Made by a program: the position numbers and the translations under genes. A stretch of 64,000 bases of DNA from Gonatopus flavifemur (Eukaryota > Arthropoda > Insecta > Hymenoptera > Dryinidae), in assembly GCA_018340375.1 (NCBI GenBank), contig JAFFJZ010000031.1, forward strand, positions 2,718,642 through 2,782,641. Direction: 5' to 3'. Below, piece after piece: positions 1-64,000 of the stretch (position 1 is the stretch's first letter; each line of letters opens with the position of its first letter). Under the pieces are notes generated by a model, which was not told the DNA's origin, ran no database searches, and saw only the letters and a list, made by a program, of their open reading frames with translations.

Positions 1-671
1 AGTGGCAGATTTGAAGTGTCGCAGACAAGGATTTATCCTCCCAAAGAAAAAAAATTATACAAAATAGATTCAGGAGTGAAATGGGATTGCTCATTGATAT
101 GCCTATACCTGGAGGAAGCGGAACTACCAATGATGGCAATACTGCCCGGGAACTTTCCGAACACGCGTCCACATCATCTGAAATCACGGGGATAGATTTG
201 GAAGGTATCAAAAGATTCTGTGTAATATTGCAAACAATCTCTAATGGTTATGCTATCAATGTTGAAGCCTTCGCTAAGTATGCACATGATACGGCTGAAC
301 TGTATGTTCATGAGTATAATTGGTATCCTATGTCAGCATCAGTCCATAAGGTGCTTGTTCATGGGTCTGATATCATAAAACATGCTGACTTACCAATTGG
401 TGAATTATCTGAGGAAGCCCAAGAGGCTCGGAACAAAGATTGCAAATATTATAAAGAACATCATACAAGAAAATCTTCCAGACTTTCAACCAATCCAGAC
501 CTTTTTCCCATGCTACTGATATCATCAGATCCGTGGATTTCCTCTTCACGGAGATTGCCCCGAAAAAAGAATAAATCTTTTTCGCCAGAATTCCTCGCAC
601 TTCTACAAGATCCGCAGATACAGTTGGCCAAGGAACATTCGAACATTGAATATGGAGAAAAATTTGTGTGA
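1..671 (+). pseudogene. Transib/RAG1-like transposase, C-terminal fragment
   Basis: Partial DDE transposase gene running in from the left edge of the window. The frame is open from base 15, after a TGA at 12-14; the first ATG in the open part is at 81. Seen: the block GSGTTNDGNTAR (residues 12-23), then VHKVLVHG (88-95) and LPIGELSEEAQEARNK (104-119). This tract resembles the C-terminal catalytic region of RAG1/Transib proteins, where a glutamate lies in an SExxExxNK context; by my alignment E112 is the third catalytic residue. The same blocks recur in the transposase at 15601-17699, which sits inside an element with Transib-type ends. The upstream aspartates would lie outside the window. A LINE begins about 60 bp downstream. 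Family placement rests on motif comparison by eye. Confidence 0.65.
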
Positions 672-754
672 AATAATACAAGAAATGAAGAATAAAAAAC
701 CTTGAGAAAAATGTTAAAAAATGAGATAAAAAGAGAATCATCATCATGAAGTAA

Positions 755-1761
755 TCAGTCGTATGACTGGTTTGATGGAATCCTCAAACCCTGTCTATTA
801 TCCGCTAACCGCTCAACTTCTGCATATCTACGACAACCCTCATCTTGTATGATTTGCTTCATGGAACTTAATCTTGGTCTACCTCTCCGAGTTTTACCAT
901 TCATTCTCCCTCTCAATATTGTCTCCAATAAGCTATCATGCCTCAATGTGTGTCCTATCAGATTGCTTCTTCTTTTCACAATCCGTCTCAAACAACTTCT
1001 GTTTTCATTTACCCTCTCAAGTACTTCTTTATTTTCTACTTTCTCTATCCATTTCATTCTAAGCATCCTTCTATAACCCCACATTTCAAAAGCTTCGAGT
1101 CTGCGTTGGTCCGTTTCTCCAATTGTCCAAGTTTCGCAACCATATAATGCTGTGCTCCAAACGTAACTCTTCAAGAATTTCTTCCTTACTGCTAAGCTAA
1201 TATTCTTCGAACATAGTAACTGTTTCTTCCGGTGGAAAGCCTGTTTCCCTTGTGCTATTCTTGCTCTTATATCTCTTTCGCTTTTACCGTTTTCTGTAAT
1301 TATGCTTCCTAGATATTCCAATTCTTTGATTTTCTGAATTGTCTCTGCATCTATCGTTCTTCTTGATGTTTTCGCTGTTGTACAAATCATGAATTTTGTT
1401 TTGTCCTTATTTATATTCATACAATATTTGTCATGTCATATTTTTTCCATAGGTTTGAGAGTATTTTCCAACTCAGCACCACTCGTAGCTGATGTAGCTA
1501 TGTCATCCACCAATCTCAACATGCTCACATTTTCATCTTGAATCTGTAATTTCAATGGCACTTGCTCCTTCACTTCGTTCATCGCTTATTCTATATACGA
1601 ATTGATAATCAGTGATGATAGTGAGCATCCTTGTCTCACCCCTCTTCTAATTTGTGCTTCTCCTTCTTAACCTTCTATTTCTATTATTGCGGTCTGATTC
1701 TTATGTAATTCATATATTATTCTCCTCTCCCTGAAATTAATTCCTACCTTTTTCAAAATCG
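755..1761 (-). pseudogene. LINE ORF, RT palm and C-terminal domain
   Basis: Continuation of the same LINE polyprotein in broken frames. In 1421-1761 I can read, on the minus strand, INFRERRIIYELHKNQTAI, GVRQGCSLS and LRLVDDIATSATSGAELE. The catalytic box is therefore VDD where RTs of this kind usually have ADD, and an in-frame stop lies near 1590 between these blocks. From 1420 to 755 a 221-residue frame covers the C-terminal domain: ELEYLGSIITENGKSERDI, SYVWSTALYGCETWTIGE and a Cys/His-poor tail ending in ADNRQGLRIPSNQS. This C-terminal pattern is typical of insect endonuclease-reverse transcriptase proteins. Inactive. Confidence 0.8.
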
Positions 1762-3360
1762 TCAACATCTTCTCCCAATCAACATTATCGAATGTTTTTG
1801 TTTATCTACAAAACCTATATACACAGACTTTTTCATCTCTCGACTTTTCTCTACTACTGTTCTGAGTGCTAATATTGCTTCCCGCGTTCCCCTATGTTTC
1901 CCGAAACCGAACTGATCTTCTGCTAATCTACTCTCCATTTTATCCTCTATTCTCCTGTATATGATTTTCGTCAGTATTTTCGAGGCATGTGGAGTTGAAC
2001 TAATCGTTCTGTAGTTCTCGCATTTGTCTGCTCCTTGTTTTTTTTTGGAATGGAAATCTCTCGGTACCTCGCCTATTCCGTACATATCTCTGGCCAATTC
2101 GAACAGTGCGTCACGAGTTCTCTGAATGGAGGCTTTGATAAGGTCCGCACTTATGCCATCTATTCCTGGCGCTTTATTTTTTTGCAATTCTTTCAAAGCC
2201 TCGTCGAATTCTGATCTCAAAATTGAATCCCCCAATTCTTCTTCATCGATATCTTCCTCCCTCTCTAAGAGTCCTATATGATCGCTCCCTTTATACAGAT
2301 CTTCTGAATGATTAATCCATAGTTCTATCTTTTCCTTCGTTCTCATCAATTGTCTCCCTAGAGAGTTTTTAATCTCGCTGCTTCTAGATTTCATTTGTCC
2401 AAAAACTCCCTCAACCATCCTATATCCTTCATCAATTTTCCTTAAATGTAATCTTACTTCTATATCTTGACATTTTCCCTCCAACCATTGTTCTTTTGCT
2501 TTCCTTGATTCTCTGATTATTTCATTCCTCAGTGCCTTGTATGTCTGCTGGTCCTGTTCACTATTCTCATTCTTGTATTCCCTTCTTTCATTAATTAAAT
2601 CGAGAATTTTTTCTGTTATCCATGGTTTCTCAGGCTCTATCCCATCGTCCTTCAAAATTTCATCTGCACATTGCTCTATGTTCCTCTTTATATTTGTCGA
2701 TCTACTCTCTATTCCCAAGTCTTTCTCTTGTCGATCCTCCAATTTTTCGTCCAACATCACTTCGAATGCCTCCCGTGTTTTTCCTTGTTTGAGATTCTTC
2801 AAATCCCATCTTTTTTGCATTTTTCTTTTCTTTTTCAGAGCTTTGAATTCCAGAGAACATTTCATCAGCAACATATTGTGATCACTATCTATATCCGCGC
2901 CTGGATAAGTTTTACAGCTCTTCACTTGGTTTCTAAATCTTTGTTTCATTAATATGTAATCGATTTGATATCTCGCTGTATCTCCTGGCCTTTTCCTAGT
3001 AAAGATTCTTCTTGGATGATTTTTGAATAATGTGTTGGTAATAACCATTTTATGGCTCTCACAGAATTCGATTAAACGTTGTCCTCTTTTATTTCTTCTT
3101 CCTAACGCAAAATCTCCTATTATGTTGCCCTCTTCTCCTTGCCCTACTACCGCATTCCAGTCGCCTATGATGATTAAATTTTCTTCTCCCTTTACATATT
3201 CTATCACTCCTCCTATTCCATCGTACGTTTTTTCGATATCTTCCTCTGAGTATGCAGATGTGGGCATGTATACCTGAATGATAAGAGTGTCTACCGGTTT
3301 TGTTCTAACTCTGACCATCATCGGGCGTCCGCTATGTTGCAAATAATCTTCTATCCTATT
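1762..3360 (-). pseudogene. LINE ORF, endonuclease C-terminal half plus start of reverse transcriptase
   Basis: Broken gene for the LINE polyprotein that nicks target DNA and copies the element RNA. Seen in order: endonuclease motifs GDWNA, RYQIDYILMKQRF and GADIDSDHNML; a charged linker; then RT fingers with NKAPGIDGISADLIK, CENYRTISSTPHASKI and DQFGFGKHRGTREAI. The N-terminal third of the endonuclease, with its WNVRSL-type motif, is missing; a separate fragment carrying exactly that part lies at 24375-24770. Near 1795 the frame shifts, so the expected FDNVDWEKML motif continues in another frame. The open frame extends to 3522, but residues upstream of about 3360 look like flanking DNA and not LINE. 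Confidence 0.8.
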
Positions 3361-3412
3361 CCCTACCCTCTGATGCACTAGCCGCCTTCGGCGCGCGCTT
3401 CGCGCGCGCGTG

Positions 3413-4144
3413 ATCGGTTTTCCGCGAAGGTTTATCATATCTAGTAGGATGACGAAAAGTTCATGAAAGTTATTCAAAATTATTTTGTTGGGATTCACGT
3501 AGAAGAAGTGGTAAAAACGCATTTCTGACCGAGGTCTGAATCTTCCCTCTCGACAATAATAATGTTGCAGAATTTTTGAATGATGAAATGCTTTACTTTT
3601 TTCTTGTTACAGTACAATTGAATAATGATGGGTTCAGGGGCCCCAAGCATCCAGAAATAGGGGAGAGAAGGAAGTCCAATCTCGCACAAACTGTTTGCAG
3701 GAAGGACGGTTATGAGTAGAAATTTTAGGTTAATACTAATAAACTACATGCCTGAAATTGTGCGTTGTCGGACACTTTGCATTTCCCAATTATTTCTGTA
3801 GGCCAACAAATAAAACTATAAGATTTTAACCTCGAAACGTCAAGGAATTTCCTGCAGAAGTTACGGGGGAATAGACAGTTTTCGGCAATGTGCAATTTTG
3901 GACATGTATTTTATAGGATGCACTTCAAATCTGTATTTAAGTGACGTTTTTTCTGAAACAAGTTCACGTAGAATTCGACTCCATCTCCTCTCTCTCATTT
4001 CTTGATGCTCAAGTTCCCTCAGATCATTGCAATGGATGAACTCCAAAAACATGAACTCAATAAAATATGAAAATGAACTCAAGGTTCGTGAAATTTCCAC
4101 ACTGTTTCTGGAAATAACATAGATAGTCTTAAGTTACAAAAATC
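3413..4144. other. Intergenic stretch, no gene recognised
   Basis: Low-complexity AT-rich DNA between the LINE and the foldback element. Short open frames occur (up to about 80 codons) but none has a recognisable domain. The last nine bases, 4136-4144 (ACAAAAATC), are the left target duplication of the next element. Confidence 0.6.
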
Positions 4145-6001
4145 TACAGATTACTCACAGATTATTATTCATGCATTCTCATAAATAGCATAAATCACCG
4201 TCCTTGTCTCTGCATAACAACTCGTCGCTGAATATCTTTGAAACATTTATAAAGCGTGTTGGCCAGGTTCGAAGAATACATTGCGTTCCTTGGGGAATTA
4301 TATTATATTGTATTATATTATATATATATTGGGAGATTTTTCATTTTCATTCAAGTGATAATTGTGTATGCTCGAGTGCACAACACGAATCTTATGAGAA
4401 TGAATTTTTATAACATATTATGAAATTTGATAGTACTCTTTCGACATATAACCATTTACATCCCTCCTATTAGATTTACTACACAGCACGTAATATCCCT
4501 CCAATATTGTCGAAAAATATATCAATTCCATTCCAATAATACAAATCACAATACACTTTTGAAACAATATACTAAGATGACGACAGAACATCACAAACTA
4601 AGAAAAATATTCTAATCTCACAGATCACGAGTTGACATCTGACTAAGTATGTTTTAGAATCATAAGAATATTACATATTTGAAAATTCTTCCTGATATCT
4701 TTTGTCGGCTTACAACAATTCTTATTTCCAAGTTATGATACACTGAGAGAAAAATTAGCTTAATCCTAAGAACATATTTTCTTGGTCTGAGAATATGAAT
4801 TTTTTTCTTATCTAAATGAAATACGTACTTGGGGTAAGAAAATTTTTTCCACACCACTTTGTATAGCTCCAAACTAAGGGAATGTTTTCTTCGTTTGAAG
4901 AAAGTTTTCTTGATTCGAGAAAATATCAGATTGGACTCGGTCAATCCAATATTTTCTTGGTTTGAGATTTTTTTTCTCTCAGTGTAATGATACTAAGAAT
5001 AGGTTTTAACGACAATATACGGGAATCATATTCAATGGATAGATGAAGGAATTTCCAAGGATAAACAAATTGATTATACAATTGAATTAGAATCAATGAA
5101 TTCCTTGAGCACTGAGATCATTGAGACTCGATTGTAATGTAAAAAAACACCAAAAATACAACCAACAAATCCTGACAGTTGGTCAAATTCACGAGCGCTA
5201 AACTCCTGGATCTCCTTGAGAAAGAGTTTGTGCAGAAATTTATATCATTGTAATTGGGAACACATCAGTGTCCACGAAATTCATTGATTCTAATTCAATT
5301 GAATAATCAATTTGTTTATCCTTGGAAATTCCTTCATCTATTCATTGAATATGATTTTCGTATATTGTCGTTAAAACCTATTCTCAGTATCATCATTATA
5401 ACTTGGGAATAAGAATTGTTGTTGTGAACCAACAAAAGATATCAGGAAGAATTTTCCAATATGTAATATTCTTATGATTCTAAGACATACTTAGTCAAAT
5501 GTCAACTCGTGATCTGTGAAATTAGAATATTTTTCTTAGTTTGTGATGTTCCATCGTCATCTTAGTATATTGTTTCAAAAGTGTATTGTGATTTGTATTA
5601 TTGAAATGGAATTGATATATATTTCGACAATATTGGAGGGATATTACGTGCTGTGTGGTAAATCTAATGGAAGGGATGTAAGTGGTTATATGTCAAAGGA
5701 GTACTTTCGAATTTCATAATATGTTATAAAAATTCATTCTCATAAGATTCGTGTTGTGCACTCGAGCATACACAATTATCACTCGAATTTGAATGAAAAA
5801 TTTCTCAACATATACATATATAATATAATATAATATAATATAATATCATTCCTCAAGGAACGCAATGTATTCTTCGAACCTGGCCAACACGTTTCATAAA
5901 TGTTTCAAAGATCTTCAGCGACAAGTTGTTATGCAGAAAGAGGGACGGTCATTTATGCTATCTATAAGAATACATGAATGATAACGTGTGAGTAATCTGT
6001 A
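4145..6001. mobile_element. Foldback element with ~0.75-0.95-kb inverted arms and 9-bp TSD
   Basis: Almost the whole 1857-bp interval is an inverted repeat: the arms run roughly 4145-5103 and 5277-6001 around a core of about 170 bp. Both termini begin TACAGATTACTCACA. The flanks carry a perfect 9-bp direct repeat ACAAAAATC (4136-4144 and 6002-6010), so both ends are defined to the base. A 9-bp duplication is the hallmark of Mutator-like elements, but no transposase is encoded, so this is a non-autonomous foldback element. The left arm is longer because a second small element (4741-4984) sits in it. The arms differ by many substitutions, so the insertion is not recent. It lies just 3' of the Helitron helicase coding end. 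Confidence 0.8.
4741..4984. mobile_element. Small MITE nested in the foldback element
   Basis: A 244-bp segment absent from the opposite arm of the surrounding inverted repeat. It is bounded by inverted termini CACTGAGAGAAAAA and TTTTTCTCTCAGTG. Flanking octamers TTATGATA and TAATGATA differ at one base and may be an 8-bp duplication (hAT-like), but this is uncertain. There is no coding capacity. Confidence 0.65.
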
Positions 6002-6179
6002 ACAAAAATCATTTTTTGCATTCATTCGTGTAGAGAAATTCATGTGTATCATGAAAACAATTCCAAAAATCCACAATAAATCAGTAATAAGTGAATTGGA
6101 AATTATTATGTGCAAATAGAATTTGATTCCCAATTTCTCTGAGAGAATAGACAAACGCATCTCCAGTAACAATCAGCTA

Positions 6180-7062
6180 TCCATTTCTCCTCATCATGGA
6201 GTTTGATACATGATTCATGAATGGATAAGTAATGCTGAAACAAGAACAACTCTTGATAAACATAATTTTTCATCTCCAAAGTATTTCTCTGGTGACCCAA
6301 ATGTATTTTGAAGGAATTCCATGATCGAACTCGTGACAAAGCAACATATAATTGTCCATGACTAAGGCCATCTTCCCGGAGATCCACTCAAATTCTTTTA
6401 AAAGTCTGTCCTTGCGATTCATTCATAGTCATGGCGAACGCTCACTTGATAGGGAACTGCCGTCTTGCAGAAGTTAAAGGATAATCATTTTCAGAATAAA
6501 GCGTGATTCGGTTCGAAAAAACCACTTCTCCAGTTTTATCACAAGGTCAAATTCTACAACGTAATAAATTGTTCGTGAATTCTAATACTAACAACCTGGT
6601 CCCATTGCAAAGACCTTCATGAATACTGAGATTTCTCATAAGCATTACCACACTATACTGTCTTAAACGTATTCCACGAGGAGGCAGTGACAGGGGAGAT
6701 GAAGAATCCAAATATTCTGGAAGAATAGTTTCTCCAATTCCTCTATTATCATAGTTTGAGACATCGTCCACACCAAGATATATAAGCTCTGTATCCACAT
6801 CCAATAAGTCCACAACCTTTCTATCAATTCCTTCCACGTCGATATTTTTAGCAGATAATATTGCACGTTTACTCAGTTCGACATATCGCTTTTGATCAAT
6901 TAAGTCAACATAAACATCTTCAACAATATCTGCATCAGGAAGAGCTGCACAATGTTCAGGGATCATAATATTATCTTGTTGATTCAAATCTCCATTTCCC
7001 ACCTTCAGAAGAAACTTAGCAAATTCTAGTTCTTCCGGCAGAGCACGCATATTTTCCATTAA
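6180..7062 (-). pseudogene. Helitron helicase, C-terminal part
   Basis: C-terminal portion of the PIF1-family helicase that unwinds DNA in rolling-circle transposition. Seen on the minus strand: NMRALPEELEFAKFLLKVGNG right after the piggyBac insertion site, LPPRGIRLRQYSVVMLMRNL, then, across a break at about 6390-6546, FPIK and NESQGQTFKR (motif V) and DLREDGLSHGQLYVALSRVRS (motif VI). One frameshift or stop separates 6547-7059 from 6106-6387, and a stop follows FPIK. The coding signal fades near 6250 and the frame ends shortly before the foldback element. Confidence 0.85.
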
Positions 7063-7129
7063 CCCTTTGCGGCATACGTTTTTCAGATGAATGGTTTTTC
7101 ATGAAACTCGGTTGATATGGGTTTTTGAG

Positions 7130-7930
7130 GTCGCTGATTACGAATCTGGACTCAGATTTGCAAAATTCAAGATGACGGTTTCAAGATGGCGGCGAAAAAT
7201 TTTGAAAATTGGGTGGTTTTGCTGAACCTCACGTGTCGGGGATTTTTCCGGTCGCTGATTACGAATTTGAACGCAGATTTGCAAAATTCAAGATGACGGT
7301 TTCAAGATGGCGGCGAAAAATTTTGAAAATTGGGTGATTTTGCTGAAATTCACGTTTAGGGGATTCTTCGGATCGCTGATTACGAATCTGAACTCAGATT
7401 TCCGAAATTCAAAATGACGGATTCAATATGGCGGTGGAAAATTTCAAAAATTGCGGAATTTCGCTGAAACTCACGTGTCGGGGATTTTCCGGGTCGCTGA
7501 TTACGAATCTGAACTCAGATTTCTGAAATTCTGAATGGCGGATTCAATATGGCGGCGGACAATTAGAGAAATCGTGGGATATCGCTGAAACTTGCATGTC
7601 AGGGGTTTTTGAGTCGCTGATTACGAATCTAGACACAGATTTTCAAAATTGAAAATGGAGGATTCGTGATGGCGACGGAAAATTTGGAAAATTGCGGAAT
7701 CCCGCTGAAAAATGCGTGTCAGGGATTTGTCAGGTCGCCAATTACGAATCTGGACCAGATTCAAAGAATTCAAAATGTCAGATTCAAGGTGGTGACGGAA
7801 AATTTTGAAGATCGTGTAACCATGCTGAACTCCATGCACGGAGAGGCTTTCGGTTCGCTGATTGCGAATTCAAACTCGAATTTCCAAAATTCAAAGAGCA
7901 AATTCGGATGGCGTTAGAAAACTTGGGAAA
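7130..7930. repeat. Tandem subterminal repeats, ~120-bp unit, about 7 copies
   Basis: Degenerate direct repeats with a period of about 118-122 bp. Each begins near TCGCTGATTACGAATCTG (7134, 7252, 7371, 7495, 7613, 7735 with variation, 7855) and includes AATTCAAAATGGCGGATTCA and GGCGG motifs. They lie just inside the left piggyBac end. Closely similar units occur at 14230-14920 in the Transib element and, in reverse orientation, at 25230-25560. Open frames here are incidental. Confidence 0.85.
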
Positions 7931-8216
7931 CCGGGATTTCGCAAAAAGCTTGTAAACTCATTGTTTTTGAATCAATCACCGTAGACTCACTTTTTTTTTC
8001 TGGAATTCAATATTTTTCATTCGGATAATGAACAAGGAATAAAAAAAATGAACACTCGAAGATCAAACAATCAAGAAAGAGGAATTGATTTATCAATCAT
8101 TTAGAGAACCTTATTTTTCGACAATGAATTCTCATAGATTTAGGCTTCAATGGAAGTCACCGCGTTTGGTCGATTCCAGAGACACGAACGTGGACGTAGC
8201 GGCGATTGTCTCCATT

Positions 8217-8477
8217 TTGTTTTTTCTTGTTTTTTTTTAAATTTTTTTATTTTTTTTCATTTTGTATTTCTTGATTTTTTCCATTTTGTATCCTTTTTTC
8301 ATTCCGTATTTCATTTATATTTCTTTCATTCATTCCAAATTTCTCAATTTTTCATCAAAAATTCTTCAATCATTTCTCATTTTCAACTCTCCAATTTCTA
8401 CAGTTTCCTTTATAGCATAAAGTTTCACAATTTTGTGTTTTCAATTTTATGGTTCTACAATTCATGTATAAGAATGT
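8217..8477. other. T-rich low-complexity segment
   Basis: Long T runs and TTTCATTTT-like motifs downstream of the piggyBac transposase stop. A 130-codon plus-strand frame here is just phenylalanine/serine-rich translation of the T-rich strand and is not a gene. It may act as 3' untranslated sequence for the transposase on the minus strand. Confidence 0.6.
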
Positions 8478-10138
8478 TCATACATGGTAATTTCGAAAAA
8501 AATTCTTATTATGTTTTATGCACAATGGCACATTGCAAGTAATGCAGGTATATGAAGTCCTGCACGGTTGACCCTTTGTACTACAAAAAGCACAACGTCT
8601 TGGAATGCTTACACATACGGGTATATGACATGATTGAGATCGTCTTGTCTCAATGGATACTGTAGGTTTTCTGACTACGTTTGATGGAGATGTTTTTTGA
8701 CATTTTCTTCCCGTAGGTGTAGGTGAACGATGGCTTGCCAATTGATCTACTAAAAATAACCTGACTTCTTCTGATGCCATTGGATGTGCTGGATTTCTGG
8801 TATTGTAAATGATCAATGCATTTACAATGGCTACCTCCAAAAAATGCCAAAATATGTGGTGCCACCATTTTTTTGATTCCCCATCAATTTTATAAGTTGA
8901 TATTAGGTGATCAGATCTATCAACATATCCCATATTTTCATGATAGTCAGAGTACATAACTGGGCAAGTTACTTGTTTTAGAGAACCATTTTTTTGTGTA
9001 CGATTTGTCACAGTAACCTCACAAGGATCATGATAGTTGGATGAAAAGAAAACAGCTTTCTTATCCATCCACTTGACCCAGCGAATTCCAGCACCACAAG
9101 TACGGTATTCATACTGCCCATGCGCCATTTTTTTTATCAGGAATGATGCTTTTTGATAAACCCTTTCTGTTGGAACGAACAGTTCCACAAGCAAACACTT
9201 TTTCTTCTTTCAAATCTATCATAAGATCAAGACCGGTAAAAAAGTTATCGGAAAATACATGATGATTTTTTCCTACTAAGTTACGCGTCAAATCTTTCAC
9301 TACTCGGGCACCCAATTGCTTTTCAGCACTTTCAGCTCTACCTGTGTATACCTGAAACTCGCACACGTATCGCGATGCATCTGCGCGCGTCCAAACTTTG
9401 TATCCACGTTTTATGGTCTTGTTCGGCATGTACTGCTTCAAACTGCTACGGCCTTTGAACTTGATCATGGATTCATCAATAGATCGGTTTTGGCTGGGTT
9501 TCCAACAATTTTTGAAAGTTTTGGATAATTTATCTAGGAATGGTCTTAGCTTATACAATTTATCATAATTTTTATCCCCTTTTCTTGGTTCTTGACTGTT
9601 ATCAGCCATGTGTAAATGACTCAGAAGAAATCCAAACCTATTAACCGTCATCAATTTGCATATAAATGGATCATTCAATTTTGGATCTGTCGACCAATGA
9701 TCGCGGTAAGAGGGGGATTTTCTTCACGCCCATCATTATATTTATAGCGAAAAACACTAGTAATTCCTCTTTGGTTATTGAATCAGCTTTAGTTGTTTTC
9801 TGTCTCAAGGACAGGTTTGTTTGTGCAACAATTGAATCTGGAAGTTCATTGGGGGACAGACATAAAAATATGTCTGAAGGTGTGGTAACATAATCCGTAA
9901 TATTTGGATCGGAAGTTTCAGTATATGGGGAATCATCTTGGGGTTTTTTTTTTTCCGGCCACATGAAATCATTATCATCGAATTCTATGTTATCATCATC
10001 AAAACTTTCTGAGTCAGGACAATCTTCAGAAAGATTTCTTTCGCCATCACATCCAGTATAATCATTCTCAATATCATCATTATCACACAACCCATCGATA
10101 GATTCAGCATCACTGGGAATATCGGTTATTTCATCCAT
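8478..10138 (-). pseudogene. piggyBac transposase (two frameshifts)
   Basis: Cut-and-paste transposase of the piggyBac (DDE_Tnp_1_7) family, about 550 codons, starting at the ATG at 10138. Seen: an acidic N-terminus; LLVFFAINIMMGV; RPFLDKLSKTF; SIDESMIKFKGRSSLKQYMPNK (first catalytic Asp); HHVFSDNFFTGLDL (second); MGYVDRSDHL (third, where the family usually has VDxxD); and a C-terminal cysteine-rich domain CAFCSTKGQPCRTSYTC...C...C that binds the terminal repeats. Two frameshifts, near 9700 and near 9150, break the frame. All three acidic positions and the zinc-binding cysteines are still present, so decay is modest. It sits within an element with matching TTAA-flanked ends. Confidence 0.9.
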
Positions 10139-10599
10139 ATTTCGAAGTTATATGAAGTGATATGTCTTGTGCACCAAACATAAGTGATAGATGGACTTTA
10201 GTCTTTAGTTTAGACTGATGGAGGAGAATGCCTTTTCACACAAAAATTTGCGGAAGACAGTCTTTCACAATCCGGTTAGCCTGCCACACAAACGCGATCT
10301 TCAACACGGATAAGTTGTCTTTACTCAATATTAAATAACAATGGACATATCTCAGTCAATACTAATATGTACTACAATAATTAATATTTCGATTATAGAT
10401 ACAAAAAACTAGTTGCGAAGTAGCGATGAAAACCCTAAGTCTATCATGCGTAGAGAATCAATTTTGAGTGGTGAAGCTTCGAATAAATATTATAATGGTA
10501 TTTTGCACAAAAATAATAATATTTTGGAATATTTGTATGGATTATGAGAACTTTACATATTATTATTTTCGCGTGAGTAATTTACGTCTCAGATAGCAC
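10139..10599. other. piggyBac 5' non-coding region
   Basis: AT-rich DNA upstream of the transposase ATG. No gene or repeat is recognised. The transposase promoter should lie here on the minus strand, but I cannot identify a convincing core promoter. Confidence 0.5.
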
Positions 10600-11117
10600 A
10601 AGAGTTCTAAAAATTCTTTCAATCGCCCGTTTGCCCTCACCAACCCCTTGATGGGGGTTGAATTTGAAAAATTCGGAAAAATTCAAATGTACGTGTATTT
10701 CAATGTTTTTTGGCACGCTAGAACCAAAAATGATAGGAAAAAAGAATTCCAATCCCTCTCTCACCCGCTAGCACCCTCCTTTTACCCCCCGATGGGGGTT
10801 GAATTGTAAGTTTTCATAAGAAATCCAAATGTATGTGGATTTCTATGTTTTTTGGATTGCTGAACCCAAAAATGATGAGGAAAAAGGATTCCAACCCCTC
10901 TCTTACCCGCTAGCACCCTCCTACCACCCCCTGATCGGGGTTGAATTCCAAACTCTCGTAAAAAATTCCAATGTATGTGGATTCCTATGTTTTTTGGGAT
11001 GCTTAAACCGAAAATGATGACAAAACAGAAATTCAACCCCTCTCTTGCCCGCTAGCTCCCTCCTACCACCCCCTGATGGGGGCTGAATTTGAAACTCACG
11101 TAAAGAATTTGAATGTA
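10600..11117. repeat. Second tandem array, ~125-bp unit, about 4 copies
   Basis: Repeating units containing CCCCTGATGGGGGTTGAATT, then CAAATGTATGTGGATTTCTA, then TTTTTTGG and AAAATGATGA, with intervals of about 125-130 bp. The last unit is interrupted at 11117 by the 1.2-kb element and resumes at 12314. An inverted single copy lies near 12700-12860. Open reading frames on both strands are by-products of the repeat. Confidence 0.8.
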
Positions 11118-12311
11118 AGGTAACTGACCCCATTAGCGAACGCGACCCCTTCAGTGAACCTCGAGATAATAAAACCTATTTCACGAACAAGAAGTGTTTA
11201 CCTATTACGTGCTGTTGAGATTATCCCAATCTTCAAACATTATTGTTCGTGATTAATGTGAAAACAAATGGAAGAAAGAAAAATGTAATTCACGAAATAA
11301 ATAAAGATTCATGCCGAGTGTCACAACGAGCTTTGCCTTCGTGAATCTTACAAGGTGAGTTAAGAATGGACATTTTTTCAATTGTGCATTTTCATAGTAT
11401 TAATGCGACCATTGAACTATTTTATGTATCCAATCTATTGATATTATTCAAATCAAGATAATATAGGGTTATTTTCAATAACTGTCAGTCGCCAACCTAG
11501 AAAATTGCGCATTCAGAAATACACACACGAAAATGATCGGTGAATCTATTACTGAACGAATAAACGTAACAATTCATATCATAGGTATCTACTCTAGGAA
11601 AATTTTTTCATGAATTCTCATAATGCGCATAATTTTTCAATCAATCTATAAATTTCTACAAGGATTGGAATAAACATGTAAAATTATAAACTCTACTTGG
11701 AATTCTCAATTTTTCTCGCCAAAGTAACTCAGGCAGCAACAGAAGTTCAAAGTATATATGAAATGAAAACGTTGGTAGAATTTGAGAATGAGATACGAAG
11801 AACATATCATGAAAGTACATAGAATATACGGATGAGACTGTTAAATATACTCAGAACGTACATAGTACATTTGAAATATACGATATTCATTCAATCGACG
11901 TTCGACTGACGTCCCGTCATACATTCGATTACATACGTTCGATGAATATGCATAGCACCTATGAAAAGGTCTCATTAGAATGTGCACAGAATATATTCCG
12001 AATATCATCAGGAGAGTGATAATAACTCATCTGAGCAGCCTCAGATTCTACGCGTTCAGTAATGGGGTCAATCAGCGTTCACTAATCCATGCGACCCGTT
12101 CACTAATGGGGGTATTATTACCATTTCATTAATTTCATTATTTTTATGGTTAACACTTAGAAAATGAATAGAAAATCACGGTAAGAGAAAATGGAAATGC
12201 TCAATCCACCTCATTTACTCGTGGAAATTCATTTTAAAGAAATTATTCATGAAATAATTCATATTTAGAGTGCTTGTGTTCTTAAATGTTCACTAATGGG
12301 GTCAGTTACCT
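11118..12311. mobile_element. 1.2-kb TA-flanked non-autonomous element, copy 1
   Basis: Bounded by TA (11116-11117 and 12312-12313) and perfect inverted termini AGGTAACTGACCCCATTAG. It carries several inner repeats of the form TTCACTAATGGGGTC. No coding frame of note. A second copy in the opposite orientation is at 62601-63796. It interrupts a repeat unit of the piggyBac array, so it is younger than that array. TA duplication and TIRs fit a Tc1/mariner-type non-autonomous element, but the superfamily is not proven. Confidence 0.85.
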
Positions 12312-12313
12312 TA

Positions 12314-13110
12314 TATGTATTTCCATGTTTTCTGGGACGTTTGAATAAGAAATGATAACAAATAACAAATTTCACCGCTTTGTAACCCGCTAAGAGTAGA
12401 ACCAAATCATGAATGCATCTGATATTTCTATTTCATGAAGTATTGACGTTTACAACATAGGATACTGTTTAACGTGTTGAATCACCAAAAGATTGACTCC
12501 GGATCGCCGGTATTTTGAGTATTGAGCCCATGAAAGCTTTGGTTCTTCTGTTTTATCCTGAATCGTTAGCGTAATTCGCTGAGAACTGACTTTCATGTGG
12601 ATTCTACTAGGTTCTTTTGAATGATTGTACAGGAGTGTGAGGAGGTGATCGAGTCAGTGGATATTGTTAATTGCAATCGTTTATGGTCTCAGCGTCCTAA
12701 AGAACATAGAAATACACGTACATTTGAATTTTTCCGAATTTTTCAAATTCAACCCCCATCAGGGGGTTGGTGAGGGCGAACGGGCGATTGAGAAAATTTT
12801 TCATGGTCATATTCGGTTCCAGCGACCCCAAAAACGTAGGGATAGTGGGGTCTACACTTTGGTTCATGACAATTATTTTTGTGTGCCTGTGTTATTCAAA
12901 GAATACGGCTTTTTTTCATTGTTTATTCATTCAAATCACAGTTTGTAAAGCGATTGACAATGTATACGTGATTCCGAATACTTCCTGAGTCCTCATCTGA
13001 ATCGAATTGGGAAAAAAAACTGGGGGAAAGAGCGTTATATTGTCTCTGGTTAACTGTAAACTTAAAACACATTGAGGTGGCTATTATAATAGCCACCATG
13101 CCGCAAATGG
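12314..13110. other. Right part of the piggyBac element
   Basis: Remainder of the interrupted repeat unit, then unrecognised DNA, then an inverted copy of the 10.6-kb repeat unit at about 12700-12860, ending with the right piggyBac terminus at 13110. No gene seen. Confidence 0.6.
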
Positions 13111-14157
13111 TTAAAACATATTGTCTGAACACAGGCCATGAAGGGCTGAACTTGATTGAAAGATCAACCGTTTCAGTGCGATTTCCATGTACTTTTATAG
13201 GGAGTAATTGCCTGAAATCACCTCCTAAAATAAAAATTTCACCTCCAAAAGGTAAGTCATTTTTCATTACATCACGCATTGTTTGGTCTATGATGTCTAA
13301 TGAATACCAAGGAGCCATTGGTGCTTCGTCCCAAATAAATACATCAATTTTCATCAGGTATTCTCCTCCTCTAGATTATACCTTAATGTTTGAAGAATAA
13401 TCTGCGGAAATGGGGACTGTTAAACCGAATGTTTTATGTACTGTTCTACCATGAGGAAGTAATGTTGCAGCAATTCCAGTGAATGTCATACAACATACGT
13501 TTTTTCCTCTAACCTGTAACAAGCGATACACAGTAGTGTACACAAATGTTTTTCCAGATCCTCCTGGTCGATCGATATAAAAACAATTAATTCTGTGATT
13601 ATCTGTAAATGTGAGATCAACTGATTCCAAAATAGCGTCGACAATTTCTCTTTGTTGGCTATTCAACTGGTTGTATTGCCGGGTTCCATCATGGATATGT
13701 TCCGTCGGACAGATATCCTCATTCTGGACGTCGAATGGCATTTGTTCCATCGTTGAGAAACGAGACAAATCCCAACCTTCAGCATTCAACAATCTTGAGA
13801 TTTCTGAATATCCTTGTTTTTGACCAAGAATTGGACCGATTCGCCTGATATATTTGGTTATGCAATGATTCCTCTGGAAGAGATACTTCGGAATCATTGC
13901 ATAACCGTTCTGGGTGCGGGGTTGACAATGTATCAAAATCCTAACAAATCATCTTCGAAATTGTTGTGGCATCATCCAAAGCACACCTTGTTGCATTGTT
14001 CTAATCCATTCCTCGTCATCCGCAATCAGACCTAGAATTGAGCACAGAGCAGTGAATGTTGGGGAGATTTTTCCATCAACAGTTCTTGAATCTTCAAAAC
14101 TGTTTGCTCCTCTCACCGTTAATAACAATAAACGTAAATGAAATAATTCTACCTGCG
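13111..14157 (-). pseudogene. Helitron helicase, N-terminal part
   Basis: Middle of the Helitron protein on the minus strand. Seen from 14157 downward: VELFHLRLLLLTVRGANSFE, an IADDEEWIRTMQQG block, then the Walker A region IDRPGGSGKTFVYTTVYRLL, TGIAATLLPHGRTVHKTFGL, and after a stop at 13376 the Walker B region FIWDEAPMAPW, FILGGDFRQLLPI and FRQYVL at the piggyBac site. A small palindrome (about 13850-13910, GGTTATGCAATGATTC and its complement) interrupts the sequence between the Rep-linker and the helicase proper. The glycine usual before PGGSGKT is Arg here. Confidence 0.88.
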
Positions 14158-14229
14158 CACAGTGGGGTATTCGATCTCAAAACCTGGCCAACATATAAGA
14201 TGCCATGTCAATAATTTCAACCTTGGTTC

Positions 14230-14920
14230 AAAGAGGTTTTCAAGGTTGCTGATCACAAATCTGGGGTCCGTTTTTCAAAACTTGAGATGGCGGATCCAAT
14301 ATGGCGGACGAGAATTTGAAGATTCCTCCGATTTCTATCAAATGCGGTACATAGAGGTTTACCGGGACGCTGAATACGATTCTGAAGTCCTTTTTCCGAA
14401 ATTAAAAATGGCGGACTCAATATGGCGGACGAAAATTTGAGAATTCCTCCGATTTCTATCAAATGCGGTACATGGGGTTTTTCCGGGGTGCTGAATACGA
14501 TTCTGAAGTCCTTTTTCCGAAATTCAAAATGGCGGACCCAATATGGCGGACGAAAATCTGAGAATTCCTCCGATTCCTATCAAATGCGGTACATGGGGTT
14601 TTTCCGGGGCGCTGAATACGATCCTGGAGTCCTTTTTCCAAAATTCAAAACGACGGACCTAATATGAGGGACTAAAATCTGAAAATTCCTCCGATTTCTG
14701 TCGAATTTGATACAAAGGGGTTTTTTGGGGCGCTGAATACGAATCTGAAGGTCTTCTCCACAAACCTGAATGGCTGATCCAATATGGCGGACGAAAACCT
14801 GAAAATTCCTTCGATTTCCGTCAAATTCAGTACATAGGAGTTTTTAAGAACGCTGAATATGGATCTGAAATTCCAAATTCGGGATTTCTTAGAATTCAAT
14901 ATGGCGGAGCTAATATGGTG
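14230..14920. repeat. Tandem subterminal repeats of the Transib element, 121-bp unit
   Basis: About five to six direct repeats with a 121-bp period (GCTGAATACGA at about 14368, 14489, 14610, 14731 and 14851), each with ATGGCGGACCCAATATGGCGG-like motifs and AATTCCTCCGATTTC. The unit is recognisably related to the piggyBac subterminal repeats at 7130-7930. Confidence 0.85.
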
Positions 14921-15600
14921 CACCCCACAGTGGAGTATTCGGCCTCAATAGCGGACCAAAATATGAGATGTTATGCCGTTCATTTCAAACTTGGTACATA
15001 GGAGTTTTTGAGGTGGGTGAATTCGAAATTGATACAAAAACTACGAAAATCGAAATTACTGATCCAATATGGCGCACATGGGGGTATCCCACCCCAAAAG
15101 CTGGCCAAAATATATAATGTCGACAGATTTACGTGGACTTCGTCGGTTTCCGGTTTTTAAGGTAGCCGATCCCATATTCGGAATCGGAAAACGGGAACTC
15201 AAATCGACGGTCCCAATATGGCAGTCAAAATCTCATAACTACATCAGATTTGGGGAAAAAATGATACCTGGAGAGTTTTTGAAGTCACTGATTTCAAATT
15301 TGGGATAAAACAACCGAAGTTCGAAATGGTGACCCCAGTATGGTAGTAAAAATCCCACAATTCCATCAGATTCAAGTGAAAATGGTACCCCGGGAATTTT
15401 TGAGGTCGCATATAGGAGTATTTATTCCGTACAGTTGCCAAAATTAAATCAGTACATTCTCCAATCCAAAAAACATTTATAATGATATTCATGATGGAAC
15501 AACACATGATTGTACTCATATGAAGGATAAGGCACCTAATTGACAATGAAAATAGCTCTCTATTCAGAAACAATTAGACCAACTATTCAGTCAACAAATT

Positions 15601-17699
15601 TCAATCTCTTTCGTCTGAACTGTCATCAACATAATCAAATCCGTCATCAGAATTCTCTGAAACAATCTCATTTTCTGAATTTTGGTTCTCAGGTTCATTG
15701 GGTTCTTGAGTTCCGGTCGGAAGAAGCATTTCTAAAGCTTCTTCAGTGAATGGCATTTTTTAATTTTTTTGCTTTGGTTGCAGACTTGTCATGAGTGGAT
15801 CTGAAGTTAATAGCAATCGATTCATAACATCCAAGTTGCACTGTTCTCTTGTAAATTTCTGTGCAAAATTGAGGTGATATAGTCTGGGATGTTCATTCCG
15901 CGCTTTAGCTGCTTCTTCTGATGAATTAGCGATTGGTAATAAGGCATGTTTCACAATAGTTGGACCATGCAGTGGAAATTTGTCCACTGTGGGAGACATA
16001 GGATGCCACGGGTAAAGTTCGATGTATAATTCGGCGGTTCCGAAAGTATGATTGGCAAATTTTTCAATTTGTATCTCATGACCACTAGAAATCACCTCGA
16101 GAACAACTTTAAATCTGTTGATTAGATTCAAATCCACCCTAGTTATTTCTGCTGTAACTTCTGAATTCGCGAAAAATCTTCTGCTCATATTCCCGTCATT
16201 TGTCGTGCCAAAACCTGCTTTAGGAACATCAACTATGAGCCCTAATTCTTCTCTGAACCTTTGTTGTATCACCACTTTTCTTCCTTTGACGCCTTTTTGT
16301 CTTCGTTTGAGCGGACTCGCCATCTTTTGAGAGGTATTTTATATGATAGAAGTAATAAGAATCCAAAGAATCGAATTCTCGCGTGTAACATCGACAAACC
16401 GAACTGAAGCGCTCCTATATCTTCTTCTTCCGATTTCGGAAGATTATTGAAATCTTTGGATGTTGCTTCAAAGATGTGACATCTCATAGTTGATGTTGTT
16501 CCTGTGGCTGCATCACACACTCTCCCATCTACCATATTGAGGAGCAATGTATGTTGTATTGACGAATCGTCTTGAACTCTTGGAATTGCTGTGTCTTCCA
16601 AGTTTTCAATTTGATTATTGATGTATTCTATTCCTTCATTCTCAATATCTGCAGTTTCATGTGAAAATCCAATTCGGAGTGGCTGGCAATATCAAGGTGA
16701 AGAGGGCTCAGGATTTTGGCATAGTTCGATATTTTTGGTTCTACCACTTATGAGTCGAATGGGCACTAATGATGATTGGAAGATATTGGCATCGGAATCA
16801 CAGCTATTCTCAAATTTTTGTTCGTATTGCGACTGCTGTGAACCATCCCATCCCCATTCGTAAATTAATGCTAGAGAATTGATGTCATCGGCAGTCAAAG
16901 TATTCAAAACTTCATCTAAATATATTATCAATCCCTTACTTGTATGATCCAATAAAGCTTGGAGTTAAACTTCGACACTAGTTGCGGTCACTTGGGAAAA
17001 TTTTGAGGGAGGGTAACATTCTCTCTTAGCTTCTTGAATAATGCTGTAACATGGAAAAAGTTTTTTATCACTCGTCCGTATGATTTCATACTGTTTTCTT
17101 GATAAATTAGCTTCCACGAAAATTGACAGAGCTTTTAATGATGTAAGCCGTGATTTTCCGTGTGTGGGCTCGTGGGAAGCAATTGCTTTGGAATATTTGG
17201 CTGCTCTCGTAGAACTCGCTACAATTTATCCTAATATTTTTGCAGCTTCAACCTTCCCAGATTTTCGTAGTCCCATCTCAGTGGCGTAAGTCAGTTCTGC
17301 AATTTCTACATTTTCCCTCAGTGGCTGCGTTTTCCGCCGCTTGCTACGATCACTTGATTCATCAAATGATTTTTAAGGTCGACTGGAAAGATTTTTCTCA
17401 AGAGGTATTTCAATAGTGCCTTTCAACCAATTTTGGTTGTTTTTCAGAAAAATACTTTCTACTTTATGTACAGCGAACCATCTATTTTCCATTTCGGTCT
17501 TGAAGTGAGAAAATTTCCGTTCGAAGTTTTTTTTTTCATGTTCGGGAAATGACTGTTTCTCTAAAATATCGTTTCCGATGAAGTCGAGTCTTTTTGTAAA
17601 CTCCTTCTCAGAGCATGTCTTCATCAGTTCATAAAGATGTTTCCCAGTCAGGGTTTCGAATCCTGAGGGCCCTAATATGAAATAGATACAACAGTACAT
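15601..17699 (-). pseudogene. Transib/RAG1-like transposase, degenerate
   Basis: Broken DDE transposase spread over several frames on the minus strand. Seen in order: NNQNWLKGTIEIP (about 17420), KSFDESSDRSKRRKTQ, LSRKQYEIIRTSDKKLFPCY, ALIYEWGWDGSQQSQYEQKF (about 16850; the Asp after GW is the likely first catalytic residue), MVDGRVCDAATGTTSTMRC, FGLSMLHARIRFFGF, GLIVDVPKAGFGTTNDGNM, and SSEEAAKARN with the candidate catalytic Glu. An acidic tail from PFTEEALEML ends at a TGA at 15601. Stops lie near 16965 and 17230; frameshifts near 16300 and 15770 and around 16630-16690. I could not identify the second aspartate. Position inside an element with Transib ends supports the family call. Confidence 0.75.
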
Positions 17700-18513
17700 A
17701 CATGCATGAAATGCTTCGCTGAAATTATTTCGTTCAATGACTTATAGCAGAAAAAGCTTCGAAAAAAATATCTGTTCCACAACCAAAAGTTTATCTTCAC
17801 CCAGTTCACCTCTTACGCGTCAAAACTTGGTTACATTTATAATCGAATAGATCGTAATCCCAAAATTATGTCGCTTCATCCATCTCACCCTATACTAGTC
17901 ACAAAGAAAACCCTTGGCTATCTTCTAAATGACTCGTTAAGTTGGCTGTCAAGAGAATCTTTTGGTTATGAATCAGATCCTTCCTCAGCAAGCCTCTCAA
18001 GAAATACATCTGCGGTATCCTGCGGCTGTTTGTTGTTGGAATCGTGAGTGGAGTACTTATTCTTCCTAAATACATCAAGAATAGTACCGAAAAGCACCCG
18101 GAAGTATGAAAAAAACTCTCACGTTTATGTAAAAAGACCAGGAGGAGATGTATCATTCATGAAGCTGCTCTCAAACTATGGATAAATAATGGAAAAAAAT
18201 AACAAAAACTGTATCATGTACCTGGCTGATCACGATTCATGATAAATGGGAACAAATATTCTACAAACCGCTTCCAAATTATTTTCAGGTAAGGTGAATG
18301 GGACGCGATCGTATGCGATCAAAATCACGCGTTTGTGAAATTGTCAGATTACGGTCGATTTCATCGCGCTCAAATGTTCTTGTATGAAAAACATATTACT
18401 GCCTTCATATTCTACAATAATTGAAGTATCAAAAATGATCGACACCCCTTTGAATTCATCGTTTTGGAAAAATCGACTTTTGGCCAGGTTTTGGAGTCAA
18501 ATACTCCTATGTG
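17700..18513. other. Right non-coding part of the Transib element
   Basis: AT-rich DNA upstream of the transposase, ending in the right TIR (about 18480-18513). No further gene is recognised; short open frames have no domain I know. The transposase promoter would be expected here. Confidence 0.5.
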
Positions 18514-20182
18514 CTGCGACGGACTAACGTAATACATGCGTCCAATCACATTAAAACAACTTCTACGACGTTCCCAACGCCATACAGTGTGTCCATCTCC
18601 CTTGAGTTTTTTGAATACGTAATGACATGGAATCTCTGAATAGAAGTACTTCTCCGCCTCCTCATCACGAACATTCAGTGAAAAGTAGTCAATGAACATA
18701 GTAACTTTCTCAAGAGCATTTCTCAATTCATTCGCATCATCATTGTTAGAGATGACCACAGTTTGTTGATTCGGTAAATGAACAGGCAATCTCATGATAG
18801 AATGACTCTCTTCTTGGAGAGGTTCACTAAAAATTTGCCATACAGCCTCAACAGGACCCACATAACGACTTTCTATAAAATCCTGTATTCCATTGTAATT
18901 AATAGAAGGATTATCACCAGGACACTCGCGAACTACAACAGAAGCTGCATCATGACCTTTATAAATGTATCTGTACAAATACTTCACAGCTTCAATACTT
19001 GATACAACTTCTGCATTGATGTGACAGTTGAAGAGTCCTAATAACTCTGGAGAATAGGGCACTACATGGCGATTATCAACTACGTCGTTGCCAGGACGTT
19101 GAAAGGTCTTTCCTGTATTCCATCTCCGATAAAATGGATATTTGTCCGCATCCATTGCAGTTTCTTCCCTGAATGCCTCTGGGTAATGTTTAGAACATTC
19201 ACCATCTACCAGGCACCATTGTCCACACGGCCCATGTATCATATGTTTCATTACAATATTGTGCAACGTGGCATTTGACTTATCATCTGGGATTTCTGCT
19301 GATATATGCTGATCAACAATACAAGGGGTAGTAATTTCACTGTTTTGTTTTAATGTGACTAATAAATGTACATGTGGCAAACCCCGTTTTTGAAATTCAA
19401 CGACGTAAAGGTACGCTTGGGCATCCCCAAAATATTTCTGTCGGACAATGACATCCAAAAGGTAATCTTTTTTCAAATTGAATACACGAGCACAAATATC
19501 GGGCCTATCAGATGCTTGTTGACCAGGAAGAAGATTTTCTTGGATTTCACGCCATTGGGGATTACACGTCATAGTGATGAAAAGATCAGGTTTTCCGTAT
19601 TCACGTACAATTGCCATCGCGTCCTGGTGATGTTGTATCATGTTTCGTGGAGAACCTACAAACGTTGCTGGTAATATAACTACTTTTACTAAATCGGCAT
19701 TATTAACATTAGCAGCACTTTCTAAATAATCTTTCCACCCAGCATAACTATCAAGACGTAAGCTTTTTTGGTTTTGCGATGAGAAATTCATTCTATCCCT
19801 TTCGATTTTGACATAGGAATCAACAACCCATTGCTGGAATAATCTGCGACCCATCAGAATTACATTAAAATTATCACGCACAGCTATCCGATATTTGCAA
19901 TATGCAGCTCTCTTCACACGTTTTTTTAGTCCTCAAGGGTATATCACGATGCCATCCTTGGGTATCATAAGGATAGAACAGAGGATAAATCCACGGTTCA
20001 ACATTTGGATCCATGTTACTAACTGATTTCAACTCCTTCGTATTCTTATCACGTATAGTAACATACGATTCTGGAATTTCTCCATCAGCCGATGTAGAAA
20101 AAATTTCTGCGACCTCATTGATTCTCTGAATATTATAACGATTGGGATCTGAACCTGGTTTTAAAGTAAATGATAATTGCAA
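18514..20182 (-). pseudogene. Helitron Rep domain (Helitron_like_N)
   Basis: HUH-type rolling-circle endonuclease of the Helitron. A long frame (19917 downward, 501 codons, the last 40 or so read into the Transib end) carries LFITMTCNPQW (residues 112-122), the metal-binding HUH motif KRGLPHVHLLVTL (177-189) and the tyrosine block VKYLYRYIYKGHD (311-323) that supplies the DNA-cleaving tyrosines. It is preceded at 19874-20182 by MDPNVEPWIYPLFYPYDTQ in another frame; the frameshift is near 19925. At 18519 the frame runs into the Transib insertion after MYYVSPSQ. Motifs for both catalytic steps are intact even though the gene as a whole is dead. Confidence 0.9.
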
Positions 20183-20206
20183 TTCATTAGGGATATAATC
20201 TCCAGT

Positions 20207-21042
20207 TTAATTCACTCTTTGCTGTTGGGCTTCCAATTCTTGGCTCATCATCTCATGAGAATGAGCGAAGAGATTGTACTTCCGCATTGTATAATCAATT
20301 TGTCGGAGGATCTCAAGGTTCAATTCAGAATCATAATTGAATCCGTGTTCAATAGCTTCATCGGCATCAAATATGAACAGCTGATCATAACGCGGTGGTT
20401 CATTTAGAGCAGGATGTAAAGCTGTAATAATTTGGTAATATATTTGTCCTTGAATTTTGAAACAATATGGAGCACGCCTGGACGACGGATTATTAACTAA
20501 ATTGGCATTCAATGAAGCAAACGGGAAAGAATTAATATACTCACGTATATGATTGGAAAATTCAACAGAATTTTCATCGTTCCCATCAAACAAAGCTTGG
20601 AGTTGTGGGGGTAGATCCGGCAATACATTGAGGATAAGTTCTCCATGACTACAACAATCATTGAATGAACTCTTCATATATGACACTTGTTCAGCCGCGA
20701 AATGTTTAGCATTGCAATATTTGCACAAAATATTCATTCGTCCAAGGTAATGTTGATCGATATGTTGTATAACACTTCCATCATCATATACATCAATATT
20801 ACTCACGCCTTTTTCACGGTTCCTGTAAATTTTTTGCCGTTCACGATTTGTGAGATACGTGTCATGGTTAGGAGTACGATTTGGAGAGCTTTCTGATGCA
20901 TTATGGGTGTCTTGAACTTGACTGGAATTAAAAGTACGCGAAACGTGATTACCCAAATGACGACGTTGATTTTCAACATGTCTTTCTCGCTTAAGCCTTT
21001 GGAATCCTTCTTCTTCTTCTTTATATAATTCAAGATCAAAGC
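20207..21042 (-). pseudogene. Helitron N-terminal region
   Basis: Open minus-strand frame ending at a TAA at 20207-20209, just upstream of the Rep frame. Seen: TYLTNRERQKIYRNREKG, a zinc-finger-like ILCKYCNAKHFAAEQ...CCSHGE (typical of Helitron N-termini), SFPFASLNANLVNNP, APYCFKIQGQIYYQI and DYTMRKYNLFAHSHEMM. The frame is open upstream to about 21042 without a clear ATG (FDLELYKEEEEGFQRL), so the true start or an upstream exon is not resolved. Joined in sense to 19874-20182 but separated by a stop or frameshift. Confidence 0.8.
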
Positions 21043-21045
21043 AAA

Positions 21046-24000
21046 TATTTCAAACTATGAGAACCTGAAAGGATTGCAATAAGTACCAATATTATAATTC
21101 AAGAAATTCAATTTTCATCAATTTAAATAATCATCAGCATCCCTATCATCATAATCGTCGTCGTCGTCATCATCAATCCTCAAATTTTTGAATCTTTGCA
21201 TATAATTTTCAGCCAATCACTCTGGAACCTGAAACAAATCAAATATAATCATCAATATTGATACATTTGTTCATGCGATTCACGAGAAGACTTCCTACTC
21301 ATACAGATTACTCTACTCATACGTCAGTCATATCGCTGTAACTTGTAATAGTAGTATTATTCCGCACAGCACAACGAATCGAAAGTAATTGATTAAAAAA
21401 AAGTAATCTATGATTGGAAAAACTCTCTCTAAATTTTTCATCTTCTTTTTTCGAACTATTCTGTTATGTGAGACACACTCACCATCAAAATCATTCTGTA
21501 ATGCTGTTGTAACGGAGTAATTACATTGAAAACTCCAACTACATTAATAAGTTTCGGAACATCTTTCAATATCGCGTAACATTGTATAATATAAAATACC
21601 GAAGCAATGAGAAACTTTATCAATAAAAAATAGTAGATAGTCTTCATTGGATCTCTGATCACGTAAATAGGGGGAGTGTGATTCCTTTTCACTCAAAAAT
21701 ATATCTCTGGAATTGTTCTTCAATAGAGCTACAAAGGAGAGATGAAAAATTCCTCTCAGTACTGATGGAGAGGTCCAGAAAGATGAAAAAGTCAAGCAAA
21801 TGTGTTCTCATTATTATTCCGTATGGCAATAAGGAGTTAGAATTCAGGAAAACTTTGTGTGGCCTGCGTGATTGAATCAAACCATTATCCATAACCCAAA
21901 AAACGAAGATTTTATTTTTAGTTCAGAGAATATATAAACTGCTGATGATTGAAAAAGTCAGAATTTAGAAGACGTCTTGAAATCATCAACATTTGGAGAA
22001 ATTAAATAGAAAATTTTTTTCATAAGATCATTCAAAAATCTTTCTTGAATAGAATTTTGCAATTTTTCTATCGTCAATACTTCATATATTCTCTAGACTA
22101 AGAAGGAGATCTTTTGTTTTCGGGTTGAGGATAATCTACCGGCCTGGATGACTCACGCCGATTATGAAGGTGTTTTTTGAATTATAATTTTCCATCGCCA
22201 TAAAGAACGATATCCACAGCGCATTAGCATATCCTTCCTATCTCTCCGAATTCTTTCATCATTGCCAAAAAGGATTTCCCATCTCTTCACTTTCTTCGGA
22301 AGAGAACTCTTGAGATGTTACATCTCCAAGTCAGATAAATCAAACCCCTCCTTAACTACTTTGCTAATTAGTGTATTGATTACCTGCTATACTGCCTGTA
22401 ATGTTTACAAAAACCATGCGTTTGCCTGGAAAATTTTTCGCCAACGATGGAATGTTCACGACTATTCAGTTGAAACAAAGTAAATCTTAATTGACAGGCT
22501 CTGTTATAGAAAAACAAAAGGGTATGTATATATTCGTGTATTGTTCATATTAACCGTCAACAAAATCGTTGAAGTTTGAATTATTTATGGAGACGAATTC
22601 AGAATCAGACAGGAAAATCAAACCAGAAACTGATGAGAGGGTTCAAAAATTGATTTCTTCGAATGAAATATACAAATTAGACGAATTATATTACAAAAAT
22701 CAAAGAGGTGAACAATTTAGTATTTGTGTATTCGTTGATAACCTTTTTTGTGAGGTACTTTTGCATTCGACGATAATTTCCATGAACGGTTCAAACTTCA
22801 ACATCATCAACATCCAAGTGCACAAAATCTCCGAAGTAACTTCCATCCTAGATATATTTATGATGAAAATGGCAAGAAGTTTCTATATGAAATTTCGATA
22901 CACGAATTTTTCGAATCACTTCTCTGAATTCGCACCTTGAACTAAGCAGAGAAATTTGCTTTTTTATTTCGTAATGGTTTAGACCTAAAATGAATTAATT
23001 TTGGAAGTTCCTTCGAAATGTTGAAATTAAGAAGACATAACACTATTTCCTCGGTAAAATGAAACAAAAAGAAACTCTGAACATGTACCTGAAACCTTCT
23101 CTCAACATTATATTCGAATCATTCAATTTTCTTCAATACAGTACATCTAAAATCGCGAATGAAACCACCGTGTCGTTCCAATTCCGTAGGTTTGGTAATT
23201 GGGTAACTCATAGCACTCTTTTCTACAATATATATTCCCAAAAAATCACGGCACTTGTGCAATCCTTCAAAAAACATGTTACATACATAATTAGTAGGAT
23301 AAATACAAAGTAGCAGGCCTGAATACAAACAAAAAAAAGATAGTTTCAATTCAACATCCGTTTTCTTTTGTACAACTAAAACAATATTTTCCTTCCCAAA
23401 CAAACTTGGTTTGAATGAGGGAAGTGTTGTTTCAGTTCAAGAGAAATCAGTGGTACCAGATAAAACGCGGCGCACAACGTTGATTGGCTCATCCTTTTGA
23501 AGACTACAATATGAATAGTTGGCTCCACATGAAGTACCCAATCAGCAAAGACACCGCATTTTGCTCGCAACAGTGAGAGAAATTTAAAACCTAAATTTCA
23601 CCTAAGAGAATATTCTCTCAATTTGAAACCAGTTTATTTGAAACAAGGAGAATCTGGTTTTGAATATTCTTGTAGTTTGATACAAAATAACAGGAGTTGA
23701 ATGAACAAAACTTAGTTCTTCTATGCAGAAATACAATATATAAAGTAGTACGTAATATACCAATGAGAGCAGTTAGTCAAAATTACATTGGACTTACATC
23801 AAAATGATGTTATTTTGAAACTCTTGAAGCTATCATGAAGAACCCACACACTCACAATAGGCTAATGTATATACGCGGAACTTTGGTGAATGTCAACAAT
23901 CAGCGCCAGGATTGGCACGTAATATATTCCTGAGTATTTTACATAGTTTATGACACGTAAGAAACCGAGTCCCTTCCGCATAAAACAAACCCCCTGCCTT

Positions 24001-24374
24001 TTGGGGGACAGGAGGGTTCAAGTATCTTACATATATTACGTGTCAAAAATCAAGTATGATACGTAGGGAATTGAAAAATCATGTAATAAGCCTAACCCTG
24101 ATCAGCGCCGGTGCGAGGAATTCTTCTTCTTCCTTACATCGACGTTGTCTTTTGTTCAGCGTCGCATAATTTGTCAAGACATGTATATCACCTTCAACAC
24201 CCCCTACTCTCTGTACTAACGGTCAGCGAAGAGGAACCAATAAGACTTTTGGAAGGAAAATTATCTTTGTCATACACACAGCTTTGATTGACTCTCTTTG
24301 AATACGCGCGCGTCAGAGAACGGAAACAATCGAACACCAATCAGAATGCAGATAAAACGATCACATTTCCGTAA
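21046..24374. other. Intergenic DNA, no gene recognised
   Basis: Mostly unique AT-rich sequence. Holds a short Asp-rich minus-strand frame near 21120-21205 (an MQRFKNLRIDDDD-type peptide, 27 codons) encoded by a GTC/ATC simple repeat, and a plus-strand frame at 22587-22940 with no domain I can name. Neither has enough support to be called a gene. Confidence 0.5.
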
Positions 24375-24770
24375 CACCGACTTTTTGTATAGGGATTATA
24401 ATTCCCACACCTGCTTGACCATTCTTTGATGCTGTATGAATGATTCTATAATCCCTACTCCAGAAATCCCCTTCTTGCGGTCATCCCTCTCACTAATCAC
24501 CATTACATCGATACCTAACCTCTTCATTTCTAATTCCAAATTCTCTAATTCTCTCGTTTCTCTCAGTGATCTAACATTCCACGCTCAGACCCGAAGAATG
24601 TTCTCTTTCTTCCCTATCCTGTTTGGTTTTCTGTCTTGTTTGATGAAGCTCTCTCGAGTAGCCTCCACCCGGAGATCCGAACGGGAGGCTATTTTACCTC
24701 CGATATATTTAACCCGAGAGAACGCCATCATGTTGTTGTTGTTGCTTTTTTTTCAATAAATCAAAATCAA
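24375..24770 (-). pseudogene. LINE 5' fragment: endonuclease N-terminus
   Basis: Minus-strand remnant of the AP-endonuclease start of the same RTE-like LINE kind found at 735-3412. Seen: AWNVRSLRETRELENLE (normally preceded by a Gly/Thr; here a stop lies just before), [13 protein letters not shown], then after a frameshift near 24460 [19 protein letters not shown] and IIIPIQKVG. It supplies the part missing from the first LINE, but the two are separate truncated copies. It begins near an ATG-TTG-rich stretch at about 24735-24770. Confidence 0.75.
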
Positions 24771-25229
24771 AAATTCTAGGCTTGGAGGAAAGATTTCATT
24801 TCCTCGGGAATATTAACAGATATCAAGGAAGGTAGTTCCCTTCCCCTTGCTTTCCTTCCGTTTCTGCCGATGTTCCTGGCGTTGGGATGATTTCATCCTC
24901 TCAGTTTGTATTCTCCCTCTCGAGTAGTTCATTCCACCTGAAAAAGAGACCCAAATCTGAGATACTCATTCTCCCCACCACGTAAAGGAAGCAGATACTA
25001 CCAAGGACGGATAAAAAGGATATCAAGGACAGGTATCAAGAATATCCCCCTGGAAGACCCGCAATCATCTCACGGGGGGGCAGGAAAAAAAGAATGAATA
25101 AATAATTTTAAAAAATGGAAAAAAGTGTTTTCAAGGTCCAATTGACAATCTTCACGCGGGAAAACACGTGAGTAAATTGAAAGATCAAAACTAATGTATC
25201 ATTGGCATCATATATAATTCAGCTAGAGA
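24771..25229. other. Unrecognised DNA
   Basis: No gene or repeat seen. A G-run (CACGGGGGGGCAGG, about 25073-25085) and a few A runs occur. Confidence 0.5.
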
Positions 25230-25590
25230 TTTTGAAGAAAAATCTGAATCCAGATTCGTATTTGGTGGCTTCCAAAAACTGTCCGAGAACGGGTTTCAGG
25301 CGAATCGAAATCATTTTGACATTTGTGTCCGTCATATTGAATTTGCCATCTTGAATTCTGAAAATCTGACTGCGCATTCGTAATCAGCGATCCAGAAAAA
25401 GATTTTCCCAGGACGAGTTTCAGGCAAATCAGAGTGATTTTGACATTTTCGTCCGCAATATTGGATTCGCCATCTTGAATTCTGAAAATCTGACTGCAGA
25501 TTCGTAATCAGCGATCCTCAAAACCCCTCAGTTCAGAACAATGCATGAATCAGACAACGCCTTTTAGTTTTGAGCACTTTTTGTGGATTC
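25230..25590 (-). mobile_element. Lone Transib-like terminus with subterminal repeats
   Basis: On the minus strand, CACAGTGGGCCGGAATCCAC (RAG-type heptamer first, about 25580 downward) is followed inward by GGATCGCTGATTACGAATCT units with a period of about 121 bp and AATTCAAGATGGCGAATCC motifs, the same unit as in the arrays at 7130-7930 and 14230-14920. The matching second end and a target duplication were not found, so it may be a truncated or rearranged copy. Confidence 0.55.
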
Positions 25591-28500
25591 CGGCCCACTG
25601 TGTAGTGGAGTCTATTGTAAAATCGCGAAAGACCCAATGGAGTAAGAATGTCAGGGAAGAGTCTTCTTATCATTAGGAAATAGAGGTGTTGTGGCATTTC
25701 GAAAGGTTAATCACATTCAAATTTCTGTTATAACGTTTTGTTATTCATCTGTCATACTCTTTGATGGATTTCAGTTCTATATTATATTCAGGTTAGGTTA
25801 CGTTAGCAAAAAATTCTTTCCGGCTATTTTGATGAAACCACCATGTAATACCAGGTCGCTAGATGAGTTCTCTTCCGTTTTACTACGTTCCAGTGAATTC
25901 CTAAGAAGGCTCCTTCTTGACATTCCCACTTCTTTGGAATGATCAACGATTGACTTGCGATAACTCAGATGCCTTCAACGGGATGGAGAGCTCCTCGCGT
26001 GTTGTTAAGGAGATGTAGAGACAGGAGCGGATACTGAAATCCTTAGGATCTTTGGGTTTGGTAGAGGAGACAAATATGGAGGAAACGATAGAGGTGTAGG
26101 AATCACTTCACGCACGAGTAACATTAACAAATTTAATAACTATTAAAAACAATTGTACATCGGTAGACGAGCAACGCCGATGAATTACACGTGTTACACG
26201 AATTAAAGAAGGCGCTTATGGTGCTCTGAGAGACACGAGTTCGCAAGCAGGCGTAACGAGAGTCACTAACTAGCGGTAATTTGCATAGCGACAAGACGGA
26301 GGTGAGAAGTCTCGACGGCAAGGGATACCATCCTTCCCGCCGATAATCACCGCGTGAAAATCATAGGGAAGGAAGGGGCACAGGGCATCGGAGAACACCC
26401 CTCACACGATTTCAAGCTACTCGGTCCCCCTGAAAGCATGAAAGGGGAGTTCTCCAACGTAATTGCACGAACACGTGTAGAAACTTGTATGCCAACCCTT
26501 ATGTCATATTAGCAGCCGATGGTCAGTTATTCGTGATGTCACAACCAACCCCACTGTCATAACCGTACCCAGTCTTCCCTACCAATGTCACTTGTGAGCG
26601 TGGATCTAGGGATACTCCGACTGGTGCACAAAGGTGCGGTATTTTCTCCGTTCAAACGGAAGGGGGATCAGGTCACACCATTTGTTGGCAATGCTGCTTT
26701 CCCTGTCTGTCTGTCTCTCTCTCTTCCTCTCTCTCCCCTTCTTCCTATCTCTGATCAATTTCTTGATTCGCCAACTAATATGGCGACCCTTTGATTCCCC
26801 TCCGTTTGATCTAAGACATTCCTCGTCTAGATTTGAACTCTAGGTACCATCCAGAGCAGTCTCGGACTGGCAATTTATCCATCCTTATTCAATCTGCGTG
26901 GAACAAAGCAGAAAAACCCGGTGATCGCTGAGTTACATGCCTTTGTTCCACGCGGATTGAACAATTCGATCCATGCCCGTAAGTGGCTATGCACTTAATC
27001 CATGACTAAGAATACGGCTGACTGGAGGTGATAAATTATGTTTGGTATCGTCACATAGAATCCTTCAAAGCACGTCTCGATATTATCCTCGGAACATCTG
27101 ATCGAACATATGAAAATCAGCACACCTGTCAACGTAAAACATGTTTTCATGAAACCGCATAACAGCTTTCACCTGTTATTCATTTTTACATACTTTCCAG
27201 TTGACCAAACTATCCAGGATTAAGAAAACACCTCTCCACAAGCTCCATTCCCCATATTGAAACCCTTCTCTTCCCTTGGGTTTGTATGTTAAGGAAACCT
27301 TATAGGATTGATCCATGTATCACTCTCACTGCAATAATGAAAGGTTCTCATGAACCAAGAGTGAAGAAAATTTAGTTGTTATTACAATTGATGAAGATAT
27401 CAGTTCCACTCCATATAAGGCATCGAATATTCTGTTTCGGCAATGTCTCAATGGACGGTAGAACTGATCCAAAAGGAATTGAATTGAACTTCTTGATGAA
27501 TTTGTAGAAGAAGTACGGGATTCGGTATGGACGGGTGATTGGAATAAATATGAAAGATGATATTCAGTGAAAGTGCGGAGGATTCTCGCATTTATTGATC
27601 TAACTGATCACTCATCATTTGGCCCTTGAGCCTACAAAGGAAGAAAAACAAAAAATGTATATATCAATTCGAATCTATTTTTTTTTAAACCACGCGGTTT
27701 AACAATAATAATCCAGACAAGAGACACACGCAAGTTGCTCTAGGGGGACGGCAATTCGTAACCAGCTGAGCGTTCGCCCCCTTAAAGGATGACACGAAGT
27801 TGGTTGGAAGGGTTACAATCAAGTGGACACTTGATTGTAACTCCTCCACTCTTCGAAGACAGATACTAAATAATCTATTCTAGCTAGTTATGGAATTTCA
27901 TAATGATTAAGGGTTGAAGAATGAACTTTACGGTGCAACTACGACGATTAGTGAAATGAGAATTGGTTTCACATCTCAATATTACCGATGCACTGACAGA
28001 TTCTTGCGAACAAAATGAATATTTATGAATTCAATAACGAGTAATTCGTTTCACAACTCACTATCACTGCGATAGTGATAGATTCTTGAGAAACAAATCA
28101 TGAAGATCTTATGGATGATCTCGCGTAATTATATACTTGCATTGTACCTCGCCGAACCAGCAATTGATTCGGGTTATCACAATTCAAGTGGAGCTGAGAA
28201 GAGAGTCTATGGGATTTATCCCTTGGTTTGATTGAGTCGGAGTCTCATACACCGCAGAGTTGATTTCACACAGGAAATGATCCTCTCATATAATCTGCGG
28301 AATTTATCTTTGCTTGCGAGAATCATAATCGCTCTGTGTCGCTATAACTTCCATATGTTTGTTGGTTTTGCGATCGACTATCATGGTAACGTGCGACAAT
28401 GTTGAACGACACATGGTGAGATGTTAACACGCCGAGATGGTGAGTTCGATTTTCTATTTATCCATTGTGGATTATCGACACAAGATTTGATAGATATAAG

Positions 28501-30835
28501 AGATGTACATTACATCTCATTGTCTACTTAGATATAAAAATTGAATTCAAGGGTTCACCATGATTCTATTCACTTTTACAATCACCTTGTTCGATTATGC
28601 GATTCTTTACGTAGCTATATTTTGAACATCGAATGAGTTGACTATAATTGTTTCCCTTGTAATACGCTCTCGTGCTCGCGTACCGCGCCTTGATTTTATT
28701 TGCACGATCATGCTTCGATTTTGAATAATTGCAAGTAAGAGTTGCCGGTTGTCACTGCGCAGGTGTTATAACGATACGATCTTTGAGGATCTCTTATTAA
28801 CATTCAGAATTCGATTATTAGGAGAGATCGTACCGTTACAAGATCCTTTAATGAAAATGGATTGATCCCAAAATCTCAATCTCTCAATATTCACACACGT
28901 GATGTTGCTTGCCAGACCGATGTCAGTTCTTCTGTATATGGTATGCGGAATTAATGATATGGAAAAATTATTATGAAATTGATATTCAATGCACATTTTG
29001 ATCAAGTTATCCGTATCGCTTGAGCCTTTTTTCGACACAATTTTTTTCGAATGTATTCCTAATTTCCACTTTTCATCACATGAATATGAACAAACTAGGC
29101 TCAGGCTGTTGACAAACATTGATTCAAGAGTACAGGAAGTCTCGGTTGATTTGAACAATTCAAGATTTATGCGGGCCAATGACGATGTTAGTGGAGAATT
29201 GAATACCTTTGTACCCCCAGATAATCTGGGAACTATGAAAAGTTTCGAGGACTTTGAAACATTCTTATCAGATGGAACAAATTTCAGAAGAGTGGTTTGT
29301 GAATTGAATTAATTGATCATATGCTTGTAATGATATTAAGAGGACCTCTTAGAAAAAGTCATTACATTCTGAACGGAACGCTCCATTTAGCCTTCAATTT
29401 TTATGTTGCTGAAGTTCGAATCGTTTATTGGAACGAATTGGTGATTGAATAACGAAATACTCAGCTGTTTAATATCGAAATCTGTTTATATATTTTTCAA
29501 ATGCTGTTTTCAGCTCCAAAGAGGTTTTCCGAAGGAATGAACACCGTTGATTTATCAGTTCTTGTTGGGTTGAATTCTCGTTTCGTTCCTTCAAACGATT
29601 CAAACTTCGAGAACATCGATTTTTCGGAGGGAAAATGATCCGTTTCGTTAAAAATAGCGTAAATTCTCCTACGGGATACCAAAGTTACCATCGAAGCACG
29701 TTTTTTTTGCATCAAAATAGTCAAAGTCAATATTATACAGCATAAAAAATATATAATATGGCAAGAAACCCATGACCGTTTTTAACGATTCATACCTACC
29801 GTGTGAAAGTAGTATTGTAAAAGCATCAATTCGCCTGTATGAGGTTCTTCGATATTGGATTTCAAGTCCGTTTCAATCAGCGATTGGAATTCATTGAACA
29901 TCAAATGATGTGAATAATGGGAGGAGGGTGATAGGTTTTCATCATTAATTGTGATGAAATTGCCCTGGTGGAGAAACAGCGTGCGATGAACGCCAGGATA
30001 AAGTGAGAAGAGCGTGCACACGGCGTGATTTACGCCAATTTACTCTTCCCAGTCAAGAGTGCGATAAGCTTCCATAGAACGTAAGTTCACGCTTTACGCT
30101 GCACGTTCAACGCACATTTCTGAAATTTTTTATTCACTTCTGCTTCTTTCGACTGGAAATGAACGTTTTCTGCACTGTTGAAAAAAAATTATATACGTAT
30201 TACATTCATTCACAATACAAAAAAAATAGTATTTGATTTTGATAATATTTTGACACAACCCATAAATTTATTCTATCCATAAGATTACTAATAATCTGAA
30301 AATGAATGAATTTATGGAAACCTTGATGAAAAAGGAGTTTCGTCAACCTAATCTGGTTACAACTCAATGTTTCGAGCATAAAAAATCCAATCAATAAACA
30401 TTCAAGCACAGCAATAACCCATTACTTAGTTCTTAGTTTATTGCATCTAATAGGTATGTTTTTATAAACATGAGTGTAGTTTGAGCATGTGATTTTTGAC
30501 AAAAAGTTTGCTCATAATATCTCATTCAGAATGTTAATGCAAGTAGAAAAAATGTAGATAAAACTCTGCCTATATCCCATGAATAATGAAAATGCATAGG
30601 AATAATTGGTACAATTTTTTTCTCATCTAATATATTGAATCATTTTTTACAATTTCAAACTTGATAAAAAAAATATTAAACATGTTTGTGTTGAATAAAT
30701 ATATTACAATATTGTAAATTATCATTACCTATAAAATACATCATAATTTTAAATACATTACCAGTGCAGGCTTCAATATTTTATCATTTTGAAGTTTAAA
30801 AGTAATATACGAACGTGATGAAAATTTATATATTA
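25591..30835. other. Long stretch without a recognised gene
   Basis: Only short open frames (up to about 137 codons, none with a domain I know). Contains a CT-rich tract (about 26705-26745), a perfect hairpin (26889-26962) and a 13-bp palindrome TACAATCAAGT/ACTTGATTGTA near 27814-27841. Could be intronic or intergenic host DNA. Confidence 0.5.
26889..26962. repeat. Perfect hairpin, 21-bp stem and 32-nt loop
   Basis: TTCAATCTGCGTGGAACAAAG (26889-26909) pairs with CTTTGTTCCACGCGGATTGAA (26942-26962) over the full 21 positions, one of them a G-U pair. The size suits a small-RNA precursor or a short palindromic MITE; nothing distinguishes the two from sequence alone. Confidence 0.6.
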
Positions 30836-32874
30836 TACAGGGCGTCCCATTTGAAACAGGACAGCTGAATAACTCTTCAGGGAATGGAGGGGGAAAAAGA
30901 TTGTTCAGATAAAAGTTGTAGGGTTCGAAGGGGGCCATAAGATGGTGACCTTGAATTTGACCTTGAGGTCAATTTTGAGCATAATTGATGGTCAAAGTAT
31001 GTTTTTTCAAATGGAAAACCCTACGTTCGACCTCAGAAATGGAAAGAGCGGAAAATTTTACGTCCGAATATGGTAACATATCAGGTCATTTAGAGGTCAT
31101 TTGAAAGTCAAAAAACCATTTTCCATGGATTTTCACGGAAAAGCCTCAAACGAGTTGTTTCTCTGACCAAAGTTATCAAAGTTGAAGTGGAACCCCACGT
31201 TTCGACCTTGAATTCGACCTTGAGAACGATAATGAATGCCAAATTTGAAACAATAATTAAAAAATTATTTATTTTTCCAGTTCGTCGTTTTATAATTACA
31301 GATGGCACAAATCCGTTGACGGGTAAGACACACTTATTGCAGGAGATGTTCGAATTGACCGCCATTTACTTCGATACATAACTCCAGCCGGCGTCGAAAG
31401 TTTCCAAGAACAGACTGAAAAACTTCTGCACGAATATTCGCAATCGCGTATCTGATGCGTTGTTGTAGATCCACAGGTGTTGTTGGTCGGTTGGTATAAA
31501 CGACATTTTTTACGTAACCCCACAAATAAAAATCTAGAGTGGTGAGATCAGGAGATCTTGCCGGCCACAGTACAAATCCACCTCGACCAATCGAACGATT
31601 GGGGAAAAGGATATTTAGATAATCCCTCACACATCGAGCAAAGTGTGGTGGTGCACCGTCTTGCTGATACCACATCCTCTGCCTAGTTGCTAATGTCACA
31701 TCTTCCATGAGAACTGGTAATCCATTCTGTAAAAACTGTAGATAATTAGGACCGTTAACAGTTCCATCAAAAAAATACGGCCCAATAACTTGATTGTCTA
31801 GAATTCCACACCAAACATTCATACTCCACCGATGCTGATGATCAACTTGTTGAGTCCAGTGCGGGTTTTGCGCTGACCAATAGTGGCTATTGTGACGATT
31901 TAACAAGCCAGTACTTTGAAACGTTGATTCATCACTGAAAAGAACATATCGAAACAAATCGGGCGTTTCGTTCAACCTCTGTAAAGCCCAATGGCAAAAG
32001 TTAACCCGATTCTGCATATCTTGTTGAGATAATTCTTGGGTCAGTGTGATGTGGTACGGATGATATTGAGCAGCTTGTAGAATTCTGTGTGCCGTACTGC
32101 GTGGAATACCCAAATCGCGGTCAATATCACGTAAACTAACATGAGGATTCATGTGTATTATTGCTAAAACAGCAACGCATCGAGGGTCGTTAAAGTTGAA
32201 ACCTTGATTGTTTCGGCGTTGACCAATCCTTCCTTGTCGACAATTTCTTTCAACTTGGCGAATGACTTCTGGAGAAGGATGATGCTGCCGATCTCCAAAC
32301 CGCTCTCTGTACAATCGTGACGCTCTTTGATACACTCCGCGACACTCGCCCAAGATCATTAAAATATCAACACATTCGTTAGGTGAATAAACCATTTTGA
32401 ACCCGCACTTACACCGTAAACGATGAAAACTGCTTAATGATCATTTTCGTACTGATATGAAGAATGAACTCTGAAGGTTAGTTCTGTTTACTTTCAATTT
32501 AAGGTCGAAACGTGGGGTTTCACTTTCACTTTGATAACTTTGGTCAGAGAAACAACTCGTTTGAGGCTTTCCCGTGAAAATCCATAGAAAATGGTTTTTT
32601 GACCTCCAAATGACCTCTAAATGACCTGATATGTTAACATATTCGGACGTAAAATTTTCCGCTCTTTCCATTTCTGAGGTCGAACGTAGGGTTTTCCATT
32701 TGAAAAAACATACTTTGACCATCAATTATGCTCAAAATTGACCTCAAGGTCAAATTCAAGGTCACCATCTTATGGCCCCCTTCGAACCCTACAACTTTTA
32801 TCTGAACAATCTTTTTCCCCCTCCATTCATTGGAGAGTTATTCAGCTTTCCTGTTTCAAATGGGACGCCCTGTA
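30836..32874 (-). mobile_element. mariner-superfamily element with ~378-bp TIRs
   Basis: Both ends read TACAGGGCGTCCCATTTGAA inward and are flanked by TA. The inverted repeats are long: 30836-31214 and about 32497-32874 match nearly base for base, differing by scattered substitutions. A single open transposase frame (31334-32395) occupies the centre on the minus strand. TA target, mariner-type DDD transposase and a total of 2.04 kb fit Tc1/mariner. The close match between arms and the open frame point to a fairly recent insertion. Confidence 0.9.
31334..32395 (-). CDS. mariner-like DDD transposase, intact frame
   Basis: 353-residue transposase with an ATG at 32395 and no internal stop. N-terminus: helix-turn-helix-like segments, with VSLRDIDRDLGIPRSTAHRIL at residues 87-107, for TIR binding. 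Catalytic motifs: LFSDESTF (D155), YQQDGAPPHF (D246) and ARSPDLTTLDFYLWGYVK (D283), with 36 residues between the second and third aspartates, so not the classical DD34D spacing. WCGILD at 195-200 precedes the second Asp as usual. It cuts and pastes the surrounding TIR-bounded element. Of all coding regions in the window this is the only transposase frame that looks potentially functional, although the presence of the frame says nothing about expression. Confidence 0.9.
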   Translation of the reverse strand: MVYSPNECVDILMILGECRGVYQRASRLYRERFGDRQHHPSPEVIRQVERNCRQGRIGQRRNNQGFNFNDPRCVAVLAIIHMNPHVSLRDIDRDLGIPRSTAHRILQAAQYHPYHITLTQELSQQDMQNRVNFCHWALQRLNETPDLFRYVLFSDESTFQSTGLLNRHNSHYWSAQNPHWTQQVDHQHRWSMNVWCGILDNQVIGPYFFDGTVNGPNYLQFLQNGLPVLMEDVTLATRQRMWYQQDGAPPHFARCVRDYLNILFPNRSIGRGGFVLWPARSPDLTTLDFYLWGYVKNVVYTNRPTTPVDLQQRIRYAIANIRAEVFQSVLGNFRRRLELCIEVNGGQFEHLLQ

Positions 32875-34110
32875 TATAACAAACATTTTTCCAGAGCATG
32901 GATAGTAAAATTTCTTACACGTTTCAACGGCAGGAAATAAAATTTGTGATATTTGTTTAAAATATTTGAACGACTTGATTCAACTTATCCCAAGATAACT
33001 TAAAAATCTTTTAAATAAAAAGATTTCAATATTAAAGAAATGCTGCATAAAGGATTTTTCAGAATGCTTCCATGTATTTTACGTAATAAGAGGTAACCCT
33101 GTTCATTCAGAGTGTTCTGATGTATCATCATTCAGAAAAAAATCGCAATAATACCCAATAAATACAATCGTGTAGCGTCTATGTTATTGTAAAACAAGAT
33201 AGAACATATTGTATCACTATTTTTATATTACAATTAGATAGCGTATTGATGAAACATGTTATATCACTATTTTCATATCACAGTTGCATAGTATATACAT
33301 GTTATACATTTTCATTTCAAAGTAATAGTATAATATAATAAGCTTTATAGGCACAATGTGGTTTTTATGAAACAAGAGGTGTTATACACAAATAAAATAT
33401 GTTCCGAAAGGAAAATCCAATAATATGTTCATCACATTCAAAAGCACTCGGCCATTATCGAATCGACACAGAATTTTGTGTTGATTTCTTTATTACACAG
33501 CACAAAAAATTTGAAATCCTTTCTATATTATCGCTTCTCCTCAATATTAAATCCTATATAGGGGGTGATAAAGATGCTCCAGTGGAAACATTTTATTCGA
33601 ATTTATACAGAATGTCAGAATTTGCCGGAATGTTTTATAATTCCTCAGGGTTGTGCTGAAAATCTTCAAAATTTGTCATGAATGCACGTGTAGTGTCCAA
33701 TTAGGATAGATGATATTTGAAGGGTATATTCTACGATCGAAATGAAACCACTTTTTTCTTGCGTAAAACGTTTCAAGAAGAAAACCGTTTCGGTTATAAG
33801 AAAACCAAGTTGACCATTCAAGTGGCGAATACGTCGGCTATTCCAATAAACGAGTGTACTCATGTATCTGCCACCTGATTGACTAGAATCAGCTGTGAAA
33901 TTAAGCGTCTTTCAATATTTTGCTAAAAGGAAAAGTTGTTCGATTTCAATTGTACAATGTGCCGATAAAAGATGATCTCTCCGACTTGGAACACTCTGTA
34001 TAAATACAATTTATGCAAAGAATTAGCATATAATATATATTACTTTCAGTATTTTCGATCAAAATTAGTTCATTCATGTTCTTTTATTTGATAGATAAAC
34101 AAATTCAAGA
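32875..34110. other. Unrecognised DNA between mariner and EnSpm-like gene
   Basis: AT-rich. A two-copy imperfect tandem of about 60 bp lies at 33205-33310 (ACATATTGTATCACTATTTT and a diverged copy). A short plus-strand frame at 33399-33659 has no known domain. Confidence 0.5.
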
Positions 34111-36483
34111 TCAATCTCCATGACACCCGTACGGAATATTACATATATAACTATCGGTATCTAAATTCATAATAACACTTTGGTGAACAATTTCTTCCGG
34201 TTTGATAATTCATAATCTTCCTGCTTGTGTGATTTTATTTACGTGTTCAAATTCTAAATAGCCATCATTGATAATTGGTGTAGGATCAATAATCAATTCC
34301 CTGACGAAAATAATCATGCTATCATCATTTCCCCCAACTACTTCACAGATATTCTCGATTCTTCCGTACATTCCACACTGAATCCATATGTAAGAATCGT
34401 TGGTCTTTGTGGCGGTGCTATATAAAATACTCGTATAACGTATATTATCATGTATCATCTTTTGGAATGGATTGATTTGTTGAGTTTCAAAATTATATTC
34501 GTTGTAACAAGATTGCTCTTCTTGATTGAAAGTATGTACAGAACCCTGTCCAATTAGAACAGATCGGGTAATTTGATTAACAAACTTCGATTTTCTGTTA
34601 TCGAATTGTTCACAGAATTTCAAAACTATATCAGAAACGGCATATTTTTCACACAAGCGAGGCAGAGCTTTAAATGTAAGAAACTTATGAGCTACTCCCT
34701 GGGCAATCTGGTAAGGATTTTGCTGAAGTTGCAGTAAAAATCTATTTTGCGCTTCGAAGGAAAATGTATTGTTTGACCAAATAGGCCCAAAATTTTCTAA
34801 TGCATTTGGAAGATGTAGTAACAGATGGATGTTGTAGACCATAGTATTTTTCCCAAAATATTCTTGAAATAGAAATACATATCTGAATAGCAGCAAACGT
34901 ACTTTTCTCACTTCACTCGGGCTAATAGAAGCTTGAAGACAGATATTGATGGCTTCTGAAAGCATGCCTAAGTGGATGAGATATTTTTCTGGTATGATTC
35001 CTTGTAGACATGGAATACTATATATAATGATCCATGATCTCCATTCCGATGCTTTCCATGAATGCATTTCTTTGATACTTCGAGGAGTTCTGGTGATAGT
35101 TTTGGGAGGTTGGATACTTTTTAATCGGTTGTCAATTATTTCGAGATCAGTAGGTGAGCCAATATAATATTCTTGGCCGTACGATGACATTAATATCTGC
35201 GTATGATGGCGACTATTTCCTAATAACACGGAATGCATATAATCAGGTCCCATTCCTTTAACGACATCAAAATATAACAAATTATGAACAGACGATGGAC
35301 CTTTTAATCCATGGACGATTCTCTTCTTTTTATCTGGATTATTTCTATTTTCCACAGCTTTTTTCGCATCTTTGAGGATTCCTTCGTGAGTTCTATCAGG
35401 AGCAGTTCGTGAAATTGTAAATCTTGACCCTCTTTGGGTGCGCTCAGTTTGCTGATAGCATAAAGTACATCCGTATTTTCCATTGAATTGACTCATATTT
35501 AATAGCTTACATCGAGCAACGGAATCCACGGAACAACACAAAGGAATAACCTTACTGTTCATTGGTTTGTTGTGAAGTGTCCAGTTGATTCCTGTGACTG
35601 CTAATTTATTTGCTTCCTCAATGAACGGATGGAGGAACGTTTTCATATCTGGATCTTTTTTACCGACGAAGATTCCTGATAAAATCATATATTTCGATCT
35701 CATATGAGGTGGTAACTCATTAATAGTCAGATAAATTGGCCACATTGTTTGCTTTGATGCCTTCCCAATGGGAATTCCATCCGTGTTAAAAGTGAAAGAC
35801 ATATTGTGTGGTTCACTTAATATTTCACCAGGTGCACTCAATCGTTTATATTCAGCTCCATCAAAAATATCTTCTAAATTATCTTTCTCGATTTTCTCTC
35901 TTTCATATTTCCACTCCAGACCTTGAACAAATTTCGGGTCCTTTAGAAAATCTTGTAATTGATTTTCAATCTTCAGTGAAAGAGAAAAATGTAATGCATC
36001 ACCAATATTGATTAATTTTTCACCGCAAGTACAGTGATATACGTGATTTAATTGAATTTTTTTTGCTATAACTTATTTTTCACCTAGATAAGAAACACAA
36101 TAAGGACAATACAAATGATACACAGTATCTTGATCCCCAAATTGCATATACTTTGAAAAAAAGTATTTTGTGTCCTGAATGATGCTTTCGTTGAACAATT
36201 TGTTGATCATCGTTAGATTATCAATTATAGCAGTCCATGACATATTGTGTCGCATGCCCAGAGAGAGGCACATTAATGGAGCATCTCCTACTGTTGTTGA
36301 TGTACATTCACATAACGTATCATCTAATAGGGAGTATTCATTTTTGTCTATATACTCTGTATTAAATGATAATTCTTCGTCTACAAAATGAAAAAATGAT
36401 GATTCTGATCTTCCAGCTTGGACAAATTCGACATCATTGATTTCATCTTCGGTAGTGAAATCATCTTCATTTTCCAATACATC
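34111..36483 (-). pseudogene. EnSpm/CACTA (tnp2-like) transposase, main exon
   Basis: Minus-strand transposase resembling the tnp2-like proteins common in arthropod genomes. A splice acceptor TTTACAG precedes codon GAT at 36483. Seen: an acidic N-terminus; a Cys pair CPYC and a later CTCGEK (zinc-binding); FTFNTDGIPIGKASKQTMWP; LTINELPPHMR; GIFVGKKDPDMKTFLHPF; GKYGCTLCYQQT; KGPSSVHNL; GMGPDYMHSVLLG; TRTPRSIKEMHSWKASEWRS; and FGPIWSNNTFSFE. Two in-frame stops, TAA at 36073-36075 and TGA at 34210-34212, interrupt it. After the second, the conserved-looking tail SYICNIPYGCHGD runs to a TGA at 34111. Otherwise unshifted, so a lightly damaged copy. No CACTA-type ends were located. Confidence 0.7.
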
Positions 36484-36725
36484 CTGTAAATGAGAATACT
36501 CATAGGTTTTGAAATAAGGAAGATTCCTCGATCAAATTTTAAGGGATTTTTCTAAAACTTCAATTTAAACTTTTTTGATTCGAAAAATATTAAAAACTAT
36601 TTCAAAAAATACACCACCAACAAATATGTTCTGGGAGTATCTGCTAAAACTTTCTCGGAGTTTCTTGAAGGTAAGTTGATTTAGTATTCTCACAGATATT
36701 TTGTATAAGATATCTCTCAAAAATC

Positions 36726-36997
36726 CATTGTTGTTGGCATAAGAAATTTTTTATAATTATGAGCAATATTTTTCAGAATATTTTAATAAAGGGATCCAGA
36801 ATTATCATGTGGCTTAGGTATTGTGAAGCGGACAAATAGCATTCTGAATTGAGGAAATATATATATTACATTGTATATTCCCTCAATTTAGAATTCTATT
36901 TGTCCGCTTCATAGTACCTAAGCCACATAATAATTCTGGATCCCTTTATTAAAATATTGCTCATAATGATGAAGAATTTCTTATGCCAACAGCAATG
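36726..36997. mobile_element. Palindromic MITE, ~272 bp
   Basis: Inverted arms of about 130 bp around a short AT core at about 36858-36870. Ends are CATTGTTGTTGGCATAAGAA and its complement. Arms match with few differences. No TSD could be fixed. Lies in the inferred transposase intron. Confidence 0.75.
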
Positions 36998-37329
36998 AAT
37001 ATATATATATTAGGGTGAGCCAAAAAAACTAGCCTATCGAATTAATGGCTTAAATTGCTGCCATACAGAGCAGAAAGTGGTTAACTCATTTTTTTTCAAA
37101 CTATTTCTCATGTCATTCGATGCAGGAAATTTTTTCAACAACTGGTACAAGAATCCCATTTTCGACCAAAAATTGAGTTGACCACTTTTTCGTTCTGTAC
37201 GACAGAATGGATCGATGACCAATAAAAAATTCTCCCGTTCAGAAAAATTATTAGCTCAATTTTAAAAGGTGTCAGTGGGCATTTGAAATTTCCCATTTGA
37301 ATTTCAAACACACTAAAATGTTTTTTGCA

Positions 37330-38290
37330 TTAAAAATGCTATAACTTTTTAACCGTTTATCAAACATTTTTGAAAATTAATGATGAAGATTTTTTCAGAA
37401 CAGATTCTTGTAGGACAATCAATTTTCTGAAAAATGATCCCTGAGTGGATTTCGTAAAGTCGAAAATTTGCATATTACGGGCCATGGAAGTAAAAGAGAA
37501 GCAAAAGTATGCAGTTTTAGGGCTTTATAATTAGAAATGTTCATATTGAATTGAAAATCTTCACTGAAATGAAATAAAATATGTGAAATATATTGTTTAT
37601 AAACTGGAATTGTGGAAAAAAAAAATCTAAATATCTATCAATGTTTATTGCAAACTTATTATTAACTGGTGTTGTGCGTCGGTATCGGTCCTCTCTTTCT
37701 CCCTTATGATTCTGCCTCTTTCTCACCAATGACGTGAGTTGCGACGCTAGTATCCTTTTAAGAAGAATTTTATGATTGCCTTGTTTTTTGGAGACATTTT
37801 TTTCATCATTAACGTTATTAATTACACGAAATTGAATTTTTTAACTTACAAATGATTTTATGCATCAAGATTCCTTTTTGGGCTTTCCGATAATAGTTCA
37901 CTCATCACATGTAAGTAAGAAACATTCATCTGAAGAAGAATTTAAATGTTGTGAAATGAGATAAAAAATTGAGGAATCTTTGAAACATTTTGTTCTCTAA
38001 CAATTCCAGTTTATAAGAAATATATTTCACACATTTTATTCCATTTCAGGATGAGATTCTTCATCCAATATGAATATTTCTAATTATGAAGCCCTAAGAC
38101 TGTATATTCTTTGCTTTTTTTCAACTTCCATGGCCCGTTAATATACAAATTTTTTACTATAAAAAATTCGACTCAGGAATTATTTTTTAGAGAATTAAAT
38201 TCCCTGCAAGAATCCGTTCTGAGACATTTTTTTATCCCAAATGGTTCGAAAGCTCTTTTTAATGTAAAAAAATTTCCACTTGTTATCTCA
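37330..38290. repeat. Long inverted repeat, arms ~280 bp
   Basis: Left arm 37330-37612 and right arm about 38003-38290 share CGGGCCATGGAAGT, CTTAGGGCTTCATAATTAGA-like and GAAATATAT...TATAAACTGGAATTGT blocks in opposite orientation. The loop (37613-38002) is unrelated AT-rich DNA. No coding content. Confidence 0.75.
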
Positions 38291-38388
38291 GGAGGGGTTT
38301 CTGGTTCAGTGCCCGTGAATTTGACGACCTCTTTGTCTTTTTCAATAAAAATACCGAACGCTAACATTCAAACTTCGTAGATATATTA

Positions 38389-39314
38389 CACTCTCGGTCA
38401 AAAGTTTGGAATCACCTGTTCAAAAAAAGCTTAATCTTTGAAGTCTCATATCTCAGTCAAAAAACGTCGTAGAACAAAAATCAAAAAAAAAAATTTGAAA
38501 ATAGAAACTTTACTCTTCAGAACGCTCTTTGAGATTTCCTTCTATCTCCATTTTTCAGTGAGTTACATCTAATTACATTTGACCGTTTTTTCCATTTTTC
38601 GTGTGCTGATTCAAACCGCTGCTTCTTGACAAGCAATCACTGCCTTGAGTAACGATGAACAATTTTGAATAGATCATTCTTTCAGTTTCAAAATGGTTTT
38701 TTACTTTCAAATGTACGATTTTTTTTCACTGAGTTATGGTATCTTCTGTGAACGAAGTCAGTTTCTGGGAAACACACAACGTAATGTTGAGAATATCAAT
38801 TATATCGAAAAATTGTACAAGGGGTAAAAAAAATTCCCTTTCAAATTTCTAATAGAACACCTTGAAGGGGAATTTTTCACCCCTTGTAGAATTTTTCGAT
38901 ACAATTGATATTTTCAACATTACGTTGTGTATTTTCCAGGAACTGACTCCGGTCACACAAGATACCATAACTCAATGAGAAAAAATCGTACATTGAAAAG
39001 TAAAAAACCATTTCGAAACTGAAAGAATGATCTATTCAGAATTGTTCATCGTTACTTAAGGCAGTGATTGCTTGTCAAGAAGCAGCGGTTTAAATCAGCA
39101 CACGAAAAATGAAAAAAAACGGTCAAATGTAATTAGATGTCAATCACTGGAAAATGGAGATAGGAGGAAATCTCAACACGCGTTGTGAAGAGTGAAGTTT
39201 CTATTTTCAAATGGTTTTTGGATTCTCGTTCCACAACGTTTTTTGACTGAGATATGAGACTTCAGAGATTTATTTTTTTTTAGACAAGTGATTCCAAACT
39301 TTCGGCCGGCAATG
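38389..39314. mobile_element. Tc1/mariner-like palindromic element
   Basis: TA-flanked (38387-38388 and 39315-39316). The left end is CACTCTCGGTCAAAAGTTTG; the right end read inward is CATTGCCGGCCGAAAGTTTG. The GGTCAAAAGTTTGGAATCAC start is characteristic of Tc1-type ends. The whole 926 bp folds back on itself, with its centre near 38850, so it is a non-autonomous foldback derivative. Confidence 0.8.
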
Positions 39315-39857
39315 TATATGACTTCGAAAGTATACGAAAATACTATTTTGAGAAAAAAAAATCCTTTTCTAATTAGTTTGGACTCATTTATCCCGAAACT
39401 ACTCTTTTTTGCACGGTGAGTGGCAAAAGCAAAAAAATACTCGGCTGATTCGCCTCAAATTTCAGTATATTATTCAGAACACCGGTGCCTATTGCGGGAA
39501 CTGGAATAAAGGTTTTCGGTTGAATACTTCCTATCTTTTACACACGAAAAGTGATGAAAAACAAATTCTGTTTTCGGAATTTTCACCTCAACAAGACGTC
39601 ATTTTGACAATTTTCGTATTTCTGCTTCATTCTAGTTTCTGCGATAGGCACTAGTGCGCTGCATAACATATTAAAATTTGAGGTGAATCAACCGAGTAGT
39701 TTCTGGAAAATTTGAAATGGAAAATTTGAAATGCTCACCGAAACCTTTCAAATTTGAGCTAAAACTTTTTCCCAATGGGGGGATTTATTTTTTCGGTATA
39801 TAGACCCATTCTAAGCCATGAATCCGATAGATCAGTTTTTTTGGCTTACCTTGAAAT

Positions 39858-40014
39858 TAGAGATGTGCGGGTACCCGATTTCCTCGGGTTTCTATTGGGT
39901 CGGGTCGGGTCGGGAAATCCCTTTATTCCTATGATTTTCCATGATATTTTGGGTAACCCGATTGAATCGGGTACCCGACCCGACCCGATAACAACTGGTA
40001 CCCGCACACCCCTA
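39858..40014. mobile_element. GGGTACCC-rich MITE, 157 bp
   Basis: Ends TAGAGATGTGCGGGTACC and, inverted, TAGGGGTGTGCGGGTACC. The body contains GGGTCGGGTCGGGTCGGG (39897-39914) and its complement near 39976-39988, a palindromic layout. Followed by an AT dinucleotide run (about 40020-40045). Confidence 0.75.
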
Positions 40015-40148
40015 CCTAATATACATATATATATATATATGTATATAAATTTCAGATTTTGCATTCATAAAGATATAATATCAATATTCAGGTTACGGAA
40101 AAAAGATTGATATTGATGGGAAAGTATGTAGTACTTTTGTAACGGTAC

Positions 40149-40241
40149 CTCATCAGTTGAAGTATTACAATTATATTCTCCAGTCATTGCATCGCTTTCA
40201 TTTGATGAAACATTTTGCAATGAATTTGGTGAAAAATCCAT
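40149..40241 (-). pseudogene. Probable first exon of the EnSpm-like transposase
   Basis: From an ATG at 40241 the minus strand encodes 31 residues, MDFSPNSLQNVSSNESDA... ending ...STDE, and is followed by a donor-like GAG|GTACCG at 40148. This is phase 0, matching the acceptor at 36484, and joins one acidic N-terminal segment to another (TDE to DVLENEDD). The intron would be 3.66 kb and contains nested palindromic elements. The join is inferred; no transcript is available. Confidence 0.5.
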
Positions 40242-42355
40242 CGAAAAAAAAATTTCATGTCAATTATGCAAGCCATGAATAATAATCTATATCTCTAAAC
40301 CACAATTTTATACAACTGTTCACCTCATAATTAACATGCATTACAAATTTGCAAATAACAAGTTTATGCGAATCGATCAAGGTTTCTCCCTAAACACACG
40401 CTCATCAGAGGAATTCAATCAAAATTTGAACCTGTATTACTGTGATATCGCAAGGTTTTGTTATCGTAACATTACAATAATATAGTATTTCATTATTTAT
40501 TCATAGTGATACCATTCTAAACGTTGGATTTCATGCATTCAAAAAAATTTTATTCATAGTTGAGGGCCATAGAATCGTGGAAGGAATGAGCGAAATTTTG
40601 CTCCTTACTTTCTGAACCAATAAGCAATAAATACGAATTTTAAATATACAGTGATAAAGTACAAGGCTAAAATTGAGCTTTGATAATGAAATTGGAATTG
40701 CAAATGATTCCTCAAAATCATACAAATTATTTTAAACATATTGAACGTCAATAAATTTATATATATAATGTCAATAAATTTTATAATTCCTTTTTTCATG
40801 ATAAGGAATTACTTTGAACTTTGAATTCATATTCAGAGCCTAATCCTAGTAGTGCACTTCATCACTGTATATTTAAAATTCGTATTTACTGCTCACTTGT
40901 TCAGAAAGTACGTAGCAAAATTTCGTCCATTCTTTCAACGAATCCATGGACCTCAACGTACGTTTATTGAGTAATGGCCAGGTGAATATTTAATCCAGAC
41001 AAGTATAATTTGTTAACAATTATCAAATCACTCCATAGGAGAGTAAACGTTCGTTAATAACTAATGAGCGGAATATGAGAGAACGAAGTAGGGAAGTATG
41101 TATAAGACTAGTAAAATTCCTTACGAAAATTCCATACATTTGTCGCAGCAGCAGTATCAGCATCTTTCCAAACATCTCCCTCGTTGGCACTTTCAACATT
41201 TAGGTTGCTTCGAATCTGTCAAAAGAATTATAATTTTAACACTATCGCAACTATATTACTGGTTGAAAATTCAAGTTGATTGAAAATATTACAAGTATGT
41301 CCTGGTAATGTTTCAAAAACGTAAGTAGACTGCCTTGAAATATGTTAGGTATAGTAAGCATAAATAACGGAACAACATAGAATCATCTATTAATTATGTG
41401 GAATAATGTTTTGTTTCTTTCTTCATCGTATCAATCGCAATACATGTTCGAACAACAGGAAACACAATATAAAATTGGCTTACATCATGTATGTCTGTAT
41501 GTTCCATATTCTTGTGAAGAAAGTTTTTTAATTTTTTCAAAAGTTTTTACAAATTCTATATGTCTTTGGCACAGTATAGGAATTTCACATGAACCTGTAA
41601 AAGGATGACATTCAGCCGAGGTAATGAGGTTACATACGCTGAGAGTATATGAATCACATACGTTAGTGAAATAACAAATATTGTTGCAAAAGTCCTACGT
41701 TCAATGTAGAAAGTTCAAAATATTTTTATTGAATGTCCTCTGTTGAACTTAGGTAAGTTCATTGCTTACGCTTAGCATGATAAAACTACAAAATGTTCTG
41801 TCACAGTTGACATAATTTCGTCAATAATGCGGAATGTAGTATAAATACATAAAGCTTCTTAACACCTATATTCAACATAAGCATTTTACTATATTCTGTT
41901 TAACTTATCATCGTAATTGTTGAAATTTTGTGTAATGTAGGTGATAAAATACTCTATATTCAAAGTAAGGAAATTATACATACTTGTGAAATCACAATTT
42001 CTTTCTCAAAAGTTTTCCACTAAATGTTGATGATGCACAATTGTTGTAGAAGCTCTACGTTGAATATAGATAATTCGACCTCCTACACTGTTTAGTAAGA
42101 ATAATATGAATGCACTCACCGTAGGTTATAATATTCGTTGATGTATCCCTTCGACACCTTCTGCTTTACAAATAGATCTACAACATTCATAAAAGTAAAT
42201 AAATGAATGTCAACACAAACTCTAAACATGAACTCTGTTAATATTGAAACTCAAAATGAGGTTGCAACTATGTTTTTGAAATTACATTATATGAGCTTAT
42301 CATATATTTAGATTAAGAATTACATCGCACTTACCAAATTCGATTTTATGTGTAT
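40242..42355. other. AT-rich DNA with one inverted repeat, no gene
   Basis: An inverted repeat pairs about 40555-40665 with about 40845-40975 (CTGTATATTTAAAATTCGTA and AGAAAGTAAGGAGCAAAATT-like blocks). The rest, up to the LTR element, has no recognisable gene. The last four bases before the LTR (42356-42359, ATAT) are its target duplication. Confidence 0.55.
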
Positions 42356-42359
42356 ATAT

Positions 42360-43278
42360 TGTTACGTTCCGACACGTAGTTCTGTCGAAATTTGAGAATC
42401 GGGTGACCTCGGAGGGTACGGAAAGAGTTGTGACTCTTTATGATGGATCGAGGGCTACCACGATTGGGTTAGCGCTGGCAAAGGGTCGCTAGGAGCCCTC
42501 AACTTTCCCTCTTAGTCTCTCAAGCATTATATTTTTCTTTCAAATATTAACAAATCAAGTAAATTCATTCGAAAAACCGATCTTTTTCTCTTTCCTTTCC
42601 AAAATAATTCATGATTCAAATTTGTCAAACAAATGAATGAATTGAGAATAGTATCGAGTTTGAAATAGTAGGCATATCATTTGTAGCTGACTTATCACGG
42701 AAGTTCTATGAAATTCACCGGGACAAAGGTCTCTTTGTTTCATTTTGCTTGCAACTCAGTATCCGCCATATCTGGTTACATTACTTATCAACCGTTTTCC
42801 CATGGCTCCTACGTGACGGAATGCCAGTTGCGGCCATCATGGTATTGACGAAAAAGTGCAACTATGCGAGAACTGATTCGTTTGTCTAAGTGAGCTTCGA
42901 CACACCCTTCTTCTTGTAGGAGGACTGTCGAAGTTTGCTTCGAAGACGAGGAAAAAGAAACGTCACTCTCGTTTGCCTTTTTGAGTCGCGAAGTTGCGCT
43001 CGGTACTTCGAAGTCCGCGTTTTCATCAAGTCTTTCGTGAAAGAAAATATAGAAGGAACTTAGACGTGTTATCTCAATTTTGTCGAGTTTCATCGTTAAC
43101 TCGTGTCAAATCTACATCTGTGCAGTAATCTATTTGTGAACTATTTTTGGATAATAAGTGACATAAAATTGTCAAAGTGAAATAAACTAAACCAAAGTGC
43201 ATTCAAACCAAAATTACGGTGTAATCATTCTTCGTTTCCTGGGAGCATCTTCCTCATCCCGAATTAATCAAAGGAAAG

Positions 43279-43357
<79 letters not shown>

Positions 43358-43609
43358 TTCCGTACAAGCAGTCGGTAATTCGAATATACGAGAAAAGGTA
43401 GGAATCTTTCGTTATCGTTTCCATCCAATTAATCCTGACAATCAGAGAGATTTGAATCAACCATCCTGTATAGGATGAAAAGACAAATTTTCAATTAAAA
43501 TATTCGAAGATCAATCAAATTCGAAATTTGTATTGTTACGTATCGTTATTATACAAGGTTACTCGTATAAATCTGAATTCAGTTTCGAAGAAAACGACAA
43601 TACGTAACA
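42360..43609 (+). repeat. 5' LTR, 1250 bp
   Basis: Starts TGTTACGTTCCGACACG, ends CGACAATACGTAACA; 7-bp inverted tips TGTTACG/CGTAACA. Contains a long GA microsatellite (about 43276-43353, one GGG interruption) that is much shorter in the 3' LTR. It should hold the promoter and polyadenylation signals; an AATAAA is present near 43182. Confidence 0.95.
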
Positions 43610-43614
43610 AAAAC

Positions 43615-43634
43615 TGGTCTCAGAAGTGCGGGAT
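43615..43634 (+). promoter_or_regulatory. Primer binding site
   Basis: TGGTCTCAGAAGTGCGGGAT begins five bases after the LTR. TGG pairs with the tRNA CCA end, and the downstream GCGGGATCGA would pair with a T-arm of the form TCGATCCCGC, so the primer is a tRNA. Leu-type is my best guess, unproven. Confidence 0.75.
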
Positions 43635-46219
43635 CGATTTTCATCCCCGTTGATTGTAATCTCTCAAATGAATGTGGAATTCGAATTGGAAAATTTTCTT
43701 GAAAACGACTATCATAGCATTCCTTCAAATAACCCTGTTATTCTTGTCTCATCTTTGGAATTCATCTGATGTTCGAAATTCAAGGATTTCAAAACTCTTT
43801 GAATTTCAAACTTTTATTTTCAAAATCCAAAATTTCTCAAATTCTCAATTGTTCAAATTTTTTATAATCAACCGAATTTTTGAGAAAGTTCAAAATTTTA
43901 TTTCAAAAATCCAGAATTCAAAAATTTTTGAATTTTCATTTTCGAAACATAGAATTCCAAAATTTTCTCGAGATCCAAAATTTTTACAATTTTTCGGAAT
44001 TTCTCGAAATTTTCTATTTTGAAACAATCCTTTCAAATCTTTCACAGTTTCCAAAAAAATTCTCAAAATTTTTTCAAATTCTTATTTTCGAATTCTCATA
44101 CTTGTACATTTACTTTTTGCCGGATCGTTCCATATGGATGTATTGTATGTCAATATTTCGTGTATGCATGCTTGCTTTCCAGAATTTTAAGTGCATGTGA
44201 ATTTAACGAAATGAAGTGGTAGTGAAGATAATAGGTTTTCCAACATAAAATTCAGGATTTGATTATATGGTGTAATATTGATTATCAGAGTCATTTTCTT
44301 GGAAATTTTGATATATATTTTCATATCATTTTGATTAAATTTTGATATCAATTATGAATTTTGGGATTTAAAATAATGTAAAATAGTGGGAATCTATGAT
44401 TATAGGAATATCATGATTTAATGACAAAATAGGAAGTTATCATTCTCGTTTTGAAGTTTTGAATGATGGATCAATAATTAATTAAATCATTAAACAATTA
44501 GATGATTCTGACCTCATTGTTTTGAAATTTCGGGAAAATCGTGAAAATTCCAATAAAATGTGTGAAGTCTGGTGCGATTATAGGTTGTGAAAATTTATTC
44601 AATGAACAGAACTTATTTCAGAAGTTGAGTGACTACATTTATAGAATTTTGTGCTAAGATTTCGATTTTGTCTGCAGTGTTGAAAATTCAATTTTGCACA
44701 ACTTTCGGTTTCCAAATTGGGAGTGAAATAGCAATAGAATTCTGCTCGAATAAATATTCATGTAAGGTTCGAAATCATTTGGGAGACGTTAAAATTTGAG
44801 TGTTCGAACTGAAGAATTCTATTTGTGAGAATTTGCGTAGTACAAAAGTCTTTCGTAATTTGAATATAATCTAGTGGAAATTCAAACGTGACTGTTGAAT
44901 CCACCGATAAATCAACGAATTCAGAGTCAGTTATAGGCTGTTTGAATTACAAATTTTTCAATTTCAAACTCATCTAATATTGCTGAACAATACATGACTC
45001 ATGATAACATTTTTCTTACAGGAATTTATCATTGGCATGCGCAATTGATTCATTGCATTTCTGTGTATGTGTATATCCCAAATGTTTTGTGTCAAAACTG
45101 AACTCGGATTGAAATTTTGTCAACTGACTCAATATTGTCCATAATTGTGTCGTTTTTGATTCTGAGAAATGAGAAATGAATTGGAATTTTTGATTTCTGA
45201 ACAAAATAGTAAATTGGAAATTCACGTCGGAATTTAGATTTTCCTCCAAATAAATAACATCTCATAATGAATTAGAAAACCAGAGTTCAGATTTGAAATA
45301 CTTTCTTGTTTTATGTATGTGTAATTACGTCACAAAACGTCTTATGTTTCTCTGTGGCGCTCAAATTAATTGTTAATCAGAGAACATAGGGCCTCGAAAT
45401 TGTGCTAGGTACATATGGGTGGGAACCTATATATGTAAGTATATCTTGTCTGAAAATTGTGTTCTATTCCCACCAAAACAATGTCAAACTATCATTGTTA
45501 TCAAATCAATGAGCAGATTCTCGAGAACTTGCTCCATTTAATAAAATTCTGATCTGAGTCACGAATAGAGTAAGTTCAAATGTATCTGAGTTGAATTGAT
45601 GATAAGAACAGAAATTTTCCTCTCACTATCGTGAATGAGAAGATTTATGTATATAGGAACCTACGCGATTCTTTGTCACTAATACTATCAATATTGAAAT
45701 CTTGTTCGCGCAGATAGCGTATCTAAACGAACTATCGGTGTTCTATTGGAGAAACAATTGGACCTAAAAGCGACTGTTTCACTTGATGAAAATTTGCAAA
45801 TCGGATCCAAGTCCCGAGTGAAATAGTTAGGAAGATCTACCTCATTGAATGAAGAAGATAGAATTCAATAATCAATCAAAGGAAAATACTAACCATACAG
45901 TGTAAATTTTGTTCAAGTAAGTCGTTTTCAAGGAACTGAATATACTAGAGGTATGATATTCAAATCGATCAATATAATTCATTGATTACAAAACAGGAGT
46001 TGAACATATTTCCCTCGAGTTGGTTCACCAAACTTTGAGATTATCGTAATTAGTGTGATCAATTCGTGAAACCATCATTAGGTCAAAGTAAACGTGAATA
46101 TTTCGTTTTCCGTATAAGATTTCGTATAAGGTCATTGATTTTCCCTAGTTGTACAGTATATTATTATTCCAAATAAAACGCCTGACAAAACTGCAGATCC
46201 AACTACCAGTCGCGCGAAT
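43635..46219 (+). other. Untranslated leader of the LTR element
   Basis: About 2.6 kb without a recognisable gene. 43800-44110 is low-complexity (TTCAAAATTC-type motifs) and its open frames are artefacts. Near the end, a pyrimidine-rich TTTTCCCTAGTTGTACAG (about 46140-46157) could be a splice acceptor before gag; the gag frame stays open upstream of its ATG to about this point. Confidence 0.6.
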
Positions 46220-47490
46220 ATGACCCTGTCCGAAAGCATGATGAAATCAATGGCAGAATGTTTTTCTTTGCAACAAGGAATTTTGGGTATACCCTATTTT
46301 GATGGAAAAAAGGTTCCTCTAAAAGATTTTCTGCAGGACGTTAGGAATGGTGCTGCATTAGTGGCTCCGGAATTGGAAGGTAGCTATGTTAGAGCGGTTT
46401 TGGCTAGATTAAGAGGTTCGCGCGTGATAGTACGTATGGTAAAACTTTCAATACTGCCGTTGATTTGGTAAAACATCTGAAGGAAAGATATGCTCCGTGT
46501 AAAACTTTTCCATACTACCAACACGAAATTGAAAAAATTCGTATGAATCGCGGTGGAACCGTCGATGATTTTTACGATAGATTGAATTTATTACTGAACG
46601 GTGCAAAAATCGCGTTACAGGATAAATACGAGAATAATGTAGAAGAGATGTTAAAACCCGTAAAAGAATGTGTGTTAGAATCTTCCATATGAGGACTGCC
46701 AGACGAATTGGCTAGGGCTGTAGATATTAGAGATCCAGGAGATTCAGACCATGCTTTAAAAATCGCAGTAAAAGTAGAAAATAAGATCTAAACTGGAGTT
46801 ATTCCGGGAGGAGAAACTTCTCGTGTTCCTTTCTCCCGAGAGAATGATTTTCGCCGTGATTATAGCGAGGATCGTGGAAATCGTAGTTATCGTACATGTA
46901 ACATATCTAATTCACCAGAAAACTCAAGATCTCCAAGTCCTATTCCATCTACCTCTACTAATAAGGGTCCGACAGGAATTTTGAAACGACCATCTAATAA
47001 TGAACCATCTTCACCCAATCAATATCCTTCGAACGTACCATATCAATCATTCTATCCCCCAATGCCATATCCATACGATCCTTATTTTCCACCGCAATTT
47101 CCGAATCCATATGGACCTTATTCACCACACATGCCTCAAAATCCATATCCACATCCACATGACCAAAATCTTCACAGTCCAGAGGACAGAAAATTAACTA
47201 CTTTCGGAAATAATCGTTATCAGAGTAGATCCCCTTCACCTTCGTTTAATAGATCTTCAAATCAAAATTCATACTCGCCGAACCGTCAATTTCCATCAAG
47301 AGATACGAGTCGTGAAAATTCACCTATGAGAACTCGTTCTGATATTTCAATCAAATAGAAACAATTCTTCTGATAAAAATTCTAGAGATTCTTCAAACCA
47401 AACCAGGACTCGGAATGCCGACGCGATGACGAGTCGGAACCCAAAATTAGAGCGTCTAGCAACGGTCAAATTCCTAGAGAGCGGGGAATA
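46220..47490 (+). pseudogene. gag: gag (broken)
   Basis: Structural polyprotein region. ATG at 46220. Capsid-like features: YFDGKKVPLKDFLQDV near the N-terminus, then MVKHLKERYAPCK, GTVDDFYDRLNLLLNGAK and GLPDELARAVDI. The C-terminal half is rich in Pro, Tyr, Ser and Asn (46981-47355), with no CCHC zinc knuckle, as in errantivirus-type Gag. Breaks seen: a frameshift near 46435, TGA at 46690-46692, TAA at 46789-46791, and a TAG at 47356-47358 with the S/N/R-rich tail continuing in another frame to about 47490. Position and order support gag. Confidence 0.85.
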
Positions 47491-47561
47491 GATGATGAGG
47501 ATAACTTATCCCCTAAAGTTTGGATGTTTTCTAGAGAATTGCGTCACGGTAATGCAAAATT

Positions 47562-50500
47562 TTTATAGATACTGGCGCTGATGTCAATATGATAAAGTTG
47601 AATGCTTTAGATGAAAATGTAGTGGTTTCCCTCCATGATTCGATTTCTTTAGTCGGAATAACGCCAGACAAAATCGAAACATTAGGAACTGTTGAGACAG
47701 AATTATTAGAAACACCTGTTAAATTTCATGTAATAAAATCATCAATTCAGTTGAACTGTGCAAGAATTTTAGGAGAAGAATATTTGAGGCAGGAACAGGC
47801 AGAAATTTCATTCGCACATAACACTTTGGTAACTCAGAGTGATCCAATAAGACCCATACGTTTCATTGGTGAAAAAAATGAAAATCAAAATTTCAATAGG
47901 AGAAATTTGAAACCACGAATTTTACATTTACAGGCTCGTATGGAAAAATCAATTCCAATAGATGTCATAAATTCAGAATTGTGCGAAGGTTATCTACCTC
48001 GAATCGAAACTCCAGATGGAATTTATATAGGAGAAGCGTTAGTTTCAACCAATGAAGAAGGAGTTTGTCATGTCCTAGCGATAAATACTTCAGAGGAAAA
48101 CATCGAAATTGAAATTCCTCCACAAGAATTTGTACCTTTTGAATATCATTATGTAGATAACGAATCATCGGAATCCGAACATGGAGAGAAAGAACTTACA
48201 ATTCAAGATAGAGTCAATAGGTCTAATTTAATTTTGAATAAACTGAATTTGAAAGACCTAAATAAGGAAGAAATTAAACACGTGGTCGATATTGTGGAAG
48301 AATATCCATTTCATTTCTTGTTCGCTGGTGATAAATTGCGATATATTCCTCATAGCAAACATAGAATTTTTGACGGAAATAAACCCGTCAACACAAGGCA
48401 GTACAGATTTTCTCCCATTCATAAAGACGAAATAGAGCGTCAAATCCACGTTGAACTCAAAAATAATATGATCAAACCATCTACTTCTCCATATAACTCT
48501 CCCATCTGGATAGTTCCGAAGAAACCAGATCCACAGGGTAATCCGCGTTGGAGAATGGTAATAGATTTCCGAAAATTGAATTCGCAAACAATAGGAGATG
48601 CATATCCACTTCCTAACATGAATGAAATTTTAGATCAGTGAGGGGAAGCAAAATACTTTACAGTGATAGACCTCGCTAGCGGATTCCAACAGATTTTAAT
48701 GGATCCGAAAGATAGACACAAAACCGCTCCCACAACTCCACATGGCCATTACGAATTCATTAGGATGCCTGAAGGATTGAAGAATGCACCTGCCCCTTTC
48801 AAAGAATGATGGACAATGTTTTACGAGGTTTACAAGGGATAGAATTATTCGTTTATTTAGATGGTATAGTAATTTTCGCGAAGTCACTTGGAGAACATAA
48901 GAGGAAAATTCATAGATTATTCAAAAGATTAGGCGAAGCTTAGATAAGTTTACAGCCGGATAAGTGTCAATTTTCGAGGAAAGAAGTCGTATATTTGGGC
49001 CACGTGATTACCCAAGATGGGGTGAAACCAGATCCAAGAAAAAAAGAGCCTGTAAAAAAATTTCCCAGACCGCAAAATCAGGAAAATATCAGACAGTTTT
49101 TAGGATTAGCAGGATACTATAGAAGATTCATCAAAAATTTTGCAGAAATAGCGAAACCGTTAACCGAACTATTGAAGAAAAACTCAAAATTTATTTGGAC
49201 AAAGGAACATACTGAGAGCTTCAAGAAATCGCGCAAAGCACTATGTACAAAACCGATTCTTCAATATCCAAATTTTGATAAAGAATTCATGTTGACAACT
49301 GATGCGTCAGATTTGGCGATCGGCGCAGTGCTCAGTCAAAATGATGATGGTTTCGATTTACCTATAGCATATCTATCGAGAACTTTGACGAAACCTGAAC
49401 AAAGTTACTCTACAACAGAAAAAGAATGTTTAGCTGTTTTATATGATATAGTACACTTCAGACCATATCTTTTTGGCCGTAAATTCACTTTGTTCAGTGA
49501 TCATGAACCGTTGAAATGGATAGATTCAATAAAAGATCCCGCACGACGACTTGTTCATTGGAGATTAAAATTACGCGATTATGAGTATAACTTTGTACAC
49601 AAACCGGGAAAACTCAATACCAATGCTGATGCTCTTTCGCGAAACCCTGTAAACCAAGAAAATAGCTACAGCTCCGAAGGATTTGATTTGGATTCAAGTA
49701 CAGAAAATAGTTCCTCTAGTGATAGAGAAAGTTCAGATGTTCAGAATACCGATAAAATACTGACGTTCAAAAAGAAACACGCTACCTTAGCGAAATCACA
49801 TAAATCGGAGAAAAAGAAAGTAGTAATTTCAGAAAATAAACCGACTAGTTCAAAATCTAAGATCAAAGAAAAATTAACTGAAATAGAATCACGTGAACGT
49901 ATACATAGTGCTCCCAGTTCTTCTAAAGGTGATGCTCCACGTAAAAATAAAAATCCTAGGTCACCTACTAGTTTGGATTCGAGTTCCATAGCTGGTCGCA
50001 CTAGGGCCAAATTGAAACATCAAATCACAAAACCCATAGGTCCAAAAGTGAATCCTTCGACTTCTCGGGTAGAAAATCCAATTGATTCGACATCCGACGA
50101 AGAATCGGATGCAGGAAAGGTTAACCTGCCTATACATAGAAGATGAAAAAGCGTGTTACCGAGTCTCGAGGTTCCACAGGTACCTGAAGAGCCGAAGGAC
50201 AGGGAACACGTAGGAGTCGAGGAACAGATGGAGAATGAAAATCCAGAATCACCCACTGGAACCGAGATCATGATCGAGTTACCCGACAAGGGTGATACAG
50301 ATAATGAAGTTTTTGAAAAAGAAAATAAGCCAAATGAAGAAGAGTTATCTTTTGATTTTAAGGAATTACAAAAATCTTTTGAAAAATTTGATCAATCCTT
50401 ACGTGATAAAAGCCACTTTTTTGAAGAAGAAGGAGGAGAAGAAGAAGGAGCGATAGGAATTCAAATACCTGGTACTATTTCTGAAGGAGAATCAGTAGAT

Positions 50501-52497
50501 GATCTGGCTCAGCAAATTTTATTTGAACAAGATCCTTATGATACCGAGGATGACGAAATGGATAGAAGAATACAAAATTTAGCTGAGAAGGTCAGGAAAG
50601 CTGAAGAGAGGATAGAATTGAAACTCAAGGAACAAATTAGCCAACCAACCACTTCGAAAAATATCCCTGAAAACGAGGAATTAGAAATCAGTAATAGAAC
50701 CGGAAATCAATCAGTAATTCGAAAACAACCCCAGAACCATACTATATTTACACCTTCAGTGATTTCGCAACCCTTAGCTTTTTCTACGCCGTTAGAGAAA
50801 GATGTAACTCTAAAGGTAAAAACACTAGTAGTTCCAAGGCGAATAATTCAGTCAAATAAAAATTCCAATAGAAATTCTACAGGAATTCAGATCAATGACT
50901 TAGTACCCCCAGATATCGACCCCATCAGTCCATTGAATTTGGGACGAGCTTTGCAAGACGCGAAGTTTATGAAATATTCAGGGAGAATCTCACGTATCAA
51001 AAGTCGAATATTGTGCATTTTATTTCCTCAGACTGTGTGCTAATTACTCCCATCAATAAATTATTGTTGGATGTTGGAATTTCAGATTCAGAACAATTGA
51101 AAGGAGTTAAACCGAAATTGGGACAAGTGTTAGTAACTAAAGAGGGAAAACATAGAATTTTCAGTATAATTTTGAAAAACAGATGTTTTGATAAAATTTG
51201 GGAAAATGATTTGATCCTCGCTTCTGAAAATTCAAGAGAAACCTTGTTAAATTTGAATGTGAAGGAAATTAGAATGTCGAAAAATGAAGATTTTATGGAC
51301 GTCATCCCTCAAGGTATATTAATAGAAATATTAATGAATATTTTTGAACGAGATTATATAGAAATTACCATCTGCTACGGTAAAGTTGAGATACCCTCCG
51401 AAGAACTCCGTTCTGGTATAATTGCAGAATACCACGGAAGTTTGATAGGTGGACATAAGGGAATGAATAAAACGTATCGTAGAGTTCGTGAAAAATTCTA
51501 TTGAACAGGTATGAGGAATGATATTCAAAATTACATCCGTAATTGCAATAGTTGTCAGAATCAAAAGTTGATAAGAGCCAAAATTAAAGAACCAATGATT
51601 ATAACCGATACCCCGATAGAAGCATTTGCAAAAGTTTCATTAGACACCGTTGGTTCATTACCAATAACCCCCAGTGGGAATAGGCATATTTTAACTTTGC
51701 AGGATCATCTTACAAAATTTTGCATTGCAGTTCCCATTTCAGACATAAAAGCTGTAACCGTAGCTCATGCTATGGTAACTAATTTGATTTTGCAATATGG
51801 AGCACCCTTAGCTATATTAACTGATAGGGGCACAACTTTCGTAAACAAATTATTCACACAAATTGCGAAAATATTCAAAATCAGTGATTTAACTACTTCT
51901 GGATATAGACCTCAGACGAATGGTAGTTTAGAAAGGAGTTATATCGTTTTAACAGAATATATAAGCCATTATTTGTCTGATTTTGATGATTGGGATAAAA
52001 TTGTACCTTTTGCAATATTCTCGTATAATACCTCAGTTCATGAAGCCACTAACTTTACACCTTTTGAATTAAATTTTGGTAGATTGGCACGAATTCCAAC
52101 TTCTTTCCCCTCGGGAGAAAAATTAATCACATATGATTCTTATGCACATGATTTGATTTCACGATTGATAGAAATGCAAACAATAGCTGGGAAAAATTTG
52201 ATAGAAGCGAGAGGACGATCAAAAATTCATTACGATCAGAAAGCGCGACCATTCCAAGGGGAAATAGGAGATTGAGTGCGTGTCCTGGTGGAACCAAAAC
52301 GAGGAAAATTCACTCCCGAATACCATGGTCCATATAAAATTGTCGGTATATTTGAGGAGGGAAATATTTTATTGAAAGATTCTAACGGAAAACTCTTCAC
52401 AAAACATGCAGATAAATTGGAGTTGACACCCGAAAATGAAGGGGGTAGTGATTTCTCTCTTTCTCGTATTCCTGATGAGAACGAATGGGAAAAGTAA
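47562..52497 (+). pseudogene. pol: pol: protease, RT, RNase H, integrase (broken)
   Basis: Polymerase polyprotein. Protease active site FIDTGADVN (about 47562-47588); RT fingers with WRMVIDFRKLNSQTIGDAYPLP; palm [13 protein letters not shown]; catalytic box YLDG (48854-48865) where the family has YLDD or YVDD; RNase H with LTTDASDLAIGAVLSQ and YSTTEKECLAVLY; a long charged spacer; integrase HHCC zinc finger (HGSLIGGHKGMNKTYRRV...C..C) and the DDE core with SLDTVG, LTDRGTTF and QTNGSLERS. Breaks: TGA 48639, a frameshift near 48806, TAG near 48940, TGA 50144, a frameshift near 51020, TGA 51502 (replacing Trp) and TGA 52273 (replacing Trp). The last 60 bp overlap env. Confidence 0.92.
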
Positions 52498-54415
52498 CTA
52501 CCAAATCACTGAAGTGGACACTAACACCGGCTTATATTATGAAAGACTGTTCAACATCCGATTGCAGCGTGCTGAGTGGAGAGTGATAATAGTGATGGAC
52601 ACTGAAGAACTGAAAATTAAATTTCCATTCGAAACAGAACTTTTAAATAAAACTGACAAACTCTGTTTGAAGTACAAGTCACAATTCGAGTGTGACATAT
52701 CTTTGAGGAAAGAATACATAGACAATAAACTGCAAAAAGCTTTAAAAATCCATGAAGAAATAAAAATATTGCTCAGCGAAGTGGTGAAGCCACGTTCAGA
52801 GAATTATCCTACAAGAACAATAGTTAAACGACTAGTACCTTTTGGATTCGTGGGAACACTCATTAAAGATCTTTTTGGAACACTATCCACAGAAGATTCG
52901 GACCATTTTAAAAATGAAATCAATCAGCTTCACAGTGATAATAAACAAATAGTGCAGATCGTGAACAACCAGACTCATATAATTGCAAGTAATTTACATC
53001 GATTACAAGAAACCATTGAGAATCACGAAAGAGCCATAGCCAAGAATACTTAAAGATCAAATTCACTAATGAAAGAGTTGGAAAAATGGGTAATTGAATA
53101 ACATTTAGCGGACCTTCAATATGTAATGAGCCAATGTATAAATCAAATAGAAGAATTTTTAGATCACTTCCTGATTGAGGGTCGTGATCTTGTAAATACA
53201 TTATATCTGGCACAAATCGGAAAAGTGCATTCGTCATTGTTAAAACATACAAAATTGAAGCAAATGATCGAAGAAATTCATAGTAGTGTGCACGAATTTG
53301 GAATACCAGTACCCCATCAAAGCTTAAGCATCGAAGAAATTTCGGACATTTCTACAGTATCCACCTCACGAATGGATAAAAGACTCGCTTTCACTTTGCA
53401 TATACCATTGGTAGACCGGATAAATTACGATATTTTTCGTTTACACTCCTGGCCAGTAATACAAAATTTAACTGGATTCACGGCATCTGCGTACATAGAA
53501 CCAGAAAACACATATCTTGGGGTGAATTACGCAAACGGATTGTACTTCTCAGCTAACGAAAAGTTCATTACTTCATGTCATCGAAAGTATAAACTTTGCA
53601 CTCCAAGCCTTCCGTTACGAAAAATAGAAAACTCCGAATCCTGTGAACTGATGTTATTATTGAATCCAAAAGCTGATAAATTACATAATTGTAATATTAA
53701 ACTGAATATGAATCATCAGCCTTACTGGAATAAATTAGAAATGTCGAATTCTTGGCTGTTTGCATTAAATGAAACAGAAAGTTTACAATTAATTTGTCCG
53801 AACGAAAATTTAGAACTTATAACTATTCAAGGATCTGGAATATTAGAATTTAACCCAAATTGTGTAATCAAAAGTGCCTATATCACTTTAATGAATCCTA
53901 AAATATTGGAAAGTACCGAACAATATTATTATACTCCATTAATCACGTTGAACATTTCACTTGTGTCGTCTACAATATCGAAATCAATAGACTTAGGAAT
54001 ATTCAATGGAACAATAGGTCCGATCGTTGAGAAAGCTTTTAAGAACGCTAATATACATTCACTAACGGACTTGGAACGAAAATTAGAAGAAATAGGGTCC
54101 CACTCGCGCAGTAAACAAAAACAGTCCAATTTCAACTTTTACCTTATTATGATGCAGATTATCACTGTAGGTGGTGGTTTTACGTACATTTTCAAGGGAC
54201 AATTATGGAAACTGACATTCGGACTTATGATTGAACGGCTGAGATGTTGCGGCGTATCAGGGAGGAACAGAGCTCAAGGGACCTGTCGCGCCCGAGATCC
54301 AGAGACAGGAGGACATTCGGAAGAGAACCTTGATCCAGACCCGCGACCCAGAGGAAGTGCGGGAGACGCTCGCCCAAGGCAGAACTTGCCAACTCAACAG
54401 GCTCTCATTAACTGA
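52436..54415 (+). pseudogene. env: env-like glycoprotein gene (two in-frame stops)
   Basis: Envelope gene of the errantivirus kind, overlapping the end of pol by 62 bp in another frame. ATG at 52436; residues 2-15 form a hydrophobic signal peptide. At residues 127-150 a basic site is followed by a hydrophobic Gly/Phe-rich segment, the arrangement of the cleavage site and fusion peptide in baculovirus F-type proteins; a heptad-like region with Asn-glycosylation sites follows. TAA codons at 53051-53053 and 53099-53101 interrupt the frame. The ectodomain continues from 53126, with cysteines, and a membrane segment lies at about 54140-54215. An unusual GC-rich Arg/Gly/Pro tail runs to the TGA at 54413. 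Not functional as it stands. Confidence 0.85.
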
Positions 54416-54540
54416 GTTCAATACTTATAATGTTGAACATTTTTCCTGAGACAACTTTCCTCATTACTCTTATTCAGATATAAAACTATCATTTTAATAA
54501 CATGAGAATTAATATCCTTGGTTGTGATGCTGGTTGTTAG
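54416..54540 (+). promoter_or_regulatory. env/F-box spacer with possible splice acceptor
   Basis: 125 AT-rich bases between the env stop and the ATG of the extra gene. The sequence ends GATGCTGGTTGTTAG directly before the ATG at 54541, so a 3' splice site could place this ATG first on a spliced subgenomic RNA, in the way errantivirus env is expressed. The pyrimidine tract is weak. Confidence 0.4.
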
Positions 54541-56235
54541 ATGAATCCAGGGGTGAAAACATCCAGCACCCGGAAGCTGTTCGTGGCAAGATTGAAGCAG
54601 AGAACCAAGCGGAAACACCTGGAAAAATTATCCAAATCTTTTGGCGCAAAGAGAGGCGTAGTGGTCCGAGGGAGCGAGTGTAGCACGGGCTTCGTCGAGT
54701 TCGACTCTGCAGAGGAGGCTAACAAGGCGTTAATCTGGAGCGCGGAACGGGAGGTGGTCTTGCACGGGAATAAGCTGATCATCGAAAAAGCTGACCCCTG
54801 GCAGGAGGAAAGATCGGTGCGGAGAAGACGAGAGGACCCTGGTCCTGATCCCTTGGAAGGGTTGAACATCAGATTCCCCGGAATGCTACCGGAACTTCCT
54901 GTTGAGGTTTTAAGCGGGATAATCTCTGAGTTGTCGTACGTTGACCGTGCACGGATGGAGCGGGTTTCTCGAGTATGGAGACAGAGTAGTTTGGATTCCC
55001 ATCGGGCAGGAAGGGTCTTGGACATAACCGATTGGAGGTGGAGCGACAGCTGGAACATGCACTCCGCGCAGTTGCGTTGGGTGCCGAAACGTTCGCCAAA
55101 CCTGGAAATTCTGAAAGTAACCAACAGCCAACGAGCAGAACATCTGGAGCCGCGGATCTTCACTATCGTAGCGAAGTGTTGCACGAAGTTAAGGGAAATC
55201 GACACCACCGGAGCTACGGTGAGGACTGGATTTTTGGAAAAATTAGCTGAAAACGTGACATGTCTGACTTCCCTCCGATTGGGAAAATGTATGGGTCCCG
55301 TTGATACTCAATTGGAAAGGATTATAACAAACAATCCAGGTTTGATCACCATCCATATGAAAGACAATTTGATTACGGGCGAGTCACTTAAGCGCATGGC
55401 TAGAGATTTGGATTCACTGGAGTTCATCGACTGCAGCTCTCTCAAAACGGAGGCTTTCAACACCCTGTTGTTGCGTACGAGAGGGTTTAATTCGCTATCC
55501 GTAAGTCAGTGCCTTGGCCCGAGAGATAGTCAGGTGTTGGGAGCTCTTATCATGAATAACGAGCTGGGGAAAACCATGCAGGCTATGAAATTCCACAACT
55601 GTCAGTTCGCGATGCCATTACCACTTGAAGAGGAGGATGAACTACCCGAGGGAGAAGTGCGAGGTCCGTGGGCGGAATTACCCGTGGGACCAAAGTCGCA
55701 TTCTTTACCTACAATATACAACAACTTGACCGTCCTGCACGTGACTTTCTGCGGGTGGATAAACAACAGTTTCATCATGGAAGTTGGCCTCTCATTGAAA
55801 TCACTGGAGGACCTAGACATAACGGATTGTACGAACATTGACGGCTACGATGCTCTGGACCCCTTAGCAGGATTGGATCACCTAAGAATCCTAGGCATGA
55901 GCAATCTCCACATCGAAGTAGGAGGTGGTACCTTACGAGAGTTGAACCGACTCCAGAGAATCGAATGTAGGGACAATCCCTGCATCACAGATGAGGACAT
56001 TTGTGGAATGATGTGACGAAATGACCAACTGCAACACCTGAGTCTCGAGGGCTGCAGCGCTATTGGGAGGGCTGTAGTGGATACTGCATACGAGATTGTC
56101 CAACGACCTACACCCGGGCCCAGTAGAGCGCTCGATATCTTCCTCGGCGGGACGACAGCAGTGCGACATCGAAGAGACAGGAGAAATGTTTTCCTCAACA
56201 TTTATTATGAGCGAATGACGAGCCCCTTGTTTTAG
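54541..56235 (+). pseudogene. Captured RRM-F-box-LRR gene inside the LTR element
   Basis: Extra gene between env and the 3' LTR. ATG at 54541; open for 491 codons to a TGA at 56014-56016, after which the same frame runs 72 more codons with LRR-like QLQHLSLEGCSAIGR to a TAG at 56233-56235. Domains: RRM at residues 11-86 (RNP2 KLFVARL, RNP1 STGFVEFDS); F-box at 116-154 (LPELPVEVLSGIISELSYVDRARMERVSRVWR without gaps, fitting the LPxEVLxxI...V..VW pattern); then leucine-rich repeats at 186-490, AMN1-like with C and D turns (LTSLRLGKC, LEDLDITDC). F-box proteins bring LRR-bound targets to SCF ubiquitin ligases; the RRM suggests an RNA-linked target or location. GC content is clearly higher than in pol. 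One premature stop against many in gag/pol/env. Function inferred from domains only. Confidence 0.85.
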
Positions 56236-57393
56236 TCGCGGGTGGTTTGAAAAGTATTAATGCGTGAGCATATCTTTTTCGATACGATTCAATCCGGCTG
56301 CGGCGACGCAGGGGTCTCTATCTGTTCGTAATGGTTACTGAAGGCGTCGTCCAGATGTAAGATTGAATTTATGTGCGGGGAGTGATACACCATTACTATT
56401 TAAAACTATCTCATTACACACATCGATTAGTGCATGCGTGTGTGCATATGCGAGTATGCACATGTATATGCATATCCGATTTTTAGTCACGATCGATGTG
56501 GAGTACAGAAATGAAATTGAGGTAGTGAGTGGTGAATGACTCTCCTCGCAAGATGGAACCGGTATGATCTGCGGACAAAAACAAATGCGTTGAAAGGAGA
56601 TACATTCTCTGAATTCTACTCATGTCGATTAGTATAGATATACATCAGGTTCAACCTAGATCGGCATGGGGGTATTGATGCATAAAAGAAAGCCTGCGGG
56701 TCATATTGGGAAGATATAGACCTTATCCGGATTGGAATATTTATATATATACATTGAACATAGTTGGATCACCCACTGATGGTGTCATCTCCTTCGAACA
56801 GAGTTGGAATTCGATTTGACTTTCACACACACACGCAAGTCGAAGTTGACTCAGTTCGCCCAATTTTGGAGTGCTTATCTTCCTAAACCGTAATTCAGCA
56901 TGAATGTCTCAAATTGAGCTCTCATGTTGATTAGTGTGAGAACACATCAGGTTAAACCTAGATCACCATGAGAAGACTCATCGTAGACTCATGACACACT
57001 ATATCGCAGTCAGAGTGCATTTCGGAATTGAATCGAAAATTTCGGAGGGTCAACTCGGGTTCCAATTGAGTTTGTGAGGAACAGACCTTGCTACGGATAT
57101 TCGGAATGATTTAATCGAAACCAGATTTGGGATCGAAAAACATTCACATCGACGTGAATTGAGACATTGTATCAGGGGTGGGGTCTGATATAACGGAGAG
57201 GGGCGACAGTACCGACTTCCGGCGTTTCCTTTTCCTATTTGTATTGTATTGAAACAACTCTTACTCAATTTAGTCCGAAATAATGTGAGAGGCGCTGGAA
57301 CGCGAGGTCGCTCGAATCAACATGTTCTATATTGTGTTATGATTGGCTGGCATCTCCGAGCCTTAGATTGTAATCGTCGGGACAACGATTGCA
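56236..57393 (+). other. 3' untranslated region of the LTR element
   Basis: 1.16 kb without a recognised gene. Short near-repeats occur, for instance CATCAGGTTCAACCTAGATC near 56645 and CATCAGGTTAAACCTAGATC near 56947, about 300 bp apart. Possibly includes 3' sequence that came along with the captured gene. Confidence 0.55.
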
Positions 57394-57408
57394 GTAAGGG
57401 GGGAGAAG
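57394..57408 (+). promoter_or_regulatory. Polypurine tract
   Basis: AAGGGGGGAGAAG immediately before the 3' LTR TG, the expected plus-strand primer position. Confidence 0.9.
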
Positions 57409-58617
57409 TGTTACGTTCCGATACGTAGTTCTGTCGGAATTTGAGAATCGGGTGACCTCGGAGGGTACGGAAAGAGTTGTGACTCTTTATGATGGATCGA
57501 GGGCTACCACGATTGGGTTAGCGCTGGCAAAGGGCCGCAAGGAGCCCTAAACTTTCCCTCTTAGTCTCTCTAGCATTATATTTTTCTTTTAAATATTAAC
57601 AAATCAAGTAAATTCATTCGAAAAACCGATCTTTTTCTCTTTTCTTTCTAAAATAATTCATAATTCAAATTTTTCAAACAAATAAATGAATTTAGAATAG
57701 TATCGAGTTTGAAATAGTAGGCATATCATTTGTAGCTGACTCATCACGAAAGTTCTATGAAATTCACCGAGACAAAGGTCTCTTTGTTTCATTTTGCTTG
57801 CAACTCAGTATCCGTCATATCTGGTTACATTACTCATCAACCGTTTCCCCATGGCTCTTACGTGACGTAATGCCAGTTGCGGCCATCATGGTATTAACGG
57901 AAAAGTGCGACTATGCGAGGACTGATTCGTTTGTCTGAGTGAGCTTCGACACACCCTTCTTCTTGTGGGAGGACTGTCGAAGTTTGCTTCGAAGACGAGG
58001 AAAAAGAAACGTCACTCTCGTTTGCCTTTTTGAGTCGCGAAGTTGCGCTCGGTACTTCGAAGTCCGCGTTTTCATCAAGTCTTTCGTAGGAGGGATATAG
58101 AAGGAACTTAGATGTGTTATCTCAATCTTGTCGAGTTTTATCGTTGACTTGTGTCAAATCTACATTTGTGCAGTAATCTATTTGTGAACTATTTTTGGAT
58201 AATGAGTGACATAAAATTGTTGAAGTAAAATGAACTAAACCAAAGTGCATTTAAACCAAAATTACGGTGTAATCATTCTTCGTTTCCTGGGAGCATCTTC
58301 CTCATCCCAAATTAATCAAAGGAAAGAAAGAAAGAGCGAGAGAGAGAGAGAGAGAGAGAAAAAAATTCCGTACAAGCAGTCGGTAATTCGAATATACGAG
58401 AAAAGGTAGGAATCTTTCGTTATCGTTTCCATCCAATTAATCCTGACAATCAGAGAGATTTGAATCAACCATCCTGTATAGGATGAAAAGAAAAATTTTC
58501 AATTAAAATATTCGAAGATCAATCAAATTCGAAATTTGTATTGTTACGTATCGTTATTATACGAGGTTACTCGTATAAATCTGAATTCAGTTTCAAAGAA
58601 AACGACAATACGTAACA
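57409..58617 (+). repeat. 3' LTR, 1209 bp
   Basis: Same ends as the 5' LTR. Shorter mainly through a contracted GA repeat (about 58333-58358). Followed by the ATAT duplication at 58618-58621. Confidence 0.95.
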
Positions 58618-58621
58618 ATAT

Positions 58622-59015
58622 AATTATATTGATGACAAAATTTAGTCGCGCTTGCTCATGATTCAAATCTGTTCAAATCGTTTCGAGATTAACGGTTTGA
58701 GTGGGTTTGAGAACTCTACACCGGAATCATCGTATTCAGCATCACCAACTATAAGTCGGTGAATGTTGTTCATTGCTTAATTTTTGTAAAACTGGCGAAC
58801 CGTATTGTCATCTCTTATTGAATTAATCAATGAACTAATTCCATCACTTCTGAGCCATCGCTGGCAATCCCACTCACAATTGATAATATGATTGGCCGGT
58901 TATATGAAGAATAGCCAATTGCCAGAGTTGGGTACTCATGACCAGTGGTTTTTTACCACGATGCCAAGCATTGTGGGTTTTTTTCACCACCCTAAGGTCT
59001 ATCAAATTTTGGTAA
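58622..59015. other. Unrecognised DNA
   Basis: No gene seen between the LTR element and the palindrome cluster. Confidence 0.5.
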
Positions 59016-59310
59016 GGTATCACAATCCCGCCAGTTCATTACCCCGAACATCCATAAGCCCGACTGTTCAGAATACCGACTTTTCACAATCCCGAATCAT
59101 TGAATCGCTTGGAATTATGCATTTGGATCACTTGGAAAGTTATTAGCTACGTTTATACTGGGAAGACCAAACTGCGATTGGCCCTCCCGGTGTAAACGTA
59201 CCAATTATTCATGATTCGGGATTGTGAAAAGTCGGTATTCTGAACAGTCGGGATTGTAAACTTCGGACTTATGGATGTTCGGGATTATGAACTGGTGGGA
59301 TTGTGATACC
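59016..59310. repeat. Palindrome 1
   Basis: Arms 59016-59100 and 59211-59310 carry TCACAATCCCG, CGAACATCCATAAG and CAGAATACCGACTTTTCACA in opposite orientation. A smaller inverted pair (TACGTTTATACTGGGA, about 59150-59200) lies in the loop. Confidence 0.8.
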
Positions 59311-59469
59311 TCACCTCAAATTTTCAACACAAACCTTAGATACAATACCTTCGGGTAAATTCTTAAATAACATAATGACTTCCGCTATCTCTGTTCCTGA
59401 GGAACCCTGAACATCGTGTTGGGGCAGGGACAGGATAGGCTCTTACGAGAGCCTTTACTGACCCTGTAA

Positions 59470-59645
59470 CGGGAGCATCTAAATGTCCCCAATGTTCAAT
59501 AACCCTAATGGTCTTTGTCCCTAAATTTTATGTGCCGAAATTTTATGTCCCTAATGTTCAATATTACGAAATTCCGGCACATAGAATTTAGGGACGAAGA
59601 CCATTAGGGTTATTGAACATTAGGGACATTGAGATGCTACCCCCT
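59470..59645. repeat. Palindrome 2 (GGTAGCATCT type)
   Basis: Near-complete foldback of 175 bp with AATGTTCAATAACCCTAATG and GTCTTTGTCCCTAAATTTTA in both arms; ends GGGAGCATCT and AGATGCTACCCCC. Confidence 0.85.
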
Positions 59646-60067
59646 GTAACAACACTAGTTGGCAAGCGGCTCACTGGAGGGGGCATTGGCTGGGGCCCCT
59701 CCATCCCCCTTCTTTCTTCTTTATTTTTCCAGAGTTGGCGGATTTTCAGTAGCTTCCCCGCTTTCAGCTACTGTCCCAGCTAACACAAAGTTCATCGATG
59801 GATTCTTAAGGAACTCTCCAAGAACTCTAGGGTTCAAATGAAGTTCTTGATGAACTCCTCACGAACTCTGTGTTATCTGGGCTACGTAGCGTTACCACCT
59901 AACGGATTTTTCAAATTCTCGTGTTGGAAGTTCCCTTCAAGGCCAATTCCACCCACCCGATTCAAAATTCAAACCAGGTTTGACTCCAAAATCGACCAAT
60001 CAGAATTCAGGATTCACGACCTCAACCTTGATTAAATGTTGAACTTAGTTGGTAGGATTGGCCTTTA

Positions 60068-60325
60068 ATAGGTAGTATCTCAATGTCCCTAATGTTCAAT
60101 ATCCCTAATGGTCTTCGTGCTCAAATTTTATGTACCAAAATTCTCTGTCCCTGATGTTCAATACATCGAAATTCGCTGATTCATCAATTCCTAGTAACGT
60201 ACTAGAGATTCCCTAGGAATTGATGAATCAGCAAATTTCGATATATTGAACATTAAGGACATAGAATTTTGGTACATTGAATTTAGGCACAAAGACCATT
60301 AGGGACATTGAGATGCTACCCCCTA
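60068..60325. repeat. Palindrome 3 (same family as 2)
   Basis: Ends GGTAGTATCTCAATGTCCCT and AGGGACATTGAGATGCTACC; arms repeat the TTCAATA...CCCTAATGGTCTT phrase of palindrome 2; the core adds GATTCATCAATTCCTAG and its complement. Confidence 0.85.
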
Positions 60326-60391
60326 ATAATATCATAGGATCATTGACATACAAGAGCCTGCCGGAAGAAATAAGGCCGAATCGAAATAAGG

Positions 60392-60521
60392 CCGGGGACT
60401 CATGCTAGCGATTGTCGCGCGCGACATCATTAGAAGAAAGCAGAGGAAAGATACTCTCAATTCGGATCTCCTTTTTCTTCTAATGATGTCGCGCACGACA
60501 GTCGCTTGCATGAGTACCCGG
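60392..60521. repeat. Palindrome 4
   Basis: Arms 60392-60437 and 60475-60521 share GGACTCATGC and TGTCGCGCGCGACATCATTA-type sequence inverted; the centre is short and A-rich. Confidence 0.8.
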
Positions 60522-60598
60522 GGTGAGACTTGAAAATCACTATGGGTTACTAGTCATACTTTGATTAGGGTGCTCTCCCATGCGATAGATTATTCATC

Positions 60599-60737
60599 CG
60601 GAACGGAACACTTTAGATGCTTCCGATTGTGAAAGCCCTTGGCCCCAGGGGCTATGAAAATTAACTCCCATTGGCTGATTCATGCCCCCTGAGGCCAAGA
60701 GCTTTCACAATCGGAAGCATCATTTATCTTCCGTTCC
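60599..60737. repeat. Palindrome 5
   Basis: Arms share GGAACGGAA...GATGCTTCCGATTGTGAAAGC and GGCC...GGCC; inverted, 45-50 bp each. Confidence 0.8.
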
Positions 60738-60885
60738 GTCGAAAACAGGTGCCCTTGTCTCCCATGAACCGGAATACACTCCGGCGGAATGGGAAATTGG
60801 CCAATCAATGAGGAAATATATATTTCCATTGGAATCCTTCATGAGAAATAGCCGATACATTCCATTTAAAGTTGTTGCGGCCGGA

Positions 60886-61283
60886 ATGATTTCGATCCAT
60901 GGGAGACCAGCGGTATTTGGGTCAAACAGAACGGAATGACTACCCGTACAGCACCACTACCGATGGGATACGTCGCCTCCTCGTGGAATTTAGAAGGAAA
61001 ATGCGTGGATGGCGTGATTCGGTGGAGGAACGGTGGCTCGATGTAGAAGCAACGTGAAGGCAACGCAGAAAAGTCCACATGAAAATCGAGACCGGACATT
61101 TTCTGCGTTGCCTTCACGTTGCTTCCACATCGAGCCACCGTTCCTTCACCAAATCACGTCATCCACGCATTTTCTTCCTGAATTCTACGTGGAGGCGACG
61201 TACCCCATCGGTGGCGGTGTTGTACGGGTACTGAAATCCCTGTTCCGTTCCGATTCAATTTCAGTGCCATGGAAGATCACCCC
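60886..61283. repeat. Palindrome 6, ~400 bp
   Basis: Arms about 60886-61066 and 61092-61283 share CGATGGG...ACGTCGCCTCC, ATGCGTGGATG, GAACGGTGGCTCGATGT and CGTGAAGGCAACGCAGAAAA inverted. Open frames on both strands here mirror each other and are artefacts. Confidence 0.85.
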
Positions 61284-61284
61284 A

Positions 61285-61503
61285 GGGGGCATAATCTCAA
61301 ATTGAACATTCTCAAATGGATTTCAGCGCTGCCGTACGGTAGTACAGTGAACTATTTGACACAGATACAACTAACACAAACAATGAACAAATCACACCGA
61401 TTTTCGAATGAGTGTTAGTGTATACATGTAAAATAGTTTACTGTACTACCTTATGGCGGCGCTGAAATCCGTTTGAAAATTTTTTATTCCAGATTATGCC
61501 CCC
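61285..61503. repeat. Palindrome 7, GGGGGCATAATCT ends
   Basis: Both ends read GGGGGCATAATCT inward, and arms share GGATTTCAGCGC and GGTAGTACAGT. Flanks GATCACCCC and GGATCACCC suggest a short imperfect duplication. Confidence 0.85.
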
Positions 61504-61587
61504 AGGATCACCCTTACAATAATAGTTACTAAAAATGTTTATGTTTTATTTCGATTCGACCTTATTTTATTGTGATTAACTACCATT

Positions 61588-61727
61588 AGCTGTGTTCGTT
61601 CTAACGTGTTTCAAGTTGCCCCAACCTGCTCCAAATATTTTTGATTCGCTCTTCTCGTTATACAAATGAATTGATTGGTCCGGTGCAGGTTGGAGCAACT
61701 TAGAACACGTTTGAACGAACAAAGCTA
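61588..61727. repeat. Palindrome 8
   Basis: Arms of about 43 bp, AGCTGTGTTCGTTCTAACGT and CAACTTAGAACACGTTTGAA, inverted, with CAACCTGC in the inner part. Confidence 0.8.
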
Positions 61728-61849
61728 TTATAGCCAACTTATTTTATAGCCAACTAACCTCTACCGATAAACACAAGCCATCCAATCGCACCTCTCTCTT
61801 TGCGCGCGTTCCCATTGGCGCGCTCACTCCAGTATGTATTGAGCTCAAT

Positions 61850-62118
61850 GGGTAGCCCCACAATAGGTCGAAAACGTAATACGCCGAACGAACAATGGGC
61901 CGAAAATCATTTGTTCGAAACTTTGTTATGCCGGAAGTTCAATATTCCGAAAACTTTTGATTGGTTCTTCCTGTGTAATATACAAGTAATGAACACTCAT
62001 CATTTGTCTATTGACAATTCGGAATATTGAACTTTCGGCGTAACAAATTTTCGAACAAATAATTTTCGGCCCATTGTTCGTTCGGCGTATTAAGTTCTCG
62101 ATTTATTGTGCGGCTACC
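61850..62118. repeat. Palindrome 9 (GGGTAGCC ends)
   Basis: Ends GGGTAGCCCCACAATAGG and, inverted, GGTAGCCGCACAATAAAT; arms share CGCCGAACGAACAATGGGCC and GTTCAATATTCCGAA. The ends resemble palindromes 2 and 3. Confidence 0.85.
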
Positions 62119-62600
62119 GCTCAATGCTTAGGATCCAATTGGATCCATAGATCCATGGAAAAAAATCCGTCAGTTGGCAACACTGACTGTGTGTAGTCTG
62201 AGTTCAAGATTTTGTCAGGGTTAATATTCTTCGCCATTGGTATACATTGGAAGAATCCCGCGTTACACAGTATCTAATCTTCAGTGCATAATCGTTTCGA
62301 AGGATTGGGCGTTTTTATTTCAATAATAAAGCTTGTTAACAAAACCACATCTAGAAGATATGGAGATACACGTAAGTAATCCGTAGGAAAACTTACTTCA
62401 TTCTGACCGAAACGCTTTATGTTTCTTCCAGGGATGAGGATTAAATCCGAGCGGCAATATAACTCCTGAATCGCTCGCGATCAAAACACGTATCGATCGT
62501 AAGAAGAACTTTCGGTTGATGAGTAGAAGGTTTCTGGCTCTTTAAGTATTCGATACCTGCGGGATGAGGATTTGCGAAGAGTGCTGTATGTTTGCTCGTA
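62119..62600. other. Unrecognised DNA
   Basis: No gene or repeat recognised up to the TA at 62599-62600 that precedes the next element. Confidence 0.5.
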
Positions 62601-63796
62601 AGGTAACTGACCCCATTAGTAAACATTTAAGAACACAAGCACTTTAAATATGAATTATTTCATGAATAATTTCTTTAGAATGAATTTCCACCAGTACATA
62701 AGGTAGATTGAGCATTTCAATTCCCTCTTACCGTGATTTTTCATTCATTTCCTAAGTGATAACAATGAAAATAATGAAATTAATGAAATGTTAACAATAC
62801 CCCCATTAGTGAACGGGTCGCATGAATTAGTGAACGCTGATTGACCCCATTACTGAACGCGTATAATCTGAGGTTGCTCAGATGAGTTATTATCACTTTC
62901 CTGATGATATTCGAAATATATTCTGTGCACATTCTACTGAGACCTTTTCATAGGTGCTATGCATATTCATCCAACGTATGTAATCAAATATATGACGGGA
63001 CGTCAGTCGAACGTCGATTGAATGAATATCGTACATTTCAAATGTACTATGTGCGTTCTGAGTGTATTTAAAACAGTCCCATTCATATATTCTATGAACT
63101 TTCATGATATGTTCTTCGTATCTCATTCTCAAATTTTACCAACGTTTTTATTTCATATATACTTTGAACTTCTGTTGCTGCTTGAGTTACTTTGGCAAAA
63201 AAAATTGTGAATTTCAAGTAGAATTTTTAATTTTACATGTTTATTCCAATCCTTGGAGAAATTTATAGATTGATTGAAAAATTATGCGCATTATGAGAAT
63301 TCATGAAAAAATTTTCCTAGAGTAGATACCTATGATATGAATTGTTACGTTTATTCGTTCAGTAATAGATTCACCGATCATTTCCGTGTGTGTATTTCTG
63401 AACGCGCAATTTTCTGGGTTAGCGACTGACAGTTATTGAAAATAACCCTATATCATCTTAATTTGAATGATATCAATCGATTGGATACATAAAATAGTTC
63501 AATGGTCGCATTAATACTATGAAAATGCACAATTGAAAAAATGTCCATTCTTAACTCACCTTGTAAGATTCACGAAGGCGAAGCTCGTTGTGACACTCGG
63601 CATGAGTCTTTATTTATTTCGTGAATTACATTCTTCTTTCTTCCATTTGTTTTGGCATTCATCACGAACAATAATGTTTGAAGATTGGAATAATCTTCAC
63701 AGCACTTAATAAGTAAACACTTCTTGTTCGTCAAAGGAGTTTTATTATCTCGAGGTTCACTAAAGGGGTCGCGTTCGCTAATGGGGTCAGTGACCT
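62601..63796. mobile_element. 1.2-kb TA-flanked element, copy 2 (inverted relative to copy 1)
   Basis: Starts AGGTAACTGACCCCATTAGT after TA and ends CTAATGGGGTCAGTGACCT before TA (63797-63798). Collinear, in reverse, with 11118-12311 over its full length (1196 against 1194 bp) with scattered differences. Non-coding. Confidence 0.88.
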
Positions 63797-64000
63797 TATG
63801 TAGAGCTAATCATATAAAAAGCCGGTTACCTGAACTCTCACAAAGGATCGCTCTTTCTGCGATCTGAATGTGTGAGGATTTATACCTGCTGGATACAGTG
63901 GTCTCAGACTGGACTCGCAAACGTTACACACACAGATGCTCCTGTATGTACGTGTGAAGAGAGAGAGGATATAGTTGCGCGCGCAACGTAGCATGCGTTC
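63797..64000. other. Window end, nothing recognised
   Basis: About 200 bp of unique sequence with an imperfect hairpin around GGATCGCTCTTTCTGCGATC (about 63845-63864). No gene. Confidence 0.4.

Follow-up and report, generated by a model that had tools for sequence, protein, structure and literature searches.

The window, a 64,000-nucleotide stretch of Gonatopus flavifemur DNA, contains one errantivirus-like element of 16,258 bases (42360-58617), and this element carries an extra gene without introns that sits between env and the polypurine tract and encodes an RRM, an F-box and leucine-rich repeats (LRRs). The anatomy and history of the extra gene are well supported, and we consider it very probable that it is an old, selected accessory gene of host origin. 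That it is the old accessory (fourth) gene of one errantivirus-like clade and would act through a ubiquitin ligase is a reading of its sequence to which we give somewhat better than even chances.

The LTRs of the element differ by 50 substitutions over 1209 aligned sites (1159 match; K2P 0.043), and an ATAT target duplication stands on either side. With LTRs, target duplication, primer-binding site, polypurine tract, RNase H, integrase and a Baculo_F env after pol, it is an errantivirus-like (env-carrying Ty3/gypsy) element. Its parts are:

42360-43609, plus strand: 5′ LTR, 1250 bp, TGTTACG...CGTAACA, preceded by ATAT
43615-43634, plus strand: primer-binding-site-like stretch TGGTCTCAGAAGTGCGGGAT (TGG...), starting 5 nt past the 5′ LTR
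46220-47358, plus strand: gag region with a broken frame and a proline-rich C-terminal part, assigned by position and by eye
47553-52275, plus strand: pol region, several open pieces, frame broken at several places
48995-50146, plus strand: RNase H (Pfam RT_RNaseH, E 1e-35)
51013-51504, plus strand: integrase zinc-binding domain (Pfam Integrase_H2C2, E 8.7e-8)
51511-52275, plus strand: integrase core (Pfam rve, E 3.2e-8)
52436-54415, plus strand: env (Baculo_F) in two pieces, one break near 53053-53102
54541-56235, plus strand: accessory gene with RRM (residues about 11-86), F-box (116-154) and LRRs
56236-57395, plus strand: 3′ non-coding stretch, 1.2 kb
57396-57408, plus strand: polypurine tract AAGGGGGGAGAAG, abutting the 3′ LTR
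57409-58617, plus strand: 3′ LTR, 1209 bp, followed by ATAT

The primer-binding-site-like stretch resembles what we take to be the 3′ end of tRNA-Leu. The env pieces 52436-53053 and 53126-54415 matched Baculo_F in Pfam with E values of 3.9e-14 and 5e-25; the env tail is GC-rich from about 54176, and a spacer of 125 nt separates env from the extra gene. The open RT piece of pol, whose frame is broken in the window copy, gave no significant RVT match in Pfam. Altogether, this copy has several breaks in gag and pol, one in env and one, an in-frame TGA, in the extra gene. ATAT is among the errantivirus targets named in the sections of PMC5408687 that we consulted.

A long low-complexity, probably disordered stretch at about 49700-51000, between RNase H and integrase, appeared by eye to be unusual for such a pol. 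The 3′ non-coding stretch contains a 50-nt near-repeat (80%; 56619-56668 and 56921-56970) for which a regulatory or structural role is possible. Outside the element, transposon-like ORFs were seen by eye at 755-3606, 8478-10147, 18412-21049 and 31334-32440 (LINE-, piggyBac-, Helitron- and mariner-like), and no host gene was recognised by eye elsewhere in the window.

The open reading frame of the extra gene in the window (54541-56016) encodes 491 amino acids and is ended by an in-frame TGA at 56014-56016. Past this codon the frame stays open to 56235 with similar codon-position composition, and this stretch is 88.9-93.1% identical in five close copies (L009-L012, L022). Since composition and identity are kept past the TGA, we concluded that the 491-residue product is a truncation in the window copy; the originally predicted length is that of the open reading frame but not that of the full product. 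Some other copies are open for 557-573 codons.

With the window protein, Pfam returned F-box-like above the cut-off (9.1e-6, residues 117-152), RRM_1 slightly below it (0.0011, residues 13-64) and LRR_4 below it (3.7e-5). When 8 copies were scanned singly (E up to 0.1), RRM_1 and LRR_4 were each found in 8/8, F-box in 7/8 and F-box-like in 6/8. An 8-copy profile matched the solved structures of a polyadenylate-binding-protein RRM (7e-13), FBXL2 (4e-9) and FBXL17 (8e-8). With this profile, the predicted assignments of RRM, F-box and LRRs are firm, which confirms the domain content of the original prediction. According to Pfam and the profile, the product has an F-box followed by LRRs, as in FBXL proteins (FBXL2, FBXL17, Skp2); unlike in these, an RRM stands ahead of the F-box, both in the element gene and in its host homologue (the C1 gene, see below).

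Residue conservation was counted in an alignment of 27 copies, the denominators being the copies with a residue at the position in question. In the F-box, W146 was found in 25/25 and E122 in 22/25 copies. The RRM has its RNP1 and RNP2 motifs, with F/Y at RNP2 position 2 in 24/24 copies and F at RNP1 position 5 in 22/24, and an aromatic residue at RNP1 position 3 in 0/24 copies with a residue there. These three positions are presumably those of the RNA-stacking aromatics. Because RNP1 position 3, a Y in the host gene, is not aromatic in the element copies, their products may bind RNA less well. Two single-sequence structure predictions had a mean pLDDT of 35 and 38, a confidence too low for use. 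In a large protein collection, no homologue was found among the 7993 top word-sharing candidates scored for the extra gene, the 937 for its residues 1-170 or the 3026 for the env piece, nor did viral contigs and a prokaryote genome collection contain one. Because even env gave no match there, these empty searches do not show that the gene is absent from other animals.

A search of the 636-Mb genome with the 491-residue protein gave 88 matching pieces at 62 loci, one of which is the host gene. This leaves about 61 element loci of the extra gene, some of them fragments; the locus counts are lower bounds, as only the best candidates were scored. The flanks were read for 27 copies, L001 (the window gene) and L009-L034. 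In 26 of these, env or a portion of it precedes the gene in the same orientation, which, together with the LTRs, ATAT, primer-binding-site-like stretch and polypurine tract of the window copy, bears out that the gene is inside the element, between env and the polypurine tract, as had been proposed. In the remaining copy, L028, the upstream 4 kb gave no env match. L013 and L014 are internally deleted and retain only the end of env, and in L033 env is separated from the extra gene by 2.4 kb. Downstream, a match to the window LTR, in some cases short, was present in 11/27 copies (L001, L009-L012, L018-L023), less than 1 kb being covered for L029-L034. In the pairs L015/L016 and L018/L019, homology stops at ...AACA, like the end of an LTR, 4.8 and 3.8 kb past the ATG; in other pairs of copies it ends less cleanly.

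The env piece matched 118 pieces at 109 loci in the genome, again minimum counts. In line with the original prediction, 46 of the 57 env loci at least 38% identical to the window env have the extra gene within 6 kb downstream, and in 38 of these 46 it lies at 250-700 nt. Of the eleven close env loci without a nearby gene, ten match over 369-864 bp of the 1050-bp piece, and the eleventh (C356), which is full-length, has an extra-gene match 9.8 kb further on. Among the distant env loci (at most 32% identical), 0/52 have the extra gene within 6 kb downstream. An env match within 6 kb upstream is missing at 16 of the 62 gene loci, namely the host gene, L013, L014, L028, L032 and eleven others; at L032, a short env piece was visible when the flanks were read.

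Some loci have been reduced considerably. In L013 and L014, most of pol and env is gone, as is gag in L013 within the stretch covered by the locus, yet the extra gene is kept, and in L013 it is an open frame of 564 aa. At L028, the extra gene (3352-5037, minus strand) is decayed and divergent and is followed by a repeat of about 270 nt.

Trees were calculated by a quick method with 27 rows for the extra gene, 20 for env and 18 for integrase, and many of their inner forks are open. As far as the rows overlap, the same five groups were obtained in all three trees, each with an SH-aLRT of at least 91:

Group A: window, L009-L012, L022; in the gene tree also L020, L013, L014
Group B: L015-L017
Group C: L018, L019, L021, L023
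Group D: L024-L027
Group E: L029-L034

L028 stands alone in the gene tree. No supported conflict among the gene, env and integrase trees was seen, and the extra gene is directly downstream of env in all five clades.

The extra gene is under purifying selection and evolves alongside env and integrase. Between groups its silent sites are saturated and its replacement sites are not. The window gene and two pieces of L020, an unsaturated comparison, gave dN 0.100/dS 0.925 and 0.132/0.918; pN was 0.166 and pS 0.739 for L001-L013, and 0.199 and 0.710 for L029-L031. For more distant pairs of the window gene, pN/pS was 0.37-0.50, with pS over 0.8. Within young groups the ratio was higher (0.3-1.1), as expected, because copies decay after insertion. 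The values for env were similar (L024-L001, 0.284/2.69), and integrase was slower (L015-L018, 0.080/1.96). Between L001 and L015, the RRM changed fastest, its dN being 0.70, against 0.42 in the F-box and 0.37 in the LRRs. Over 8 kb, a pair of copies in group B agrees at 98.3% and one in group D at 97.6%, so the amplification of gene-carrying lineages was fairly recent.

A host gene on C1 (L035, L036) was reached through the weakest genome match, 24% identical. Its coding sequence is split into six exons by five introns, all GT-AG, and comprises 566 codons, the exon boundaries being set by eye and the length counted from the first usable Met, the true 5′ end aside. The protein has an RRM (1.1e-14), an F-box (7e-7) and LRR_4 (7.5e-12) in Pfam. 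The proposed comparison with host F-box/LRR genes thus yielded an intron-bearing gene that is homologous to the element gene along its full length and has its three domains in identical order, as well as paralog loci. Against the profile of the element proteins, the joined C1 protein scored 167.9 bits, compared with 4.0 for the highest of 200 shuffles; among 1561 ORFs of the window, the best unrelated one had an E of 5. In alignments of 456-525 residues, the C1 protein is 22.7-25.3% identical to the element proteins, and both have an F(I/L)GGT motif near the end. Two LRR exons matched the profile strongly (1.7e-15 and 2.2e-15); the RRM exons alone matched it weakly (E 0.04 and 0.3), but collinearly. 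Because the identity is low and the RRM-exon matches are weak, a common function of the host and element proteins is not assured.

At least eight further loci, with exon-wise matches to about 137-349 and 421-558 of the host protein on one strand, were found when the genome was searched with this protein. The nine host-family loci, C1 included, are located on C1, C359, C24, C349, C68 and C99 and are multi-exon F-box/LRR paralogs. The three of the eight that we examined have an exon boundary ahead of a VC(K/R)RW motif, as in C1, and no RRM match within 2.5-kb stretches. Judged by summed exon score, the C1 gene is the closest to the element gene among the four loci read; in the last exon, however, one paralog scores at least as high. 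This diverse host family could itself be under conflict.

The candidate splice signals of the extra gene in the window are:

54509-54540, plus strand: branch/acceptor-like TTAAT...TAG, immediately ahead of the extra-gene ATG
45435-45922, plus strand: three donor-like GT[AG]AGT sites (45435, 45570, 45917) in the leader, upstream of gag, by consensus match only

The pattern CTAAY, 15-24 nt, YAG, 9-14 nt, ATG, which combines an insect-type branch motif with the acceptor consensus, was picked after inspecting 26 upstream stretches, of which 14 were tested. It was present in 7/14 sequences, from groups B, C, D and E, with a chance per sequence of 1.3-4.8% by shuffling. A weaker form, TTAAT...TAG, precedes the gene in the window and in L009, where 24-30% of shuffles contain a pattern of this sort, and in 5/14 (L011, L013, L020, L031, L028) the acceptor-like pattern is absent. 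Errantivirus env is produced from spliced RNA according to the part of PMC12992720 at hand. Judging by these patterns, the extra gene is probably expressed from spliced RNA as well.

We propose that an ancestor of the clade would have captured the gene once, via a spliced cellular mRNA, and that the gene would be expressed from a spliced subgenomic RNA of its own, joining a leader donor to the acceptor just ahead of the ATG. From the domains we infer a putative SCF-adaptor function with target-binding LRRs: the F-box would join the protein to the host SCF ubiquitin ligase, and the LRRs, perhaps also the RRM acting on RNA or RNP cargo, would select a target, whose removal, or shielding from the host relatives, would aid replication of the element. 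As a derivative of a host gene with this same architecture, the element protein may share, steal or block the substrates of that gene. Loss of the RNP1 aromatic and the fast divergence of the RRM suggest that this domain has changed its partner.

We give distinctly less than even credence to an accessory gene without ligase targeting, which would serve as a decoy against the host relatives or handle the element's own RNA via the RRM, the F-box being a leftover. Multi-exon host relatives are available as competitors for a decoy, and the RRM scored in all 8 copies scanned at E up to 0.1. However, the F-box signature residues are present in nearly all copies, across clades that are saturated at silent sites, whereas the RRM is the fastest-changing domain between L001 and L015 and misses one RNP1 aromatic.

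As to origin, the element gene is intronless and its homologue multi-exon, and it therefore most likely came from the spliced mRNA of a C1-like gene. An ancient RNA-mediated capture is the best reading of these sequences. The putative donor is a cellular gene of the C1 kind, and its descent from this host's own ancestor is a possibility. We regard the reverse direction, in which the host genes would descend from the element gene by domestication, as very unlikely. The direction is not readable from two sequences alone, but introns are present in the host genes, one at a position common to the four loci read, the host RRM matches the RRM family better (1.1e-14) than the best of 8 element copies (3e-6), and it retains the RNP1 aromatic.

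Ancient capture also has to be weighed against a recent event in which this element would have taken up a host gene, as suggested in the original prediction. The host-type origin was upheld, and GC of the extra gene in the window is indeed above that of pol. However, GC3 of the extra gene was 0.55-0.59 in a single representative of every group (env and integrase, 0.24-0.40) and 0.37 in the C1 host gene; because it is equal across five clades and lower in the host gene, GC cannot date the capture. Five clades with silent sites saturated between them carry the gene, 46/57 close env loci have it downstream, and its identity to the host gene is just 23-25%, so that "recent" had to be given up and such an event appears extremely improbable. 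Silent-site GC of the extra gene is about 0.57 in every clade despite AT-rich element neighbours; selection on RNA is one possible cause of this kept composition.

That a host retrocopy landed later in this one element copy, other copies lacking the gene, is rejected as having next to no probability, since the 13-nt near-repeat around the gene (54478, 56398), although target-duplication-like, was equalled in 7/60 shuffles, no A or T run of at least 7 is present in 54100-57420, and other copies carry the gene at this position too (46/57 close env loci; env in 26/27).

Errantiviruses and env-carrying gypsy elements such as ZAM and gypsy likewise have LTRs, RNase H, integrase and a Baculo_F env near the 3′ LTR, as described in the consulted portions of PMC12992720, PMC13172572 and PMC5408687. 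The window element differs from them in its length of 16.3 kb and in the host-type fourth gene between env and LTR, and those portions contain no mention of such a gene. ORFs downstream of env are known among the captured ORFs of LTR retrotransposons, and the planarian Burro elements have MATH/TRAF, BIR, BCL2 and RING motifs (PMC6431247, in excerpt). Like our element, Burro is thus a gypsy-like element that contains domains of host type with links to ubiquitin or cell death (same excerpt); unlike Burro, the window element has a separate full-length RRM/F-box/LRR gene, for which a cellular homologue exists in the same genome and selection was tested. DNMT genes were captured by retrotransposons in dinoflagellates and charophytes (PMC5890265, as far as the text at hand goes), which again is a host gene taken into retrotransposons, but it concerns another gene, other hosts and another proposed effect. 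In the library searched, no paper paired errantivirus with F-box. Capture of ORFs after env is a known kind of event, and an RRM/F-box/LRR gene in an errantivirus-like clade would be a new variant of it.

Complex vertebrate retroviruses are characterised by accessory genes whose products degrade host restriction factors. If our reading is true, the host-derived F-box gene would be a parallel in an errantivirus clade, outside vertebrates, with the host relatives still present. These elements may tamper with the protein-disposal machinery of their host, and the extra gene offers a direct route to the host factors that limit them and makes it testable whether invertebrate endogenous retroviruses counter silencing via ubiquitin. 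The slot after env may be a general accessory-gene site in the errantiviruses of this host. A wider scheme, which we put forward tentatively and hold to be rather doubtful, is that the slot between env and the 3′ LTR would be the accessory-gene site of "complex" endogenous retroviruses, where the SCF adaptor of one clade would hit a silencing or restriction factor or the parental host family and other clades would keep different small genes.

Four of the 52 distant env loci, L037-L040, were inspected; the env of these lineages is 26-30% identical to the window env. Their four post-env ORFs gave no significant Pfam match and no convincing match to the F-box profile. In one lineage (L037/L040, 1516-1953), a Cys-rich ORF of 146 aa follows env, with an acceptor-like atattattacag just ahead of its ATG. 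In another (L038/L039, about 1341-2440), env is followed by a 155-aa ORF with a CTYC..H..C motif and then by a second ORF.
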